A stretch of 64,000 nt of DNA from Fimbriimonadaceae bacterium (GTDB taxonomy: Bacteria; Armatimonadota; Fimbriimonadia; Fimbriimonadales; Fimbriimonadaceae): positions 1-64,000 of the forward strand of contig JAHCHO010000008.1 of NCBI GenBank assembly GCA_026129685.1, read 5' to 3'. Every line of letters starts with the position of its first letter. Position 1 is the stretch's first letter. A program made the translations under genes and the position numbers. Positions 1-64,000 of the stretch are shown here, piece after piece. Below the pieces are notes generated by a model that saw only the letters and a program-made list of their open reading frames with translations, was not told the origin of the DNA and did no database searches.

Positions 1-318
1 GGGTTTGAGGTGCGGACGTTGTCGGCGGGGGCGGCAACGCGGCTGCACGGCGTGCGGGCGGCCGGGGCGGTGGGGTTTTCGGTGTTCTATCCGTCGGCGG
101 TCGGGGGGGTGGCGCAGACGGGCAACGTCGTGCTCGTCGTGGTGGCGGCGGGCGGCGCGGCGCCGGACGCGGCGGGCGTGTTGGCGGGGACGGTGGCGGC
201 CCACCACGAGTTGGGGCCGGGCCAGACGGTGGATTTGGGCTGCCGAGAAGCGGACGTCTACGGGATAGCCCGGTCGGGGACGCCGACGGTGAGCGCGGGG
301 GATTTGCTCGGGGGTTGA
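1..318 (+). CDS. Truncated prophage protein, unknown function (5' end outside window)
   Basis: The reading frame is open at base 1 and ends with TGA at 316-318, so the N-terminus lies left of the window; the first internal start-like codon is GTG at 10. About 105 residues are visible. They are rich in Ala, Gly and Val and show a beta-strand-like pattern, with no motif I recognise. The gene is immediately upstream of a tailspike-like gene and in the same direction as the head-tail joining genes, so a virion structural role is likely, but that is inference from position only. Confidence 0.55.
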   Translation, partial: GFEVRTLSAGAATRLHGVRAAGAVGFSVFYPSAVGGVAQTGNVVLVVVAAGGAAPDAAGVLAGTVAAHHELGPGQTVDLGCREADVYGIARSGTPTVSAGDLLGG

Positions 319-320
319 CG

Positions 321-2045
321 ATGGCGTTTTCGAGTCGATCGGGTCCGGCGGCGGGCGGGGCGTCGTCGTGGGACGCGATCACGGGGAAGCCGGCCACGTA
401 TCCGCCAACGTTGCCGATCGCGACCGAGGGGGTGGCGGGTCTGGCGGACGCCTTGGCGGGCAAAGCGGCTTCGTCGCACACCCACCTCCAGAGCCAGGTG
501 ACGGCGCTCGAGGCGGACCTGGCGGGACGGTTCCGGCTGCACCTGGCTCAGGGTCGGGATCCGGTCGCGCTGGTTTCCGGTTGCGGGGCGAGCGCGACCG
601 GACTGACGGTCACGGTGACGGAGGGAGCGTACGTCGACGAGGACGGCACGTTGGTGTCGGTTCCGGAGACGGCGCTCGATCTGGCGGGCGAGGCGGACGG
701 CGACTACCTCGTGCTGGTCCACGGGGGAACGGTGGGGTACGAGCCTTGGGCGCAGCAGCTGCCGCAACCGGAGGACCTGCCGCTCTACGTGGCGACGAAG
801 AGCGGGGGCGCGGTCGCGACGCTCTACGGGTGCGCGAACCGATTGACGACGCCGTCGTCGCTCGGGCGGACGCCCTTCCTCGGCAAGCCGTACGTGCGCC
901 TCTGCAAGGTGGCGTCGGGAAACTACGCGAACGCGATCCGGACGGACAAGGTGGGGGGCCACGACCCGTACTTCGAGATGCTGGGGTTGTGGTCGTTGGC
1001 GGACCGAGAACCGGCGATGGTCCAGGCGGCGCTCGACCGGGCGCTCTCGATGTTCAACACGACGACGGTGGTTCCGGCGGCGTACGTGACGGGCGGAGGG
1101 AGCAAGACGTTTCAAGACGTCTACGGGGTGGCGCGCACGGCGGAAGCGAGGTGGTTCTGGCGGTCGCGATCGGCCGACCCTTACGACGACGCGTATCCAT
1201 CGCCGTGGACGATCGTGGCGCCGGACTCGTGCGACAGCTACGCGGCGGTGCTGATTCGGACGGCGGTCCGGCTGGCGCGGCGCGGGGGCGCCTATGCCGC
1301 GTGGTGGGACGCGAATTGGGCGGCGCTGTCGGACATCCTGTACTACAACGTGCTGATCCCGATGGCGAACACGGGCGGGGGGTACCTGACGCGGGTGTTC
1401 CAGACGGAGTCGGTGTACCCGTACTGCCTGGTGGGCGACAACTGCGAGGTGTTGCGCGGGTTGCTCGACTTCTCGAACTGGGTGACGGCGCACGGGAACG
1501 GGACGCAGACGGCCTGGCTGACGACGAACGCGGTGGCGGGGGCGATCGAGAACTTGAAGAACGGGCTGGACGACGCGTGGGACGGGGACGGCGATTTCCT
1601 CAACTGGTTCTACCGAATCGCCGCCCCGAACGCGGGATGGGGCGGGAACGATCATCTCACGTTCTATCCGGAGATCTGGGTGTATCTCATGCCGCTTCTG
1701 TTTCGGGTGCCTCTGTACAACGGATCGGCGGACGCGAAGACGCTCCACAACGAGCGGATGCGGCGGATGCGGGTCTGCCTGGACCGAATCGCGGCGCACG
1801 CGCCCTGGGCGGGGCGGAGCGGCCGTTACGGCGGGGTGTTCCCTTACGCGGCGATGTTCGCGGCGGCGTTCGCGTCGGCGGGGATGGTGGGGGAGGCCCG
1901 GCGCTGCCTGGAGTTCTTCCTCGAGCACCACGTGCGGGACGGCGACCTCGTCTTCGCGACGGTGGCGGACGTCGGATGGGCGCTGTACGCTCAGGACTGC
2001 CTTTCCGGGGCGAACCCGGACGCGATGGGAGAGTGGTTCGAGTGA
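321..2045 (+). CDS. Prophage tailspike/fibre-like protein with possible six-hairpin glycosidase domain
   Basis: 574 aa. ATG at 321 is preferred to the overlapping TTG at 315. The first 70 residues look like a tail-fibre shaft, with an ITGKPATYPPTLP stretch and a SHTH element typical of phage fibre repeats. Residues about 100-190 look beta-rich. From about 205 to the end the protein is helical and Trp/Tyr-rich, with acidic spots (DSCDSY, GDNCE, DDAWDGDGD) and regular helix pairs, as in alpha/alpha-barrel sugar-degrading enzymes. I infer a receptor-binding or polysaccharide-degrading virion protein; the enzyme family is not certain. Its place upstream of the head-tail joining genes is unusual, since fibre genes normally follow the tape measure. 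The stop overlaps the next start (GTGA). Confidence 0.55.
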   Translation: MAFSSRSGPAAGGASSWDAITGKPATYPPTLPIATEGVAGLADALAGKAASSHTHLQSQVTALEADLAGRFRLHLAQGRDPVALVSGCGASATGLTVTVTEGAYVDEDGTLVSVPETALDLAGEADGDYLVLVHGGTVGYEPWAQQLPQPEDLPLYVATKSGGAVATLYGCANRLTTPSSLGRTPFLGKPYVRLCKVASGNYANAIRTDKVGGHDPYFEMLGLWSLADREPAMVQAALDRALSMFNTTTVVPAAYVTGGGSKTFQDVYGVARTAEARWFWRSRSADPYDDAYPSPWTIVAPDSCDSYAAVLIRTAVRLARRGGAYAAWWDANWAALSDILYYNVLIPMANTGGGYLTRVFQTESVYPYCLVGDNCEVLRGLLDFSNWVTAHGNGTQTAWLTTNAVAGAIENLKNGLDDAWDGDGDFLNWFYRIAAPNAGWGGNDHLTFYPEIWVYLMPLLFRVPLYNGSADAKTLHNERMRRMRVCLDRIAAHAPWAGRSGRYGGVFPYAAMFAAAFASAGMVGEARRCLEFFLEHHVRDGDLVFATVADVGWALYAQDCLSGANPDAMGEWFE

Positions 2046-2248
2046 GGAGACCGAAGGGGGAAGGGGCGGGGCGGCCGCGCGCCGGAACGGATCGTGGCAG
2101 CGGGGATTCGGCGGATGGGGTTCGTGGCGGGTCGGTCGGCGGCGACGCGGGAGCGGTGGGTCGTGGGAGGCGTTCGGCAGGGAAGCCCAGGACCGAGGAG
2201 GCGACGCGGGTGGAGCCGGAGATTCCCGAGGGCGAGCGGGGGTTCTGA
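2042..2248 (+). CDS. Small hypothetical prophage protein
   Basis: 68 aa, starting at GTG 2042 inside the stop of the tailspike-like gene (GTGA) and ending at TGA 2246-2248, which shares a base with the ATG of the next gene. The two tight overlaps are the main evidence that this frame is translated, because the product is low-complexity: Gly/Arg-rich with an acidic end (EPEIPEGERGF). No function is recognisable. It could be a small head or connector accessory factor, or a non-coding spacer that happens to be open in this very GC-rich DNA. Confidence 0.45.
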   Translation: MRRPKGEGAGRPRAGTDRGSGDSADGVRGGSVGGDAGAVGRGRRSAGKPRTEEATRVEPEIPEGERGF

Positions 2249-2583
2249 TGCCGGTTCCGTTCAAGCCGCACACCGCGTCCTGGCGGGCGGCGACGAACGC
2301 CTCCGCGACGGCGCCGGGTTTCGCGGCGAGTCCGACCTCGGTGGCCTGTTACGTCGAGCCCGTATCGAGCGAGTCGGCGTACCGGGACACCATGATCGAA
2401 CTGCGCAACCCGTTCCGGCTGTACTGCGACCTCGGAACGTCCTTCGCGAACGGGGTCAAGGTGGGCGACAAGGTCACGTTCGACGGGTTCGACCACGTCG
2501 TACGGGCACTGTCCAAGCAGTCGGCGGGGCTGGCGCTCGATCATCTGAAGGTGACGATGGAGCGGACGGAGGGCAAGGCGTGA
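2248..2583 (+). CDS. Probable phage head closure / head-tail joining protein
   Basis: 111 aa, ATG at 2248. The small protein has a Val/Phe-rich beta pattern in its second half (NGVKVGDKVTFDGFDHVVRAL), like the compact beta-barrel of head-completion or stopper proteins that seal the connector before tail attachment. The position fits: it precedes a tail-terminator-like gene, a gp10-like gene and the tail tube gene, the usual order in siphophages. The stop overlaps the next start by 4 nt (GTGA), implying translational coupling. Function is from position and fold pattern, not a diagnostic motif. Confidence 0.5.
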   Translation: MPVPFKPHTASWRAATNASATAPGFAASPTSVACYVEPVSSESAYRDTMIELRNPFRLYCDLGTSFANGVKVGDKVTFDGFDHVVRALSKQSAGLALDHLKVTMERTEGKA

Positions 2584-3029
2584 GCCGGGTTCTCGACACG
2601 CTGACGGGTTTCGTGGCGGCGGACGTCGCCCTGGCCTGGACCGACCTGACGCGGTGCTTTATCGGGACCCGGCGCCGGGGCTCTCAAGAGACCCTGCCGT
2701 TCGCGGTGGTGCGCCTGGCGAGCGTTCGGTACAACGAGGGCGAGGGCGGGACGCTCACGACGGACCTGCAGACCTACGAGTTCGAGGTGGCGCTGTTCCT
2801 CTCGACGGCGGACAGCTACGCGGTCTCCAACGGGATCGAGGCGGCGAAGGTCCGGCGGGCGAACCAGCTGATCGAGAAGTTGATGGACACGGTCGAGTAC
2901 CACTCGGCGGCGTTCAACCCTCGGATTCTGGAAGTGGACTTCGAGGAGCAGGGGGACGACCCCGGCGAGCCGGTCTGCGAGGTGCGGGTGCGCTTCGCGG
3001 TGGACTGCGACACGGCGGCGGTGATCTAG
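2580..3029 (+). CDS. Probable phage tail terminator / minor tail protein
   Basis: 149 aa from GTG 2580, overlapping the preceding stop. The middle has alternating strands (TYEFEVALFL) followed by a long helix (SNGIEAAKVRRANQLIEKLMD) and a C-terminal strand (CEVRVRFAV). This alpha/beta layout with a final strand is what tail-terminator proteins of the lambda gpU/SPP1 gp17 kind show. Those proteins cap the growing tail tube and join it to the head. A longer in-frame upstream extension is open but would run through the two genes before it, so the coupled GTG is preferred. Confidence 0.5.
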   Translation: MSRVLDTLTGFVAADVALAWTDLTRCFIGTRRRGSQETLPFAVVRLASVRYNEGEGGTLTTDLQTYEFEVALFLSTADSYAVSNGIEAAKVRRANQLIEKLMDTVEYHSAAFNPRILEVDFEEQGDDPGEPVCEVRVRFAVDCDTAAVI

Positions 3030-3454
3030 TGGCGACGTTCCAGGGCATGGCGCGCTTTGCCGGGCACCAGAAACGGCGCTTCGCCAAGAAGCGGCGGTCG
3101 CTCACGGTGGCGCACGACGCGCTGAGCGAGGGAATGCGCGAGGAGGCGGTGGCGCTGACCTCGGGGACGGCGTACATCGCGGTCATCGACCGGACGCACC
3201 CGTTCTCTCGTCGTCGTCCCTTCGGCGGCGTGCCGAGACTGCCGATCCAGACGCGGACGGGCCGGCTGGTGCGGGCCTGGCGAACGATGCGGCGGGGGAA
3301 CGCCAAGCTCCTCATGAACCTCTCCCCGGAGGGGAAGTTCGTGCTGGCGCCGGGCGGGACGCGGCTCATGCGGGCGCGCGGCTTTGGGACCGCACTGAGG
3401 AAACGATATCTGCGACGACGGGCCCGCTTCGAGCGGGCGGCTTTGAAGGACTGA
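3029..3454 (+). CDS. Basic phage tail-completion protein, HK97 gp10-like
   Basis: 141 aa from GTG 3029, which overlaps the preceding TAG by one base. The protein is strongly basic (QKRRFAKKRRS near the N-terminus; KRYLRRRARFERAALKD at the end). It contains a RTGRLVRAWR segment resembling the TGxLRxS signature of the HK97 gp10/minor tail family. It sits directly before the tail tube gene, as expected for that family. Function is inferred from this motif and the position. Confidence 0.5.
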   Translation: MATFQGMARFAGHQKRRFAKKRRSLTVAHDALSEGMREEAVALTSGTAYIAVIDRTHPFSRRRPFGGVPRLPIQTRTGRLVRAWRTMRRGNAKLLMNLSPEGKFVLAPGGTRLMRARGFGTALRKRYLRRRARFERAALKD

Positions 3455-3457
3455 ACC

Positions 3458-4300
3458 ATGGGAATCCGACTCTCGGCGCTCGACAACTCTCTCTGGAACC
3501 TGGGGATCGCCTCCGGCACGATCGGCGACTCGGGCAACGAGATGCTGGGCCTGATCCGCACGTACAACTGGCTCACCGAGGTGGACTCGGAGGACGGCGG
3601 GGCGATCAACTCGCGCTACGCGATCCACGACGCGCTCGGATCGAAGACGACCTTCGACGGCGAGCTGCTGGTCGGAGCGGCGGGGGCGCGGAAAACGGGC
3701 CTGTCGGTCTCGCTCTTCTCGATCGGGGGCAGCGACCAGATCGGCCGGCTGGAGTCCGGTTCGCTCCGGTTCCAGAACGAGACGTTCGAGGCGGCGGGGA
3801 TCGGGGACTGGAACGACTACCCGCAGATCGTGGGCACGGAGTTCACGGCCGAGGGCGAGCTGATGATCGACGGGACGGCGACCTGGGCGGAGCTGATGGC
3901 GAACGCGACGAGCCAGTCCACGCTCGAGGTGGTCGCCTCGATCACGGTGAACGCGGTGAACTTCCAGGCGCCGATGCTTCTGAAGTCGGCGGGGTTCGGC
4001 GGCGGGCACCGGGCGCCGAACAAGGAGCGGGTGTCGCTGGTGGGTCGTCTGACGTCGGCGGGAATGACGGCGCCGACCTACACTTCGGGCGCCTACACGC
4101 TTTTGCAGTACCTCCTGTACTACCCGGCGGGTTCGGCGGGCCGTCCGTTGCGGATCGTTCCGGGCGGGGACCGGGCCTACGCGGCCTCGAACGTGATCCT
4201 GCTGTCCTCGGATATCCAGTTCGGGCGACGGCAGCTGCTCAAGCAGACGTTCAGCGGCCAGGTGCAGGGCGCGGCCACGGTGGGCGACGCGACCCCGTAG
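3458..4300 (+). CDS. Probable major tail tube protein
   Basis: 280 aa, ATG 3458, 3 nt after the previous stop. It is beta-rich without charged clusters. Its place fits the tail tube subunit: after the head-tail joining genes and, apart from an inserted cassette, directly before the tail-assembly chaperones and tape measure. The C-terminus (LKQTFSGQVQGAATVGDATP) resembles the end of tube proteins carrying a beta-sandwich. The internal duplication-like pattern (FDGELLVGA, EGELMIDGT) suggests two related beta domains. Confidence 0.6.
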   Translation: MGIRLSALDNSLWNLGIASGTIGDSGNEMLGLIRTYNWLTEVDSEDGGAINSRYAIHDALGSKTTFDGELLVGAAGARKTGLSVSLFSIGGSDQIGRLESGSLRFQNETFEAAGIGDWNDYPQIVGTEFTAEGELMIDGTATWAELMANATSQSTLEVVASITVNAVNFQAPMLLKSAGFGGGHRAPNKERVSLVGRLTSAGMTAPTYTSGAYTLLQYLLYYPAGSAGRPLRIVPGGDRAYAASNVILLSSDIQFGRRQLLKQTFSGQVQGAATVGDATP

Positions 4301-4346
4301 GGACCCCTTTTGCGAGAGAGGTCCTCCGGTTTCGGACGAAACGGCG

Positions 4347-4360
4347 TAATATAGCGCTGA
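4347..4360 (+). promoter_or_regulatory. Promoter -10 element giving a predicted leaderless transcript
   Basis: TAATAT lies at 4347-4352, followed by seven bases and then ATG 4360. Transcription normally starts about seven bases after a -10 box, which would put the first transcript base on the start codon itself. No good -35 box is visible. Together with the terminator at 5078-5110 this sets 4360-5050 apart from the surrounding tail genes. Confidence 0.45.
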
Positions 4361-4623
4361 TGGACTCGGAGGCGTTGGTGGCGATAGCGAACCGCTTGGC
4401 TCGTTTTGGACGGTCGCCGGATCCGGCGATGCGGCAAGCGGTCGCTCGGTTGCGCGCGATCGCCAAGCTGTACGATCGCGGCTTTATGGACGCCGCGGGC
4501 GCGGAGCGGCTGGCCAATCGAGAGGTGGCGCGTCTCGCGTCCCGATGGATGTTGGGGCGTCACGGGCGTCGCCAGCGGGGCTCGGTTCGCAGACTCATGG
4601 CGGGCGAGCGTGCGCTACAGTAG
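4360..4623 (+). CDS. Small basic helical protein, candidate moron gene 1
   Basis: 87 aa, ATG 4360, with no Shine-Dalgarno sequence but a -10-like TAATAT seven bases upstream. The product is almost wholly helical and basic (RRQRGSVRRLMAGERALQ at the end), with no domain I recognise. It overlaps the next gene by 14 nt. It is the first of two genes inserted between the tail tube and chaperone genes, positions that normally adjoin in siphophages. That makes it a candidate lysogenic cargo gene rather than a structural one. Confidence 0.5.
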   Translation: MDSEALVAIANRLARFGRSPDPAMRQAVARLRAIAKLYDRGFMDAAGAERLANREVARLASRWMLGRHGRRQRGSVRRLMAGERALQ

Positions 4624-5050
4624 GCGTCGTCGGCGCGCCGGGTACGCGTCCACGAGCGAGTCGAAGGCGTTGCCGGGCGATCCGGACGCGCCCGTGACCC
4701 GCGCCGAGTTGGTGGACGTCGTGCGAGACGCGGTCTTGGTGGCGCATGACGACGAGGACGTCTTTCTCGAGGGCGGGGACCACATCGCCGAGAACTGGAC
4801 GACCGAGCACACGACGCAGTGGATCGAGGCGGTCGACAAGACCGACCAGCGATCCCACCGAGAAAAGATGTGGACCACGTGGGCGTGGATGGTGGCGATC
4901 CTCGCGGCGTTCGGCCTGATCGCCTACCTGGTGGGTTCGGGCCACGACGAGGTCGTCGTGCAGGTCGCTCCCCACATCGTGTCGCTCGTTGCCGGTTTCG
5001 CCGGGGGCTACGGGTTCGCTCGCACGCGCAAGGCGCGCGAAGAGGACTGA
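4610..5050 (+). CDS. Two-helix membrane protein, candidate moron gene 2
   Basis: 146 aa from GTG 4610, the only plausible start close to the previous gene's end. After a basic N-terminus and an acidic soluble part (residues about 20-85) there are two hydrophobic segments at about 88-108 and 119-136. The C-terminus is basic (ARTRKAREED). This predicts an inner-membrane protein with both ends in the cytoplasm. The location between tail tube and chaperones, closed by a terminator, suggests a lysogen-expressed function such as superinfection exclusion. A holin is an alternative, but no endolysin gene is adjacent. Confidence 0.55.
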   Translation: MRYSRRRRRAGYASTSESKALPGDPDAPVTRAELVDVVRDAVLVAHDDEDVFLEGGDHIAENWTTEHTTQWIEAVDKTDQRSHREKMWTTWAWMVAILAAFGLIAYLVGSGHDEVVVQVAPHIVSLVAGFAGGYGFARTRKAREED

Positions 5051-5077
5051 GCCGCCGAACGTTTTCGATTTCTGCGA

Positions 5078-5110
5078 GAGCCTCGCCGACGGCGAGGCTC
5101 TTCTCGTTTC
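5078..5110 (+). terminator. Rho-independent terminator inside the tail module
   Basis: GAGCCTCGCC (5078-5087) and GGCGAGGCTC (5091-5100) form a perfect 10-bp stem with a GAC loop. It is followed by the T-rich stretch TTCTCGTTTC. It lies 27 nt after the membrane gene and upstream of the chaperone gene, so it would stop transcripts of the 4360-5050 cassette. Late transcription through the tail genes would need antitermination or read-through here. Confidence 0.7.
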
Positions 5111-5124
5111 CTTAGGGACCCTTT

Positions 5125-5574
5125 ATGTTCGATATCGAGAGGCTGATCGAGGAGTACACGCCGGAGCCGGGCCCGTTCCCGGTGGTCCTGCCGAAGGGGG
5201 AGGTGCTGACGTTTCGGCCCATTTCGCGGCACGGGGAATGGGAGCGGCTCAAGGAGCGGGCGGCGGGCTGGGTGCGCGACCTGCCCAAGCCGGGGGAGGA
5301 CGTCGGTCATCCGTTCGAGGGGCTGGTGCCGGAGGACGCGGGGGACGCCTTCGTGGCGTACCTGATCGCGGAGCTGTCGGTCGAGCCCAAGATCGGGCTG
5401 CGGGACGCTTTGCGGATGTTGCGGGCGCCGATGCTGGCCGACCACGTGTACCAGTCGATTCGCTCGGCGTCGAAGGAGCTGGACATGGTGCGGCTGGCGG
5501 ACCGTGTCGAGGCGTCCAAAAAAAAGCGCGCGGAGACGGAGGGTACCGATTCCGACTCGCCGTCCAGGCCCTGA
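5125..5574 (+). CDS. Tail assembly chaperone, short (gpG-like) product
   Basis: 149 aa, ATG 5125, between the tail tube/cassette and the tape measure gene. This is the conserved position of the lambda gpG/gpGT chaperones, which bind the tape measure protein and recruit tail tube subunits. The N-terminal 130 residues look folded (LTFRPISRHGEWERLKERAA, GDAFVAYLIAELS). After a Lys run the normal frame continues with only 15 polar residues. The Lys codons contain the slippery heptamer A AAA AAG at 5520-5526, and the -1 frame runs on with a sensible sequence to 5684. Confidence 0.7.
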   Translation: MFDIERLIEEYTPEPGPFPVVLPKGEVLTFRPISRHGEWERLKERAAGWVRDLPKPGEDVGHPFEGLVPEDAGDAFVAYLIAELSVEPKIGLRDALRMLRAPMLADHVYQSIRSASKELDMVRLADRVEASKKKRAETEGTDSDSPSRP

Positions 5575-5684
5575 GCCTGGAGACGTTCCACAAACCGTTC
5601 GACCTTCTGACGGAGGTCGAGGAGACGGCGCTCGCGGAGCTCGCGGCGCATCGCGTTCTTCAGAGCGAGGACCATGGCCACTAG
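5125..5684 (+). CDS. Tail assembly chaperone, frameshifted (gpGT-like) fusion product
   Basis: The predicted translation is 5125-5526 joined by -1 slippage to 5526-5684, giving 186 aa. Slippage would occur on A AAA AAG (5520-5526), the same heptamer used by E. coli dnaX. The added 52 residues (AVQALSLETFHKPFDLLTEV, then EETALAELAAHRVLQ) read as an ordered helical domain. That frame has no start of its own close by, and it ends at TAG 5682-5684, overlapping the tape measure start at 5674. Many siphophages produce the G and GT chaperones this way at this position. No downstream stimulatory structure was identified. Confidence 0.65.
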
Positions 5685-7323
5685 CGTCAACACGGTGATC
5701 GAGCGGTACCTGCTCGACGCCTCCCAGTACGTGGCGGCCTCGCGGCGCGTGACGGCGGCGACGGGCCAGATGGCGAAGGCGGCGGCGGGCGCGCGGGCGG
5801 CGCTCTCGCTTCCGGGGGGGACGGCCTCGCCGATGGCGCGCTTCGCGTTCGGGGTTCGGAACCAGGACGACCGGGCGACGTTCGGTTCGACGTTCGGACC
5901 GGGGGTGCGACTCGCGGGACGGGCGGCGCTCACCGGCTTCCGGGTGGCGACGGCGGCGCTGACGGCGGAGCTGGCGGCGCTCACGGTGGCGGCGCGGGTC
6001 GCGTTCGGGGCGTTGGAGGCGTTCGGCGAGTTCGAGGCGCTGAAGAGGGGCTTCGAGAACGTCGTCGGCGACGGCCGGGAGGCGGAGAAGCAGCTCAAGC
6101 GGCTGCGGGAGATCGGGCGTTTGCCCGGCATCGACTTCGAGGGGGCGATCACGGGTTCGCGGGCGCTCCAGGAGGCGGGCCTTTCGGCGGCGGAGGCCGA
6201 GGAGACGCTGCGCCAGTTCGCGAACGCCTCGGCGCTGGCCGGGATGGCGACGACGGAGACGACGAGCGCGCTCATGCAGTTGCGGCAGGCGCTGCGGAAG
6301 GGGAAGATCGACGGGGACGAACTGCGGTCCGTGCTCGAGAACGTGCCCTACGCGGCGCGGGCGCTCAAGGACGCGTTCGGAACGTCGGTAGGGGCGGAGC
6401 TCGCGGCGATGGGGGTGACGGCCAAGCAAGCGCTCGGGGTCATCGTCGCGCGACTGGCGGAGGTCCCGCGCGCGGCGGACGGGGTCAAGAACTCGCTGGA
6501 GAACGTCCGGGCGTCGTGGCACCTGGCGGAGGTTTCGATCGGCGAGGGGGTGAACACGGCGATCGGGGGGATCGGCGGGATCGCGACGGCGCTCGACGAT
6601 CTGGTCGAGGGGGGCGCGTTCGCCACGCTCGGCGAGAAGCTGGGCGCGATCTTCGCCACGGACGGGGTGGAGAACATGACGGGGGCGCTGGGCGACCTGA
6701 CGGCGGCGTTCCAGACGCTGGTGGACTGGATCGGGATCGCGACAAAGGAGACGGGGAACTACCTCGACACGATCGGCGCGGCGATTCCGGGGGTGGGGAT
6801 GGTCAAGCGGCTTCTCGACTGGGCGACGGGTCCGGTGCGGGACACGCAGGCCAAGAATCGGTCCGGGATCGAGACCCAAATGGACCTCGCGAGGACGCGG
6901 CGAGACGTGCACGCGGCGCGGCGGATGTTCGGGGAGGGCCAAACGGACGAGGCGGTTCAGCGGGCGATGCCGGGGCGGGACCGCGAGTGGATCGCGAGAC
7001 AGCGGGCGATCTGGGCGGTCAAGCAGAAGGAACCGGAGCGGGAGAAGCCGTTCGCGGAGGACGGAGCGCGGCGCGGGGCGGCCGCCGCGATGACGCGGCT
7101 GACGGGAGCGATCGAACGGAACACGGAGGCGAGCGAGCGCCTGGGCGAGCTTCAGCGCATGATCTTCGGGGGCGGGAATCTGGGGCGCTTCGGAGTGTCG
7201 CCGATCGAACTCGGGCAGAACCGTCGGGGTCGAGGCAATTCGGTCACCATCACGGTGTTGGGCGGGGCGAACGAGCTGATCGACACGGTGATGCGGCTCA
7301 AGCGGGACGGCGTGCTGGCGTGA
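5674..7323 (+). CDS. Tail tape measure protein
   Basis: 549 aa, ATG 5674. The protein is long, Ala-rich and mainly helical. It has the tape-measure N-terminal domain pattern around residues 120-290: FGEFEALKRGFENVVGDG, then LREIGRLPGIDFEGA, and LENVPYAARALKDAFG with a tandem of helix-breaking turns. A more hydrophobic central stretch (GIGGIATALDDL to IGAAIPGVGMVKRLLD) and a charged C-terminal part follow. It sits right after the chaperones, as in lambda-like phages. At about 0.15 nm per residue, as in other siphophages, the tail would be roughly 80 nm. The stop is followed by a gene on the other strand. Confidence 0.75.
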   Translation: MATSVNTVIERYLLDASQYVAASRRVTAATGQMAKAAAGARAALSLPGGTASPMARFAFGVRNQDDRATFGSTFGPGVRLAGRAALTGFRVATAALTAELAALTVAARVAFGALEAFGEFEALKRGFENVVGDGREAEKQLKRLREIGRLPGIDFEGAITGSRALQEAGLSAAEAEETLRQFANASALAGMATTETTSALMQLRQALRKGKIDGDELRSVLENVPYAARALKDAFGTSVGAELAAMGVTAKQALGVIVARLAEVPRAADGVKNSLENVRASWHLAEVSIGEGVNTAIGGIGGIATALDDLVEGGAFATLGEKLGAIFATDGVENMTGALGDLTAAFQTLVDWIGIATKETGNYLDTIGAAIPGVGMVKRLLDWATGPVRDTQAKNRSGIETQMDLARTRRDVHAARRMFGEGQTDEAVQRAMPGRDREWIARQRAIWAVKQKEPEREKPFAEDGARRGAAAAMTRLTGAIERNTEASERLGELQRMIFGGGNLGRFGVSPIELGQNRRGRGNSVTITVLGGANELIDTVMRLKRDGVLA

Positions 7324-7331
7324 GGGGCGGG

Positions 7332-8033
7332 TCAGGGGGTTCGATCGCTCGGGTCCAGCACGAACCGGTTTCGGAACTCCCCTTCGGCGACGAAGACGGC
7401 GGTTGCTTCGGCGGTGGCGAGGAGCAGGGAGAGCCGGGTTCGGGGCCAGAGGCGCTCGTCGTGAAGCAGGAGGACACGGCCGGGGTCGAGGAAGCGATCC
7501 GGCTGGCGGGCGGCGAGGAGGTCGTTGGCGAGGATCTGGCCGCCGTTCGGGTTGTGGGACCGCAGATCGTTCGGGTCACGAACATACTCGCTCAGGCTGG
7601 GCGCGAGTTCGCCCAGGCTTCGAAGGCGGGGAGGAAGGCGGCCGTCGTGGTCGGCGGCGTAGACCAGGAGGACGAGGGCGCCGTTGCGAAGGTGCCTGGC
7701 GCCCGCATCGCGGAGAGCGGACTCGCGCGCGTTTCGCTGGGCGCCCAGGGAGGCGAGGAGGGCGAGGGCGCCGAGGCCGAACACGGCGGCGACAAGGCAC
7801 CCGACGGCGAGTCCGACGTCTTGTCCAAGGCCCTGGGAGAAGCGGTTGGCCCAAGGCGGGCGGGGGGTTCTGGGAGGTAGTACGGCGACGACGGGCGGGG
7901 GCGACGGGGCGGGGGCGGCGCACGCGACGCACCGGCCGCCGTTCGCCATGCTTTCGGCGCGGGGGATGCGCTTTCGGCAGTCGGTGCAGTAGGAAGGGTT
8001 CAGATCGTCGTCGGTGAGGGGCGGCCGGCCCAC
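7332..8033 (-). CDS. Zinc-ribbon membrane protein with pseudopilin-like C-terminus, cargo in prophage
   Basis: 233 aa from GTG 8033; upstream in-frame sequence is REP-like and unlikely to be coding. Residues 16-38 form a CxxC...CxxC zinc ribbon, followed by a Pro-rich linker, a membrane segment at about 74-97 and an exposed domain. That domain contains NGALVLLVYAADHDGRLPP, which resembles the part after the signal helix in this genome's pseudopilins (MYxxDxDDxYP). It lacks the FTLIELL cleavage motif. It is transcribed against the tail genes and lies next to repeats found in host-type DNA, so it looks like a host gene carried by the phage. Function unknown. Confidence 0.6.
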   Translation of the reverse strand: MGRPPLTDDDLNPSYCTDCRKRIPRAESMANGGRCVACAAPAPSPPPVVAVLPPRTPRPPWANRFSQGLGQDVGLAVGCLVAAVFGLGALALLASLGAQRNARESALRDAGARHLRNGALVLLVYAADHDGRLPPRLRSLGELAPSLSEYVRDPNDLRSHNPNGGQILANDLLAARQPDRFLDPGRVLLLHDERLWPRTRLSLLLATAEATAVFVAEGEFRNRFVLDPSDRTP

Positions 8034-8070
8034 GGGGCGATTGTGGCCGATGGCGGGCTTGGGGTGTAAG

Positions 8071-8277
8071 GGGGTCCTTCGCTGCGCTCCGGATGACAGG
8101 GGGGGAACCGGGGGTCTTTCGCTGCGCTCTGGGGCTCGAGGCAAGGCAGACCAAGTAACGCTTGTTCAGGGGGCTTTACGGGACCGGGATCCTTCGCTTC
8201 GCTCAGGATGACAGGTCTCGCTCAGGATGACAGGGGCGGGCGGTGCCGGGGATCCTTCGCTTCGCTCAGGATGACAG
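8071..8277. repeat. Cluster of REP-type palindromic repeats
   Basis: Several imperfect copies of the unit GATCCTTCGCTTCGCTCAGG plus ATGACAG occur: 8072-8099 (TCCTTCGCTGCGCTCCGGAT variant), 8112-8130 (partial), 8188-8214, 8217-8233 (3' part only) and 8250-8277. The core CTTCGCTTCGCTCAG can fold back on itself. Units of this sequence are widely seen as dispersed intergenic repeats in many bacterial genomes, where their antisense reads as CHPERSEG. They fill the gap between the antisense cargo gene and the replication gene. Confidence 0.7.
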
Positions 8278-8336
8278 AGGGGAAAGAGATCACAGGACAG
8301 GTTTGCCTCCGCAATCACGAGGAACGGAGTACCGCT

Positions 8337-9116
8337 ATGGCCAAACGCGGCGTCATCGATCACCCCAAGTTCAACTTGCTCAAGCGCTTGCTCGACACGA
8401 ACCGAAGCGGAACGCTGGGTTATCTGGAGTGCCTGTGGCAGTTCGCGGGACGGTTCGCGCCGCAGGGGAACATCGGGCGGTATTCCGACGAGGAGATCGA
8501 GGCTTGGCTCGAGTGGGACGGGGCGCCGGGAGGGTTGATCGAGGCGCTCGTCAAGGCGCGCTGGCTCGACCGCTCGGAGGCGCACCGATTGCTGGTGCAC
8601 GATTGGGCGGACCACGTGGACCATACGACGCGGGCGGCGCTACGGCGGGCCGGTCTCACGGTGATCGGGGGCGACCCGCTCGGGGGGCCGGAGTCGGACG
8701 ACACGTCGACGGTGTGCGCACGGCGTGCGAACGCCGACGTCACGGAGGACGAACGGGGTGCGCATGCCGTCTCGCGCGCGATGCCGGAGCCAGAGCCCGG
8801 GCCGGAGCCGGAGCCGCGCGAGGCGATTCCGGCGGTCTTGGACACACCGGGGTTTCGGGCGGCCTGGGCGGACTGGCTTCGGCACCGGCGCCAGATTCGG
8901 CACCCGCTCAAACCGATGACGGAGGAGCGGCAGTTGGCGGAGTTGGCGCGGCACGGGCCGGTGGTCGCGGTGCGGGCGATCGAGGACTCGATTCGTCACG
9001 GCTGGCAGGGGCTCTTTCCCGAGAAGGGGGCGGCGCGAGCCGCCGGACCACCGGGACGAGGACCGGACGGTGAGCGCGCGCGGCGGGTGGCGGCGATGCT
9101 GGAGGCGACGTCGTGA
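8337..9116 (+). CDS. Phage replisome organiser, DnaD-like
   Basis: 259 aa, ATG 8337, with a purine-rich GAGGAACGGAG about ten bases upstream. The N-terminal 105 residues follow a common phage replication-protein layout: KFNLLKRLL, LGYLECLWQF, DEEIEAWLEW, GLIEALVKARWLD, LLVHDWADHVD. This is a winged-helix-like DNA-binding domain. A Pro/Glu linker (residues about 145-165) leads to a C-terminal segment (AIEDSIRHGWQGLFP), the DnaD/DnaT-type helicase-contacting motif. It probably binds the phage origin and recruits the helicase loader. The next gene overlaps by 4 nt. A replication pair lying inside the tail module is unusual. Confidence 0.7.
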   Translation: MAKRGVIDHPKFNLLKRLLDTNRSGTLGYLECLWQFAGRFAPQGNIGRYSDEEIEAWLEWDGAPGGLIEALVKARWLDRSEAHRLLVHDWADHVDHTTRAALRRAGLTVIGGDPLGGPESDDTSTVCARRANADVTEDERGAHAVSRAMPEPEPGPEPEPREAIPAVLDTPGFRAAWADWLRHRRQIRHPLKPMTEERQLAELARHGPVVAVRAIEDSIRHGWQGLFPEKGAARAAGPPGRGPDGERARRVAAMLEATS

Positions 9117-9502
9117 CGCGCGCCGAAGCGCTGGCGACGGCGCTCGAGGTGTGGCAGGCGTTGCGGTATCCGAAGGACCCGGAGCAGGTGGCGCGGACGT
9201 GGATGGCAGTTTTGGAGCGGGCGGACGCTTCGGCGGCGGAAGTGGAACGGGTCTCCCTGCGAATCTTGGAGTCGGAAGAGGAGTTCCCGGCCCCGGCGAC
9301 GTTCCTGCGGCGGCTGGGCGACCTGCGGCGGGAGGACCCGCCGGTGTACCGGCCGGGTCTGCCGACGATGCGGCGTTCGGAGGCGCGGGCGCTGTGGCGT
9401 CGCGAGTCGTTGCGCGAGGCGTTGGCGCCCCCGGACGCGCGGCGGCGTCTCGGAGAGGCCTTCGCGCGGCTGGAGGGTCGTCGTCCCGATCCCGAGGGAT
9501 AG
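9113..9502 (+). CDS. Small partner of the replisome organiser, possibly G39P-like helicase loader
   Basis: 129 aa from GTG 9113 overlapping the previous stop (GTGA). The N-terminal 70 residues (LEVWQALRYPKDPEQVARTW, then VSLRILESEEEFPAPATFLRRL) resemble the helical N-terminal domain of SPP1 G39P-type loaders in length and in the W...L...fP pattern. The C-terminal part is Arg-rich and probably flexible, as in G39P. Tight coupling to a DnaD-like gene supports a replication role. The family assignment is tentative. Confidence 0.45.
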   Translation: MTRAEALATALEVWQALRYPKDPEQVARTWMAVLERADASAAEVERVSLRILESEEEFPAPATFLRRLGDLRREDPPVYRPGLPTMRRSEARALWRRESLREALAPPDARRRLGEAFARLEGRRPDPEG

Positions 9503-9511
9503 GTTCGGTTC

Positions 9512-11920
9512 ATGGCGAGTTTTCCGGACGCGTGGACGGTGTGGTTCGACACGGCGCAGAGGCGCGTCGTCGCGGACGCGGAGCGGGCGATGGTGCGGAC
9601 TTACGAGGACGACCTGGACCGTTCGACGACGATCTCCTCGAACTCGACCTGGCTCGATCCGGTCACCAAGACGCTCCTCCTGCGTCCTATGGTCCTGAAG
9701 GACGAGTGGACGACGACGACGACGGGAATCCACGCCCGGTTTCGGCTCGCCGGCTACACGCTGACGGCGGGCGGGACGGCGGCGTTCAAGGAGTCCGAGT
9801 TCGCGGTTTCGGGCGACTGGTGGACGGAGGCCGAGTCGGGCGACCTGACGGTGGACGCCGACCGGGTGGTCGAGACGACGGCGAGCCTGGCGAGGAACGA
9901 GGGCGTCTCGCTCTCTTGGTTCGCGTTCGGGACGGGCACGGAGTCGTTCGTCCAGATGGAGTGCGGCTGGGGCGGCGGCGGGTACGCGGGAGCGGACCTT
10001 TCGCTGCGCTTCTACCACGGCGGCCAGGTCGAGGTCTGGTGGCGCGGCCGTTTGATCAAGACGGAGTCCATCGGTTCGAGCGGAACGACGGGCGAGTCGG
10101 AGGCGGCGGGGATCGACGCGAACCGGTTCGCCTCGGTCCTCCTGATCCCCTGGCGGCGGCGGGAGCTGCTGGTCTGGGGGGTCTCGAGCGGCCAGGGATT
10201 CAGCGCGGTGCTGCCGATCGCGGAGGACGCGGGCGAGGTGGTGCCGGCCCGACGTTTCTGGTGGAAGGTCCCGACGGGGAAGGTCAAGGTCCGATTCGCC
10301 CCGGTGCGGTACCCGAGCTCGGGAACGGCCTGGTCCAAGAAGGTCTCGTTCCCCTCGGCGCCGCCAACGGGGGCGGTCCTGCTCAATCAGCAGTCCACGG
10401 ACGTGCCCCGGACGATCTACAGCGACTCGTGGGACCACGTCGCCTGCACGGTGGCGGCGACGATGCGTCGCTGGGACTCGTCTTCGACGATCTTCGTGCC
10501 CGACGGCTTTCGGCGGGAGGGACTGATCCGGTTCGAGCTGGCGACGACGGACTCCCGGTTCACGCCGGAGGTCTACGCGGCGGCCTTCGAGTACGCGCCC
10601 GACGACGACGACCGGTTCGCCGAGACGGACGACGCGGACGAGACCGACCTCACGGACTCGATCGTCAGGCTCGAGTTCGACTTCCCGGAAGAGCCGGACG
10701 GGGCGGAGTTCCGACTGACCCTCAAGGACCCGACGGGTCTGGCGGGCGGCGGCGGTCCGGACCTGCTCGCGCACGGCTCGCGGCCCGTTCAGGTTCGGGC
10801 GGGATCGCTCGTGATCTTCGACGGGGTCTCGGAGCCGCCGGAGCTGACGGAAGGGTTCGGCCCGGCGAACGACCGGTTGGCGATCCGGGTGCGGGACGGG
10901 TGGAAGCGGCTGGAGCGGTACGTGTTCCGCTCGCCGATGGTCCTCGACGGGCTGACGCTGCGCCAGGCGGTGCGGAAGATTCTGTGGCAGGTCGGGATCG
11001 GGAACGATCCCGGGAACGACTGGGAGAGCGAGACCGCGCAGGACCCGGCCCAGACCGCCATCGACGACGCGGACTACGTGCTGGTGGCGGACGGTTCGCG
11101 CTTGACGCACGTCTGCGAGGCGGGCCAGACCGCCTCCGAGTGCCTCAAGGACCTCTTCGAGACGCTGATCCCGACCTGGACGATGGGTTTCGAGGCGGTT
11201 TCGACGGGCGGGCGGCCCCGGTTCTTCCTGCGGGCGCCGGAGGACACGCCGACCTCGGCGCGGGCGGCCTCGCGAGCGACGCTCTGGACGCGGATCGCGG
11301 ACGCGGAAACGGCTCTGCAGAGCGCGCCCTACTCGTTCTCGGCCGACGAGGCGCGCGACCGGGCGCCGAGGTTCGTGGTGCGCGCGCGCAAGAGCGGCGC
11401 CCTCGAGCCGGAGGCGAACGAGATTCACGTTCTGGGCTGGGACGCGCGCGAGGATCGGCCCGTCCAGACCAAGATCGTGGACCGGGCCTCGCAGGACCCG
11501 ACGCTCGCGGTCGCGGATCGGCCCGCCAACTGGATCGGAGAGCCGGTCGTCTACGGCCTGGCGGACAAGATCGTGCGGGACGACGCGACGGCCCGGCGGG
11601 CGGCGCTTCTTCTGTTCGACCGGCTGACGCCCCGGCGGATCGTGGACGAATGGACGTGCGATCCGATCCTCGATCCGAACGACTCGTGGGTCCCGGTGGC
11701 GCGGGGGCTCGTGGTGACGCTCGACGAGTGCGGCTCGTTTCGGATTCGGGGCTACGGCGGCCGATGCGTGCGGGAGAACCCGGACGACCTGGTTCTGCGG
11801 GACGTCACGTACCTGGGCGACTATCTGGGCGGCGGGACGGCGCCCGCGCCGGAGACGCCCGCCTGGACCCTGTACCGGGAATCCCGGTTCGGATACGTCT
11901 CGCTCGACGGTGGACTTTAG
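9512..11920 (+). CDS. Prophage tail hub / baseplate protein
   Basis: 802 aa, ATG 9512, preceded by GAGGGATAGG. The first 370 residues are beta-rich (strands such as VEVWWRGRLIKTE and KVKVRFAPVRYPS), possibly a distal-tail or lectin-like part. Residues about 380-800 (VRLEFDFPEEPDG, RAGSLVIFDGVSE, LRQAVRKILWQVG, FRIRGYGGRCVREN) resemble the multi-domain hub proteins that close the tail tube. The large size and the position after the tape measure support a hub or tail-associated role. No peptidoglycan hydrolase motif is evident. Confidence 0.5.
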   Translation: MASFPDAWTVWFDTAQRRVVADAERAMVRTYEDDLDRSTTISSNSTWLDPVTKTLLLRPMVLKDEWTTTTTGIHARFRLAGYTLTAGGTAAFKESEFAVSGDWWTEAESGDLTVDADRVVETTASLARNEGVSLSWFAFGTGTESFVQMECGWGGGGYAGADLSLRFYHGGQVEVWWRGRLIKTESIGSSGTTGESEAAGIDANRFASVLLIPWRRRELLVWGVSSGQGFSAVLPIAEDAGEVVPARRFWWKVPTGKVKVRFAPVRYPSSGTAWSKKVSFPSAPPTGAVLLNQQSTDVPRTIYSDSWDHVACTVAATMRRWDSSSTIFVPDGFRREGLIRFELATTDSRFTPEVYAAAFEYAPDDDDRFAETDDADETDLTDSIVRLEFDFPEEPDGAEFRLTLKDPTGLAGGGGPDLLAHGSRPVQVRAGSLVIFDGVSEPPELTEGFGPANDRLAIRVRDGWKRLERYVFRSPMVLDGLTLRQAVRKILWQVGIGNDPGNDWESETAQDPAQTAIDDADYVLVADGSRLTHVCEAGQTASECLKDLFETLIPTWTMGFEAVSTGGRPRFFLRAPEDTPTSARAASRATLWTRIADAETALQSAPYSFSADEARDRAPRFVVRARKSGALEPEANEIHVLGWDAREDRPVQTKIVDRASQDPTLAVADRPANWIGEPVVYGLADKIVRDDATARRAALLLFDRLTPRRIVDEWTCDPILDPNDSWVPVARGLVVTLDECGSFRIRGYGGRCVRENPDDLVLRDVTYLGDYLGGGTAPAPETPAWTLYRESRFGYVSLDGGL

Positions 11921-11923
11921 ACT

Positions 11924-12220
11924 ATGGCGGCACTCCTCTACGTCAATCCGACCGACGACACGGCGGACGCGACCCCGGCGGAGGCGTTCGGCACGCCCTC
12001 GCCCGACCGATTGGCGGTTCGTTTCGTGCTCAACGACGAGTCGCCGGACGCGCGGCTGTACGTGGGGGTCTCGTCGGGTATGACCACGACGACGGGAGTG
12101 CTGGCGCGGGTGGGTCCCGGCCAGGCGGTGACGGTCGAGTGCGGTCCCTCTCAAGACCTCTTCTACCGGACGGACGGCTCGAACCGCGCGATCACGATGT
12201 GGGAGGTCACCGGGGTTTGA
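11924..12220 (+). CDS. Small prophage structural protein
   Basis: 98 aa, ATG 11924, 3 nt after the hub gene. It is beta-rich, with no Cys apart from one (VECGPSQ) and no membrane segment. The mix of short strands and Asp/Thr loops (RLYVGVSSGM, GQAVTVECG) suits a small tail-tip or decoration protein. Its stop overlaps the next TTG start. No family recognised. Confidence 0.5.
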   Translation: MAALLYVNPTDDTADATPAEAFGTPSPDRLAVRFVLNDESPDARLYVGVSSGMTTTTGVLARVGPGQAVTVECGPSQDLFYRTDGSNRAITMWEVTGV

Positions 12221-12348
12221 GGACCGGCCTGCGCACGGCCCAGCGGCTGGCGGCGGCCAAGCGGTTCACGAAGACGATCGTTCGCAAGGGCTCCGAGGAC
12301 CTGGCGCGAAAGAACCCGTCGAAGGTGACCATCGTGCCGAAACCGTGA
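12217..12348 (+). CDS. Very small basic prophage protein
   Basis: 43 aa from TTG 12217, within the TTGA overlap of the previous stop. The product is strongly basic (RTAQRLAAAKRFTKTIVRKG) and looks like one amphipathic helix plus a tail. The coupling and the reasonable amino-acid mix favour a real gene, but the rare start and small size leave doubt. Function unknown. Confidence 0.4.
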   Translation: MRTGLRTAQRLAAAKRFTKTIVRKGSEDLARKNPSKVTIVPKP

Positions 12349-12447
12349 ATCGCGCTGGGAGATCGGGGCATTCCTATCTCTGGATAGAGAGCACGGGAGC
12401 GGAGAGAGCATCCGCCTGTACGGTCTGCCTCTGAGGAAACGACAGCC

Positions 12448-15400
12448 ATGAACGCCGGTCTCTATTGGTCCGTCGAGCGCTACGCGCTGCTGGCGGAGGG
12501 AGCGGTGACGGCGACCCGTTCGGGGACGCTCGCGGGATGTCGCGGGGGAGTCGAGGTCGAGACGCAGACGGCGCCCAACCTGGCGGCTTCCCGGCAACGG
12601 GCGATCTTCGCCTACGCCCGGACGACGAAGCTCTCGAGCGGGGACGTCACGAGCTGGGGTTGGGAGATCCCGGACCTGTCGGAGTCGTGGTTCACCACGT
12701 CGTCGGGGTTCACGAGCGACCCGTCGGTACGAGTGGAACTCGACGACCTCAAGGTTTTCGTCACGACGACCCTCGGTTTGTATCACTGGCGGGTGACGTT
12801 TTCGGAGATTCGGCTCTACGGGCAGGGGACGCTCCTTCGGACGCTCGGATCGGGGTCGGTGGACGGTCCGTGGGGCCTGTTGACCGCCCCTTCGGTCCCG
12901 CTCATCGGGATTCCGGCGCGGGTGGCGGCCCACGCCTCGCACAACCCGCAACCGCCGCTATGGATCGGGGCGGACGGGGCGACGACGTTCGACTACACAG
13001 TGGACGCGGCGGTGACGGCGGGAGGTTGGACCTACCTGCAGGACGGGACGTGGTTCGAACCGGAGGTTCTGGTCTCGGTCGAGGCGATTCCGGCGCTGAC
13101 CTGCGGCGTCTCGCCGGGCACGCCCTCGATCGGCGGTACGACGATCGCGACGATGACGGCGACCGCGCGGGCGGTGTTCGCGCAGCCGGCGACGAACCAC
13201 CTGATCCACGAGATCGGTTCGTCGTCGGTCTGGGCGTGCCCGAACCTGGTTCGCTCGGTCGAGCGTTTGGGTCCGGAGTACGCGGCGCTCGTTTACCGGG
13301 GAGCGCTTCCCGCGACCAAGCGCACGGCCTCTTCGATCTGTTACACGGGGTATCCGCCGTTCGGGACCTTGACGACGAACTCCTCGGAGACGCCGGTCCA
13401 CGCGAATCGAGACGAGATTCTTGCGACGGTGGGCGGTTCGGCGCACGCGTTGGAGGACGCGTTCGGGGACGATCTGTTCGCGCCCTACGAGTTGGACGCG
13501 GTTCGGAGCGACTGGGACCTAATGGGCCAGTACGCGGCCAAGACGATCCGCTCCTCGTTCGGGGTGGACAACGTCACGGACGTGACGGGCCACACGTTCG
13601 GCTACCTCCGGTACACGAGCGACGATCTGGCCTGGTACGTCGCGACGATCTGCTCGCCGCACTGGTCCACGATCCTCTGGTTCCCGGACGAGTCCTCGTC
13701 GCTGTGGCCGGTGTTCGGGGAGACGGCGACGCCGGGGACCTACTGGTTCTGGCAACGTCAGCAGTTTCTGACGCACCCGGCCCTTCCCGAGGACGAGAAC
13801 GTCGAGCGTCGAACGGACGTGATGCTCGAACCGCTGGACGAATCGGGACTGGCGGGATACGTGTCCTCGATGGTCGCTCCGCAGGACGTCTCCTGGTGGG
13901 GCGTCTCGCGGTTCAAGCGACGAGACTTGGCTTCGGTCTCGGGGGCGTTGGTTCCGACCCACGCTTCCCTTTGGTCGGCAGTCGGCGGGAGCCTGTCGCA
14001 CGGGGCGGCGATCACGGTGACGGCGAACCCCGGCGAGACGCTCGTCACGGTGGACCTCGATCTGCTGTCGTTCGCGGTTTCGCCCTACGGGGCCATGATG
14101 CTCGCCGAAACGTTCGCGGTCTCCTGGTCGGGCGCGTCGGTCGCGGCGGTGACGGCGAGCCTGGTCGGGTGGGACGGCGCGGAGACGACTTTGGGGACGG
14201 CGCCGGGGACGTACTCGTGGCCCTCGACCCTGGCGGCGACGAAGTACGCCGGGACCTGGGCCCAAGAGTTCGGGTACCTAACGTTCCTGACCCGCGACAC
14301 GGGGGTGGACTCGGGACCCTCGGGGATCAGCGCGGCGCTGTTCGCCGATCCCCGGACAGCGGCGTTCCCTCGGTTGCTCAGGGCAAGGTCGGCGCGATAC
14401 CTGCGGTTCGCGGTGACGCTGACTTCGGCGGGAGCCTCGATGAGCCTGGCCTACCCGACGGTGACCCCGAGGACGTCGGAGCCGACGGTGGTGCCGGAAA
14501 CGGCTCAGGTGGGCGACCTGCTCTGGGCGGACGGTCCCGGAGGGCGGTTCGGCTCGCTCAAGTTCGACACGGACGCGCCGTACGCGGCTTCGGTGCCCGA
14601 CCCGTGGCGGGTCCCGAAGGCCTGGGACTGGCTGTGCTGGGAGAACGCGTTCCTGCGGGGGTTGGCAGCCGAAACGGACGCGGCGGCCCGCATCGCTGCG
14701 TTGTACGACCCTGCGGAGGGCTCCACGATCGAGGACGTCGCGAGCGACACCCTGACGGTGCCGGTGACGAAGGGTTCGCGTTCGTCCGCGCTCGTGATCA
14801 ACTCCTGGGCGGAGTGTCCGCCGTCTATCGGGTGCCCGAACCGGGACCGGGACGACGCCCTGGCGGAAACGGGAACGGAGGCGGTCCTCAAGACTTGGTC
14901 GTGCTGTTCGCGGCGGAGGTTCTTGTCGTCGAACTCGAACGCGCTGGAGCAGACGGACCCGCTGACGGCGACGCCGATCGGGGCGACTTCCGGTCTGTTC
15001 GCGGTCTCCGGGTGGCACGTTTGGGACCACGACCTGCGCCTCGACAATTCGGAGGGGCCGAGCCACCCGATCGGTGCGGGGGACCGGCTGGCGCTCGCGA
15101 GTCCCTGGCACGGGTACCTCGCGATCGTGTTCGACCGAACCGGCTCGTCTGGTCCGTTCTACGACGTCGGTCCGGCCTTCGAGCACGCCTGGGGGTATCG
15201 GGAGGACGGGACCTGGTACGTCGAGGAGGGGCGGGGAAACGTTTTGCCGATCCCTTGGGACCGGGTTCCGCAGAAGATCACGGCGGACTGGGTTCGGCTC
15301 GCGCGGGAACGGGCCTCGCGCGAGGGACGGCGGTTCCTGATCGTCTCCGACGCGGGGACGGTCGATCTCTACCGGGCGAACGACCACGGCGGGAGGTGGA

Positions 15401-15681
15401 CTTTGGCGACGACTCTGGGAAGCGGCTCTTACCCGACGGTCTGCTCTTCGGACGACGGCACGATCTACTGCTACTGGATCGACGGGACGGATCTGAAGGG
15501 CAAGCTGCTCGACGCCTCGTTCAACGTTCTCAAGGGGCCGTTCGTCGCCAAGACGGGTGTGGACGCCGGCGGGATCGACTGCTTCGTCTCGCGGGGATCG
15601 CGCGGTTCCTCGCGGGTGGGGCTGGTGTGGTCCGAGGGGGGCGTCGCGAAGATCGACTTTTCGGACACCGGCGAGTTCTGA
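12448..15681 (+). CDS. Large prophage tail fibre / baseplate protein
   Basis: 1077 aa, ATG 12448, with GAGGAAA about 12 bases upstream. The whole protein is beta-rich with many Trp, Tyr, Ser and Thr residues (for example WYVATICSPHWSTILW and YGYREDGTWYV-like segments). Toward the end it has repeats that look like propeller blades or sialidase-type strands (FLIVSDAGTVDLYRANDHGG, YPTVCSSDDGTIYCYW, RVGLVWSEGG). It lies after the hub gene and is followed by further fibre genes, so it is probably a central fibre or receptor-binding protein. No catalytic motif is clear. Confidence 0.5.
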   Translation: MNAGLYWSVERYALLAEGAVTATRSGTLAGCRGGVEVETQTAPNLAASRQRAIFAYARTTKLSSGDVTSWGWEIPDLSESWFTTSSGFTSDPSVRVELDDLKVFVTTTLGLYHWRVTFSEIRLYGQGTLLRTLGSGSVDGPWGLLTAPSVPLIGIPARVAAHASHNPQPPLWIGADGATTFDYTVDAAVTAGGWTYLQDGTWFEPEVLVSVEAIPALTCGVSPGTPSIGGTTIATMTATARAVFAQPATNHLIHEIGSSSVWACPNLVRSVERLGPEYAALVYRGALPATKRTASSICYTGYPPFGTLTTNSSETPVHANRDEILATVGGSAHALEDAFGDDLFAPYELDAVRSDWDLMGQYAAKTIRSSFGVDNVTDVTGHTFGYLRYTSDDLAWYVATICSPHWSTILWFPDESSSLWPVFGETATPGTYWFWQRQQFLTHPALPEDENVERRTDVMLEPLDESGLAGYVSSMVAPQDVSWWGVSRFKRRDLASVSGALVPTHASLWSAVGGSLSHGAAITVTANPGETLVTVDLDLLSFAVSPYGAMMLAETFAVSWSGASVAAVTASLVGWDGAETTLGTAPGTYSWPSTLAATKYAGTWAQEFGYLTFLTRDTGVDSGPSGISAALFADPRTAAFPRLLRARSARYLRFAVTLTSAGASMSLAYPTVTPRTSEPTVVPETAQVGDLLWADGPGGRFGSLKFDTDAPYAASVPDPWRVPKAWDWLCWENAFLRGLAAETDAAARIAALYDPAEGSTIEDVASDTLTVPVTKGSRSSALVINSWAECPPSIGCPNRDRDDALAETGTEAVLKTWSCCSRRRFLSSNSNALEQTDPLTATPIGATSGLFAVSGWHVWDHDLRLDNSEGPSHPIGAGDRLALASPWHGYLAIVFDRTGSSGPFYDVGPAFEHAWGYREDGTWYVEEGRGNVLPIPWDRVPQKITADWVRLARERASREGRRFLIVSDAGTVDLYRANDHGGRWTLATTLGSGSYPTVCSSDDGTIYCYWIDGTDLKGKLLDASFNVLKGPFVAKTGVDAGGIDCFVSRGSRGSSRVGLVWSEGGVAKIDFSDTGEF

Positions 15682-15683
15682 CC

Positions 15684-16010
15684 ATGCCTTACGTGAGCCA
15701 AGACGGATTCGACCCTCGGTCGCCCCGAACGCGGGCGGTCTCGTCCTCGGGCGCGATCGCCGCTTACGACGAGGTTCTGCGCGTCGATACGACCGGGGGC
15801 GCGGTGACGATCGACCTCGTGGACCCGACGGGGTGGGACTCGCGGGTCCGCACCGTCAAGGACGTGGGCGGCGCGGCCGCGACGAACGCGATCACGCTGG
15901 ACCCGGCGCCGGGGGTGAACCTCGACGGCTCGACCTCGAACCGCACGATCACTTTGGCTTACGGCTCGATCCGCCTGATCTGCGCGGGCGGTCATTGGTA
16001 CACGGTCTGA
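15684..16010 (+). CDS. Small beta-rich prophage fibre accessory protein
   Basis: 108 aa, ATG 15684, 2 nt after the large fibre gene. The middle (TGGAVTIDLVDPTGWDSRVR, then TVKDVGGAAATNAITLD) and the end (YGSIRLICAGGHWYTV) match the short module often found at the tips of phage fibre or collar proteins (tVKdvgG...I.l....i.g....tl....gs..l...g..W). I infer a fibre-tip or virion attachment protein. Confidence 0.55.
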   Translation: MPYVSQDGFDPRSPRTRAVSSSGAIAAYDEVLRVDTTGGAVTIDLVDPTGWDSRVRTVKDVGGAAATNAITLDPAPGVNLDGSTSNRTITLAYGSIRLICAGGHWYTV

Positions 16011-16013
16011 CAC

Positions 16014-17090
16014 ATGGCTACTCCCCCCCTACCCTCTCGCTGGTCGCCCTTGGACCTGATCGCGTCGCCCTCGGCGGGCAAGTTCGTGGCGGTCCATTCG
16101 GGCGGGGCGTCGCTCGAGACGCGGGACCTGGTCTCGGGCGACCTGCCCTCGCACTCGCTGACGGGCGCGCACACGGTTTCGGGTCTGACGACGGGCCACC
16201 TGCTGAAGGCGACGGGGGCGACCTCGTTCGGCTTCGCGGCCTTGGCGGCGGGCGATCCGGTCTCGGGCGGCGGGGCGAACCGGGTGTTGTTCCAGGACGC
16301 CTCGTCGCTGCTGGCGACGAGCGCGAACCTGACGTTCGACGGCTCGCAACTCGCGGTGTCGGGATCGGTACTGCTCGGAGGGGACACGCTTCTCTACCGG
16401 GGGGTGGCGGACCTGTTGCGAACGCCGGACAGTCTGCTCGTGGACGGGTCCTTCGGCATCGGTCTGGGGGCGGCGCCGAGCTACGGACTGCACTGGAGGA
16501 CGACGAACGGGTTCTGCGTGGGAGCGGACACGGTCACGGACGCGACGACCAAGTCCGCTCGGTACGGATGCCAGCACTACACGAACGCGGAGAAGCCCTT
16601 TCTGGCTTTCTTGCTGACGGCGGGGGCGGCGGCCAACAGCCTCCTGATCGGCGGGGGGTCGTCTTTGGGCAACGCGGCCACGAGCATCGGGTTCTACGCC
16701 GGACCCACGGCCACGACGCCGACGGGCACCCTCTACGCGACGCTGACGCCCGGGCTGTTCGCGCTGGGTCAGAACTCGTCGGTCGTGCAGATCGGGTCGG
16801 TCGTCTCGGGATCGGGGCGGCTGGTGGTGCGCTCCCTCGGCGCGACCTCGGGGACGAACGTCTCGGTGTTCGAGGATTCGGCGGGGGCTTCGTTGCTGAC
16901 GCTGCGGTCGGACGGGGGATTCGCCTTTAAAGGCGGGACGGTGGGTCTGGCGGAGGGAGGTTGGACGATGTTCGCGAACCTCTCGGCGGATCGGACCTGC
17001 GACGCGAACGCGACGACCGTGGACGAGCTGGCGGACATTTTGGGAACGCTGATCGAAGCGCTCAAGGTCAAGGGGATTCTGGGTGGCTAG
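16014..17090 (+). CDS. Prophage tail fibre protein
   Basis: 358 aa, ATG 16014. The N-terminus has the LxSGDLPSHSLTGAHTVSGL pattern and FGFAALAAGDP segments seen in trimeric tail fibres. The rest is Gly/Ser/Thr-rich with heptad-free beta repeats (LTFDGSQLAVSGSVLLGG; SLLTLRSDGGFAFKGG). The C-terminus ends in a helix (TVDELADILGTLIEALKVKG) like a trimerisation end. It is probably a receptor-binding fibre. It is the penultimate gene before the attachment site. Confidence 0.65.
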   Translation: MATPPLPSRWSPLDLIASPSAGKFVAVHSGGASLETRDLVSGDLPSHSLTGAHTVSGLTTGHLLKATGATSFGFAALAAGDPVSGGGANRVLFQDASSLLATSANLTFDGSQLAVSGSVLLGGDTLLYRGVADLLRTPDSLLVDGSFGIGLGAAPSYGLHWRTTNGFCVGADTVTDATTKSARYGCQHYTNAEKPFLAFLLTAGAAANSLLIGGGSSLGNAATSIGFYAGPTATTPTGTLYATLTPGLFALGQNSSVVQIGSVVSGSGRLVVRSLGATSGTNVSVFEDSAGASLLTLRSDGGFAFKGGTVGLAEGGWTMFANLSADRTCDANATTVDELADILGTLIEALKVKGILGG

Positions 17091-17093
17091 ACG

Positions 17094-17309
17094 ATGTACA
17101 CGATCACTCAAGCGGAGTTGGTTTTGATCCAAGAGGCGGCGAAGCGCTGCCCTTGGGAACTGGCGGACACGATCATGCGGGTCGTTGCGAGCGTGGCGGC
17201 GCGACCTCCGATCGGGGCGCCCGAGCCGGTCGATGGTGGCCCCGCGCGACCGGACGGGGCCCGGGTGGCGACGGTCTTCGGGGCCGAGCAGGCACCGCTG
17301 CGGCAGTAG
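17094..17309 (+). CDS. Last small gene of the prophage
   Basis: 71 aa, ATG 17094, 3 nt after the fibre gene. The first 35 residues form an amphipathic helix (ITQAELVLIQEAAKRCPWEL) and the rest is Pro/Gly-rich. It could be a fibre chaperone or a small tail protein; no family is recognised. It is the last clear coding gene before the attachment site. Confidence 0.45.
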   Translation: MYTITQAELVLIQEAAKRCPWELADTIMRVVASVAARPPIGAPEPVDGGPARPDGARVATVFGAEQAPLRQ

Positions 17310-17516
17310 CCCGTCCTTGAGGCAAGAGCCGAGTGGGACGGCTCGTCCTGGCGACGCATCGTTGCCCTTACTCAGGCGCCTTACACGGTTGCGCGGTCAG
17401 GCGCCAACGCGGCGTTGCGGGCGACTCGGGAGTGTCGTGCGTCGAGCGCTCCGGTTGGCACTCTCGACACGGTGCCATGGGAGTCAGCCGGGAGGACCCA
17501 AATCATGGCTGTTTTG

Positions 17517-17558
17517 GAAGTCACTCTGAAGTCATTCGTGAAGTCACTTTGAAGTCAT
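17517..17558. repeat. Four direct repeats, candidate integrase arm-type sites
   Basis: GAAGTCA followed by C or T occurs at 17517, 17528, 17540 and 17551, at 11-12-bp spacing, about one helical turn. The cluster is roughly 110 bp from the tRNA half that marks the crossover region. Spaced short direct repeats beside the core are what arm-type integrase or excisionase binding sites look like. No integrase in the window can be matched to them. Confidence 0.5.
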
Positions 17559-17572
17559 ACGCCGCGGTACGG

Positions 17573-17584
17573 TACGGTACCGTA
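17573..17584. repeat. 12-bp perfect palindrome within GGTAC repeats
   Basis: TACGGTACCGTA is a perfect palindrome. It is formed at the end of three tandem GGTAC units (17566-17580). It lies between the arm-like repeats and the attachment core, so it may bind an accessory factor, or be a simple repeat. No further support. Confidence 0.35.
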
Positions 17585-17664
17585 AGCGCGAGGAACTACG
17601 CCGCCAAGTTCAAAACGGCACTTTCGGCCACGCCATGGCACCCGGCAGTTCCCCCTGCGTCCAT

Positions 17665-17709
17665 TTCGTAAACAGCAGGTCACCGGTTCGAATCCGGTCG
17701 TCGGCTCCA
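17665..17709 (+). other. 3' half of tRNA-Thr(CGT): predicted attR of the prophage
   Basis: From 17665 the sequence folds as tRNA positions 32-76: anticodon loop TTCGTAA (anticodon CGT at 17667-17669), the 3' anticodon strand ACAGC, a variable loop, and a perfect T arm (ACCGG TTCGAAT CCGGT). The acceptor strand CGTCGGC, discriminator T and encoded CCA follow at 17706-17709. The bases before 17665 (TCCAT) do not pair with ACAGC, and there is no D arm or 5' acceptor strand. Integrases that recombine in tRNA anticodon loops leave exactly such a displaced half. The intact gene should lie at the left prophage end, outside the window. Confidence 0.75.
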
Positions 17710-17731
17710 GGTTTGGCCGGTCGCCGTTGGA

Positions 17732-18622
17732 TCAAGCCAATGCGTCGAGAATCCGCGCCATCGCTCGGAGGTGGTCGGGGGTGGTGCCGCAGCAACCGCC
17801 AAGAATGCGGACGCCCGCCGAGATCGCCCGGAGCGCCCAGTCCGCCAAATCCATCGGGGTTGCCAAATAGACGATCCGTCCGTCGGCCTCGTGAGGGGTG
17901 CCGGCGTTCGGCTGGACGATGACGGGTCGGCCGTCGGCGCAGCCGACGAGCGCATCGGCCAGGCGCAGATAGTCGTCCAAACCGAGGTCCGTTCCGCAGT
18001 TGGCGCCGACCGCGTCCGCACCGGCCATCAGCGCGGCGGAAATGGCCTGTTCGACGGTGGTACCCATCAGGGTTCTGAACCCGTCAACGTGCCTCTGAAA
18101 GGCGAAGGTGGCGAAGACGGGCCACTCGCCGTGCTCACGGGCGACGCGAACCGCCGTCGCCAACTCCACCGGATCGACCATCGTTTCGACGACGATGCCA
18201 TCGGCCCCCGCATCGCGCAGAGCGCCGATCTGCGTCCGCAGAGTGGTTTCCAGTTCCTCGATCGTCGTGTCGCCATAGGGCTCGAGAAAGCCGCCGAAGG
18301 GGCCGACGTCCCCGATGACGCGGGCTTTTCCGTCCGACGCCCGCCTGGCCAGCGAGACCGCCGCGGCGTTCAGTTCGGCCGCGCGATCGCCCAGTCCGTG
18401 GCGACCCAGGGCGATGGGGGAGCCGCCAAACGTGTTCGTGGTGATTATCCGCGCCCCGGCGTCGACGTAGGCGCGATGAACGGCCTCGACGGCATCGGGT
18501 CGTTCGACGTTCCACAACTCGGAACTCGTGCCTGGCTTCAAGCCGGCCCGCAAGAGCATCGTCCCCATCGCGCCGTCACCGAGCAACGGGCCATGGGCAA
18601 GCCCTTCGTCCAACCACGTCAT
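17732..18622 (-). CDS. Homocysteine S-methyltransferase family protein
   Basis: 296 aa. It transfers a methyl group to homocysteine to make methionine. The TIM-barrel sequence has the family start (GPLLGDGAMGTMLLRAGL) and the zinc ligands Cys209 (VGANCGT) and Cys277-Cys278 (GGCCGTTP). The length is right for the stand-alone enzyme rather than full MetH, so the methyl donor may be S-methylmethionine, betaine or SAM. ATG 18622 is chosen because it overlaps the stop of a short upstream frame (ATGA) and begins the conserved region; a longer frame starts at 18670. It is last in an operon with serine acetyltransferase and cysteine synthase. Confidence 0.85.
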   Translation of the reverse strand: MTWLDEGLAHGPLLGDGAMGTMLLRAGLKPGTSSELWNVERPDAVEAVHRAYVDAGARIITTNTFGGSPIALGRHGLGDRAAELNAAAVSLARRASDGKARVIGDVGPFGGFLEPYGDTTIEELETTLRTQIGALRDAGADGIVVETMVDPVELATAVRVAREHGEWPVFATFAFQRHVDGFRTLMGTTVEQAISAALMAGADAVGANCGTDLGLDDYLRLADALVGCADGRPVIVQPNAGTPHEADGRIVYLATPMDLADWALRAISAGVRILGGCCGTTPDHLRAMARILDALA

Positions 18623-18675
18623 CGCCCGGCCCCCGATCGTTGCAGGAAGGGCGAGGAGAGGGGGCGCCAAAGCAT
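18619..18675 (-). CDS. Possible 18-residue upstream peptide coupled to the methyltransferase gene
   Basis: AAGGAGGGTTC directly precedes ATG 18675, a strong ribosome binding site. The frame reads MLWRPLSSPFLQRSGAGR and ends in TGA overlapping the ATG of the methyltransferase gene. The methyltransferase start itself has no such site, so translation may reach it by coupling from this peptide. It contains no Met or Cys run typical of attenuation leaders. A misassigned start of the main gene is the alternative. Confidence 0.35.
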   Translation of the reverse strand: MLWRPLSSPFLQRSGAGR

Positions 18676-18693
18676 GAACCCTCCTTTCGACAC

Positions 18694-18710
18694 GGGAACG
18701 TCCCGTTCCC
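18694..18710 (-). promoter_or_regulatory. Intergenic hairpin between cysK and the methyltransferase
   Basis: GGGAACG (18694-18700) and CGTTCCC (18704-18710) form a 7-bp stem with a three-base loop, between the cysK stop and the upstream peptide. There is no T-tract, so termination is unlikely. It may separate or stabilise the operon transcript segments. Confidence 0.3.
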
Positions 18711-18734
18711 TCCGCCCCGGACGCAAGTCCCGCT

Positions 18735-19646
18735 CTAGAAGAGGCCTTCGACGGACAGGTACCGCTCTCCCGTGTCGTAGACGAAGGTCAACACCCTTGC
18801 TCCGTCGCTCATCAAGGGGATCGTCTTGGCCACGGCGGCGAGGGACGCCCCGGACGACACGCCGACGAACAGCCCTTCCTCGCGGGCGGCGCGCCTCGCA
18901 TAGTCCATCGCTTCTTCTTCGCTCACCGTCACGACACCGTCCAACACATCACGGTGCAGGTTGGCGGGGATGAAGCCGGCCCCGATGCCCTGAATCCGGT
19001 GGGGCGAGGGGTCGCCCCCGGAAATGACGGGCGACTTTTCGGGTTCGACCGCAAGCACCTTCAGGTTCGGCCATCGCTCCTTGAGCACCTCGCCGACCCC
19101 AGTGATGTGACCGCCCGTACCCACCCCCGTGATCAGATAGTCGAGCCCATCGGCAAAGTCGGCAAGGACCTCTTGCGCGGTGGTGCGGCGATGGACCTCC
19201 ACGTTGGCGGGGTTGTCGAACTGCTGGGGCATGAAGGCACCCGGGAGTTCGGCGAGTAGCTCTTCCGCGCGGGCGATCGCTCCCTTCATTCCCTTCTCGC
19301 GGGGGGTCAGTTCGAAGGTCGCGCCATAGGCCGCCATGAGTCGTCGTCGCTCGACGGACATCGATTCGGGCATCACCAGCACGAGGGGGTACCCCTTGAC
19401 GGCGGCGACGAGAGCGAGTCCGATGCCGGTGTTGCCGGACGTCGGTTCGACGATCGTCGCGCCCGGTTTGAGAACCCCCCGCCGCTCGGCGTCCTCGATC
19501 ATCGAAAGGGCGATTCGGTCCTTGATGCTTCCCCCGGGGTTGCTACGCTCGAGTTTGGCGAAGACGGTGACGCGGGGGTCGTAAAGGCGGTTGATGCGGA
19601 GGTGGGGCGTCGCCCCGATGGTGTCCAGAATGGTGTCGGCTTTCAT
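18735..19646 (-). CDS. cysK: Cysteine synthase (O-acetylserine sulfhydrylase)
   Basis: 303 aa. This PLP enzyme makes cysteine from O-acetylserine and sulfide. The PLP lysine is Lys42 in NPGGSIKDR. The substrate loop TSGNTG (69-74), the phosphate-binding GTGGH (176-180) and a C-terminal SSGAS are all present, and the length is normal for CysK. It lies 8 nt after the serine acetyltransferase gene, which makes its substrate and may form the cysteine synthase complex with it. The acetyltransferase C-terminus ends in Ile (EFHI), as needed to dock in the CysK active site. Confidence 0.93.
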
Positions 19647-19654
19647 TGGCGTCG

Positions 19655-20491
19655 TCAGATGTGGAACTCAAGGTCGGCGTCCTCGCCGGGACGCCGGGGA
19701 CGCACGTCGCTGTGGCGCCCGACAATACTGAAAGGTGGTACGGATTCGGTGACCCAAGCGTTTCCCGCGACGATCGAGTCGTGACCAATGGTCGTCTCGC
19801 CGCCAAGGATCGTCGCATTGGCGTACACGACGACGTTGTCGCCGAGCGTGGGGTGGCGCTTCCGGGCCGCGAGGCCCTTGCGCACCTGGAGCGCACCGAG
19901 GGTGACGCCCTGGTACAGCTTCACCCCGTTTCCGATCGAGGCGGTTTCGCCGATCACCAGGCCGGTTCCATGGTCGATGAAGAACGAACGGCCGATGGTG
20001 GCGCCGGGGTGGATGTCGATGCCGGTTTCGCGGTGGGCGTACTCGCTCATCAGGCGTGGAAGCAAGGGGTAGCCGAGTCGGTGGAGGGCATGGGCTAGGC
20101 GGTAAACACCGATCGCGTAGAACCCCGGGTAGGTCAGGATCACCTCGTCCACGCCGGAGGCGGCCGGGTCGCCTTCAGCGATCGCCCTTGCGTCAAGGTC
20201 GAGCGCGTCGTGGATTGCCGGCAGGGACCCAAGAAAGGGCGCGACCGGATCTGGCTCGCCTTGAGGATCGGCGACGGCGGCATGAACGCGCCGAAGAGTG
20301 TGTTCGAGGTTGTCGAGGTGGTTCTGGAGGTTCGACTCGTCGCAGTCCGTTTCGTGCGAGAAGTGCGGGAACAGCAGGCCGAGCGATTCGTTCGCGATGC
20401 GCGCCGCGTCCCGGCGGATGCCGACGGGGAAGCACCTTCGTGTCCTTCGGTCGGCGAGGGCTCGGGCGGTGGCCGGTTCTGGCGAGGGCAC
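19655..20491 (-). CDS. cysE: Serine O-acetyltransferase, EpsC/long type
   Basis: 278 aa from GTG 20491; the longer frame to 20572 overlaps the divergent gene's start. It acetylates serine for cysteine synthesis. The N-terminal helical part (residues 1-140) is followed by the left-handed beta-helix typical of hexapeptide acetyltransferases ([20 protein letters not shown], then [20 protein letters not shown]), with catalytic His in FFIDHGTG and the CoA-side segment [20 protein letters not shown]. The ending EFHI fits insertion into CysK. It is first in the leftward cys/met operon and divergent from the ADP-ribosylglycohydrolase gene, 79 bp apart. Confidence 0.9.
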
Positions 20492-20570
20492 GTTTTCTTC
20501 TAAGCATGAGGGTCCTCGTTTGGTTCCACCCTGGGCAGGACGGCGGCGATTCGGCGGGAATCCTCCCCGC

Positions 20571-21515
20571 ATGGACGACGTTCGAGACCGAGTTCGCGGT
20601 TGCCTGCTCGGGCAACTGATCGGCGACGCGCTTGGCGGGCTGGTCGAGTTTCAGTCCTCCGAAGACATCCGTCGCGCCTACCCGAACGGAGTGCGCGACC
20701 TTGCAGACGGCGGAACGTGGGGGACGATCGCCGGCCAACCGACGGACGACTCGGAAATGGCGCTCGCCCTTGCTCGGGTTCTGGTCGAGCGGGGGACGTA
20801 CGACGAGTCGGCCGTCCGAGACGCTTACCTCCGTTGGCTGAACAGCGGCCCGTTCGACTGTGGAAACACCGTATCGGCGGGACTTCGGGGCCGCCCGGAC
20901 CCGAACAGCCAGGCCAACGGTGCGCTCATGCGGATCAGTCCCCTCGGCGTGTTCGGCGCTTTCCGAGACGCGGAAACGGTCGCGCGATGGGCTCGGCAGG
21001 ATGCCGGCCTCACGCATCCTCACCCCGTATGCGCCATGGCCAACGCGATCTTCGTGCGGGCGATCGGCATGGCGATCCGGACCGGACCGAGTCCGCGCGA
21101 CCTCTATCAGACGGCGGTCGCGGACTGGGTTACGGGGATGGCGACCCTGGACGCGGCCCTTCGCGAAGCCGCCGAGAAGCCGCCCGAAGACTACACGCGC
21201 CAGCAGGGCTGGGTTCTGATCGCGTTCCAGAACGCCTGGTGGCAGTTGTTACAAGCCGAAAGCTTGGAAGAGGCGCTGGTGGACACCGTCATGCGGGGTG
21301 GCGACACGGACACCAACGCCGCCATCTGCGGAGCGCTCTTGGGCGCCGTCCACGGTCGAGGTGCGATCCCGTCGCGATGGGTGGATGCCGTTCTCGACTG
21401 CCGTCCTGCCGCGAACGACCGCCGGGTCCGTCGCCCACGTCCGCCGGAGTACTGGCCGACGGACGCGCTCGAACTGGCGGACAGGCTCGTGCGGGCCCAC
21501 GCTTCGCCCGATTAA
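20571..21515 (+). CDS. ADP-ribosylglycohydrolase family protein
   Basis: 314 aa, ATG 20571. Members of this family remove ADP-ribose from proteins or small molecules using two Mg ions. The metal ligands are visible in TDDSEM (58-63) and near the end in GGDTDTNAAICGALLGA, along with the N-terminal GCLLGQLIGDALGG. The length is typical of DraG-type enzymes. No partner ADP-ribosyltransferase is adjacent, so the substrate is unknown. The gene is divergent from the cys operon. Confidence 0.88.
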   Translation: MDDVRDRVRGCLLGQLIGDALGGLVEFQSSEDIRRAYPNGVRDLADGGTWGTIAGQPTDDSEMALALARVLVERGTYDESAVRDAYLRWLNSGPFDCGNTVSAGLRGRPDPNSQANGALMRISPLGVFGAFRDAETVARWARQDAGLTHPHPVCAMANAIFVRAIGMAIRTGPSPRDLYQTAVADWVTGMATLDAALREAAEKPPEDYTRQQGWVLIAFQNAWWQLLQAESLEEALVDTVMRGGDTDTNAAICGALLGAVHGRGAIPSRWVDAVLDCRPAANDRRVRRPRPPEYWPTDALELADRLVRAHASPD

Positions 21516-21609
21516 GGTCGCGTGATGCTTTGGTCAAGGGAAGGATAAGGGGTCGGCGCCTCCGTCACGCTCTGGGGGCGCCTGCCACCGGCACGGAGGA
21601 CAAATCCCC

Positions 21610-22530
21610 TTGAAGAAAGCTTTCACATTGATCGAACTGCTCGTCGTCATCGCGATTATCGCGATACTCGCCGCCATCCTGTTCCCCGTGTTCGCTCAGG
21701 CCAAGCAGGCCGCGAAGAAGACCGCCGACCTCTCGAACTCGAAGCAGATCGGACTCGCCACCATGATGTACGTCAGCGACTATGACGACGTCTATCCCCA
21801 GGGCTACTGGTACAAGAACGATCTCGGCGAAGTCAACGGCTATGTGGATATCTCCGCGATGCTTATGCCGTACATGAAGAGCGTCGAGATGTGGGTCTCT
21901 CCCGGCGATCCGAACCAGGGCTTGAAGCCGCGCTGGCCGAGTTGCACGAACCTGGGCGACTTCTCGCCGGCTCCGACGGGCAACGCCTGCGACACGCAGG
22001 TACCGCGCAAGAGCTACACCGCGAACGCCGCGCTCATTCCGCGCAAGCGTCGGTCGATCGACCCCGCGAACGTGGTCGGCGTCACCTCGGTGGACGTGCC
22101 CGCCCAAACGATCATCTTCGTGCCTTACTCCGCGCACCCGTCCTGCGTATTCGACTCTTCGTTCCAACAGAACAACAACGTGGTGAACAAGTCGCACCGT
22201 CCGACCAACGCCGTTATGACCCAGTCGGGCGGTAAGTGGGCGGGCGAGCAGGTGGCCGAGTACTCGGTGCCGATCTACGCCGTCACCCTCGACGTGGCCA
22301 AGAGCGCGTTCGACATTTGTGCCACCCAGGAGTCGGGAACGCTCCCGCACATCAAGTACATCAACCCGGCCATGTTCGGCGATGGGTCCAACTACACGTT
22401 CTCGGACGGTCACGCGAAGTTCCAACGCCTCGCCGCGACCCTGAACCCCGAGGCCTTCATGTGGGGCAAGTCGTTCTACTCGGCGGGCGGCAAGCCGGTT
22501 CTCGACCAAGCGGGCAACCCCGTTCGCTAA
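21610..22530 (+). CDS. DUF1559-type pseudopilin (prepilin-like, H-X9-DG)
   Basis: 306 aa from TTG 21610 with GGAGG nine bases upstream. The N-terminus is a type IV prepilin signal: basic KK, then [18 protein letters not shown], which would be cut by prepilin peptidase. Residues about 45-70 ([19 protein letters not shown]) and a C-terminal [12 protein letters not shown] segment are the hallmarks of the large pseudopilin family seen in Planctomycetes and Armatimonadota. It is likely an envelope or secretion-associated surface protein. Two further copies occur at 31599 and 47353. Confidence 0.85.
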
Positions 22531-22582
22531 CGCTTCGCGAAGCGCGTCCGTTGGCCGCCCGGGACGAAAGCCCCGGGCGGCC
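22531..22582 (+). terminator. GC-rich hairpin after the pseudopilin gene
   Basis: A 14-bp palindrome CGCTTCGCGAAGCG (22531-22544) directly follows the stop codon. It is followed by an 11-bp stem GGCCGCCCGGG (22553-22563) / CCCGGGCGGCC (22572-22582) with an eight-base loop. There is no T-tract. It probably ends transcription before arsR, or protects the pseudopilin mRNA. Confidence 0.5.
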
Positions 22583-22596
22583 CCAATTCGGGGGTA

Positions 22597-22628
22597 TCGT
22601 TTCAACATCAGTAGAAACGTTGAAACGA
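22597..22628. promoter_or_regulatory. Inverted repeat, candidate ArsR operator
   Basis: TCGTTTCAAC (22597-22606) and GTTGAAACGA (22619-22628) are perfect 10-bp inverted arms separated by 12 bp, immediately upstream of the arsR coding region. ArsR-family repressors bind such dyads over their own promoter and release them on As(III) binding. A TATCGT box at 22595-22600 overlaps the left arm and could be the -10 element. Confidence 0.55.
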
Positions 22629-22675
22629 AAACGGGTGTCGATCGGTACTTTCGCGCCCTTGGCGATCCGACCCGT

Positions 22676-22963
22676 TTGGAGATCTTTAGGATGCTTCGGT
22701 CGGGTTGTTGTCGCCTGGCGATGGCCGACACCGGCGAGGTGGCGCCCTTCGACGGGATGACCGTCGGCGAGGTTTGTTGCCAGATCACCGGCGTCGAGCG
22801 CGCGAACTCGCGGGTGTCGCACCACCTGAAGGAGATGCGGATCGCGGGTCTGCTCGACGTCGAGCGCCGGGGCAAGTACCTGATCTGTCGGATTCGGCCG
22901 GAAGCCGTCGCGGCCATGGCCGAGTTCCTCGACCCGTCTTCGTTCGACCAGGAGAATCGATGA
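22676..22963 (+). CDS. arsR: ArsR-family transcriptional repressor
   Basis: Winged-helix repressor, probably arsenite-responsive, controlling itself and arsM. Recognition-helix region: ITGVERANSRVSHHLKEMRIAGLL, followed by the wing VERRGKYLICRI. Cysteine pairs CC at the start (RSGCCRLAM) and in VGEVCCQITG could bind As(III). The coordinate given is the first standard start (TTG 22676). However, the family-typical YFRALGDPTRLEIF is encoded in frame from about 22645, and no ATG/GTG/TTG precedes it, so the true start is upstream and non-standard or hidden by a sequence error. The stop overlaps arsM (ATGA). Confidence 0.82.
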   Translation: MEIFRMLRSGCCRLAMADTGEVAPFDGMTVGEVCCQITGVERANSRVSHHLKEMRIAGLLDVERRGKYLICRIRPEAVAAMAEFLDPSSFDQENR

Positions 22964-23799
22964 ACTCAACCAACCTTGAACACGTGCGCACCGTCGTGAA
23001 GGAGCAGTACGGAAGGCTCGCTCAGGTCGTCCTCAAAGGCGAACAGAAGGCTTGCTGCGGCACGAGTTGTTGCGGCGAGAACCAGGGCTTCGACCCGATC
23101 ACCGCCAACCTCTACGAGGCCGTGGACACCCAGAACCTGCCCGAGCAGGCCGTCCTTGCATCCCTCGGTTGCGGCAACCCGACCGCCCTCGCCGAACTCA
23201 AGCCCGGCGAATCCGTCCTTGACCTCGGAAGCGGAGGCGGCATCGACGTGCTGCTCTCGGCGAAGCGGGTCGGTCCCACCGGTTTCGCCTACGGGCTCGA
23301 CATGACGGACGAGATGCTGGCGCTGGCCGAGAAGAACAAGGCGGCGGCGGGGGCCTCCAACGTGGCGTTCCTCAAAGGCCACATCGAGGAGATTCCCCTC
23401 CCGGACGCCAGCGTGGACGTAATCGTCTCGAACTGCGTCATCAACCTCTCCGCCGACAAGCCCCGAGTCCTCCGCGAGGCGTTTCGGGTGTTGCGCCCCG
23501 GAGGTCGATTCGCCGTTTCGGACGTGGTCACCGAAGGCGAGATTCCGGCGGCCGTGAGAGAGGACATGTCGGCCTACGTCGGATGCGTCGCGGGCGCGTT
23601 GGATCGGGCCGAATACCTGGTGCTGCTGACGGAGGCCGGGTTCGTCGAGGCATCCATCGAACCGACCCGGCGCTACACGCTCGAGGACATGGAAGCCTCC
23701 GTGGGTACTTCTGCCACCGACGGGCTGTCACCGGAGGATCGGAAAGCGCTCGACGGGGCGATCTTCTCGGGGTTTATCCGCGCCCGTAAGCCCGCATAG
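22960..23799 (+). CDS. arsM: Arsenite S-adenosylmethionine methyltransferase
   Basis: 279 aa, ATG 22960 overlapping the arsR stop by 4 nt. It methylates As(III) to volatile or less toxic species. The SAM site is [11 protein letters not shown] (87-96). The three cysteines conserved in ArsM are at 71 (SLGCGNP), 159 (VSNCVIN) and 209 (YVGCVAG). An extra N-terminal Cys cluster ACCGTSCCG (31-39) is common in bacterial ArsM. Coupling to arsR indicates arsenic-inducible expression. No arsenite pump lies alongside, so the locus would detoxify by methylation. Confidence 0.93.
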
Positions 23800-23807
23800 C
23801 AGACCAC

Positions 23808-23842
23808 GGGACGGCCCGGACGCAATGGGTCCGGGCCGTCCC
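23808..23842 (+). terminator. Strong hairpin after arsM
   Basis: GGGACGGCCCGGAC (23808-23821) pairs perfectly with GTCCGGGCCGTCCC (23829-23842) around a seven-base loop, nine bases after the arsM stop. There is no clear T-tract. The position suggests an intrinsic-terminator-like or 3'-stabilising element. Confidence 0.6.
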
Positions 23843-23901
23843 ATGGGCCGTTCGCACCGTCCGTCCAAGGAAGCCCATTTCGGGGAGCGAACCCAGTAAC
23901 G

Positions 23902-24924
23902 ATGATCGAGCCGCTTGGTCGTCCGGACGTGGAGCAGCTACTCGCCGTGTTACGCCGCGAGAAGCCAGACCGCCCGGTGCTGTTCGAGTTCATCGTCCAC
24001 CCGCCGACGATGGTGCCGAACGCGCCCGCTTCGCTAACCTGGCGCGATCACGTCGAAAGTTGGGTTCGCGCCTACGCCGAGAACGGCTACGACTTTGCGA
24101 GCGTGCCGCCCTGGCTCTGGTCCGAATTCGGGTTCGCGAGCGTCGAGCGACCGCGCGCGGAGAGCATCAGCCAGTACAGCCCGGGGCCGATCCAGAACTG
24201 GGAGGACTTCGAGCGGTACCAATGGCCGAACCCGGACCGCGCCCCTTACGAACGTCTGGCCGAGGCGTGTGCCCGGTTGCCCACCGGAATGGGTGCCCTC
24301 CTCAGCTTTCCACGCGGCATCTTCGAAAACCTGATCGAACTGGTCGGGTACGAGAGCCTGTGCTACTTGGTCGCCGACGAACCCGAATTGGTCGCGGCGC
24401 TCTGCGACCAGGTGGGTGCGCTTTTGTACCGGTTCTGCGAACGCATGCTGAACGAACCCGCGGCTCGGATCGTGATCTACAACGACGACTGGGGGTTCAA
24501 GACACAGACGCTGTTGGCACCGGACGATCTGCGTCGCTTCGTCTTCCCATGGGTGCGTCGCATCGTCGACCTCTGCCATGCGGCGGGTCGGCCGGTCGTC
24601 TTGCACTCGTGCGGATACATGGCGGACGTCTGGCCGGACATCGTCGGCCTTGGTTTCGACGGCAAGCACTCGTTCGAGGACGCGATCGAACCGATCGAGC
24701 GGGCCTACGAGCGGGTCAAGGGGGACATCGCGTTGGTGGGGGGCCTCGACGTGGATTTCCTGTGCCGACATTCCGCCTCGGAAGTCCGGGCCCGTTGCGA
24801 CGCGATGCTCGACCGAGCCGACGCGTACGGAGCGTACGCCTTGGGGACGGGCAACTCGATCACCCCCTACCTTCCGCGCGCGTCGTTCCTGGCGATGCGC
24901 GACGCCGCCCTCAGTCGCTGGTGA
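23902..24924 (+). CDS. Uroporphyrinogen decarboxylase (URO-D) family protein
   Basis: 340 aa, ATG 23902. The URO-D fold family includes HemE and cobamide- or corrinoid-dependent methyltransferases. Zinc-ligand-type LHSCGYM (residues about 235) and the closing ALGTGNSITPYLP are typical of the methyltransferase-like branch (MtaA/MtbA or CmuA type), not of HemE, whose N-terminal Arg motif is missing. The substrate is unknown. Similar proteins in Armatimonadota and Planctomycetes are often near sugar genes. It converges with an FKBP-like gene, overlapping by 14 bp. Confidence 0.75.
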   Translation: MIEPLGRPDVEQLLAVLRREKPDRPVLFEFIVHPPTMVPNAPASLTWRDHVESWVRAYAENGYDFASVPPWLWSEFGFASVERPRAESISQYSPGPIQNWEDFERYQWPNPDRAPYERLAEACARLPTGMGALLSFPRGIFENLIELVGYESLCYLVADEPELVAALCDQVGALLYRFCERMLNEPAARIVIYNDDWGFKTQTLLAPDDLRRFVFPWVRRIVDLCHAAGRPVVLHSCGYMADVWPDIVGLGFDGKHSFEDAIEPIERAYERVKGDIALVGGLDVDFLCRHSASEVRARCDAMLDRADAYGAYALGTGNSITPYLPRASFLAMRDAALSRW

Positions 24925-25375
24925 TCGGGCGCGATCCGGCGGTGAGGAGCGCCACGTCCAGCCGCTTCACGACTCGGAGGACGGTGAACCGGATCTGCAC
25001 GGTCGTACCGGCCGCCGCCTGTCCGGGGAGACCGACCCCGCCTGGAACCGTGGCGGTCCTCGTTTCGCCGCTTCTTGCGCCGACCAAGGACGCTTGCCAA
25101 CCACGAACGGCTTCGCCGAGGCGCTCCGTAAAGGGCAAGCCCCGGGCGACGCTGTTCGCGACCTCGCGCCCGTTCGGACCGTACACGACGTAGTGGAAGG
25201 TGACGAGATCGCCGGGTTCCGCTTCGGTTCGCGGCGAAGGACTCGGTGGCGGAACTTGGGCGGGAGTCGCGGCGGCGGGCGAAACCGGGGCGGGGGAAGG
25301 CGCGCCATCGGGTCGCCGGATCGGACCCAGCGCATGGATGGCAAAAGCCGCGGCCACGAGAACGTCGACTCCCAC
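24911..25375 (-). CDS. Membrane-anchored FKBP-type peptidyl-prolyl isomerase-like protein
   Basis: 154 aa from GTG 25375. One hydrophobic N-terminal segment (VDVLVAAAFAIHAL) is followed by a Pro/Ala linker and an FKBP-like domain: GDLVTFHYVVYG, then FTERLGEAVRGWQASLVGARSGE, and VQIRFTVLRVVK. The order matches FKBP, with the characteristic G...G...L.G...GE stretch. Some aromatic pocket residues are missing, so activity is uncertain. It probably acts outside the cytoplasmic membrane on folding secreted proteins. Confidence 0.65.
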   Translation of the reverse strand: MGVDVLVAAAFAIHALGPIRRPDGAPSPAPVSPAAATPAQVPPPSPSPRTEAEPGDLVTFHYVVYGPNGREVANSVARGLPFTERLGEAVRGWQASLVGARSGETRTATVPGGVGLPGQAAAGTTVQIRFTVLRVVKRLDVALLTAGSRPITSD

Positions 25376-25439
25376 GATAGTTGAGACGATACCGGCCTAT
25401 CGAACGATCCGATCGGTGCAAAGATGGTGGCGTTCGGAG

Positions 25440-25453
25440 TATGGTCCGAGGCA
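25440..25453 (+). promoter_or_regulatory. -10 element seven bases before the tricorn protease start
   Basis: TATGGT (25440-25445) precedes ATG 25453 by seven bases, predicting a leaderless transcript. No Shine-Dalgarno sequence is present. Confidence 0.4.
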
Positions 25454-28400
25454 TGCAGAGGCTCGGTTACGGTTCGCTTCTCGTCTTGGCGCTCACCGTC
25501 GTCGCATCGGCCCAGGACGGGGCGATGAAGGGCGCACGGTCGCTCGCCCTGAGTCCGGACGGTTCCCAACTCGCCTTCACCTACCAGGGCGACGTCTGGG
25601 TTGCCCCGGCCTCGGGAGGCAAGGCGCGCCCGATCACGACCCACGTCGAGATGGACGACAACCCGATCTGGTCTCCCGACGGCAAGCGGATCGCGTTCGC
25701 CTCGAACCGAACGGGCAACTGGGACGTGTTCATCGCGAACCTCGACGGCGGTCGGACGCAACGCCTCACTTACCACTCGGGGAGCGACGTCCCCAGCGAC
25801 TGGACCCCCGACGGCAAAGCGGTCGTCGTGTCCGGGACGCGCGACAAGGTCGAAAACGGCGTCTACTCGATCGAGGTGGCGACCGGGCGAGTCCGCGAAT
25901 GGATGCTGGACCCCATGTCGGTCGGGTCCCCGAAGATCGGAGCCGACGGGCGCACGGTGATGTTCAATCGGTTGGGATTTCCGTCGAACCGGGAGCGCTA
26001 TTTCGGGTCGGCCGCCGCCCAAATCGTGACGCAAGATGCGTTGTCCGGCAAGCGGACGGTGGTGCGGAACAACGGATTCCAGCATCTGTGGCCGCACTTT
26101 GGCGACGCGAAGACCCTCTTCGCGGTTACGGTCGACGAGTTGACGCCAAGTTCGACCCCCCTGGGAAAGCCGAAAACGAAGTTCGTGGACAACGCGAGGC
26201 GCACCCCGAACGTCTACGAGATCGACCTATCCGGAAAGGCCAAGCGGGTGACCGACTACGTGGGCGGCGGGGTTCGGTATTTGACGGTTTCGCGCGACGG
26301 CACGACGATCGCCTACGAGTACGAGGGCGACGTCTACACGATGAAGCGGGGCGACAAGCCGCAGAGAGTCGAGGTCGCGGCGACGATCGACGACCGCGTG
26401 AACTACGAGGAACGGATCGTTCTCACGACCGGCGCCGAGCAGGCCAGCCTGGACGCCAAGGGCGAGACGATGGCCTTCATGGTGCGCGGCGAACTGTGGA
26501 CAACGCCGGTCAAGAAGGGCAAGGGACCCAACAAAGACGATGCCGTGCGACTTACCGAATGGCCGGGGATCGATGCGAACCCCCTGTACCATCCGACGGC
26601 GAACAAGGTGTTCTTTACGAGCGATCGAGACGGGGCCGAGGGGCTGTACGCCCTCGACCTTGACACCAAGAAGACCACCCGGCTGACGGACATGGACTCC
26701 GACGTCTCGTCCTTCCGGTTCACGCCGGACCAGAAGTACCTTTCCTTTTTCATAACCGGGGAGGCGGGCGGGCTCTTCCGACTCCCGGTAGACGGGGGTT
26801 CGGTCGAGAAGGTGTTCTCGTTGCCGGGGCAGTACCGGTTCGGTCCGGCGGCCGGCTATGCATGGAGCCCGGACGGGCGCTACGTCGCTTACGTCAACAA
26901 CGCGAACGGGTTGACCACGAACATCCATGTCTACGACACGCAGACGAAGAAGGACCGGAACGTCACGCGGCTGAACGCGTCGCACCGCGACCCGGAATGG
27001 TCGCCGGACGGGAAGTACCTCTACTTCGTCAGCGACCGCGAAGGCGACGCGCTCTACACGATTCCCCTGAAGCGTCCGACGTTCCGCGACCCGGATTACG
27101 ACCTCAAGTACGAGAAGCCGAAGGACAAGTTGGTCGTCGAGATCGACTTCGACGAGATCGAGGACCGGATTCGACGTTTCTCGGCAACCGTTCCAGGCGG
27201 CAATCTGCGCCCCGATCCGGAAAACGGGGATCTCTTGTTCCTACAGGGCGGCGACATCTGGAAGGTCGCCTACAACGGCGAGAGCCCGACCAAGCTCACG
27301 AACGGGGCGGGGATCGGTGGGTTCGAGTTCAACGCCGACGGAAAGAAGCTCGTCTACACGCAGAACGGCGCGCCGACACTCATGGAGCATCGCGCCCCGA
27401 ACCGGCCGGTAACGACGGTCGCCTTCCGGGCGGACTGGGTCCGCGACGTGCGGGCCGAGCGGAAAGCGGCGTACTATGAGTTCTGGCGGCAGTACAACCG
27501 GAGCTTCTACGATGGCAACTTCCACGGCCGCGATTGGGCGGGAATCCGTAAGCGGTACGAGCCCCTGCTCGAGTCGGTGGCGCATCGCAACGAGATGGCG
27601 ACGTTGCTGAACCTGGTTATCGGTGAAGTCGAGTCGTCCCATTCGGAGGTGGGTCCGGCGGCGGGGAACCCCTCGGGTCCGAGTTCGGCTCACCTAGGCT
27701 TCACGGTCGACTATGCCCACGAGGGACCGGGCCTCAAGATCAAGAGCGTGCCCAAACGCGCACCCGGGAGCTATCCCGAAACGAGGCTGGCGGCGGGTGA
27801 ATACGTATTGGCGGTGGACGGCGTGGACGTTCAGCCGGACGAGGCCCTCTATGGGCGAGCGCTGAACGACAAGGCGGGTCGGGTGGTGACGCTGCTCGTC
27901 AACGACAAGCCCTCGAAGGAAGGGGCAAGGGAGGTGAAGTACGAGGCCCTGAGCGGCGGCGCTTGGCGGGACATCGACTACCGCAACCAGGTCGAAGCGC
28001 GCCGCAAGTACGTCGAAGAGAAGTCGGGCGGCAAGCTCACGTACGTGCACATCGCGGGAATGGGCGGGGGCAACTTCGACCTGTTCAACCGCGAAGTGTG
28101 GGAGTACGGCCTCGGAAAGGAGGGCGTCGTGATCGACGTGCGCTGGAACGGGGGCGGCAATATCAGCGATCGGTTGATCGACATCCTCGAGCGCATCCCC
28201 CACAGCTACTACCAAAACCGAGACGGCGCCGTGACGGCAGCGCCAAGCCAGTCCTGGAACAAGCCCATCGTCGTCCTGCAGCACGAGCGGAGTTTCTCGA
28301 ACGCCGAGATGTTCCCCTACGCGATGAAGCAACTCCGGCTGGCCACGACGATCGGCATGCCCACGCCGGGCTACGTCATCTGGACCTATGGCCTTCGGCT

Positions 28401-28581
28401 GGTGGACGGGACGAGTGCCCGCATGCCGACGGCCGGCGTGTACCGCCTCGACGGCACCCCCCTTGAGAACATGGGGCAGGTGCCGGACATCAAGGTGGAC
28501 TTCCCGGTCGAGGACTACTTCGCGGGCCGAGACCCCCAACTGGACAAAGCGATCGAGGTGCTCCTCAAGGCGCGCAAGTAG
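25453..28581 (+). CDS. Exported tricorn-like protease (S41 family)
   Basis: 1042 aa from ATG 25453, the start that yields a signal peptide (MQRLGYGSLLVLALTVVASAQ). Tricorn degrades peptides to di- and tripeptides. Two WD40-like propellers fill residues about 25-650 (repeated SPDG and NPxWSPDG motifs). A linker, a PDZ-like domain (about 765-845) and the catalytic core follow. Expected catalytic residues are seen at Ser729-His730 (ESSHSEVG), the nucleophile Ser949 (SFSNAEMF) and Glu1005 (LENMGQ). Archaeal tricorn is cytosolic; the signal peptide here implies a periplasmic form, as in other bacterial homologues. Confidence 0.88.
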   Translation: MQRLGYGSLLVLALTVVASAQDGAMKGARSLALSPDGSQLAFTYQGDVWVAPASGGKARPITTHVEMDDNPIWSPDGKRIAFASNRTGNWDVFIANLDGGRTQRLTYHSGSDVPSDWTPDGKAVVVSGTRDKVENGVYSIEVATGRVREWMLDPMSVGSPKIGADGRTVMFNRLGFPSNRERYFGSAAAQIVTQDALSGKRTVVRNNGFQHLWPHFGDAKTLFAVTVDELTPSSTPLGKPKTKFVDNARRTPNVYEIDLSGKAKRVTDYVGGGVRYLTVSRDGTTIAYEYEGDVYTMKRGDKPQRVEVAATIDDRVNYEERIVLTTGAEQASLDAKGETMAFMVRGELWTTPVKKGKGPNKDDAVRLTEWPGIDANPLYHPTANKVFFTSDRDGAEGLYALDLDTKKTTRLTDMDSDVSSFRFTPDQKYLSFFITGEAGGLFRLPVDGGSVEKVFSLPGQYRFGPAAGYAWSPDGRYVAYVNNANGLTTNIHVYDTQTKKDRNVTRLNASHRDPEWSPDGKYLYFVSDREGDALYTIPLKRPTFRDPDYDLKYEKPKDKLVVEIDFDEIEDRIRRFSATVPGGNLRPDPENGDLLFLQGGDIWKVAYNGESPTKLTNGAGIGGFEFNADGKKLVYTQNGAPTLMEHRAPNRPVTTVAFRADWVRDVRAERKAAYYEFWRQYNRSFYDGNFHGRDWAGIRKRYEPLLESVAHRNEMATLLNLVIGEVESSHSEVGPAAGNPSGPSSAHLGFTVDYAHEGPGLKIKSVPKRAPGSYPETRLAAGEYVLAVDGVDVQPDEALYGRALNDKAGRVVTLLVNDKPSKEGAREVKYEALSGGAWRDIDYRNQVEARRKYVEEKSGGKLTYVHIAGMGGGNFDLFNREVWEYGLGKEGVVIDVRWNGGGNISDRLIDILERIPHSYYQNRDGAVTAAPSQSWNKPIVVLQHERSFSNAEMFPYAMKQLRLATTIGMPTPGYVIWTYGLRLVDGTSARMPTAGVYRLDGTPLENMGQVPDIKVDFPVEDYFAGRDPQLDKAIEVLLKARK

Positions 28582-28599
28582 CGGCGAAGCCCACGGCCC

Positions 28600-29070
28600 A
28601 TGATCGTCTGCCCCCGGTGTGGAAAGGAAAACGAGGACGCCAACCGCTATTGCGGGCGATGCGGCATTGAGATGGCGACCGCCATCGCGCCGCCCGCTCC
28701 GATGGAGGAAACCCTCTACTGCTACCGCCACCGTCGGGAGCCGACGTTGTTGCGCTGCGGTCGGTGCGAGCGCCCGATCTGTACTCGGTGCGCCCGGATC
28801 GGCCCGGCCGGTCCACGGTGTCCCGATTGTGCGCGCAACCAGACTCCGGTGACCCTGCGGGGGGTGGCGCACGACGTGCGCCGAACGGTGCTGACTCCGT
28901 TTCGGGGAGGTCCCTACACCTGGTATCTGCTCGTCCTCGTTCTGATGATGGCCGGCGGTATTTTGCGGGGTTGCGCGATGCGACCAAGACCGACCCCGCC
29001 GCCGACCATCGAAGCGACCGCGCCCGAACCGACCGACCAAGCGGCGCCCGTGCCAAACTCGGGCCGATGA
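28600..29070 (+). CDS. Zinc-ribbon / B-box-like single-pass membrane protein
   Basis: 156 aa, ATG 28600. The N-terminus is a zinc ribbon (CPRCG...CGRCG), followed by a B-box-like metal cluster (CYRHRREPTLLRCGRCERPI, then CTRCARIGPAGPRCPDCAR). The same pair precedes rhomboid proteases in many bacteria, but here only one membrane segment follows (WYLLVLVLMMAGGILRG) and then a Pro-rich tail. It probably mediates protein contacts at the membrane. The stop overlaps the next start (ATGA). Confidence 0.65.
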   Translation: MIVCPRCGKENEDANRYCGRCGIEMATAIAPPAPMEETLYCYRHRREPTLLRCGRCERPICTRCARIGPAGPRCPDCARNQTPVTLRGVAHDVRRTVLTPFRGGPYTWYLLVLVLMMAGGILRGCAMRPRPTPPPTIEATAPEPTDQAAPVPNSGR

Positions 29071-29420
29071 AGGCGTCCTCCGCGAACCGTGGCATCAAGG
29101 ACCCGGTCGCGATCGGCCTGTTCTTGACCGCCACCGTTCTCGCCGCCTTCGGGCCGCCCGGGTTGGTGCGCGGCGGGTTGGACAAGACCCTGTCGCTTGG
29201 CCTCGTCTTTCCGGTGAGCGGGTTCGTGTACGCCTGGTCCGTGCTGCGGATGCTTGGCAAGCCGGGGAGGCAGAGTCGAGGCCTCGTGATCGGGATCTTC
29301 CTGGTGCTCTGGTGCTTCGGCATCTTCGTGAGCGACACCGTCAGCCGAGCGACGTTGCGCCGGACTCCCGATTACCGCCTCCTCGAAAAGAAGGAAGCGC
29401 CGCCCTCCGTTCGGAATTAG
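29067..29420 (+). CDS. Small multi-pass membrane protein, unknown function
   Basis: 117 aa, ATG 29067 inside the previous stop. Three hydrophobic stretches (DPVAIGLFLTATVLAAFG, LGLVFPVSGFVYAWSVLRML, GLVIGIFLVLWCFGIFVS) predict an integral membrane protein with a charged C-terminal tail. No family recognised. Coupled translation with the zinc-ribbon membrane protein suggests the two act together. Confidence 0.6.
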   Translation: MKASSANRGIKDPVAIGLFLTATVLAAFGPPGLVRGGLDKTLSLGLVFPVSGFVYAWSVLRMLGKPGRQSRGLVIGIFLVLWCFGIFVSDTVSRATLRRTPDYRLLEKKEAPPSVRN

Positions 29421-29426
29421 GGGACC

Positions 29427-31469
29427 ATGTTCGCCCTCACCGTCGGCTTGGCCCTTGTTCGGGCCGGAGCGCCCATCGGCGTGGACACGCTGTTGCCGGA
29501 AATGGTGGATCTCGACCACCTCGCCCGCCGCTCTCGCCCGTACTATGCGTGCGCTCAGGCCAGCAGCTACGACCGCAACGCGAAGAGCCCGACCCAGAAC
29601 TGGTTCGCGAACGGGGATGCCGGCCAATACCTGCGAAGCGAGAATCGCGACGGGCGCCTCGAGCGGGTGATGGCCGACCTGAAGGGCCCGGGCACCATCG
29701 TGCGCATCTGGTCGGCGAACCCATCCGGCGTCCTCCGCTTCTACTTTGATGGCGAGGCCGAGCCGCGTCTGGCGGTCAAGGCGGCCGATCTGCTGTCGGG
29801 GAAAGTGCCGCCGATGGGCGATCCGTTCGCCTACACGTCCAGCGCCGGGTGGAACCTCTACTTCCCCATTCCCTATGCGCAGAGTCTGAAGGTCACGGTG
29901 GACAACACGGACAACGACGGGGCGCGAGGGATGTACTACCACGTCGGCTACCGAACGTACGAGACGGGAACCGTGGTACGCACCTTCGATCTTCAGGACT
30001 GCCTGGGCATGGCTCCGACGATCTTGACCGTCGGAAGGAGGCTCTTGGCGCCGCCCCGGTCGGATGCGGCAGGTGCGACGCGCTTGCGGGGACCCGCGGC
30101 GGGCGAGGAGCCCCGTGGGACGTACAAGGCGGCCGGCGAAGTCCTGCCGGGCCGGACCGTCCCGGTCGCCGAACTCCCCGGTGGTCTCGCGATCCATCGC
30201 ATGACCTTCCGGATCGCCAACGTCGATCCAAAGGCCAAGTGGGGCGACCCCCGGTCTTTCCCCCAGATGGCGCGACGTTTGGTCCTGCGGATGGACTTCG
30301 ACGGCGAACGGTGCGTCGACGTGCCCATCGGGGACTTCTTTGGCGTCGCGCCGGGGATCAAGCCCTACGCGAATGCGGTTTTCGACGTTTCGCCGGGCGG
30401 CACCATGACCTGCCGCTTCCCGATGCCCTTCGCGCGTCAGGCCCGAGTCAGCTTGACCAACACGGGGTCGGTGCCGATCGGCTACCAAGCCGAGCTTGCG
30501 TTCCGCGCCTGGAAGTGGGACGACGACTCCTACCACTTTCGGGCCCAGTGGAACGCCGACTTCGGCGGTACCCGCCCGATGCGCGACATGACCTACCTCG
30601 ACGCGAAAGGGGAGGGCAAGTTCGTGGGCTCGAGCCTGCATGTCGCCAACCCGGTGCCCACCTGGTGGGGCGAGGGCGACGAGAAGGTGTTCGTCGATGG
30701 CGAAACGTTCCCAAGCACCTTTGGGACGGGGACGGAGGACTACTACGGGTACGCGTGGTGCAGCCCGGCGCCCTTCGTTCGGCCGTATCACGCGCAGCCC
30801 CGATGCGATGGACCGGGGAACCGTGGCCACACGGTGGTGAACCGGTTCCACCTGTTCGATCCGATTCCGTTTGAGAAGTCTCTCAGGTTCGATATGGAGA
30901 TGTGGCACTGGGCCGACGTGAAGTGCACCTGGGCCTACACCGCGTTCTGGTACGCGAAGCCGGGCGGATCGCCGATCTCGTCCCGCGACCCGCGCGGCGT
31001 CCCGTTCCCCGAGTTGGCTCCTCCCGGCCCGGTGATGGGTGCCCTGGAGGGAGAGAAGTTCGAGGTGGTCCGCGTGACGGGCGGCGAACTCAGCCCTCAG
31101 AGCGGGTTTTGGGAGACCTCAGGCGGCGAACAGCTGTGGTGGCGTCACATGAAGGTCGGCGACACGTTGACGGTGCGCGTGCCGGTGGCCAAGGCGGGTC
31201 GGTACGAAGTCGTCGGGCACTTCTGCGGGGCGAGGGACTACGGCAAGCATCGCCTGAACCTCAACGGAAAGGCGGCGGGCGCCTTCGACTTCTGGCGCGA
31301 CGGACTCGCTTGGGAGCTGAAGTCGCTCGGCGTCCACGATCTGCCTGCCGGGAAGATCGAACTGACGGTCGTCTGCGAGGGCTCGCGTGAAGGAGCGGTG
31401 GCCGGAAGCATGTTCGGGCTGGACTACCTCCTGCTCAAACCGGTGTCGTCAGGTTCAAAGTCCCCGTAA
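29427..31469 (+). CDS. GH172-type (DUF2961) glycoside hydrolase
   Basis: 680 aa, ATG 29427 after AGGGGA. The DUF2961 core spans about residues 20-400: SYDRNAKSPTQNWFANGDAG, GPGTIVRIWSANPSGVLRFY, GDFFGVAPGIKPYANAVF, and FGTGTEDYYGYAWC with its acidic TGTEDYY motif. This family contains fructose- and arabinofuranose-active enzymes (GH172) that form trimers through jelly-roll domains. The C-terminal 150 residues look like a second beta domain (GRYEVVGHFCGARDYG; LNLNGKAAGAFDF). A short hydrophobic start may be a signal peptide, so export is possible. Confidence 0.8.
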   Translation: MFALTVGLALVRAGAPIGVDTLLPEMVDLDHLARRSRPYYACAQASSYDRNAKSPTQNWFANGDAGQYLRSENRDGRLERVMADLKGPGTIVRIWSANPSGVLRFYFDGEAEPRLAVKAADLLSGKVPPMGDPFAYTSSAGWNLYFPIPYAQSLKVTVDNTDNDGARGMYYHVGYRTYETGTVVRTFDLQDCLGMAPTILTVGRRLLAPPRSDAAGATRLRGPAAGEEPRGTYKAAGEVLPGRTVPVAELPGGLAIHRMTFRIANVDPKAKWGDPRSFPQMARRLVLRMDFDGERCVDVPIGDFFGVAPGIKPYANAVFDVSPGGTMTCRFPMPFARQARVSLTNTGSVPIGYQAELAFRAWKWDDDSYHFRAQWNADFGGTRPMRDMTYLDAKGEGKFVGSSLHVANPVPTWWGEGDEKVFVDGETFPSTFGTGTEDYYGYAWCSPAPFVRPYHAQPRCDGPGNRGHTVVNRFHLFDPIPFEKSLRFDMEMWHWADVKCTWAYTAFWYAKPGGSPISSRDPRGVPFPELAPPGPVMGALEGEKFEVVRVTGGELSPQSGFWETSGGEQLWWRHMKVGDTLTVRVPVAKAGRYEVVGHFCGARDYGKHRLNLNGKAAGAFDFWRDGLAWELKSLGVHDLPAGKIELTVVCEGSREGAVAGSMFGLDYLLLKPVSSGSKSP

Positions 31470-31513
31470 ACCTGCCGTACCGGGATTTCCCCACAAAAAG
31501 TTCCAGAAAACCC

Positions 31514-31542
31514 TTGGAACTGACGGAAAGCTGTCGTATGAT
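31514..31542 (+). promoter_or_regulatory. Sigma-70-type promoter for the second pseudopilin
   Basis: TTGGAA (31514-31519), a 17-bp spacer and TATGAT (31537-31542) form a near-consensus promoter. The transcript would have a leader of about 50 nt, including a GCATCCTCGGCGAAATTCAG region and a GAGG site just before TTG 31599. Confidence 0.65.
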
Positions 31543-31598
31543 GACGCATCCTCGGCGAAATTCAGCCGGGGTCCATTGATTCCTACGAGGTGCTACTC

Positions 31599-32438
31599 TT
31601 GAAACGAAGGGCCTTTACGCTCATCGAACTCCTTGTCGTTATCGCGATCATCGCGATTCTCGCGGCCATCCTCTTCCCGGTCTTCGCCCAGGCGAAAGCG
31701 TCGGCCAAGCGGACGTCCTCCCTCAGCAACATCAAGCAGATCTCCCTCGCGGCGATCATGTACGGCGCCGACTACGACGACGGCATCCCGCTGTTCCTCA
31801 ACGGCCCCCGCCTGAACATGTACGGCACGGTCCTGCCCCGCGCGGATTCTTGGGTCTGGGAAGTCCAGCCCTACATCAAATCGCTTCAGCTGATGATCGA
31901 CCCGCAACGCGGCGATGCGTCCAACATCTTCGGCAGCGGCCCGAACGCCTGGTACGGCAACCAGAACCGGTTCCCGATGTACGGCATCAACTACCTGTTC
32001 CTCGCTCCGTTCCCGGATTGCGACCGAGGCGAGTCCCGCGTGTTCACGCAGGCGGCGGAGCCCGCGCAGACGGTGTTCTTCACGGAATCCAAGCGATTCA
32101 CGGTAGACGCCAGCCGCGGCTTCTTCGGCGCGAACGCCCCCGGCATGTGGCCGATCATCGCCCCGCATCCCACCATGTGCATCTTCTGGGACGGCAATCC
32201 CGGTTCGGGTAACTGGTCGATGGGCGGCCCGACGAAGATCACCTCTTCCGTAAGCATCGCCTACAACTCCGGCGCGAACGTCGCCTGGGTGGACGGCCAC
32301 GCCGCCTACCAGAAGGACTCGGCGCTCGCAAAGGGCACGGACTACGCGACGGCGATCGTCGGCGGCGACAACGACGGCGCCGTCATCACCGACCGAAGCG
32401 TCTACCTCTGGAACCTGGATTCGCAGTTCTATGACTAG
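31599..32438 (+). CDS. DUF1559-type pseudopilin
   Basis: 279 aa from TTG 31599 ([12 protein letters not shown]), with GAGG about ten bases upstream; an in-frame GTG at 31590 is less likely. The prepilin leader ([20 protein letters not shown]) and conserved [20 protein letters not shown] segment are present. The C-terminus has [12 protein letters not shown], the H-X9-DG family signature. Predicted to be inserted in the membrane, cleaved by prepilin peptidase and exposed. The stop lies inside the start of a lipoprotein gene, with an 8-nt overlap, so the two products are made together. Confidence 0.87.
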
Positions 32439-32640
32439 ACTCGCCTCCATGTTCGCTCTGGCGGTTCTGGGCGGCGCCCTCCTGGCGGGGTGCCGCCAGG
32501 AGCCCGCCCCGACCGGTCAGGGCACCGCCGAAAAGCCCGTCGCCGACGGCCAGCCGTTCAAGAAGGACGGCCCCGGCGGCATGGCGGCCGACCTCGAGGA
32601 GCGCCCGGCGCCCCCCGGAGTCAAAACCGGCACGCCTTAA
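32431..32640 (+). CDS. Small lipoprotein coupled to a pseudopilin
   Basis: 69 aa, ATG 32431. A clear lipoprotein signal peptide ([16 protein letters not shown]) ends in the lipobox LAGC, so the mature product is a lipid-anchored peptide of about 49 residues. The mature part is Pro/Gly-rich and charged. It overlaps the pseudopilin by 8 nt, and a terminator follows. The same pairing of pseudopilin and small lipoprotein recurs at 47353-48928, so a joint role in a surface assembly is plausible; this is inference. Confidence 0.7.
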
Positions 32641-32661
32641 CGACCCTCTGAAAGGACCAAA

Positions 32662-32697
32662 GGGCCCCCAGCCTTCGGGCGGGGGCTTCTTTCTTTG
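32662..32697 (+). terminator. Rho-independent terminator after the pseudopilin-lipoprotein pair
   Basis: GCCCCC-A-GCC, a TTCG tetraloop, then GGC-GGGGGC form a GC-rich stem with one bulged A (32664-32686). The tail TTCTTTCTTT follows. It has the classical form and position, 22 nt after the stop. Confidence 0.75.
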
Positions 32698-32755
32698 GCC
32701 TGGGTCAGACGCCGAGACGCGGCGCGGGTCGTAGAATGAGGCGAACCCTCGCCCC

Positions 32756-33949
32756 ATGAACTTCCGCTCCGCGATCGGGTCCCTCTTCGAGCACTGCCAG
32801 CGCACTTTGCTGAGTTCGCTGGGGGTGATGGTGGGCTCGTTGGCCGTGATCCTTCTGATCAGCGTGGCGCGGGGGGTCCAACGCGACATCACCAAGCAGG
32901 TGAACGACCTCGGGGTGAACGTCTTGGTGGTAATCCCGGGTCGAATCGACGGTGGCGCGATGTTCAGCCCGAACCTCGCCGGACTCAGTTACCTGTCCGA
33001 AGCCGACGTCGCGAAGGTCCGCCGGGTGCCCGGGGTGCTTACGGCCACACCGTTGATGTTCGTTGGAGGGGCGATTCGTTACGGCGACAAGGTCAGCCCG
33101 TCGACGTTCGTGATCGCCGCCAACTCCCCGTGGTTCCAGATTCGACCCGTCGAGATGGCGGAGGGTCGCCCCTTCTCATCCGAGGACGCGGCCAAGGCGG
33201 TCTGCGTGATCGGCTCGGTGGCGAAGGAGCACCTGTTCGGGCAGGCGTCCGCGTTGGGAAAGGAGGTTCTGGTCAACGGCAAATCGTTCAAGATCGTAGG
33301 GGTCACCCGAGACAAATCGAACGACGACAGCCTCTTCTCGATGGGCGGGTTCGAGAACGTTACGATCGTTCCCTTCGACTACCTTAAGGCCCATGTGCCG
33401 AACCCTCAGGTCCATCGGATCATGCTTCAGACGGCACCCGACCGCGAACCCAAGGCGCTGGTGGCGATGATCGAGCGGGTCCTTGGCGAGCGGCTGAACC
33501 GAGACACCTTCTCCGTGCTGACCCAAAAGGATTTGCTGAAGTTGGTCTACCAGTTGATGGATATTTTGACCTGGTTGCTTACGGGCTTGACCTCGATCGG
33601 CTTGTTCGTCGGTGGGGTCGGCATCATGGTGATCATGCTGATGAGCGTCAACGAGCGCGCCAAGGAAATCGGCGTTCGCAAGGCGGTCGGCGCCCGCAAT
33701 CGGGACATCTTCCGGCAGTTCCTGGTCGAAGCGGGGGCGATCGGCCTTCTCGGCGGGGCCATGGGTCTCGGCATCAGTGCGATCGCGGCGCTCGTCCTCT
33801 CGCAGCTCACCCCGATTCATCCCCTAATCACCCTCGACACGGTCGCGCTCGGGTTCTTCGTCAGCGTTGGGGTGGGTGGCGTCTTCGGAATCGTCCCGGC
33901 GATGCGCGCCTCGATAAAGGACCCAGTGGTTTCCCTGCGCAGCGAGTAG
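32756..33949 (+). CDS. MacB/FtsX-type ABC transporter permease
   Basis: 397 aa, ATG 32756. The layout is typical: one membrane helix near the N-terminus (LSSLGVMVGSLAVILLISVA), a large extracytoplasmic MacB core domain (about 40-265, with EGRPFSSEDAAKAVCVIGS), then three helices. The conserved cytoplasmic ERAKEIGVRKAVGARNRDI loop, which couples to the ATPase, lies after the second helix. Such permeases act in mechanotransmission or lipoprotein/peptide export rather than classical transport. No ATPase gene is adjacent here. A TAGAAT -10-like box lies at 32732-32737. Confidence 0.85.
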   Translation: MNFRSAIGSLFEHCQRTLLSSLGVMVGSLAVILLISVARGVQRDITKQVNDLGVNVLVVIPGRIDGGAMFSPNLAGLSYLSEADVAKVRRVPGVLTATPLMFVGGAIRYGDKVSPSTFVIAANSPWFQIRPVEMAEGRPFSSEDAAKAVCVIGSVAKEHLFGQASALGKEVLVNGKSFKIVGVTRDKSNDDSLFSMGGFENVTIVPFDYLKAHVPNPQVHRIMLQTAPDREPKALVAMIERVLGERLNRDTFSVLTQKDLLKLVYQLMDILTWLLTGLTSIGLFVGGVGIMVIMLMSVNERAKEIGVRKAVGARNRDIFRQFLVEAGAIGLLGGAMGLGISAIAALVLSQLTPIHPLITLDTVALGFFVSVGVGGVFGIVPAMRASIKDPVVSLRSE

Positions 33950-33960
33950 GCGGCGCACGA

Positions 33961-33985
33961 AAGCGCCCCCGTTTCGGGGGCGCTT
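33961..33985. terminator. Bidirectional terminator hairpin
   Basis: AAGCGCCCCCG (33961-33971), TTT and CGGGGGCGCTT (33975-33985) form a perfect 11-bp stem between the convergent permease and PEP-CTERM genes. It is flanked by A- and T-containing ends and can serve both strands. Confidence 0.7.
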
Positions 33986-34006
33986 AAGAAGGATCGTCCG
34001 GTCGGC

Positions 34007-34840
34007 CTAGCGGCGTCGGCGACGAACGAGCATTCCGAGGGCGCCGACCGCCAGAGCCGCCATCGAGGTTGGCTCGGGAACGGCGGAGAGGTTCACGTTG
34101 TCCACGCCCAGACCGTGGTCGTTTCCGACGTCGTTCAGGTCCACCCAGCGAATCCAGAGGTCCTGACCGGCGCCCCAACTGATACCGGTCACCGAACCCG
34201 AGACACCCACCTGATTCTCGACGAGGTTGCCGTCCAGCGCCCGCGCCGTCGTCGTGCCGATCGGGCCGGTGAAGTCGAGGCTCGCCACCCGCGTGAAGGT
34301 CGGGTCCGCCCCATAGCCGAGGGTCCCGGCGCCCGCCTGAGTGTCGTCGCCGATCGTCGTGCCGCCGACCTTGTAGGAGAACATCAGGGAATGTAGGGTG
34401 ACGTTGTTCCCGTCGCGCCACTGCTCGCCGACGTAGTCCAGGTTGAACGCGGTGATCGTCGAGCCCGTGTTGTTCGTGAATCGCGCCCCGAAGACGGTGT
34501 GTTCGACCGAGCCCGACGCGATGCTTCCGAGAGTCCGCTCGGACGAACCGGTCGTGCCGAACGAGTACACGGCGCCCGTGTTGCTCGTTCCGTCGCTGGC
34601 GTTGTACTGGTCGGCCAGTTCGAGAGCCGGGTCGTTCATCCGCCGCATATACCAGCCCGCGATGGTCACGTTGTCGGTCCAAGCGATGTTGGTGCCGGTG
34701 TTGGCGAGGGTGTCGAAGTCCTGGTTGTAGGGGGCGCCCGTGAAGCTGATCTGCGCCCCCGCGAGACCGGCAAGGAGGGCAAAGGAAAGGGTAAGGGCCG
34801 ATCGGCCGACGCCAGAAAGCGATGTATTGCGACTCAACAC
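34007..34840 (-). CDS. PEP-CTERM sorting domain protein, secreted
   Basis: 277 aa from GTG 34840 (TTG 34837 is also possible), with AGGAG upstream. It has an N-terminal signal peptide (SALTLSFALLAGLAGAQ) and a beta-rich Gly/Thr/Asn mature part. The C-terminal sorting signal (VPEPTSMAALAVGALGMLVR followed by RRRR) is the PEP-CTERM tripartite motif recognised by exosortase. The protein would be processed and linked to the outer envelope or exopolysaccharide. Exosortase and polysaccharide genes are not next to it, though glycosyltransferases occur at 56104-60006. Confidence 0.85.
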   Translation of the reverse strand: MLSRNTSLSGVGRSALTLSFALLAGLAGAQISFTGAPYNQDFDTLANTGTNIAWTDNVTIAGWYMRRMNDPALELADQYNASDGTSNTGAVYSFGTTGSSERTLGSIASGSVEHTVFGARFTNNTGSTITAFNLDYVGEQWRDGNNVTLHSLMFSYKVGGTTIGDDTQAGAGTLGYGADPTFTRVASLDFTGPIGTTTARALDGNLVENQVGVSGSVTGISWGAGQDLWIRWVDLNDVGNDHGLGVDNVNLSAVPEPTSMAALAVGALGMLVRRRRR

Positions 34841-34972
34841 GGTTACGGTACTCCTACGCGAGCCTCTAGCGGGCTCTACGGGCGGCCTGCGCCACCTAGA
34901 CCAAGTATGTGCCCTTCGCAACCCGCTGTCAAGAGGAACCGGGACTCTGGACGTTAAGATTCGGTCACGACG

Positions 34973-35926
34973 TTAGGGCGGCGTGGAAGCGACCGCCAAC
35001 TGAATCAGGTCACGGTGCGGCATGAAGCGCACGTCCTCCTCGATCGTTTCCAGCACGGTGACCGGCACGTCGGGGCGTCCGTCCAGCAGACTCCCAATGA
35101 CGTCTTCGACAAGATGCTCCGGCGTGCTGGCGCCCGACGAGATGCCGACCGTCGGGTAGTCGGTTCGCCAGTTGGGCCGCACCTCGTCGCCGCCGATCAG
35201 GAGGTGGGACTCGACCCCGAGCGATTCCGCGACCTCGCGCAAACGGTTGCTGTTGGAGGAGGTCTTCGAACCGACGATCAGCACCAGGTCGCACTCCTTG
35301 GCCAGCGCCCGGACCGCCGTCTGCCGGTTCGTGGTGGCATAGCAGATATCGTCCTTCTTGGGGGTCTCCAAGTGAGGAAACCGGCGCTTCAGGACGTCGG
35401 TGATCTGCGTCACTTCGTCCACGCTGAGGGTCGTTTGCGTGACGACCGAAAGCCGTTCGTGGGCGGGCGGCTCGACGCGCTCGGCCTGTTCGACCGTCTC
35501 CACCAGGGTCATCCGCTCGGGGGCCTCACCCATCGTGCCTTCGGCTTCGACGTGACCACGGTGACCGACGAAGATCATGTGGTAGCCCTTCGCGGCAAAG
35601 CGCTTGGCCTCGTTATGGACCTTGGTGACGAGCGGGCAGGTCGCGTCGATCACGCGCAAGCTTCGGGCCGCCGCCGCTTGGCGCACCGCCGGCGACACCC
35701 CGTGGGCCGAAAACACGACGGTCATCCCTGCCGGAATCTCGGCCACGTCCTCGACGAAGACGACGCCACGGGCTTCGAAACTCCGGACGACCCATTCGTT
35801 GTGCACGATCGCGTGCCGGACGTAGAGGGGGGTTCCGTACGACCGGAGGGCCAGGTCCACCACCTCGATGGCGTACGCCACCCCGGCGCAGAATCCGCGC
35901 GGCGCCGCCAACACGATCTTGTCCAC
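34973..35926 (-). CDS. ispH: 4-hydroxy-3-methylbut-2-enyl diphosphate reductase
   Basis: 317 aa from GTG 35926. Last step of the MEP isoprenoid pathway, giving IPP and DMAPP through a 4Fe-4S enzyme. Cluster cysteines are Cys13 (GFCAGV), Cys97 (DATCPLV) and Cys195 (ICYATTNRQ). Substrate-binding His42, His75 and His125 and catalytic Glu127 (GHVEAEGT) are present. The length is normal. It lies 3 nt after the M24 peptidase gene; a TAGAAT box five bases before the start may give it an extra promoter. Confidence 0.95.
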   Translation of the reverse strand: MDKIVLAAPRGFCAGVAYAIEVVDLALRSYGTPLYVRHAIVHNEWVVRSFEARGVVFVEDVAEIPAGMTVVFSAHGVSPAVRQAAAARSLRVIDATCPLVTKVHNEAKRFAAKGYHMIFVGHRGHVEAEGTMGEAPERMTLVETVEQAERVEPPAHERLSVVTQTTLSVDEVTQITDVLKRRFPHLETPKKDDICYATTNRQTAVRALAKECDLVLIVGSKTSSNSNRLREVAESLGVESHLLIGGDEVRPNWRTDYPTVGISSGASTPEHLVEDVIGSLLDGRPDVPVTVLETIEEDVRFMPHRDLIQLAVASTPP

Positions 35927-35929
35927 GGC

Positions 35930-37156
35930 TCATTCTACTGCCGGAGGAACGCGCTTCTCGGCATCCAGAAGCCAGACGCCGGTCTGACGGTCCGAGAGGA
36001 ACTCGCATCCGCCGGCCCTCACGACCACCATCTCTTCAAAGCCGAAGTACCCCCGGTTCGGGACCGTGACCCCCAACTCGAGGGTGTACACCTGGCCCTG
36101 TTCCACGGGCATCAGGGGGGTCGCGCCGTACCGCTCCCAACGGGGACCCAAGATGCCGCCTCCGTCGTGAGCCATGCGCCCGACCTGATGACCCACCGCG
36201 TGCATGTATTCGTCGTAGCCGGAGCCGACGATCGAGTCGCGGGCCGCCCGATCCACCTCCCATCCTGGAACGCCGGGGCGGAGGGCGCTTGCGGCGGCGT
36301 CGATCGCTCGTACGACGGCGGCGCAAGCTCCCGTCACGTCCTCGGGAGGAGTCGGCTCGGTCTCGCCCGCGACGAACCAGCACCGTTGCAGGTCGGAGGC
36401 GTAGCCGTTGACGACGATGCCGAGATCGACGTGGAACACGTGCCCCGGCGCGAGCCGCAAGGTCGGACTGGGGACGCCATGGCCGACCATGGAGTCCGGT
36501 CCGGAGTTGACGATCGGGTCGCCGACCGGGTCCCAGGCGCTGCCGAATCCTCGGTCGGCCATCCGGGACCGAACGTGGTCGTACACCTCGCGCTCCGTCC
36601 GGCCGACGGACGCGAAGTTCCCGATCTCTTCGAACAGCCTCTGCGTCTCGGCGATGGCGACGCGGATGCGAGCGAGTTCCTCGTTCGTCTTGCGTCCGCG
36701 CAATGCGATCAACAGGGATTCGGCCTCGACTGGTCGGAAGCGGGAGCCGTCGAGGTACCGCTCCAGCAGACGGAACATGCCGAGGGTGAGTCCGTCCGCC
36801 TTGACGTCGTTCGTCGAGACGTTGACCCCAACCCGTCCGGGACGCTCCCTGGCGACGTTGCGCTCGAGAACCTGCAAGAGGGGTTCGGCGATCCCCGTCA
36901 CGTAGGGGACGACCTCGTCCCAGTCGCCGCTCGCCGCGAGCGGGTCGGCGTCGTAGTTGCCCACGACGGCCACCTTGCGCCCGCTGCGAAACACCATCAG
37001 CGCGCTCTGCCAGGTCAGGCCGCCCTCGAGGATCAGCGGCAAGACAGGATCGGACCCGCCCGCCGTCTCCCTGACGAAGGTCAGCCAGCAGTCCAGGTCG
37101 TGGGCGGCGACGAGGGCCGCCGCCTGCTCGAGCTTCGAGCGCGTGATAGGGGCCAT
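35930..37156 (-). CDS. M24 family metallopeptidase (Xaa-Pro aminopeptidase-like)
   Basis: 408 aa, ATG 37156. The N-terminal creatinase-like domain (1-170) is followed by the pita-bread catalytic domain. Metal ligands are visible: Asp in FHVDLGI, Asp in YASDLQR, His in HAVGHQVGR, Glu in YTLELGV and Glu in FGFEEMV. It probably removes N-terminal residues before proline, or acts as a related dipeptidase. It is the first gene of the pair with ispH. A TATCCT box lies six bases upstream of the start, consistent with a leaderless transcript. Confidence 0.85.
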   Translation of the reverse strand: MAPITRSKLEQAAALVAAHDLDCWLTFVRETAGGSDPVLPLILEGGLTWQSALMVFRSGRKVAVVGNYDADPLAASGDWDEVVPYVTGIAEPLLQVLERNVARERPGRVGVNVSTNDVKADGLTLGMFRLLERYLDGSRFRPVEAESLLIALRGRKTNEELARIRVAIAETQRLFEEIGNFASVGRTEREVYDHVRSRMADRGFGSAWDPVGDPIVNSGPDSMVGHGVPSPTLRLAPGHVFHVDLGIVVNGYASDLQRCWFVAGETEPTPPEDVTGACAAVVRAIDAAASALRPGVPGWEVDRAARDSIVGSGYDEYMHAVGHQVGRMAHDGGGILGPRWERYGATPLMPVEQGQVYTLELGVTVPNRGYFGFEEMVVVRAGGCEFLSDRQTGVWLLDAEKRVPPAVE

Positions 37157-37168
37157 CTCTCAAGGATA
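37157..37168 (-). promoter_or_regulatory. -10 element six bases before the M24 peptidase start
   Basis: On the minus strand TATCCT (37168-37163), then TGAGAG, then ATG 37156. This predicts transcription starting at or beside the start codon. No ribosome binding site is seen. Confidence 0.4.
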
Positions 37169-37175
37169 GCCGCGA

Positions 37176-37631
37176 TCAGGGGCGCATGGGCAGCGGCTCC
37201 AGGAGGCGTTCCTTCGTGTAGACGAAATCCGCCCGGTGGTAGTCCGCCAGTTCGAAGTCCTTTTGGAGGACGATCGCGCCGGTGGGGCAGGCGTCTTGGC
37301 AGTAGCCGCAGAAGATGCATCGGATCATGTTGATCTCGTACCGAACGGCGTAGCGCTCGCCCGCCGAGAACCGGGCCTCGTCCGTGTTCTCCGCGGCCTC
37401 GACATAGATGCATCGGGCGGGGCACGCGCCGGCGCAGAGCGAGCATCCGATGCATTTCTCGAGGCCGCTGTCGTAGCGCTTCAGAACGTGCCGCCAGCGG
37501 GTGCGCGGGTACTGCTCCCGCTTCTGTTCGGGATACATCACCGTGACCTTTTGGCGCTTGAGGCGCCGGGCGGTGATGCCGAATCCGGCGATGACGGGTT
37601 TCGCGACGTCCCGGAAGAACTCGACGCTCAC
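37176..37631 (-). CDS. nuoI: NADH-quinone oxidoreductase subunit I
   Basis: 151 aa from GTG 37631, overlapping the nuoB stop by 4 nt. This peripheral-arm subunit of complex I carries two 4Fe-4S clusters, bound here by Cys60/63/66/70 ([12 protein letters not shown]) and Cys105/108/111/115 ([12 protein letters not shown]). The cysteine swap pattern links the clusters as in other NuoI proteins. The length is slightly short but complete. Finding nuoI directly after nuoB with no other nuo genes nearby is unusual. Confidence 0.9.
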
Positions 37632-38212
37632 GCCACCACCTCGCTGTCCTTTTTGCGCGGGAAGACGAGTTCGCTCAAGCCGATCTCGCTCACGCTTCTG
37701 ACCCGGCGGCCCCGAATCTTCTGCTGGAGTTTCATCACGCCGTAGATCAGCGCGTCCGGAGAGGGTGGGCAACCGGGGACGTAAACGTCCACGGGCACGA
37801 CCTGGTCCGCGCCTTGGACGATCGCGTAGTTGTTGTAGACCCCCCCCGAACTCGCGCACGCACCCATGCTGATCACCCACTTCGGCTCTGGCATCTGGTC
37901 GTAAATCTGCCGCAACACGGGCGCCATCTTCTTACTGAGCCGGCCGGCGATGATCATCACGTCCGCCTGCCTCGGCGTGGCGCGAAACGCCTCGGACCCA
38001 AACCGGGAGATGTCGAAGCGGGAGGCGGCCGTGCTCATCATCTCGATCGCGCAACAGGCGAGTCCGAAGGTGAGGGGCCAGAGAGAGTTGGAGCGCGCGG
38101 CGTTCAAGAGGGCGTCGACGCTCGTGAGAACCACGTTGCCGCCCTTTTGCGTGTCGCCCAGAACGGGGGTGGAACTGTCGTGGAGGACGATCGTCTCGAC
38201 TCGCTTTGGCAT
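37628..38212 (-). CDS. nuoB: NADH-quinone oxidoreductase subunit B
   Basis: 194 aa from ATG 38212; a longer frame reaches 38272. NuoB binds the terminal cluster N2, which hands electrons to quinone. The four ligands are Cys53-Cys54 (GLACCAIE), Cys119 (GACASSGG) and Cys148 (PGCPPSPD). The C-terminal 30 residues after KIRGRR are family-variable. It pairs with nuoI; the remaining subunits are expected elsewhere in the genome. Confidence 0.92.
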
Positions 38213-38628
38213 GGTGAATCCTAGGGGCCAAGTGTACCGAACGGTCGCCCCTTCCCGTAGCTTGGACCGCAACCCGGAAGGTCGTCGGCCGATGGTGAGC
38301 CAAGTGCCAACGTCGGCCCGGCCCGTCCGCCGTCACGGACTCGCCGCGCGTTTTGGTCACGCACTGTGAATGGATATCGGCAGGTTTTCGTGTACACGCT
38401 CTCTATTCATCATTCCTTTCACCCGCGCGCATGTATTGCGTCACCGACAAGGACGGGATTTCGGGCGCAGGGCGAACGAGGACGATCACCCTTATCAAGT
38501 GGTTCCGGCGCACGGGGCGTCAACCGTACTATCCGCGGTGGGGCGTCTGCCGCCAGGAACCCGGGGGTGCCTTCCACCGTGTCCGTCGCGTCCCGAAGCG
38601 CACATTCATTGGGGATAGTTTCCGGGCG
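38213..38628. other. Long non-coding stretch upstream of nuoB
   Basis: About 415 bp between the start of nuoB and the end of the alcohol dehydrogenase gene; both are leftward. Short open frames on the plus strand (from about 38353) show no recognisable protein. The part at 38375-38430 is less GC-rich than the surroundings (CTCTATTCATCATTCCTTTC) and is the likeliest promoter region for nuoB-nuoI. I see no known riboswitch or tRNA. Confidence 0.4.
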
Positions 38629-39741
38629 CTAGCGGCCGACCACCATCTTCAGGGTCGACTTCGCGTCGGGGTTCGCCATCACCTCCGCGAAGCGCTCGGG
38701 CAGGTCGGTCAGCGAAACCGGCGTCAGCCATTCGCTCACCCGGAGTTTTCCCGCCTCGAGCCACGCGAGGGCCTTCGCATAGTCGCCCACCTCGAAGTTG
38801 CAGGAGGTCACGAGACGCCTTTCGGCCCCGAGACGCATCAGGTCTAGGGGGACGGGAGCGTTCCCGTGTACGGCGAGGAGGACGAGCGACCCGGTTTTGG
38901 CGAGGTGAGTCAAGCCCAAGTCGAGGGTGGACTCGGTGCCCACGGAATCGAACACGCATCCGAATCCTTCGGGCGCAAGTTGGCGAAGCGCTTCGGGCAG
39001 GTCGGGCCGGCGGGCGTCGAGGACGGTGCCGATGCCTTGGCGCCGTGCCACGTCCATCGCCAGAGGCGAACGCTCGATCAGGACGGCTCGGTCCGCGCCC
39101 ATAGTCTGGGCGACCTGGGCCAAACCGTTGCCCGCCGGACCCGCACCGATACAAAGCACCGGGCGGCCCGCCTGAACGGCGCCGACTTCGCACACGTGCA
39201 CGCAGACCGCCAAGATGTCCATCATCGCGGCATCCTCGAAGGGTAGATCGTCCGAGATCTCGTAGCACCCGGCCCCCCAAGCGGGAGCGTAACGGGCATA
39301 GGCGCCCGGGTAGAAATCTCGCCGGCCCCAGCCCTGACCGTGACCGAGGTGCACGGTGTTCGGGCACAGCCGCGACCGCCCCGCGCGGCAGTCGGCGCAC
39401 GCCCCGCACACTTTGGAGCAGACGGGTGCCACCCGTTTGCCGAGGAGGCGCTCGTTGCGCTCGTGAAGCACCCGCACCACCGTGCCGGCGAACTCGTGCC
39501 CGAGCACGATGTTGGGGGGATTCGGCACGAACCTTCCGAGGGTGTGCTGTGCCCAAGGGTTCTCGCCCGCAAAATAGCGGAAGTCCGAACCACACACGCC
39601 GCACGCGGCGACCTCCACGAGCACGATATCCGGATCTCCGTACTCCTCGATCGGCCAGACCGGGATCTCGCGGACGACGAGACGTCCGGGCGCCTCGAGG
39701 ACGGCGGCGGGCATGGAGCCTTGGGTTGGTGAGTCGGCCAT
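38629..39741 (-). CDS. Zinc-dependent alcohol dehydrogenase (sorbitol/threonine dehydrogenase type)
   Basis: 370 aa, ATG 39741. Medium-chain dehydrogenase with catalytic zinc ligands in AACGVCGSD (Cys47/50 region) and GHEFAG (His82, Glu83). The structural zinc lobe uses Cys108-Cys126 (VCSKVCGACADCRAGRSRLC). The nucleotide fold is at IGAGPAGNGLAQ. It likely oxidises a polyol, sugar alcohol or amino-alcohol with NAD(P). The exact substrate cannot be told. A TATCCT box seven bases before the start suggests a leaderless mRNA. Confidence 0.85.
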   Translation of the reverse strand: MADSPTQGSMPAAVLEAPGRLVVREIPVWPIEEYGDPDIVLVEVAACGVCGSDFRYFAGENPWAQHTLGRFVPNPPNIVLGHEFAGTVVRVLHERNERLLGKRVAPVCSKVCGACADCRAGRSRLCPNTVHLGHGQGWGRRDFYPGAYARYAPAWGAGCYEISDDLPFEDAAMMDILAVCVHVCEVGAVQAGRPVLCIGAGPAGNGLAQVAQTMGADRAVLIERSPLAMDVARRQGIGTVLDARRPDLPEALRQLAPEGFGCVFDSVGTESTLDLGLTHLAKTGSLVLLAVHGNAPVPLDLMRLGAERRLVTSCNFEVGDYAKALAWLEAGKLRVSEWLTPVSLTDLPERFAEVMANPDAKSTLKMVVGR

Positions 39742-39754
39742 CGGGCCGAGGATA
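39742..39754 (-). promoter_or_regulatory. -10 element seven bases before the dehydrogenase start
   Basis: On the minus strand TATCCT (39754-39749) and then CGGCCCG lead straight into ATG 39741. Same arrangement as at 37157-37168. Confidence 0.4.
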
Positions 39755-39787
39755 CCGGCGGCGCTGGACGGACGCGTCGGCTCACGG

Positions 39788-39801
39788 TAACGTCGGTGGG
39801 A
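39788..39801 (+). promoter_or_regulatory. -10 element seven bases before the nucleotidyltransferase start
   Basis: TAACGT (39788-39793), CGGTGGG, then ATG 39801. The GGTGGG could also act as a weak ribosome site only if transcription began further upstream. Confidence 0.35.
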
Positions 39802-40604
39802 TGTGTGAAACCTTCCGTCTCGACTGGATGCCAGAACCCCACCGGAGCTTCCTCGAGCGCGCCCTGATCGAACTCCGACAGGATGCCCGCATCGTCGGCA
39901 TTGCCGCCGCCGGCTCGTTCATCGGGCGGAGAATGGACGAGCACTCGGACCTTGACCTGGTCTTGGTGGTGGAGGACGCGGAACTGACGCGAGATCGCGC
40001 CGGCAGAACGGCGATCGCGGATCTTCTCGGAACCACGGCGACCAGCTTCACTGCTGAGCACGTCGGCGAACCGCGTCTCCTCATTTGCCTCTTCGTGAGT
40101 CCTCTTCTCCACGTGGACCTCAAATTCGTGACCCGCGAAGGATTCGAGACACGGGTCGACGATCCGGTCGTGTTGTTCGAACGAGACGGGTCGCTGAGCG
40201 CGGCGATCGAGCGGTCGCCGGGTCGCTATCCTGCCGTCGATCCCCAGTGGATCGAGGACCGCTTCTGGGCCTGGATCCACTATACGGCGGCCAAGATACG
40301 GCGGGGCGAACTGCTCGAAGCGTGGTCAGCGATCGACTACTTCCTCGAGAACGTGCTGGCGCCCCTCGCCCTGCGAGCCGCCGGGCAACGATCCCCGGGC
40401 TTACGGCGGATCGAGTTCGCCAGCCTGCCCGAGTTTGGGTTGCTCGCGGACCTCTGCGTCCCGTACGACCGGGCGGCGATCCACCGGGCGGTCACGCGGG
40501 TCTCGGACCTTTACGACTCGCTCTGCGCCAAGGAGACGGCGCCCGTTGAGCGCCGCCATGCGGCGCGGGACGCGGCGCTCGCGTATCTGAGCGAGTCGCT
40601 CTAG
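39801..40604 (+). CDS. Nucleotidyltransferase-domain protein
   Basis: 267 aa, ATG 39801. The polymerase-beta-like nucleotidyltransferase signature GSF...DLD is at residues 38-52 (AAGSFIGRRMDEHSDLDLVL), with a third acidic residue probably in LLHVDLKFV. The C-terminal half is helical. The shape resembles aminoglycoside adenylyltransferases of the AadK/ANT family and related uncharacterised enzymes. The substrate is unknown; resistance is only one option. The gene ends 4 nt inside the end of the convergent DinB-like gene. Confidence 0.75.
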   Translation: MCETFRLDWMPEPHRSFLERALIELRQDARIVGIAAAGSFIGRRMDEHSDLDLVLVVEDAELTRDRAGRTAIADLLGTTATSFTAEHVGEPRLLICLFVSPLLHVDLKFVTREGFETRVDDPVVLFERDGSLSAAIERSPGRYPAVDPQWIEDRFWAWIHYTAAKIRRGELLEAWSAIDYFLENVLAPLALRAAGQRSPGLRRIEFASLPEFGLLADLCVPYDRAAIHRAVTRVSDLYDSLCAKETAPVERRHAARDAALAYLSESL

Positions 40605-41068
40605 AGCTTCATAAGTTGTCGGATCGCCCCGAGGTGGAACGCCATGTGGGGGAGTTGCGCCAGCGCTCCGATCACCATGTCGGGGTTCGACCAATCCGAG
40701 TTGGCTTCCATCTGGCCGATGAGGAAGGCGTAGGCCGCCCGGATATCGCCGATGAGGAGCGCCCACTCCGTTGGCGTGACCGATTGCTTGAGCCAGGAGG
40801 ACTCCCAATCCCCGGAAAGCTCCTCACCCAGGATCTCGGCCCGCGCCGCCTGGAGCGCGAACCGGATGTGGTACGCATGGGCGGCGATCGAGGCACACCG
40901 CTCGGAGGGCTTTCGCGACGCGGCCTCGGCGGTCAGGGAGTCGAGGGCGTCGAAGATTCCCTCCTTGCCCTCGACGAACCAGGTGTAGTCCTGGCCGTGC
41001 GGCCGGCCCTCGAACGCCTCCCTGAAAAGCTGAACGAACGCCTTCCGAAAGTGGTTTTCCGGCACCAT
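40601..41068 (-). CDS. DinB-superfamily protein
   Basis: 155 aa from ATG 41068. A four-helix bundle of DinB/YfiT type is suggested by conserved histidine positions (SIAAHAYHIRFALQ; LAQLPHMAFHLGAIRQL), which in this family bind a metal; some members are thiol-dependent transferases. The start is fixed by the TATGAT box six bases upstream and by where conservation begins; a longer frame runs to 41152. Divergent from the RraA-like gene. Confidence 0.7.
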   Translation of the reverse strand: MVPENHFRKAFVQLFREAFEGRPHGQDYTWFVEGKEGIFDALDSLTAEAASRKPSERCASIAAHAYHIRFALQAARAEILGEELSGDWESSWLKQSVTPTEWALLIGDIRAAYAFLIGQMEANSDWSNPDMVIGALAQLPHMAFHLGAIRQLMKL

Positions 41069-41080
41069 CGCGCTATCATA
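41069..41080 (-). promoter_or_regulatory. -10 element six bases before the DinB-like start
   Basis: On the minus strand TATGAT (41080-41075), AGCGCG, then ATG 41068. It closely matches the TAATAT-AGCGCTG-ATG arrangement at 4347 and is the best -10 match among the leaderless candidates. Confidence 0.5.
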
Positions 41081-41121
41081 CATGGCCCTGCGAACGGCCA
41101 AGCTCTGTCCGAAGGGACCGG

Positions 41122-41886
41122 GTGTCGCGCGTCGAACTTTGCCCTGTGGCAACTCCCGATCCTTACGCGATCTCCGTTCGTTTCGGCAAGCACCTTCGGG
41201 TGACGGACGTCGCCGACGGCCTCGACGCCGTTGGACGGGCCGATCTCACGCTCATGGATGGGGCGATCCGGCCGCTGTGGATGGGTTTTCGGTTCTTCGG
41301 CCCGGCGGTGACCCTTCGCGTGGTGCCGACGAACCGTAGGATGCCCGTCCTCGAGCGGGAACAAGCGCTCCGCCAGCACGGCGTGTGGTTCGAAAGCGGG
41401 GCCGGGCACGTCGATCTCAACGTCCATCTCAGGCCCGGTTGCGTCGTGGTCACGTCGACGGGCGGGGCGGGCGAGACCGGCTTCTGGGGCTCGAACAACG
41501 CCCTCGACACGATGGCGCGCGGGGCCGCCGGGATCGTGACGGAGGGTTACTGCCGCGACACCGACGAGGTGATCCTGCAGGAGTGCCGCGTCGCCTGTCG
41601 CGGCATCGGCCGGACGATCATTCCGGGCCGGGTCGAGACGGTAGGGGTGAACGAGACGGTCGGTTGCGGCGGCGCGATGGTTCGGCCGGGCGACATCGTT
41701 GGCTGCGACTGGGACGGCTGCCTGGTCGTGCCGATCGAGGTCGCGGAAGACGTCCTCGCGATCGCCGCACGGATCGCCGTCGACGACAAGAAAGCGCGAC
41801 GCCGGCTGTACGAACAAACCGGACGGCCACTCGACGCCACGGTGGACGTCGAAGCGGCCGAGGCTTGGTTCGCCGACCTGCTGTGA
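41122..41886 (+). CDS. RraA-like / HMG-aldolase-type protein
   Basis: 254 aa from GTG 41122. It contains the DmpA/RraA fold features: VTDVADGLDAVGR near the N-terminus, FFGPAVTLRVVPTN, then GAAGIVTEGYCRDTDEV with the metal/substrate Arg-Asp pair, and a closing VRPGDIVGCDWDGCLVVP. Homologues are class II aldolases for 4-hydroxy-4-methyl-2-oxoglutarate or oxaloacetate decarboxylases; true RraA inhibits RNase E. The Arg-Asp pair favours an enzyme. Physiological substrate unknown. Confidence 0.8.
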   Translation: MSRVELCPVATPDPYAISVRFGKHLRVTDVADGLDAVGRADLTLMDGAIRPLWMGFRFFGPAVTLRVVPTNRRMPVLEREQALRQHGVWFESGAGHVDLNVHLRPGCVVVTSTGGAGETGFWGSNNALDTMARGAAGIVTEGYCRDTDEVILQECRVACRGIGRTIIPGRVETVGVNETVGCGGAMVRPGDIVGCDWDGCLVVPIEVAEDVLAIAARIAVDDKKARRRLYEQTGRPLDATVDVEAAEAWFADLL

Positions 41887-41887
41887 T

Positions 41888-42418
41888 CTAGAAGCTACAG
41901 CCCGACTGCATGGCGGCCGGGTAGCCGGACAGGTTCGGCGACCGCTTGGGGCCGCCGTGCTTGGGGAGCAGATCCACGATGGCGCGGAACGTCTCCCGCG
42001 AGTAGCCTTCCCAGAACCCCACCCCCGCCTTGGCGACCGGGGACACGAAGGCGGTGTCCAAGCTGTGCTTGGCGCCCATCCCCTTGATCAACTCCTTCGC
42101 GGGGTCGGCGAGGATCGGGAACGATGCCTTGAGGGTTTTCGCGAGCGCCTTGGTCTCGGCAAGGGTCGCGTTCGTGACCCCGACCACGCGGACGGACTTG
42201 CCGAGCGAAGCCGCGAACCGGTTCAGGTCCCCGGTAGCGGCGACGTTGTGCGGGCACCGAACGCTCATGAAGACGAGCACGGTGGGCTGGCGGGTCACCT
42301 CGGCTTTCGTGTACGTCTTCCCGTCCGAGCCGGCGAGCCGAAACGAGGGGATTGGCCGGACGGCCCCGAGGATCGACGCAACGAGGCACGCGAACGCGAG
42401 GCACAGACACGCTTTCAT
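41888..42418 (-). CDS. Secreted thioredoxin-fold (redoxin/AhpC-TSA-like) protein
   Basis: 176 aa, ATG 42418. The signal peptide (MKACLCLAFACLVASILGA) is followed by a redoxin domain: PIPSFRLAGSDGKTYTKAEV and VLVFMSVRCPHNVA, whose single Cys sits where the peroxidatic or CxxC cysteine is expected. The normal CxxC is CPHN here, so only one cysteine remains in the motif. It is probably a periplasmic peroxiredoxin-like or reductant protein. It ends with QSGCSF, giving a possible second redox cysteine. Confidence 0.7.
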   Translation of the reverse strand: MKACLCLAFACLVASILGAVRPIPSFRLAGSDGKTYTKAEVTRQPTVLVFMSVRCPHNVAATGDLNRFAASLGKSVRVVGVTNATLAETKALAKTLKASFPILADPAKELIKGMGAKHSLDTAFVSPVAKAGVGFWEGYSRETFRAIVDLLPKHGGPKRSPNLSGYPAAMQSGCSF

Positions 42419-42477
42419 GGGGGGGAGGACGCAGGCCCCGTCGCCCGGCTGAGCCGGGCGAACGAGCGCGAGCGAAT

Positions 42478-42801
42478 TCAGTCCTTGGGGTGGTCCTCCA
42501 TGACTTCGCGCTCGAGGCGCTCGATGCGGCGTTGGGCTTCGCCCTCGCTCAGAACCCGAAGGTACTGAACGCTGTCCATCGCCACCCAGTAGATGGCGTC
42601 GTGGCGATGCTCGCCGTCGATCGCGTCGTAGACGAGTTCGACGCAGATCATGTCGCCCTCGAGACCGCGAATGAGATAGACGCACTTTTCGCACTGCCGC
42701 TTGGCGAGGCGATGGGTCGCCGTCCAGCGAACTTCGACGAACGCACCGACCAGGCCCAGTCGGGTCCGGTCGCGTTTGGCCAAATCGACTTCGATAAGCA
42801 T
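42478..42801 (-). CDS. Hypothetical protein downstream of the carboxyltransferase genes
   Basis: 107 aa, ATG 42801. It is mixed alpha/beta with a CxxC pair (RQCEKCVYLIRGLEG) and an Asp/His-rich middle (DAIDGEHRHDAIYW), ending in a charged helix (RRIERLEREVMED). The pattern suggests a small metal-binding or regulatory protein. It is last in a leftward set with the OadG-like and carboxyltransferase genes. No family recognised. Confidence 0.5.
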   Translation of the reverse strand: MLIEVDLAKRDRTRLGLVGAFVEVRWTATHRLAKRQCEKCVYLIRGLEGDMICVELVYDAIDGEHRHDAIYWVAMDSVQYLRVLSEGEAQRRIERLEREVMEDHPKD

Positions 42802-42839
42802 CCTAGCTTGACTCCTTCTTTTCGAGGGTACCCAGGGGC

Positions 42840-43127
42840 CTAACGGACCGCATGGGAACCTTGGACCGCCACTCGGCCCTGCAGACGCCACCCGTCCAGC
42901 GATTGCGGGACGGGGCGCACCATCTTGATCGTCGCGCGCTTGCCGAGATAGGCCGCGACCGCCGCCGCGATGGTGAACAACGTGTCTTCCGAGACGCCCT
43001 CGGCGGCGGCGGGACCGGCGAAGCCACCTTCCCGGGCGGCGAGAACGTCGGCGAGCATTTTTCGTAGATGAGCCACCTCGTCTCGGAGGGTGGCGACCTC
43101 GTCTCGCAACAACGTGACTTCGTTCAT
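42840..43127 (-). CDS. Small carboxylase-associated subunit (OadG-like C-terminal segment)
   Basis: 95 aa, ATG 43127, 10 nt after the carboxyltransferase stop. An N-terminal coiled coil (LLRDEVATLRDEVAHLRKML) leads to a segment with DTLFTIAAAVAAYLGKRATI and a WRLQGRVAVQGSH end. The IAAAVAAYLG...W...GR pattern is like the C-terminal part of decarboxylase gamma subunits and of small proteins encoded beside methylmalonyl-CoA/oxaloacetate carboxyltransferases. It lacks their membrane helix, so it would be a soluble scaffold. The role is inferred from neighbours. Confidence 0.5.
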   Translation of the reverse strand: MNEVTLLRDEVATLRDEVAHLRKMLADVLAAREGGFAGPAAAEGVSEDTLFTIAAAVAAYLGKRATIKMVRPVPQSLDGWRLQGRVAVQGSHAVR

Positions 43128-43137
43128 GGGCGTACTC

Positions 43138-44631
43138 CTAGGCCGGGGCGACCATCACCTTCTTCGTCTTGCCGTCGAGGGTCACCTTGTATTCGATCGG
43201 CCCGCTCAGGAACGCGGGGGACATGGGGTCGGCCTTGAGGCCGCGCGTGAACGCGGGGTCCTTTCCGAGGTTGAGCGGCCCTTGATGACGGTTTGCGAAG
43301 AACTTCGGCGCAACCTGCGGGAACATCGCATAGGTCAGCACGTCCTCTTCCGTTCCGTTGTAGCCTTCGAGCGCGGAGGCCTCGGCGACGAGCCGGTCCC
43401 ATTCCGGGGGGATTAGGTCGGCGGGACGTCCGGTGATGACCTCCTTCTTGGACTTCTCTTCGGCAAGGGCGACCACTTCCGGGTCTTTTGGGCCGTCGGT
43501 CGACCCGTAGTACCCGAGCATCAGGTCCGAGAACTCGCCCGTCATCACCTTGTACCGTCCCATCATGACGTTCAGGACGGCCTGGGTGCCGACGATTTGG
43601 CTCGAGGGGGTGACCAGCGGGGGGTAGCCCGCCGCCTTGCGCACGCGCGGGACCTCCTCCAAGACCTCCTTCATTCGGTCTCCCTGTCCCTGTTGCTTCA
43701 GTTGGCTCTCCATGTTCGAGAGCATTCCGCCCGGAATTTGGCTCTTGAAGATTTCGGTTTCGACGCCCGTGTAGTCGGTGAGGAACTCGGCGTAGCGCTT
43801 CCGGATCTCGGCAAAGTGGTCGCGCACGCGGTAGATCGGCTCAAGGTCGAGTCGGGTGGTGAAGCCCGTGCCCTCCAGCATTTCGACGAGGCTCTCGGTC
43901 GGGTTGTGCCCCGGCCCGAGACTCATCGAACTGATCGAGGTGTCCACGATGTCCGCGCCCGCCTCAATCGCCTTCATCAGGCTCACGAGGGTGACCCCGG
44001 TGGTGGAGTGGGCGTGGACGTGGACCACGGTGTCCTTGCCGCAGGTTTCCTTGATTCCCTTGACGATGTCGTAGGCCGGCTGGGGTTTGATCAGGGCGGC
44101 CATGTCTTTGATGCAGATGGAGTCGCACCCCATGTCTTTGAGGGTCAAGGCGAGTTCGACGAACTTGGCGACGGTATGGACCGGACTGACGGTGTAGCAG
44201 ATGGTGCCCTGAGCGTGCTTTCCGGTGCGCTTCACGGCGGCGATCGAGCGTTCGAGGTTGCGGGGGTCGTTCAGCGCGTCGAACACCCGAAACACGTCCA
44301 TGCCGTTCTTGGCGGCTCTGTCCACGAAGCGGTCCACCACCTCGTCCTCGTAATGCCGGTAGCCGAGGATGTTCTGCCCACGGAGGAGCATCTGGGTCGG
44401 GGTGTTCGGGAGGGCCCGCTTGAACGTCCGCAGACGCTCCCACGGGTCTTCGTTGAGGAATCGAATGCAGGAGTCGAACGTCGCACCGCCCCAACACTCG
44501 AGCGACCAGTAACCGGCCCGGTCAAGGTCTTCGCAGGCGGGAAGCATGTCCTCGAGCGCCATGCGGGTGGCCATCAGGCTTTGGTGCGCGTCGCGGAGAA
44601 TGACGTCGGTGACTTCGATCCGTTTGTCCAT
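43138..44631 (-). CDS. Biotin-dependent carboxyltransferase subunit (OadA/PycB/5S type)
   Basis: 497 aa, ATG 44631. This subunit moves a carboxyl group between biotin and pyruvate/oxaloacetate. The signature VILRDAHQSLMATRM (10-24), WGGATFDSC, CIKDMAALIKP (carbamylated-Lys region) and the metal ligands HVHAH are intact, as is the C-terminal PYC/OAD-conserved domain. It stops at VMVAPA, without a biotinyl domain and its MKM motif, so a separate biotin carrier is needed, as in transcarboxylase or some pyruvate carboxylases. Two small genes follow. Confidence 0.88.
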   Translation of the reverse strand: MDKRIEVTDVILRDAHQSLMATRMALEDMLPACEDLDRAGYWSLECWGGATFDSCIRFLNEDPWERLRTFKRALPNTPTQMLLRGQNILGYRHYEDEVVDRFVDRAAKNGMDVFRVFDALNDPRNLERSIAAVKRTGKHAQGTICYTVSPVHTVAKFVELALTLKDMGCDSICIKDMAALIKPQPAYDIVKGIKETCGKDTVVHVHAHSTTGVTLVSLMKAIEAGADIVDTSISSMSLGPGHNPTESLVEMLEGTGFTTRLDLEPIYRVRDHFAEIRKRYAEFLTDYTGVETEIFKSQIPGGMLSNMESQLKQQGQGDRMKEVLEEVPRVRKAAGYPPLVTPSSQIVGTQAVLNVMMGRYKVMTGEFSDLMLGYYGSTDGPKDPEVVALAEEKSKKEVITGRPADLIPPEWDRLVAEASALEGYNGTEEDVLTYAMFPQVAPKFFANRHQGPLNLGKDPAFTRGLKADPMSPAFLSGPIEYKVTLDGKTKKVMVAPA

Positions 44632-44730
44632 CGGTTCCTCGGAGCCGCTCTCCGCCCGTCCAAGAGGATATCTCGCACGACGCGACACGGTTGGGTACTT
44701 CGGGGACCTATCGAAATGGCCCAGCCCAGG

Positions 44731-44759
44731 CGATCACCGACACAAATCGTCGGTGATCG
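44731..44759. promoter_or_regulatory. Inverted repeat between divergent genes, candidate operator
   Basis: CGATCACCGAC (44731-44741) and GTCGGTGATCG (44749-44759) are perfect 11-bp arms with a seven-base spacer. A further GTGATCGG copy follows at 44764-44771. The element lies between the carboxyltransferase start (44631) and the sugar-kinase start (44794), overlapping the probable promoter region of the latter. Confidence 0.5.
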
Positions 44760-44793
44760 GTCGTGATCGGCGGTGTGTAAACTGAATGCGCCG

Positions 44794-46089
44794 ATGAACC
44801 TCCGCGACGTCGAACGCTTCTTTCCCGACGATTCGCTCCCGAATCCGATCGCCCGCACCCGGGAGTTCGACGCGGAGGAGATTCGCGCCATCGCTTGCGA
44901 GTTCGCCATCCCAAATCCGAGCGAGATCCGGACGTTCGGCGAGCGGGGGAACATCAACCTGCACACCTTCGAGTTGGTCGCGGGCGGTCGACCTTACTTG
45001 CTGCAGCGCATCAATACCGAGGTGTTCACCAAGCCCTACCGGGTGATGCGCGCGATGGTCGCCTATTGCGAGGCGCAACGCGAGTACCTGCGAGGTCGGG
45101 CGGATATTATATGGGAACCTATCGAACTCGTGTCGGCGCGCACGGGAGCGCCTTTCGTCGATCGCCGGGACTCGTTCGGTTGGTCGATCTGGCGCCTCAT
45201 GCGACGGATCGAGGGATGCCGCTCCTACAAGAGCCTCGGTGAGGTCGCCGATCGTGAGGGGCGTTTACGGTTGGCGGAAGAAGTCGGGCGAGGCTTGGCG
45301 CTGAACGCCGACCTGACGTCGGGGGTCCGGACGAAAGGGCTGAAGAGCTCGCTCCCGGGCTATCGGGACACGGCCGGCTACTTCGCCCAGTTTCACGCCG
45401 TCATGGCGGGTTGCCGAACGCCGGAGGACACCGCGAAGTACCTCCCGCCCGACGCGGAGGTTCGTTCGGCGACCGAACCGTTGTACCGCATCAAGACCGA
45501 CGACCCGTCCATCTTCGCGCGTCGCGACGAGCCCACGCTCCGCGAGTGGTTCGAACTCATCGAAGCGAGCGAGACGTTCGGCATGCTTCTGACCGAGGCC
45601 GCTCGGGACGGCCGGGTGCGGACCACGGCGATCCATGGCGACACCAAGATCGAGAACTTCCTGTTCGACCGTCGAACCGGGCGGGTTCGTTCGTTGGTCG
45701 ACCTCGATACGGTCATGCCTTTCACCTGGCTCGCGGACTGGGGCGACATGGTTCGTTCGCTTGCCAACGTGGCCGGTGAGAAAGAGGTCGATCTGACGCG
45801 GGTCCAGGTGGACCGGGAGGTCTACGCCGCCGTGCGCATCGGCTTCCTGGGCACGGTGCGGGAAGCGACAAAGGTGGAGAAGAGCCTGATGCCCGAGGCG
45901 GTCGAGGCGATCACTTTGGAACTCGGCGTGCGGTTCCTCACGGACTATTTGCGCGGCGACGACTACTTCAGGCTGACGCCCAACGACCCGCCCGATCTCA
46001 ACCGCCAGCGTGGTCTCGTCCAACTCACGCTGTTCCGGCGTTTCCGCGAGTTGAGGGAGTGGGCGCGCGGTCTGGCCGACGGACGCTAG
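44794..46089 (+). CDS. NahK-like sugar kinase (aminoglycoside phosphotransferase fold)
   Basis: 431 aa from ATG 44794. The start of the family pattern, GNINLHTFEL...YLLQRINTEVFTKPYRVM (about 50-90), is characteristic of N-acetylhexosamine 1-kinases. The catalytic loop is AIHGDTKIENFLFD, with the Mg-binding LVDLDTVMPF after it. Such enzymes phosphorylate GlcNAc/GalNAc at C1 in salvage pathways. A TAAACT box ten bases upstream gives a short leader. It precedes the LacI-pseudopilin locus in the same direction. Confidence 0.8.
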   Translation: MNLRDVERFFPDDSLPNPIARTREFDAEEIRAIACEFAIPNPSEIRTFGERGNINLHTFELVAGGRPYLLQRINTEVFTKPYRVMRAMVAYCEAQREYLRGRADIIWEPIELVSARTGAPFVDRRDSFGWSIWRLMRRIEGCRSYKSLGEVADREGRLRLAEEVGRGLALNADLTSGVRTKGLKSSLPGYRDTAGYFAQFHAVMAGCRTPEDTAKYLPPDAEVRSATEPLYRIKTDDPSIFARRDEPTLREWFELIEASETFGMLLTEAARDGRVRTTAIHGDTKIENFLFDRRTGRVRSLVDLDTVMPFTWLADWGDMVRSLANVAGEKEVDLTRVQVDREVYAAVRIGFLGTVREATKVEKSLMPEAVEAITLELGVRFLTDYLRGDDYFRLTPNDPPDLNRQRGLVQLTLFRRFRELREWARGLADGR

Positions 46090-46255
46090 GGGCGTCGGTG
46101 CCGAGTCCCGGCCGCCCCGGTCAACCTTGGGAGGCGCGGCGTCGTCAAAGGACGTAGGGACGCCTGAAGCGTCGAGCGGCAGGTTCAAAGCGGGACCTCG
46201 GTCCCTGGTCCCAACCGCTGATTCCGGGTCGCGGCGCGACATTTGCGAAAAGCTC

Positions 46256-46284
46256 TTGCATTTGCCGCGAGAGTTCGATATAGT
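46256..46284 (+). promoter_or_regulatory. Sigma-70-type promoter of the LacI-pseudopilin operon
   Basis: TTGCAT (46256-46261), a 17-bp spacer and TATAGT (46279-46284) make a good promoter. The quasi-palindrome ATATATCGTTATAT (46289-46302), with the central CG typical of LacI-family operators, overlaps the expected start of transcription. Autoregulation is likely. Confidence 0.6.
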
Positions 46285-46288
46285 CATG

Positions 46289-46302
46289 ATATATCGTTAT
46301 AT
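46289..46302. promoter_or_regulatory. Candidate LacI-family operator
   Basis: ATATAT-CG-TTATAT is palindromic around CG apart from one mismatched pair. It is AT-rich in GC-rich DNA and sits just before the regulator gene, where LacI-type repressors normally bind to control themselves. Confidence 0.45.
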
Positions 46303-46321
46303 TGAAATGGGCAGGACGCGG

Positions 46322-47356
46322 ATGTCGGTGACCCTTCGCGATGTGGCGCGGCGGGCGGGTGTTTCTCCGATGGCGGTGAGCAAAGTGCTCAACGGACGGG
46401 GATCCAACGTTCGCGTGGGAAAGGACGCCGAGGAGGCGATCCGTCTCGCCGCCAACGAGTTGGGTTACCGTCCCAATGCCCTTGCGCGCAGTCTTCGCCG
46501 ACAGAAGACCGAGACGATCGGGGTGCTTTTCGAGCATTTCGTCTCGGCAAACGGCATGCCGGACTACACCCAGCTTCTGATGGACGGCATCTTTGACGAG
46601 GCGTTCAAGCGAGGCTATTCCGTCACGGTCTGCCCCAAGCTTTCTCGCATCAAGGACCCGGGCGACATCGACGACGGCCGTTTCGACGGCGTCCTTTGGT
46701 GCAAGGTCGTCGGCGACCCCGCCGTTCTGAAGGCGCTCGGCGGACTGCGAGTGCCGACGGTCGCCCTGAACACCCCCGCGCCGGAGAAACTCGGTTCGAC
46801 GAGTTTCATCATCTGCGACAACGAGGGCGCGATGTACCAAGCGGTGAAGCACCTCGCCGACTTAGGCCACCGCACGATCGGATTCGTCTACGAGCGTTCT
46901 TGCGCGGACCTGCTCGAGACGGACGAGCGGCGGGACGGCGTCGCCAAGGCCTGCGCGCGCTTGGGCATCGACCTCGTCTGCGACGAAACGTTCGCGTGGG
47001 GCGACTTCTCCGAGGAGTTCGACGACTGGTGGCGGGGCAAGCCCGAATGCACCGGGGTCGTGTGCCGCTCCGATCGGCTCGCCGGCGGCATCGTCGAACG
47101 CGCCGCCAAACTCGGGGTGCAGGTTCCCGAGGATCTGTCCGTCGTCGGGTTCGACTCGACCGCCTTCTGCGAACTCACCCAACCGCGCCTGACGTCGGTC
47201 CATCAGCCCATCGAGGCGATGGCGGCGAAGGCCACCCAAGTTTTGATCGACACCATCGAGGGCCGGCAAGAAGCGGCCCTGTCCCTCGTCTACCCGTGCG
47301 GTCTCGACGTTCGAGATTCGACCGGAAGACCATCTCAGCGAAGAGGCAATCCATGA
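46322..47356 (+). CDS. LacI-family transcriptional regulator
   Basis: 344 aa, ATG 46322 (46307 is an in-frame alternative four bases after a TATATT box). The N-terminal helix-turn-helix and hinge read TLRDVARRAGVSPMAVSKVL...NELGYRPNALARSLR. The periplasmic-binding-like sensor domain follows (60-330), with SxxxDN..AxYxAVxHLAxLGHRTIGFV and DLSVVGFDSTAFCELTQPRL. It probably senses a sugar. Its stop overlaps the pseudopilin start (ATGA), so regulator and pseudopilin are made from one mRNA. Confidence 0.88.
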   Translation: MSVTLRDVARRAGVSPMAVSKVLNGRGSNVRVGKDAEEAIRLAANELGYRPNALARSLRRQKTETIGVLFEHFVSANGMPDYTQLLMDGIFDEAFKRGYSVTVCPKLSRIKDPGDIDDGRFDGVLWCKVVGDPAVLKALGGLRVPTVALNTPAPEKLGSTSFIICDNEGAMYQAVKHLADLGHRTIGFVYERSCADLLETDERRDGVAKACARLGIDLVCDETFAWGDFSEEFDDWWRGKPECTGVVCRSDRLAGGIVERAAKLGVQVPEDLSVVGFDSTAFCELTQPRLTSVHQPIEAMAAKATQVLIDTIEGRQEAALSLVYPCGLDVRDSTGRPSQRRGNP

Positions 47357-48201
47357 AGAATCGTGCGTTTACGCTCATCGAGCTCCTTGTCGTTATCGCG
47401 ATCATCGCCATCTTGGCGGCGATCCTGTTCCCCGTTTTCGCCCAGGCGAAGAAGTCGGCCCAGAAGACCGCCGCTCTGAGCAACACCAAGCAGATGGCCA
47501 TCGCCGTCAAGATGTACCAGGGCGACTTCGACGATGGGTACCCCATCGGCTCGGGCGCCTGCTGGTGGCAGCCGTCCGACGGAGGCTGGACGTTCTCGAT
47601 CCTTCCCTACATGAAGAGCGAGGACATCCTCCGCAACGCCGGCGACCCGAAGAGCACCGCCCTTTGGCCCTCCTGGATGATCGGCATCCAGGGCGCTGTC
47701 AGCATCAGCTACGCCGCCAACGGCTACATGAAGTGGGACGGCGCCGGCTGGGGCATGTACGGCGTCATGGGCATGGACCAGAAGAACACCCAGGTGCGCC
47801 CCGACGGCACGACCTGCACCGGCTGGATGAGCAAGGGCACGACGACGGAGAGCGAGGTCAATATGCCCTCCGACACGATCATGTTCGCCGAGCGCTACGG
47901 CAGCTACCCGATCTGGGGCCCGTCGAACTTCTTCACCGGCATCAACTGGTGGGACGGCGTCGGCGTCGGATGTCTCGTGCCGGACGGCACCCGCGACGGG
48001 ACCGCCTACTGGGTCTACGAGTGGGGCGGCCGCAGCGGCATCTGGAACGCCGACAACCGCAAGGGCGGCGTGAACGCGGACTGGTCCGGACAGAGCACGT
48101 TCTCTTGGACGGACGGCCACGCGTCCACGGCTCGCGCGGTGGCGACGAACCCGGATCCCATTACGAAGCCCCAGATGAACAAGTGGGACATTCAGCACTA
48201 G
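47353..48201 (+). CDS. DUF1559-type pseudopilin under LacI control
   Basis: 282 aa, ATG 47353, overlapping the LacI stop by 4 nt. The leader [20 protein letters not shown] and the SNTKQMAIAVKMYQGDFDDG segment are family typical. The C-terminal FSWTDGHASTARA carries the H-X9-DG signature. The middle is Trp/Gly-rich (WGMYGVMGM; INWWDGVGVG), suggesting a carbohydrate-binding face. Coupling to a sugar-type regulator supports a role in substrate capture or uptake at the surface (inference). Two lipoprotein genes follow. Confidence 0.88.
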   Translation: MKNRAFTLIELLVVIAIIAILAAILFPVFAQAKKSAQKTAALSNTKQMAIAVKMYQGDFDDGYPIGSGACWWQPSDGGWTFSILPYMKSEDILRNAGDPKSTALWPSWMIGIQGAVSISYAANGYMKWDGAGWGMYGVMGMDQKNTQVRPDGTTCTGWMSKGTTTESEVNMPSDTIMFAERYGSYPIWGPSNFFTGINWWDGVGVGCLVPDGTRDGTAYWVYEWGGRSGIWNADNRKGGVNADWSGQSTFSWTDGHASTARAVATNPDPITKPQMNKWDIQH

Positions 48202-48212
48202 TCTGAACGTCC

Positions 48213-48258
48213 GCCGGACCGACCCCATTGGCTTGAAAGGAGAGGCGGTCGGTCCGGC
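48213..48258 (+). promoter_or_regulatory. Long-stem hairpin between pseudopilin and lipoprotein genes
   Basis: GCCGGACCGACC (48213-48224) pairs perfectly with GGTCGGTCCGGC (48247-48258), enclosing a 22-base loop containing AAAGGAGAGG. There is no T-tract. It may reduce read-through or protect the pseudopilin message, so the lipoproteins are made in different amounts. Confidence 0.45.
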
Positions 48259-48279
48259 ACCTGGATTCGAGGTCGGAAC

Positions 48280-48636
48280 ATGAAGCGATCGGCGTGGTTC
48301 GCGCTCATCGGGTTGGCGGTTGCCGGAACCCCAGGATGCAACTGGGGTCGGGAAGGCGACTTGACCGCCGAGGAGAAGAACGGTCTTCGCAACCCCGAAC
48401 TCCATATGCCGGCCACGGCGAGGATAGGGGGCCCTCCGATGGTTCGTCGCGGGGGCAAGCCGTTGGGGGCGACGGAAGCCCCGGGACCTCCCGAAACGAT
48501 GGAGGCGGCCACCGACGCGGGAACCATGCCGGGCGGACCGCCCGAGGCAGGACCCGATCGACAAGAATCGGACGCCCCCTCCGCCCCGAAAGCGTCCGGC
48601 GCGAAGTCCGGCGCACCGCCCGCGAAGGGTACGTAG
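48280..48636 (+). CDS. Small lipoprotein 1 after the pseudopilin
   Basis: 118 aa, ATG 48280. The signal peptide SAWFALIGLAVAGTPGC ends in a lipobox-like TPGC. The mature part starts with LTAEEKNGLRNPELHMP and continues as a Pro/Gly/Ala-rich, probably unfolded tail. The first 20 mature residues resemble those of the next lipoprotein (MSKKDLEGLKNPQKEMP), so the two are paralogues. Function unknown; likely anchored near the pseudopilin complex. Confidence 0.7.
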   Translation: MKRSAWFALIGLAVAGTPGCNWGREGDLTAEEKNGLRNPELHMPATARIGGPPMVRRGGKPLGATEAPGPPETMEAATDAGTMPGGPPEAGPDRQESDAPSAPKASGAKSGAPPAKGT

Positions 48637-48694
48637 AAAAGCATTGGTCGCGCGCCTTATCAAGGGTCGCGCAAAGGAACAGGAGGCACAGGAT

Positions 48695-48928
48695 TTGAAG
48701 AAGTACGTTGCACTCGCGGTTGCGGGAGCGTTGTTCACGGCATTGGCCGGTTGCGGCAGTCCGGCCGGCGAACCGATGTCCAAGAAAGACCTCGAAGGTC
48801 TCAAGAACCCGCAGAAGGAGATGCCCAAGGAAGCCGCCGAAGCGATGGCGAACGCCGGTCGTGGCGGACCTCCCCAAGGGGCTCCGGCCGATCCGACCGC
48901 CGCGCCGGGACCTCCCACGGGCAAGTAA
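48695..48928 (+). CDS. Small lipoprotein 2 after the pseudopilin
   Basis: 77 aa from TTG 48695, with a strong AGGAGG eight bases upstream (48681-48686); an in-frame ATG or GTG further upstream has no such site. The signal KKYVALAVAGALFTALAGC carries the lipobox LAGC. The mature part has the LKNPQKEMPKEAAEAMA motif shared in part with lipoprotein 1, and a Pro/Gly tail. Two paralogues in a row next to a pseudopilin recall the single lipoprotein at 32431. Confidence 0.72.
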   Translation: MKKYVALAVAGALFTALAGCGSPAGEPMSKKDLEGLKNPQKEMPKEAAEAMANAGRGGPPQGAPADPTAAPGPPTGK

Positions 48929-48995
48929 CCAGGCTTTGACCCCGCCGAAACTCGGCAGAGCGTAGGCTCGTGCATGGTTAGCCCTCCCACGGAAA

Positions 48996-49017
48996 GGCCG
49001 GGGCGCAAGCCCCGGCC
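48996..49017 (+). terminator. GCAA-capped hairpin after the lipoprotein genes
   Basis: GGCCGGGGC, GCAA and GCCCCGGCC form a perfect 9-bp stem with a stable GNRA tetraloop. The following bases (GCATTGCGTTGCG) are not a proper T-tract. It ends the LacI-pseudopilin-lipoprotein unit. Confidence 0.55.
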
Positions 49018-49106
49018 GCATTGCGTTGCGCGCCGGCACGGCCCAAAGTCCTTCACGGCTGCGCAGGTTCCAAGGATGTGGGGGGTCCTTGGCGAACCAA
49101 GTGATC

Positions 49107-49841
49107 ATGGCCCTCAACCTGCCCCCGCTCGGCGTCCAGAGCTACTGCTTTCGAGAGTTCAAGTCGGTCGATCGCCTCATCGAGGGCGTCGTCGCCGCCG
49201 GAATCACCCACGTCGAGGTCTGGGGCGGTCACTTCACCCACCAGGACCGACCCGAGGCCGAGGCGAACGTCGGGAAGTTGCGTTCGGCGGGCCTGACGAT
49301 GTCCGCCTTTGGGTTGCCCAAACTTGGGAAGGACGAGGCCACCGATCGGGCCGGACTCGACTTCTGCCGATGGGCGGGCCTCTCGTCGATCGGCTCCGAT
49401 TGCGACCCGGAGGACACGGATCGGGTGGACGGACTCTTGCGCGAGTACGGCCTCAAGTTGGTCGTTCACAACCACGGCCGCAACGACGCACGCTACGGTA
49501 AGGTGGCGCAACTGAAGGCCTACCTGGACCGCACCCCGAACACGTTTGGCGTCCTAATGGATACGGCCTGGTTGCTCGACGCGGGCGAGGATCCGGTCGC
49601 CGCGCTGGACGTTCTCGGCGATCGCACCTACGGCGTGCACGTCAAGGACTTCCGGTTCGAAGACGGCAAGCCCGTCGATGTGGTGGTCGGCCAGGGCGAC
49701 CTCGACGTCGCGAGATTCCTACCCAAACTCGCCGCCATCGGCAAGGTCGAGTTCATGTCGCTCGAATACGAGGCGGACGCCGAGAACCCCGTTCCCGCCC
49801 TTCGTGCTTGCGCCGAGGTCGTCCGCGGCATCGTCGGCTGA
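49107..49841 (+). CDS. Sugar phosphate isomerase/epimerase-like TIM barrel
   Basis: 244 aa, ATG 49107 (GTG 49101 is possible). The xylose-isomerase-like barrel is marked by GVQSYCFREF at the start, AGITHVEVWGGHF, LVVHNHGRND and GVHVKDFRF. The last two carry the His/Asp/Glu metal ligands, with Asp in VLMDTAWLLDAG and Glu in SLEYEAD. Such proteins isomerise or epimerise sugars or inositols. Its position after the LacI locus fits carbohydrate catabolism; substrate unknown. Confidence 0.8.
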   Translation: MALNLPPLGVQSYCFREFKSVDRLIEGVVAAGITHVEVWGGHFTHQDRPEAEANVGKLRSAGLTMSAFGLPKLGKDEATDRAGLDFCRWAGLSSIGSDCDPEDTDRVDGLLREYGLKLVVHNHGRNDARYGKVAQLKAYLDRTPNTFGVLMDTAWLLDAGEDPVAALDVLGDRTYGVHVKDFRFEDGKPVDVVVGQGDLDVARFLPKLAAIGKVEFMSLEYEADAENPVPALRACAEVVRGIVG

Positions 49842-49855
49842 CGACGACCAACGAG

Positions 49856-49886
49856 CGAGGGCCCATGGTCGAACCGGGGGCCCTCG
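49856..49886. terminator. Bidirectional hairpin between convergent genes
   Basis: CGAGGGCCC (49856-49864) and GGGCCCTCG (49878-49886) form a 9-bp stem between the isomerase-like gene and the convergent YHS gene. Confidence 0.55.
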
Positions 49887-49908
49887 TCGTGATGCGGGAC
49901 GATGCGAA

Positions 49909-50484
49909 TCAGCCTTCTTTGGGCGAGGAGACCGCCTTCGGCGGCTTCACTTGGTCGGCCGCCTTGGCCACGAACTTGCCCGGCTCCTTCTTCATAGCGG
50001 CAAGGCAATCGGCACAGCAGACGTAGTAGCGCGTGCCCTCGTGGTCCACGAAGCCGCCCGCCGAGGCGTAGTCCTTGACGGCATGGCCCATCACCGCGCA
50101 GTAGAGCGCTTCCTTTTTCGGCATCGCGCCGAAGGCGGCCTTGTGCTGTTCGAACGAAGCCTTGTTCGCGGCGGACTCGAAGTAGTAGCGGAGCCCACCG
50201 AAGTCGGCCTGGGCCTTCGCGTCTTTCGCGGCGATGCGTTTGCCCGACACCGGATCGAACAAGAACTCGCCCACGACGTCGCCCTTGAGCGATTCCTTGG
50301 TCAGGTACTTCTCGGGACTCTTCTGGAACGTGCCGTCGCACCCGCCGCAACAGAACGAGAAGCGGGCGCCGTTGAAATCGACCTTGGCGATCTTGAGGTC
50401 GGCGGCTTCGTGCATCACCGCGCACTTGAGGGGCGCGGTCTGCGGCGAAGCGAGGAGGATCAAGGCAGTGAAGGTGGCGATCAT
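49909..50484 (-). CDS. Exported protein with three YHS-type metal-binding domains
   Basis: 191 aa, ATG 50484, with GGAGG upstream and a TACAAT -10 box at 50520-50515. After a signal peptide (MIATFTALILLASPQTA) come three YHS-like repeats. The first (CAVMHEA...FSFCCGGCDGTFQKSPEKY) and third (CAVMGHAV...YYVCCADCLAAMKKEPGKF) keep the Cys pattern C...CCxxC. The middle one (FDPVSGKRI...YYFESAANKASFEQHKAAF) has lost the cysteines. YHS/TRASH domains bind copper or other soft metals, so it may chelate or sense metal in the periplasm. Confidence 0.78.
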   Translation of the reverse strand: MIATFTALILLASPQTAPLKCAVMHEAADLKIAKVDFNGARFSFCCGGCDGTFQKSPEKYLTKESLKGDVVGEFLFDPVSGKRIAAKDAKAQADFGGLRYYFESAANKASFEQHKAAFGAMPKKEALYCAVMGHAVKDYASAGGFVDHEGTRYYVCCADCLAAMKKEPGKFVAKAADQVKPPKAVSSPKEG

Positions 50485-50588
50485 AGGGGACTCAAACCTC
50501 CGAGGTTGGTAGAGATTGTAGCGCGATCCGGGCGTCTGGGCGGACCGTTCTGCGGACCGAACGCGAGAGGTATCCTTCTTCAGCCGTC

Positions 50589-50675
50589 GCCGGGGTGGCG
50601 GAATGGTAGACGCGACGGTCTCAAAAACCGTTGACTCGCAAGGTCGTGAGGGTTCGAGTCCCTCCCCCGGCACCA
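50589..50675 (+). tRNA. tRNA-Leu (anticodon CAA)
   Basis: An 87-nt class II tRNA. Acceptor arms GCCGGGG (50589-50595) and CCCCGGC pair, followed by A and an encoded CCA. The anticodon arm is ACGGT-CTCAAAA-ACCGT with anticodon CAA. A long variable arm (ACTCGCAAGGTCGTGA region) and the T arm GAGGGTTCGAGTCCCTC complete the fold. It reads UUG codons. It lies between the YHS gene and the subtilisin gene. Confidence 0.95.
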
Positions 50676-50681
50676 GGTCCC

Positions 50682-52958
50682 TTACGCCGCGCCGCTCTGT
50701 CCGAAGAAGCTTCGCAGAATGACGAAGTCGGCCACGTTCACCGCGCCGCTTCCGTCGAGGTCCGCGTTCGGGTTCCAGTTCGCGCCTCCCGACGAACTCC
50801 CGAAGGCGCTTCGAAGGGCGAGAAAGTCGGCGAGGTTCACCGAGTTGTCCCCGTTCACGTCGCCGTTCTTGAGAGTGAAGTTCTGGCCGCTGACGCCGTT
50901 CGATCCGATCACGACGTTCGTGAGCTTCGCGCGCAACCAGTGGGAGGCCTTCGCCGTCAGGTCGAAGGTGCCCTGCCGGGTCGAGGGAACCGTGTACGCC
51001 CCGTTCGACGCCGGGTTCAGGGTGTAGGTTTCGAGCACCGTCGTGGTTCCGGCGGTGCGAATCTCGAACGTGACGGGCACGTTCTGGGCTCCGCCGGAGA
51101 AGTTCTGCAGAGTGATCGTGCCGGTCACGGGGAAGGTCGCGGGTACGAGTTCGCCGGTTCTCAGTTCAGCGGAAAAGCTGTTCCAGGTGCCGGTCTCCTC
51201 CTCGAACGCGTCGGAGAGCTTGAGCGTCCAGGTCCCCTGGGCGTTCTCCCCCCAAAACGCGTTGGAGCAGAAGGTCCAGCTGAAGTTGGCCGCTCCGTCG
51301 CTTCCCGACCGGATGAAGAGTCGTCCGGTGGTGCCGGAGGGCGACGTGAGAAATCCCTCCAGGTCGCCTCGGTAGGTGTGGGTGACGTTGAGGGTGATGA
51401 GGACCTCTTCGAGTTTGCCCCCTTGGGCGATCGTGAACGTCCGGGAGATGCCGGTCGGGTTGTTGTCCGGGATCGCCGCGTTGACGTTGACGGTCCCGGT
51501 GGTTCGGGCGACCTGGGTGGTCACGCCGGACCAGTTCGCGGCTTCGGCGACGAGGGCGCCCGCGTCGATCAGCCCGAAGCCGTAGTTCTGGTTGAACTTC
51601 ACGCCCGCGCCGTTGGTCTTCCATCCTCCGTCCGAGCCCTCGGTGGCGTCGGTCGGGTCCACGACCTTACAGGTCCTGACCAGCAGGTGCTTGGCGAAGC
51701 GCGCGTCGAGCGTCGGCTTGACCTGCTTGACGATGCCGAGCACGCCCGCGACGAGGGGTGCGGAAGCGGAGGTGCCGCCGAACCGCCCGACGTAGTCCTG
51801 GTTCGGGAAGTCGTCCTCGGCGGGGTTGTAGCCTGCCGCGCCGGTTCGGTCGGTCGCCACGACGTCGAACATCCCAGCCGATCCCGAGGAAGGGGCCGTG
51901 CACACGATCGGGGCGCCAAACGCCGAGTACTCGGCGAAGCGTCCGTCCGACGCCAGAGCGGCGACGGTGATCACGCCGGGGTTGTTTTGCGGACGCACCT
52001 TGTTGACGTCCTGGACCGAGCCGCCGCGCGAGTTGCCGGCCGCGAAGACGTGGATGGTCCCGGCCGCCGAAGACGTGGTGACGGCGTTGTTCTCGGTGGC
52101 GTTCGGCACGAAGGTGGAGCCGATCCCGTAGCTGTGATTCTTGATCTTGATGGTCCGGGTGGCCCCGCTGCTGCGGAAGAGGGCGGCGTCTCCGAACATC
52201 GCGTCGGTCGGGAACTCGAAGTCCACCCGCAGCCCTGCGAGGGTCGCCAATGGGGCGGCCCCGGTGATGCCGATCGCGTTGCCGCCGCGCGCCGCCGCGA
52301 CGCCGGCCACTGCGGTGCCGTGGTTGTCGCCCGAGTATACGGGGTTCGGCACCGCATTGCCCTCGCCAAAGTCGAAGCTCTCGCCCGAGGCGTAGTTCGC
52401 GGCGAGGTCGGGGTGGTTCGTCTGAAGCCCGTCGTCCACGATCCCGATCACGACGCCGCTTCCAGTGCGATTGGCGTTCCAGGCCGCCTGCAGACCGGCG
52501 TCGCGACCGGACACATGCTGGTTCACGAGGTACCACTGACCGGGCCAGGCGCTGTTCGGGGCGTTTTTGGGAAAGAAGGGGTCGTTCGGCACGAACTGCC
52601 AACGCACCCGGGGGCTGTTCTCGACCGGGTTCGCCTCGCTCACCTGCCAGTCGCGGCGCAAGCCGTCGAGCGTGCGGTCGAGCGGGAGGAAGGGGCTCTT
52701 CTCGAACACGACGAGACGGGGATCGCTGACGAATCGGTACGCGGGCCGCAGTAGGTACCGCCCGGCCAACTCGGCGACCGAGCCGTTCGGCGCCAACCGA
52801 ACGAGCACCTGGGTCGCCACGAACGGACTCGCGGAATGGAGGCGGACGGCGGGTGCGGCCAGATCGCGCTCCGCGAGGTCGTCCCAAGCGAGTGCCGCCG
52901 CAGAAAGGACCGCGACGGACGAAAGAATTGCGAGTTTCGTGCAGATGCGCCTGAACAT
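50682..52958 (-). CDS. Secreted subtilisin-like protease with P-domain and dockerin repeats
   Basis: 758 aa, ATG 52958. The signal peptide is RRICTKLAILSSVAVLSAAA, followed by a propeptide (about 30-150). The S8 catalytic domain has Asp175 (IVDDG), His213 (DNHGTAVAG) and Ser397 (GGTSASAP). A proprotein-convertase P-domain follows (about 490-620: VLITLNVTHTYRGDLEGFLT; WTLKLSDAFEEETGTWNSF). After a beta linker come two EF-like calcium repeats of dockerin type (GDVNGDNSVNLADFLAL, ADLDGSGAVNVADFVIL). It is likely exported and attached or Ca-stabilised through the dockerin-like end. Confidence 0.88.
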   Translation of the reverse strand: MFRRICTKLAILSSVAVLSAAALAWDDLAERDLAAPAVRLHSASPFVATQVLVRLAPNGSVAELAGRYLLRPAYRFVSDPRLVVFEKSPFLPLDRTLDGLRRDWQVSEANPVENSPRVRWQFVPNDPFFPKNAPNSAWPGQWYLVNQHVSGRDAGLQAAWNANRTGSGVVIGIVDDGLQTNHPDLAANYASGESFDFGEGNAVPNPVYSGDNHGTAVAGVAAARGGNAIGITGAAPLATLAGLRVDFEFPTDAMFGDAALFRSSGATRTIKIKNHSYGIGSTFVPNATENNAVTTSSAAGTIHVFAAGNSRGGSVQDVNKVRPQNNPGVITVAALASDGRFAEYSAFGAPIVCTAPSSGSAGMFDVVATDRTGAAGYNPAEDDFPNQDYVGRFGGTSASAPLVAGVLGIVKQVKPTLDARFAKHLLVRTCKVVDPTDATEGSDGGWKTNGAGVKFNQNYGFGLIDAGALVAEAANWSGVTTQVARTTGTVNVNAAIPDNNPTGISRTFTIAQGGKLEEVLITLNVTHTYRGDLEGFLTSPSGTTGRLFIRSGSDGAANFSWTFCSNAFWGENAQGTWTLKLSDAFEEETGTWNSFSAELRTGELVPATFPVTGTITLQNFSGGAQNVPVTFEIRTAGTTTVLETYTLNPASNGAYTVPSTRQGTFDLTAKASHWLRAKLTNVVIGSNGVSGQNFTLKNGDVNGDNSVNLADFLALRSAFGSSSGGANWNPNADLDGSGAVNVADFVILRSFFGQSGAA

Positions 52959-52979
52959 GGTGGAACGCAAACCCCATCA

Positions 52980-52998
52980 TCGAAGTCTCAGACTTCGA
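52980..52998. promoter_or_regulatory. 19-bp palindrome upstream of the subtilisin gene
   Basis: TCGAAGTCT-C-AGACTTCGA is a perfect 9-bp inverted repeat around one base. It ends 22 bp before the protease start, in the 216-bp region shared with the divergent DUF1800 gene. Candidate operator; a stem-loop in the protease leader mRNA is the alternative. Confidence 0.4.
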
Positions 52999-53174
52999 AA
53001 GGACCCACTCTTTTGGATGCTTTCGTCGCGTTTCGGTTCCAGGGATCCGACAAGTTCGGTCAAGCGGCCCCAAAAACCGGTGCGCGAGGTGGCACCCGGA
53101 GAGGGTAGTTCGCGGTTTCGGGGCTGAACCCTGTTGGTTCGCCGTGAACGGGCCCTTTCGGTGGAGGAACGCGC

Positions 53175-54743
53175 TTGGCACACGACGATGCGAACACGGA
53201 CGCCGTCTCGACCGACCCCCGCACGGGTCGGCAGGTCGAGGCGCAACAACGGGCTGTCCACTCGAGGCGGGACGCCGCGATGCGCGCCGCGAAAACGGCA
53301 CGTTCGAGATCCAAGGTGGCGGGTCGGCCGCCCGAGTGGGAGGCCAAGCCCGACGCCGCCGTGGGAGGAACGGGCGAGCGCGAGGGGACGGACCCCGCGT
53401 CCGGTCCTTCCGCTACCGTGGACTTTCGCCTGGTCCACCGCATCACGTACGGATTCACGGAGGACGAGGCGGAGCTTTTTCGTCGCCTCGGGCACCGCGG
53501 TTACCTTGAGTACCACCTGAACCACGAGGCCATTCGCGACGATTACGTGGACTACCGCCTCGCCGAGTTCGTGAGTCTGAACGCGACGGGAAGCGACTTC
53601 AACAACCTCGATTGGTGGACCTGCGTCCATGAGACGGTCCAGGCGCACGTCCTCCGCGCGCTGTTTTCAAAGCGTCAGTTGTACGAGCGCATGGTCGAGT
53701 TCTGGTGCGACCACTTCAACGTTTACGTCAACAAGATCGGCAAACTGAACACGCTATACCAGCGCGACGTGATTCGGCGGCACGCGATGGGCAAATTCCC
53801 GGATCTGCTTATGGCGGTCGCGAAAAGCCCAGGGATGCTGGAGTACCTCGACAACACGTCGAACGTCTCGTCCAGGCCGAACGAAAACTACGCCCGCGAA
53901 CTGCTCGAACTTCACACCCTCAGCATCGACGGGGGCTACCCGGAGGACGACGTTCTGGACGTGGGCCGTTGCTTCACGGGCTGGACCTATCACTGGGATG
54001 AGGCTCAACCGAACTTCGGGCAGTTTCATTTCGATCCATCGTCGCACGACAACGCGAGAAAGTACTTCCTCGGAATCGAGATTCCCTCGAACGGGGGCAT
54101 TCGGGACGGGGAACGCATCATCGAGATTCTGTCCGCCCACCCGAAGACCGCGCGCTTCCTGGCCAAGAAGCTGCTCCGCCATTTTCTGACCTACGAGCCC
54201 TCGGAAGCGCTGATCGCGTCGGTGGCCAAAACCTACACCGATACCGGTGGCGACATCAAGGCGATGCTGCGGACCATCCTGAGCGAGCGCAATGTCGCCC
54301 GTTACGCCACCCCGAAGTTCAAGCGCCCGATGCACTGGCTGATCTCCTCGTTACGGGCGACGAAGGCGTCGGTGCCCTTCATCTTCTCGCTCTGGTGGGG
54401 CTTCTTGGATCGCACCGGGAACACGCCGTTCTTCTGGCCCGCGCCGAACGGGTACCAGGATCGCGAGGACCTGTGGGTGGACAACATCCAGCCCAAGTGG
54501 CAGTTCGCCCAGAACTACGCCCTCAACTGGGTCTGGCAGGTGACGATGGACACCTTCGGGCTGGTGCGCACGAGGACGCCCAGGGGCGTCGTCAATCGTC
54601 TCGATTGGCTGATGTTCGGCGGCAACATGCCGGCCGCCGAGAAGGCCCGTCTGCTCGCCTACTTGCCCGCGAATCCTTCCGCCGACCAGGTGCGCGAGGC
54701 GATCGGACTCGCCCTTGCGATGCCCGCGTTCAACCGCTATTGA
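53175..54743 (+). CDS. DUF1800 domain protein
   Basis: 522 aa from TTG 53175, supported by GGAGG eight bases upstream. About 85 polar residues precede the DUF1800 domain: RLVHRITYGFTEDEAELFRR, ALFSKRQLYERMVEFWCDHF, SRPNENYARELLELHTL and the DVGRCFTGWTY segment are hallmarks. DUF1800 genes are nearly always followed by DUF1501 genes, as here, and the pair is common in Planctomycetes-like envelopes. The biochemical role is not established. The next start is 8 nt after its stop. Confidence 0.88.
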   Translation: MAHDDANTDAVSTDPRTGRQVEAQQRAVHSRRDAAMRAAKTARSRSKVAGRPPEWEAKPDAAVGGTGEREGTDPASGPSATVDFRLVHRITYGFTEDEAELFRRLGHRGYLEYHLNHEAIRDDYVDYRLAEFVSLNATGSDFNNLDWWTCVHETVQAHVLRALFSKRQLYERMVEFWCDHFNVYVNKIGKLNTLYQRDVIRRHAMGKFPDLLMAVAKSPGMLEYLDNTSNVSSRPNENYARELLELHTLSIDGGYPEDDVLDVGRCFTGWTYHWDEAQPNFGQFHFDPSSHDNARKYFLGIEIPSNGGIRDGERIIEILSAHPKTARFLAKKLLRHFLTYEPSEALIASVAKTYTDTGGDIKAMLRTILSERNVARYATPKFKRPMHWLISSLRATKASVPFIFSLWWGFLDRTGNTPFFWPAPNGYQDREDLWVDNIQPKWQFAQNYALNWVWQVTMDTFGLVRTRTPRGVVNRLDWLMFGGNMPAAEKARLLAYLPANPSADQVREAIGLALAMPAFNRY

Positions 54744-54751
54744 GAGTCCTT

Positions 54752-56062
54752 ATGAGCCAGAAACGTTATCGAGGATGCAACGAATACGAAGAGCTCTCGC
54801 GCCGGGGCTTTCTTGGACTGACCGCCAAAGCGGCCGCCCTGGCCTCGATGGCTCCTTCCTGGGTGCCGCTGACGAAGTTCGTCGACAAAGACGGGCGCGA
54901 CCGATTCTTCGGCCAGACGCGCGACATCATCGTTTCGGTCTACCTGCGCGGGGGTTGCGACTCTTTGTCGACGTGCGTTCCCTTTGGCGACCCGAACTAC
55001 TACACCGCCCGGCCCAATCTCGCGATTCCTCGTCCCGATAGCTCGTCCCCGAACAAGGCGATCAACCTCAATGGGTTCTTCGGGTTGCCTCCCGCGATGC
55101 AGCCCCTCAAATCGTTGTACGACGCCGGCGATTTGCTCGTGGTCCATGCGACCGGCTCGAACGACGACACCCGCTCGCACTTTGACGCCCAGCACTTTAT
55201 GGAGGCCGGGGACTACGACAAGCGACTATGGACGGGCTGGCTCGGCCGACACTTGGCGACGATCGGCCCGGTGAACGCGAACGCGCTTCTGCGGGGGGTC
55301 GCTCTCACCTACGGGATGCCGCTCACGTTGGAGGGTGCCCCGCGAGCGCTCCCCCTTTCGAACCTGACCGACTACAACTTCGGGGGGATGGACGAGACGT
55401 TGGCCGCCCGGCGTCAGTGGCTCGGCGAGACCTACGGCGCGGCCGACGCGGCGCTCAAGGTCGCCGCCGAGAACACCCTGCGCACCTACGATCTTCTGAA
55501 GGACCTGAACATCGACGGCTACGTCCCGGCGGGCGGGGCAACCTATGGCGACGACGACTTCGCGTGGTCGATGAAGGCGGCCGCCGCCTTCATTCGGCAC
55601 GACGTGGGCGTCGAGGCGCTGCACGTGGACTTCGGCGGATGGGACACCCACGAGTACGAAGGGCCGATCGACGGTCAGATGGCGAACAACATGAGTTTGC
55701 TCGCCAACGGCCTCCGCGCGTTTTATACCGATATTCAGGGTGCGGGCTACATCAATCGGGTGATCGTGGTCGTCATGTCGGAGTTCGGGCGCGTCGTCGC
55801 CGAGAACGGTAGCTACGGAACGGATCACGGTCACGGTGGGGCAATGTGGTTGCTCGGGGGCGCGGTGCGAGGGGGAAGGGTGTACACCAACGGTTGGCCC
55901 GGACTCGCGCCCGGGCAGCTGTGGGAAGGTCAGGACCTCGCCATCACCACGGACTACCGCGACGTGCTGGCGGAGATCGTCCAGAAGCGATTGGGCAACA
56001 CCCAACTCTCCCAGATCTTCCCCGGGTACGCGCCCACCTTCCGGAACCTCGTCGACGCCTGA
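54752..56062 (+). CDS. DUF1501 domain protein (Tat-exported, sulfatase-like fold)
   Basis: 436 aa, ATG 54752. The N-terminus has a twin-arginine signal (SRRGFLGLTAKAAALASM), so it is exported folded. The DUF1501 domain shows IVSVYLRGGCDSLS, RSHFDAQHFMEAG, DFGGWDTHEYEG, VIVVVMSEFGRVVAENGSYG and TDHGHGGAMWLLGG, an alkaline-phosphatase/sulfatase-type metal site (Asp, His and Glu/Asp). It is paired with the DUF1800 gene. Substrate unknown. Confidence 0.9.
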   Translation: MSQKRYRGCNEYEELSRRGFLGLTAKAAALASMAPSWVPLTKFVDKDGRDRFFGQTRDIIVSVYLRGGCDSLSTCVPFGDPNYYTARPNLAIPRPDSSSPNKAINLNGFFGLPPAMQPLKSLYDAGDLLVVHATGSNDDTRSHFDAQHFMEAGDYDKRLWTGWLGRHLATIGPVNANALLRGVALTYGMPLTLEGAPRALPLSNLTDYNFGGMDETLAARRQWLGETYGAADAALKVAAENTLRTYDLLKDLNIDGYVPAGGATYGDDDFAWSMKAAAAFIRHDVGVEALHVDFGGWDTHEYEGPIDGQMANNMSLLANGLRAFYTDIQGAGYINRVIVVVMSEFGRVVAENGSYGTDHGHGGAMWLLGGAVRGGRVYTNGWPGLAPGQLWEGQDLAITTDYRDVLAEIVQKRLGNTQLSQIFPGYAPTFRNLVDA

Positions 56063-56103
56063 CGGCGCGCCCATGTGCCGGGGGCGGTACCCTCCAAGGC
56101 CGG

Positions 56104-56988
56104 ATGCTGAGCGTTCTCGTCGTCAACTGGAACACGCGAGAACTGCTGCGCGCCTGTCTGGCGTCTCTCTTGGCGCATCCTTCGGCGCCGGACGACGAGG
56201 TCGTGGTCGTGGACAACGCCTCCACGGATGGGAGCGCCGAGATGGTGCGAACGGAGTTTCCCACCGTGCGCTTCGTCGCTTCCCCGGTCAACCTGGGCTA
56301 CGCCGCTGGGAACAACCGGGCCTTCTCCGAGGCCAACGGGCATTGTCTTCTGACGCTCAATCCGGATACCGAGGTGTTCGAGGACACCCTCGCCATCGCT
56401 CTCGAGAGGTTGATGGCCCACCCAGGCGTGGGCGCCCTCGGCGCGAGGCAGATCGGGCCTTCCGGCGAGGTCCAAGCATCGGTGCGGGGGTTTCCGGCGT
56501 TCCTGGGCCTCTTCGGCGATTGGACGGGATTGGGGCGTCGGTGGCCGGGTACCGTGTTCGATTCGTACCGGTTGGCCGCGTTCGACTATGACAAAGAGCA
56601 ACTGGCCCCCCAACCCATGGGCACCTTTCTGCTCTTTCGCCGAGAGGCCCTCGCCGCCGTCGGCGATCCCGCCCGTCCCTTCGACGAGTCCTTTCCCATC
56701 TTCTTCAACGAGGTCGATCTCCTGGCGCGCCTTCGGGCGGCGGGTTGGCCCTGCCTCTACGCACCGTCGGTGCGAATCCGGCACCACGGCGGGATGAGCA
56801 CGCGGCAGGTACGTGCGAGCATGATCTGGGAATCCCACCGCAGTCTCGTTCGTTATCTCGTGAAGCACCGACGTTCGTTCGCGAGTCTGCTGTGGATCGG
56901 CCCCCTCGCTCTGCTAATCTTTGGGGCGGCCTTCGCGCGCGCCCGTGGCTACCATGCCGGATTTCGACCTCACCGTCACCATCTGTAG
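56104..56988 (+). CDS. Family 2 glycosyltransferase (rhamnosyltransferase-like)
   Basis: 294 aa, ATG 56104. It starts directly with the GT-A fold MLSVLVVNWNTRELLRACLA. Nucleotide-sugar motifs are VVVDNASTDGSAEMV, NLGYAAGNNRAFSEA and LTLNPDTEV (the DxD-like acidic site). The acceptor side is PQPMGTFLLFRREAL, and EVDLLARLRAAGW is the catalytic-base region. A C-terminal hydrophobic segment may associate with the membrane. First of a three-gene polysaccharide unit; it overlaps the next gene by 35 nt. A TACCCT box lies ten bases upstream. Confidence 0.88.
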   Translation: MLSVLVVNWNTRELLRACLASLLAHPSAPDDEVVVVDNASTDGSAEMVRTEFPTVRFVASPVNLGYAAGNNRAFSEANGHCLLTLNPDTEVFEDTLAIALERLMAHPGVGALGARQIGPSGEVQASVRGFPAFLGLFGDWTGLGRRWPGTVFDSYRLAAFDYDKEQLAPQPMGTFLLFRREALAAVGDPARPFDESFPIFFNEVDLLARLRAAGWPCLYAPSVRIRHHGGMSTRQVRASMIWESHRSLVRYLVKHRRSFASLLWIGPLALLIFGAAFARARGYHAGFRPHRHHL

Positions 56989-57856
56989 TTGGAACACGTC
57001 CGGCGATCTGCGACGGTGCCTTGAGGCCCTCGAGGTCGAGCGCGGCACCTGTTCCTTCGAGGTGATCGTCGTGGACAACAACTCCGAGGACGACTCGCCC
57101 GACATGGTGGAGACCTTGTTCCCGTGGGTTCGGTTGTTGCGCCAATCCCGGAATCTCGGCTTCACCGGTGGCCACAACCTGGCGATGGAGCAGCGCAGGG
57201 GTCGGCACGTGTTTCTGCTCAACTCGGACGCCGACGTCCATCCGGGGTGCTTGCGGACGCTGTTGAGACGTGCGGAGGCAGGGCCGGAATACGGGATTCT
57301 GGGTCCCAAACTCCTCAACCCGGACGGATCGCTTCAGTACTCGTGCCGCCGATTCCCGAACCCGTTGGCCGCCCTGTTCCGCAACACCCCGCTCGGGCGT
57401 CTCTTCCCGAAAAACCGGTTCACGCGCGACTACCTGATGCTCGACTTCGACCACTCGAGGGCCTCGGACGTGGATTGGGTCTCGGGGGCGGCGATGTTCG
57501 CGACGGAGGGGTTTTTGGCCAAGGAGGGCACGATGGACCCGGCCTATTTCATGTTTTGCGAGGACACCGACTGGTGCTTCCAGGCATGGCGTCACGGTTT
57601 CAAGGTCGGCTACGTGCCGGAAGCGGTCGTGACCCACGCGATCGGCCGGAGTACCGACAAGGCGCCGAACCGTATGGTGTACAGGTTTCACCGATCAATG
57701 TTCTACTTTTACCGAAAGAACATGGTTCCACAACTCCCGGTTGCGGTGCGCCCGGTGGCGATCGCCTTTGCCGCCGTGGCCTTGATGACGCGCGGGTCGC
57801 TTTTCATTGCCAAGAACCGGCTGGACAAGGTTCGTCGGAGGTACTCGGCGCGGTGA
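56954..57856 (+). CDS. Family 2 glycosyltransferase
   Basis: 300 aa, ATG 56954, starting inside the previous gene. Motifs: TVTICSWNTSGDLRRCLEAL, VIVVDNNSEDDSPDMV, NLGFTGGHNLAMEQ, LLNSDADVHPG (DxD), VDWVSGAAMFATEG and MFCEDTDWCFQAWRHGF (ED base region). It is a paralogue of the neighbour, with a different acceptor loop. It probably adds a sugar to a lipid-linked oligosaccharide on the cytoplasmic face. A stop/start overlap (GTGA) couples it to the ligase-like gene. Confidence 0.88.
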   Translation: MPDFDLTVTICSWNTSGDLRRCLEALEVERGTCSFEVIVVDNNSEDDSPDMVETLFPWVRLLRQSRNLGFTGGHNLAMEQRRGRHVFLLNSDADVHPGCLRTLLRRAEAGPEYGILGPKLLNPDGSLQYSCRRFPNPLAALFRNTPLGRLFPKNRFTRDYLMLDFDHSRASDVDWVSGAAMFATEGFLAKEGTMDPAYFMFCEDTDWCFQAWRHGFKVGYVPEAVVTHAIGRSTDKAPNRMVYRFHRSMFYFYRKNMVPQLPVAVRPVAIAFAAVALMTRGSLFIAKNRLDKVRRRYSAR

Positions 57857-60006
57857 AGACGGAACGGCTCCCGATCGTGCTCGTCGCGCTTTCCGCGTTT
57901 CTGGCTCCCCTGCTGGGCGGGTATGTGGCGGCGGACCCCCTCCCGCTCCTCCCGGGAGCGGACGCATTTCTACGGGGACTGAACGGTCCGGAACTGCCCG
58001 TCCTCGCCCACGTGCTGGTGGCGTTACCCGCCGTCGCCGCGCTCGTCCTTGCGGTCGCTCGACGCAGCGTCCTGCCCCTTCCGCCACCGACGTTCGCGAT
58101 TCCGATGGGGGCGCTGTTGGCGGTGCTGGTGGTTTCGGTAGGGGTGTCGGCCTACCGGTCGGTCAGCATGTTGGCGCTGGTCGAGTGGGCGCTCTACGGA
58201 CTGGCGGCCGTGGCGGCGGTCGTCGTCTCCGGACGTCGTCAGGGTCCGAAGCTGATCTTGTCCGCGTTCGTCGCCGGATGCGCGCTTGTGGCGGTTCTGG
58301 GCATTCTGGAATACGGCGCGGCCCGTGCCTCCGACCCGTCGTGGCGGGTCTTCTCGGTCTGGATGAACCCGAACGCCCTTGCGGGGGTGCTCGGTTTCGG
58401 CGCGCTGGTCGGGTTCGGTCTGACCCTACAGGAGGAGCGCCTCCCGGCCCTCGCCGCCGGTGCCGCGACCACCCTGGCGCTGTTCGCGCTCTTGCTGACC
58501 CAATCGAAGGGCGCCTACCTCACGACGGGCCTCGGCCTCCTTGTCTTCGTCGTCCTCGGGTTGGTCTCGCCGACGACGTCCCTCGCGCCTCGCATGGGTC
58601 GCCTGGCACTGGTGTTGGCGGTCGTTGTGTGCATGGCGATAGGCTTGGGCTCTCAACAAAAGAGTCCATCCGGAATCGCAGCGGCACCCGGCGTGTTCAG
58701 CCGGATCGAGAACGCTTCCGCGCAATCCGAGCAGTCGGGTGCGTTTCGGGTCAACTTGTGGCGGTCGGCGATCGAGCTGATGCGTCGGCAGCCCGTGGGC
58801 TTTGGGCTTGGGTCGTTCGCCTACGAATCGGCTCGACCGGGCTTGGTGACGAAGACCCACATGGCGCACAACAGCTATCTTCAGCTTGGCGCCGAGGCGA
58901 GTCCCCTTGCGCCGCTGTTGCTCCTGTTCGCGGGGCTGGCGTGGTGCGGCCGCTTCCTGAAGGGTGCGCGTCGTGCCGCCCCGGAGGTGGGCTGGCTGAG
59001 GGCGGGTCTGTTCGCGGCGGTCGTCGGGGTAGGGGCGCACGCCACGGTGGACAGCGACCTCCACTACTTCGGCATCGGTTTCGCATTCTTCCTCGCGATC
59101 GGACTCGGGTTCGACCTCTCGCTCGATGGACCCAGCCCGGAGTTCGTTCCGAGGCCGCACCGGTTCGCCGCCCTCGCCTTGATCGCCTTTGTTCCGATTA
59201 TGGGCCTCTTCCTTGGACAGATCGAGGCCACCAAGAGCCGGGTTCGCGGCGCCGCTCTCGTCGGCGACCGTGACGCGGTGCAGTCTGGACTGGATACGCT
59301 CGCCGCTCTTGCCCCGGCACATGGCGACACCTGGTACCTGCGCGCGCTGATGCTTGGGACGAGCGACGAGGAACGACGAGGATGGCTCGAGCGAGCGGCG
59401 CGCCTGGCGCCGACGGGTCGACACCTGCGGGCCTACGCGCAAGCCCTGTCCCAGCAGGGCGACCAAGCGGGGGCGGTGCTCGTCTATCGCGAGGCCCTCG
59501 TCCACGATCCGAACGACTTGGAGACCCTCGAGCGACTGCGTCTGCTGTACGTTGGGTTGGGCAACCCGGAGGAAGCGGTCAAGATCGCCCGCCGTACCGT
59601 GGCGATCGAGGGGACACCCTACTTCCAGACCCGGTCCTTGCCCGAGTTGGTCCCGACGCAGACGTTTCGCGCCCGCCTGTTCCTGGCGGACCAGGGCGAG
59701 GAGGCGACCGAGCACTTGGTGGCCGCCGTACGGGGGTATCGGGACTACCTCGCTCGGACGGTGCCCCAAGTGATGGACCGCATCCGCAAAGGGGAGCCGA
59801 CGGGGGCCTTCGCGGGTGAGGACCGCGACTCGGTCGCGCAGAATCTAGCGACCGCCGAGGCGGCGGCTCGCGGCCTGGCGAAGCGCTATCGAGCCTCCGG
59901 TTCCGTCCCGGACGCGGAGGGAGCAGAACGGGATGCGGCGGCGTTCGCGGAGGCATTGGCGGCGCTGGCCGGGGCCGCGAACTCGGCGGGCAGTCCAAGC
60001 AGGTAG
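57853..60006 (+). CDS. O-antigen ligase/polymerase-like membrane protein with TPR-like C-terminus
   Basis: 717 aa from GTG 57853 (GTGA overlap). About ten membrane helices cover residues 5-470. A Wzy/WaaL-type region follows the helices (FRVNLWRSAIELMRRQPVGF, then GLGSFAYESARP...KTHMAHNSYLQLGAE), with the conserved H-N-x-(Y/F)-L-Q pattern. The C-terminal 230 residues are soluble TPR-like repeats (AALAPAHGDTWYLRALML; AVLVYREALVHDPNDLETLE). It likely polymerises or attaches a surface polysaccharide. Its last 121 bp overlap the convergent PBP2 gene. Confidence 0.82.
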   Translation: MKTERLPIVLVALSAFLAPLLGGYVAADPLPLLPGADAFLRGLNGPELPVLAHVLVALPAVAALVLAVARRSVLPLPPPTFAIPMGALLAVLVVSVGVSAYRSVSMLALVEWALYGLAAVAAVVVSGRRQGPKLILSAFVAGCALVAVLGILEYGAARASDPSWRVFSVWMNPNALAGVLGFGALVGFGLTLQEERLPALAAGAATTLALFALLLTQSKGAYLTTGLGLLVFVVLGLVSPTTSLAPRMGRLALVLAVVVCMAIGLGSQQKSPSGIAAAPGVFSRIENASAQSEQSGAFRVNLWRSAIELMRRQPVGFGLGSFAYESARPGLVTKTHMAHNSYLQLGAEASPLAPLLLLFAGLAWCGRFLKGARRAAPEVGWLRAGLFAAVVGVGAHATVDSDLHYFGIGFAFFLAIGLGFDLSLDGPSPEFVPRPHRFAALALIAFVPIMGLFLGQIEATKSRVRGAALVGDRDAVQSGLDTLAALAPAHGDTWYLRALMLGTSDEERRGWLERAARLAPTGRHLRAYAQALSQQGDQAGAVLVYREALVHDPNDLETLERLRLLYVGLGNPEEAVKIARRTVAIEGTPYFQTRSLPELVPTQTFRARLFLADQGEEATEHLVAAVRGYRDYLARTVPQVMDRIRKGEPTGAFAGEDRDSVAQNLATAEAAARGLAKRYRASGSVPDAEGAERDAAAFAEALAALAGAANSAGSPSR

Positions 60007-61745
60007 GCGCGCACCATGTCCCGCGCGATCGGCGCCGCCACTTCGCCCCCGTGCCCGGCGTCCTCGACCAGCACGGCGACGGCGATCGTCGGACGATCGG
60101 CGGGGGCAAAGCCCACGAACCAGCTGTGGGTCTTCCGGTCCCTTCGGGTTTCGGTACTTCCGGTCTTGCCTCCCCATCGCACTCCCGCGATCTGGGCCGA
60201 GCGGGCGGTTCCGCTCTCGATCACCGTCACCATGGCGGCCCGGACCCGTTCGAAGTAGCTCGACGGCGCGTCCACCTGTCCGGCGATCTCCGGAACGATG
60301 GGCGTCACACGCTCGCGCACCAACGGATCGCGGATGGCTTTGACGAAGTGGGGGACGTACATCGTCCCGCCGTTCGCGATCGCGGCGGCGACGCGCGCCA
60401 TCTGGAGGGGGGTGACGTTGATCTCGCCTTGTCCGATCGCGAAGTTCGCCGTATCGCCGGGGTACCACTTGCCGTCGGACCGCCAACGGCGCACCCAGTC
60501 GTCGGTCGGGACGATTCCGCCGACCTCGCCGACGAGATCGATGCCAGACGGTTCGCCCAAGCCCAGGGCAAAGGCGGCTTCCCGCAGTTTGTCCACGCCG
60601 GCCCGCATGGCGAGATCGATGAAGTAGGTGTTGCAGGACTTCTCGAACGCCCGTGCGAAACTCACCGCCCCGTGCTGTCCGAGGCACTTCACGCGGCGAT
60701 TCCCGACCTGGTAGTAGCCTGGGCAGTAGTTGGTGCGGTCGTAATCCATCTTTCCCGCGAGGGTCGCGGCCAGGGTGGTGACGATCTTGAACGTGGACCC
60801 TGGGCTGTACCGTTCTCGGATCGCGCGGTTGACGAACGGCTTGGCCGGATCTTCCACGAGCGCATTGTAGTCGGCGCTCGAAATCCCGCCCTCGAACAGG
60901 GCCGCGTTGTAGGAGGGCGCGCTGGTTAGGGCGAGCACCTCGCCCGTGTTCGGGTCAAGCGCCACCGCCGCGCCCTTGCGACCCTCGAGCAGGGAAGCGA
61001 CGTACTTCTGGTAACGCTTGTCCAGGCTCAAGATGAGTTGGGAGCCAGGGATCGCGCCGTCGCGACCGGCAAGGCGGATCGGTCGGCTGAGGGCGTCCAC
61101 TTCCATCCGCTCCGCGCCCATCGTTCCCATTAGTTGGGCCTCGTGGGTGTACTCGAGACCGAGTTTGCCGACGTACTGCGGGGGCTTGAGCCCCTTCCCT
61201 TTGAGCCGTGCCACGTCGCTCTCGTTGGCCGACCACACGTAGCCCAACACGTGCGAGAAGTTCACCGAATCCGGGTAGTAGCGCATGGGGGTCGTTTCGA
61301 CGAACACGCCCGGAAGCGACGACGAGGACTCGACGATCCGTGAAGCCGCCTCGACGGTGGCCCCGCGAAAGACGGGCGCGGGCACGTAGGGTCGCCATGC
61401 CTCCTTCTTCAGCCGATCTCGAAGAACCTCGGCGGGGACCGCCAGAATCTGGGCGAGTTCCTCCAGAATCTCGGGCCGCTTCCTGGCCTCGTTCGGTTGG
61501 ACCATGACGACCAGTTCGGAACGCACCCCGGCTACGAGGGACCCGTTGCGATCGTAGATCAGGCCGCGAGGGGCGGGTCGCATCACCTTGAGTTGGAAGG
61601 TCGAGGCCCGCGCGACCAAGTCGTCGGAGAGCACCACTTGGAGGTACCAGAGGCGAACCAGAATGAGCCCGATGCCCAGCAACAGGGCGGCCGGCAGGAC
61701 GAGTTGTCGGACGCCCAGTTCGGGCCGACGGTGGGTGTGAATCAC
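59886..61745 (-). CDS. mrdA: Penicillin-binding protein 2, peptidoglycan transpeptidase
   Basis: 619 aa from GTG 61745, overlapping the upstream small gene by 4 nt (GTGA). It cross-links peptidoglycan during elongation. One membrane helix (LVLPAALLLGIGLILVRLWY) anchors the N-terminus; the pedestal domain spans about 55-230. The transpeptidase motifs are Ser317-Thr-Phe-Lys320 (SPGSTFK), Ser370-Cys-Asn372 (KSCNTYF) and Lys527-Thr-Gly (GGKTGS). The KSCN form of the SxN motif is acceptable. A low-complexity Ala/Ser tail overlaps the convergent gene. Operon with PBP1A. Confidence 0.92.
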   Translation of the reverse strand: MIHTHRRPELGVRQLVLPAALLLGIGLILVRLWYLQVVLSDDLVARASTFQLKVMRPAPRGLIYDRNGSLVAGVRSELVVMVQPNEARKRPEILEELAQILAVPAEVLRDRLKKEAWRPYVPAPVFRGATVEAASRIVESSSSLPGVFVETTPMRYYPDSVNFSHVLGYVWSANESDVARLKGKGLKPPQYVGKLGLEYTHEAQLMGTMGAERMEVDALSRPIRLAGRDGAIPGSQLILSLDKRYQKYVASLLEGRKGAAVALDPNTGEVLALTSAPSYNAALFEGGISSADYNALVEDPAKPFVNRAIRERYSPGSTFKIVTTLAATLAGKMDYDRTNYCPGYYQVGNRRVKCLGQHGAVSFARAFEKSCNTYFIDLAMRAGVDKLREAAFALGLGEPSGIDLVGEVGGIVPTDDWVRRWRSDGKWYPGDTANFAIGQGEINVTPLQMARVAAAIANGGTMYVPHFVKAIRDPLVRERVTPIVPEIAGQVDAPSSYFERVRAAMVTVIESGTARSAQIAGVRWGGKTGSTETRRDRKTHSWFVGFAPADRPTIAVAVLVEDAGHGGEVAAPIARDMVRAYLLGLPAEFAAPASAANASANAAASRSAPSASGTEPEAR

Positions 61746-62068
61746 CGACACCGCGTTCGCCTCCGGTGTCCGACCGCCGCCGACAGGCCGAATCCGATCG
61801 CGCCGATCACGAGGAGCGATCCCGCCAACACGGTCCCCTTGCCGACGCGCCGGACCTCCCGGCGCAGACGACTCTCCGCTCGACCCCAGAAGTCGGTCGC
61901 CTCGCGCTGGGTACGCACCGCCCCGCGGGCTTGATGGGACGGTGGCGACCAGACCTGCAGGTACGCAAGTCGCACGAACACGACGAGCAGCGAAGCCAGG
62001 AGGCAGAGGGGGAGGAACGCCTGGCGCCGGAAGTCGCTCGGGGGCGGTCGATGGGGGACGGGAGCCAT
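61742..62068 (-). CDS. Small two-helix membrane protein between PBP1A and PBP2
   Basis: 108 aa. ATG 62068 shares a base with the PBP1A stop, and the stop overlaps the PBP2 start, so it is tightly coupled in the cell-wall operon. Two hydrophobic segments flank a basic middle: LPLCLLASLLVVFVRLAYLQ at about 20-39 and GTVLAGSLLVIGAIGFGLSA near the end. The first helix ends in VRLAYLQVW, like the membrane anchors of class B PBPs. It might be a divisome/elongasome adaptor (FtsL- or MreD-like in role). No family match recognised. Confidence 0.6.
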   Translation of the reverse strand: MAPVPHRPPPSDFRRQAFLPLCLLASLLVVFVRLAYLQVWSPPSHQARGAVRTQREATDFWGRAESRLRREVRRVGKGTVLAGSLLVIGAIGFGLSAAVGHRRRTRCR

Positions 62069-64000
62069 CACGGAGAACGCTCGCCCGGCCCGTGGACGGT
62101 GCAGACCCCGGCCGGCCCTTGGCCCTCCGGGTACCGTCTCCGCACCGTTTCCGGGCAGTAGAAATTGGCCTGCTTTCCGCTTGCCGCGCAGATCTCGTAG
62201 TAGATGTAGTTCGTGTTGGTAGGCTTTTCGGTGCGCGCCTCCGGTTTGGCGGTCGGCGAGGTCCTGGTCGGCTCCTGCGTCGGCTCGACGGTCGGTGCGA
62301 CGCCGGCCCCGGCGGGAGGCGTGATCGGCGGCGTGATGTCGTCCAGCGGCGCCACGACCTCCGGGAACGGTTCGTCCACCGGCTCGGAAGGCGGCTCATA
62401 GGAGCGCGATCGGAATCCCTCGGGGGTGTCGAAGTCGTGGGGTTGCTCCTTCAGGAGCTTCTGGCACTCCCCGACGATGGGGGCCCACATCGTGACGGTG
62501 ATCGTACCGCCGAAGGCGCTGGAGGCCATCGGCGGATAGGTCCACCTTGGGGGTTCGCCCGGGCCGCGTTGCTCGTTCGCGACCCAGCCGATTCCGATCA
62601 GTTCGTCGGTGTAGCCGCAGAACCAGGCGTCGCGGTTGTCGGAGGTCGTTCCCGTTTTGCCGCGCGCGTTGATGACGCTCTTGGCCCGATGCCCGGTGCC
62701 CGACGTGACGACGGAGCGTAGGATGTAGTCCATCCAAGCCGCGACGTGGGGAGCGAGCACGTTGCGAACGTATTCCGGCTGAAAGGTCTTGACCACCTGG
62801 CCGTCCGGGCCGATAACCCGGGTGATCATGTAGGGCTCGAACCGGTCGCCGCCCAGCATGAACACGCTGTATCCGCGCGCCATCTCGAGGGGCGACACCG
62901 CGGTCGCGCCGAGGGCGAGCGGAAGCACCGGGTCGAGCCGGCTGGTGAAGCCGAAATTGGTGTGGCAGAAATCCGCGACCCGGCTGGCCCCCGTTTCCTC
63001 CATCACGCGGACCGCGCAGACGTTGTAGGAGTTGGCGATTGCGCTCTGGACGGAGACCATGCCTCCGTACTTGTTGCTCGAGTTGTGGACGACCCAAGGC
63101 TTCGCCCCCGGGAACGCGGGCGGGTAACTGAGGCGCGCGTTGCTGACGGCCTTGCCGGGTTGCCAAGCGTCCATCTGGAAAGCCGTCGCGTAAACGAACG
63201 GCTTGAAGGAGGAACCGGGCTGGCGCCGACCCTGGGTCACCATGTTGTACTGGTTTCGGTCGTAGTCCACCCCGCCCGACATCGCCTTGATCTGCCCGAC
63301 CTTGTCGAGAAGCACGAAGGCCGCCGTGTTCACGCGCTGCCGCCGGTTGTCGCGCACGGTGCGAGCGACCTCTCGCTCGGTAATGCGCTGCATCCGGGGA
63401 TCGAGGGTGGTCTCGACCCGATAGCCGCCCGTCGAAATGTCGATTCCGAGGTGGTCGAGTTGGTCGAGCACCGCGTCCACGAAGTACGGGGCGTAGAGCC
63501 TCCGCTCGCCCGATCCGAACTGCCGCTTCTTCAGTCTGAGGGGCTCTTTGAGGGCTTCGTCGTGCTCGGCTTTCGTGATCATGCGCTCGTCGAGCATCAC
63601 GTCCAGCACCACGTCGCGGTTCTCGATCGCGCGGTCGAGGTTGGCAAATGGGTTCTCCCGGCTCGGCCGCCGGACGCAACGAGCGAGGGTGGCCGCTTCC
63701 GAGACGGTGAGGTCCTTGAGCTGCTTGCCGAAATAGACGTCTGCGGCCGCTTGCACGCCGAACGCTCCCTCGCCGTAGTAGACCTGGTTCAGGTACATCT
63801 CCAGAATCTGCTGCTTGGTGAGTTGGCGTTCGATCATGATCGCCAGAGCGATGTCCTCGACTTTGCGGTCGACGCGCTTTTCCGGGCTCGTGTAGACCCG
63901 CTTGGCGAGCTGCATCGTGAGGGTGCTCGCCCCGCCGCCGAGCTTGCCCTCGCTCGCCGCGCCGAAGGCGACCCGTCCGAGCGCCCAATAGTCCACCCCG
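62068..64000 (-). CDS. Class A penicillin-binding protein (PBP1A), 5' end beyond window
   Basis: The frame is open at the right edge, so the N-terminal membrane anchor and the first part of the glycosyltransferase domain are missing; about 643 residues are visible. The GT51 part shows GGASTLTMQLAKRVYT and EIYLNQ-like LEMYLNQVYYGEGAFGVQAA. Transpeptidase motifs are SSFK (RQPGSSFKPF), SYN (ANSYNVCAV) and KTGTT (ARGKTGTTSDN). The C-terminal tail is Pro/Thr/Glu-rich, then CPETVRRRYPEG. It makes and cross-links glycan strands. First known gene of the PBP1A - small protein - PBP2 operon. Confidence 0.92.
   Translation of the reverse strand, partial: GVDYWALGRVAFGAASEGKLGGGASTLTMQLAKRVYTSPEKRVDRKVEDIALAIMIERQLTKQQILEMYLNQVYYGEGAFGVQAAADVYFGKQLKDLTVSEAATLARCVRRPSRENPFANLDRAIENRDVVLDVMLDERMITKAEHDEALKEPLRLKKRQFGSGERRLYAPYFVDAVLDQLDHLGIDISTGGYRVETTLDPRMQRITEREVARTVRDNRRQRVNTAAFVLLDKVGQIKAMSGGVDYDRNQYNMVTQGRRQPGSSFKPFVYATAFQMDAWQPGKAVSNARLSYPPAFPGAKPWVVHNSSNKYGGMVSVQSAIANSYNVCAVRVMEETGASRVADFCHTNFGFTSRLDPVLPLALGATAVSPLEMARGYSVFMLGGDRFEPYMITRVIGPDGQVVKTFQPEYVRNVLAPHVAAWMDYILRSVVTSGTGHRAKSVINARGKTGTTSDNRDAWFCGYTDELIGIGWVANEQRGPGEPPRWTYPPMASSAFGGTITVTMWAPIVGECQKLLKEQPHDFDTPEGFRSRSYEPPSEPVDEPFPEVVAPLDDITPPITPPAGAGVAPTVEPTQEPTRTSPTAKPEARTEKPTNTNYIYYEICAASGKQANFYCPETVRRRYPEGQGPAGVCTVHGPGERSP

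Follow-up and report, generated by a model that had tools for sequence, protein, structure and literature searches.

A prophage in a member of the Armatimonadota very probably produces an additional, longer version of its tail chaperone by a one-base slip back on eight consecutive A's, and we consider it likely, with good confidence, that the gene concerned is a tail chaperone gene with a programmed -1 ribosomal frameshift of the phage lambda gpG/gpGT type. The gene is located in a 64,000-nt stretch of a Fimbriimonadaceae contig (the window), directly upstream of the tape measure gene (Table 1). Its 0 frame reads TCC (5515), AAA (5518), AAA (5521), and AAG (5524), after which 15 more codons precede the stop. 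An earlier note on this DNA had described an A_AAA_AAG heptamer within the codons AAA AAA AAG, phased for a -1 shift and followed by 52 codons in the -1 frame up to a stop overlapping the start of the tape measure gene. Both the coordinates and the phase of the heptamer are correct and the sequence agrees with the remainder, as the T-like frame ends in a TAG at 5682-5684 and the tape measure ATG is found at 5674. Translated from 5526, this frame encodes ARGDGGYRFRLAVQALSLETFHKPFDLLTEVEETALAELAAHRVLQSEDHGH, which includes the peptide LAVQALSLETFHKPFDLLTEVEETALAELAAHR. Most ribosomes would complete the 149-aa G-like protein, while a minority would shift back by one base at A_AAA_AAG and continue into the 52-aa T-like domain. 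The predicted fusion would be about 186 aa in length with a G part of 134 aa and the junction ...VEASKKK/ARGDGGYR.

Table 1. Coordinates of the chaperone gene, its slippery site, and the neighboring tail genes (positions in the window).
Feature	Position	Strand	Basis
Probable major tail protein, 280 aa, expected T-domain partner	3458..4300	+	gene order only
Tail assembly chaperone, G-like domain, 149 aa	5125..5574	+	0 frame; ORF, profile matches, predicted fold
A8G run	5518..5526	+	A8 = 5518-5525, G = 5526
Slippery heptamer A_AAA_AAG	5520..5526	+	phased for -1 shift; ten relatives have a slippery site at the equivalent position
T-like domain, 52 codons + stop	5526..5684	+	-1 frame; leave-one-out profile, coding signature, predicted two helices
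Tape measure protein, 549 aa	5674..7323	+	Pfam TMP_3 E=1.2e-22; PHROG tape measure families to 3.4e-16

The prophage tail region spans positions 1-17309 from the left end of the contig and ordinary metabolic genes follow from about 17.7 kb. Since the tail region begins at the contig end, no head genes were seen in the window. The product of the presumed major tail protein gene had no match in Pfam or PHROGs. It should also be noted that a replication-initiation-like gene (PHROG 9474, E=3.8e-18) and a small neighbor are found inside the tail module (8208-9502), with both placed between the tape measure gene and the distal tail genes.

Two features of the site are uninformative. The phase of the heptamer is automatic for any A8G, because a phased A_AAA_AAR heptamer is present in all three phases of any A8 followed by G. 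Similarly, the -1 frame was open for at least 52 codons at 99.8% of the sampled in-gene positions of this GC-rich phage, and since it is nearly always open inside real genes, the openness of the T-like frame is equally uninformative. What takes the arrangement beyond chance is a unique A8, a pair of rare AAA codons, a switch in coding signature, and the recurrence of a T-like domain and slippery site in ten relatives. The A8 at 5518 is the sole A8 on either strand of the entire 3.94-Mb genome. Among the 70 lysine codons of six further phage genes in the window, only 3 are AAA, yet two AAA codons are adjacent at the chaperone site. The coding signature, a high GC3 together with a low GC2, is found in frame 0 before the site (GC by codon position 0.73/0.42/0.93) and in frame -1 past the 0-frame stop (0.80/0.31/0.83). 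The T-like domain was predicted to form two helices (pLDDT 76), and a structure search with this model yielded no telling match.

Profile searches with the G-like domain matched proteins from 14 further genomes of the Armatimonadota, in part weakly. Ten relatives from other genomes of the phylum have the same layout (L002, L003, L005, L006, L008, L015, L017, L018, L019, and L021), with 14-26% identity in the first domain; the chaperone start codons are approximate in some of them. Conservation of the -1 frame among relatives had been put forward earlier as a check, and indeed all ten have a T-like domain in this frame behind a slippery site. Eight of these sites are A-runs and two are of the GGGGGAR type: A7 in L002 (after GGG), L005, L008, L017, and L018, A8 in L006 and L015, A9 in L021, GGGGGAA in L003, and GGGGGAG in L019. 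When each locus was scored with a leave-one-out T profile, the -1 frame ranked top among the six frames at 11/11 loci (E from 4e-21 to 0.011), with the match of the window being weak (E=0.0017). In L003, L006, L015, L019, and L021, a stop in the -1 frame precedes the slippery site by 4-19 nt, and therefore the shift must occur at the slippery site in these five. In L015 and L019, the 0 frame also stops within a few codons after the site. Two IMG/VR sequences, L024 and L025, are near-copies of L006 and differ from each other at 0/159 nt in T, 13/411 nt in G, and 134/1500 nt in the tape measure gene, while L026, from an uncultured Armatimonadetes bacterium, is a 100% match to L008.

The relatives also bear upon whether the frame break is real and whether the two domains are joined. 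If one A had been missed in the homopolymer during assembly, G and T would truly be a single ORF. Some read types often undercall homopolymers and one extra A would join both frames, but the frames break at the corresponding position in all ten relatives, whose runs differ, which makes such an error exceedingly improbable. The T-like domain might otherwise be a separate protein made by coupled re-initiation rather than part of a fusion, as could be imagined for L006, L024, and L025, in which a T-frame ATG overlaps the 0-frame stop (ATGA). We regard this as very unlikely, given that the slippery runs are retained even in loci having an ATG. As the earlier note had also pointed out, the T-like domain of the window lacks a start codon of its own: from the site to its end, the frame contains no ATG, GTG, or TTG and just three CTG codons. 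A fusion made by frameshifting is the reading we prefer.

Single-protein scans of viral contigs and genome contigs with the window chaperone returned zero relatives, and a phage collection gave just weak Vibrio phage matches to it (E about 0.1). When relatives served as queries against viral contigs, five gave none and one gave L024 and L025. Two candidates, L004 and L007, were false matches from the first search and were rejected, with L004 overlapping genes that resemble ruvA and ruvB. Four further loci (L016, L020, L022, and L023) encode chaperone relatives and have no T-like frame, slippery site, or normal tape measure gene, and a short protein of about 80-190 aa takes the place of the tape measure protein. 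In L005, L008, L017, and L018, which retain both the T domain and the slippery site, a short protein likewise occurs instead of the tape measure protein. By eye, the C-terminus of some of these short proteins resembles that of the window tape measure protein (VSPIEL...).

A separate observation concerns L077 (G034:C1:229000-248999), a compact capsid-tail cluster of ~14.5 kb on the minus strand (2925-17486) of a single-contig genome. It includes genes for a terminase, a portal, a protease/capsid, a head-tail adaptor, a presumed major tail protein, a chaperone without a T domain, a distal tail protein, and a GDSL hydrolase, together with a weak match to a CHAP domain. Of 113 genomes belonging to the order, 19 encode relatives of the 709-aa distal tail protein. 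The cluster resembles either a gene transfer agent or a degenerate prophage.

The same G-T fusion could also arise from transcriptional slippage, with RNA polymerase adding one A within the A8 in some transcripts, and the lysine tRNAs of the host are pertinent here. Its tRNA genes include one tRNA-Lys(CUU) and one tRNA-Lys(UUU). For dnaX, Thermus, which likewise has two lysine tRNAs, uses RNA polymerase slippage, whereas E. coli uses ribosomal frameshifting at A_AAA_AAG (PMC5009743). Two lysine tRNAs are thought to disfavor slippage at A_AAA_AAG, and the reliance of Thermus upon its polymerase may be due to the tight pairing of a second lysine tRNA with AAG (PMC5009743). Because both lysine tRNAs are present, A_AAA_AAG should be weakened in this host, which therefore leaves room for polymerase slippage on the A8 of the window copy; this A8 is also close in length to A9, a run that slips efficiently in bacteria. 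Against this, five of the relatives have just A7 and two have no A-run at all, all five A7 runs begin at codon position 3, and the RNA structure among the loci is strongest at the distance where a ribosomal stimulator would be expected. For the latter, RNA folding was scored as z-scores in 45-nt folding windows at 75 offsets across 11 loci. The lowest mean z of the 75 offsets was obtained for the folding window that begins 5 nt past the site (-1.72), with the others at -0.22 (sd 0.34), and clear stem-loops are found downstream of the site in L002, L003, L005, L017, and L018. A stimulatory hairpin of the window's own is unsupported, as the 45 nt past its site had a z of +0.13 and were no more structured than shuffles. 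Overall, transcriptional slippage seems unlikely, and the A7 and G5 relatives together with the RNA structure favor the ribosomal route for the family.

The two G-run relatives fit a ribosomal mechanism as well, because GGGGGAA is a reported shift motif, the 'fivetwo' motif found among SEA-PHAGES frameshifted genes, nearly all of which encode tail chaperones (PMC10885494). L003 (GGGGGAA) and L019 (GGGGGAG) share this type of site, whereas the window and the remaining eight relatives carry an A-run. Each of these eight relatives has AAA, not AAG, in the A site even though the genes mostly favor AAG for lysine, and the window, with AAG, is the exception. All ten relative host genomes encode tRNA-Lys(CUU), while tRNA-Lys(UUU) was seen in two of the ten in a search aimed at CUU. 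We would tentatively suggest, as a minority possibility, that with tRNA-Lys(CUU) in the hosts, the A-run sites of the family settled on A_AAA_AAA, opposite to E. coli, which prefers A_AAA_AAG, and that the window copy, having AAG and an A8, may have turned to polymerase slippage or adopted a site kept deliberately weak.

Tail chaperones diverge past sequence recognition, and none of the 11 family members matches the tail chaperone families of Pfam or PHROGs. A sequence profile search of the PDB gave no relevant match, and Foldseek alone, run with the G-like model (mean pLDDT 67.5), gave no significant match, with no E below 1.6. The model was then re-aligned with VIA-align 2, and the best two of the 289 aligned chains were 2OB9, the HK97 tail assembly chaperone gp13 (Z 5.5, 93 aligned, rmsd 4.4), and 3KLU, Bacillus YqbN (Z 5.0, 91 aligned, rmsd 3.6), each with a Z too low to trust alone and with sequence identities of 9-14%. 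The identification as a tail chaperone comes from gene position, conserved frameshift, and modest fold similarity taken together. The lambda gpG/gpGT-type interpretation given in the earlier note gains support from the position, the two-domain layout, and this modest similarity to the HK97 gp13/YqbN fold.

The gpG/gpGT frameshift of phage lambda was reportedly described by Xu, Hendrix and Duda in 2004, and a review covers it (PMC5009743). As in lambda, the chaperone gene of the window precedes the tape measure gene and has a -1 slippery heptamer near its 3' end, and its second domain, in the -1 frame, overlaps the tape measure start. The two differ in their slippery sites, which is GGGAAAG in lambda and A_AAA_AAG in the window. 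The window chaperone also has no recognizable sequence similarity to its lambda counterpart, its host belongs to the Armatimonadota and has two lysine tRNAs, and two small ORFs separate the presumed major tail protein gene from the chaperone gene. An ORF located in this interval (4637-5050) encodes apparent membrane helices. According to the lambda model, G binds the tape measure protein and the rarer G-T links the tape measure protein to the tail tube protein, at a ratio of about 30:1 (PMC5009743). By analogy, the G-like protein would coat the tape measure protein, the product of the gene that follows, and the less abundant fusion would recruit the major tail protein through its T domain, such that tube polymerization could start. 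We infer from the same comparison that ribosomal slippage, the fusion as a minor product, and both binding roles would most likely apply to this prophage.

The mechanism itself is textbook, a well-known phage trick, and what is new is the host phylum, the poorly studied Armatimonadota, along with the chaperone sequence family; in the part of the literature that was covered, no report combining Armatimonadota, phage, and frameshift was found. Since the chaperone falls outside the families of Pfam and PHROGs and the window's T domain lacks a start codon, annotation pipelines likely miss such loci. These results extend the G/GT tail-chaperone frameshift to prophages of the Armatimonadota as a set of eleven diverged loci, which lend themselves to a natural comparison of how shift sites are chosen in hosts having two lysine tRNAs.
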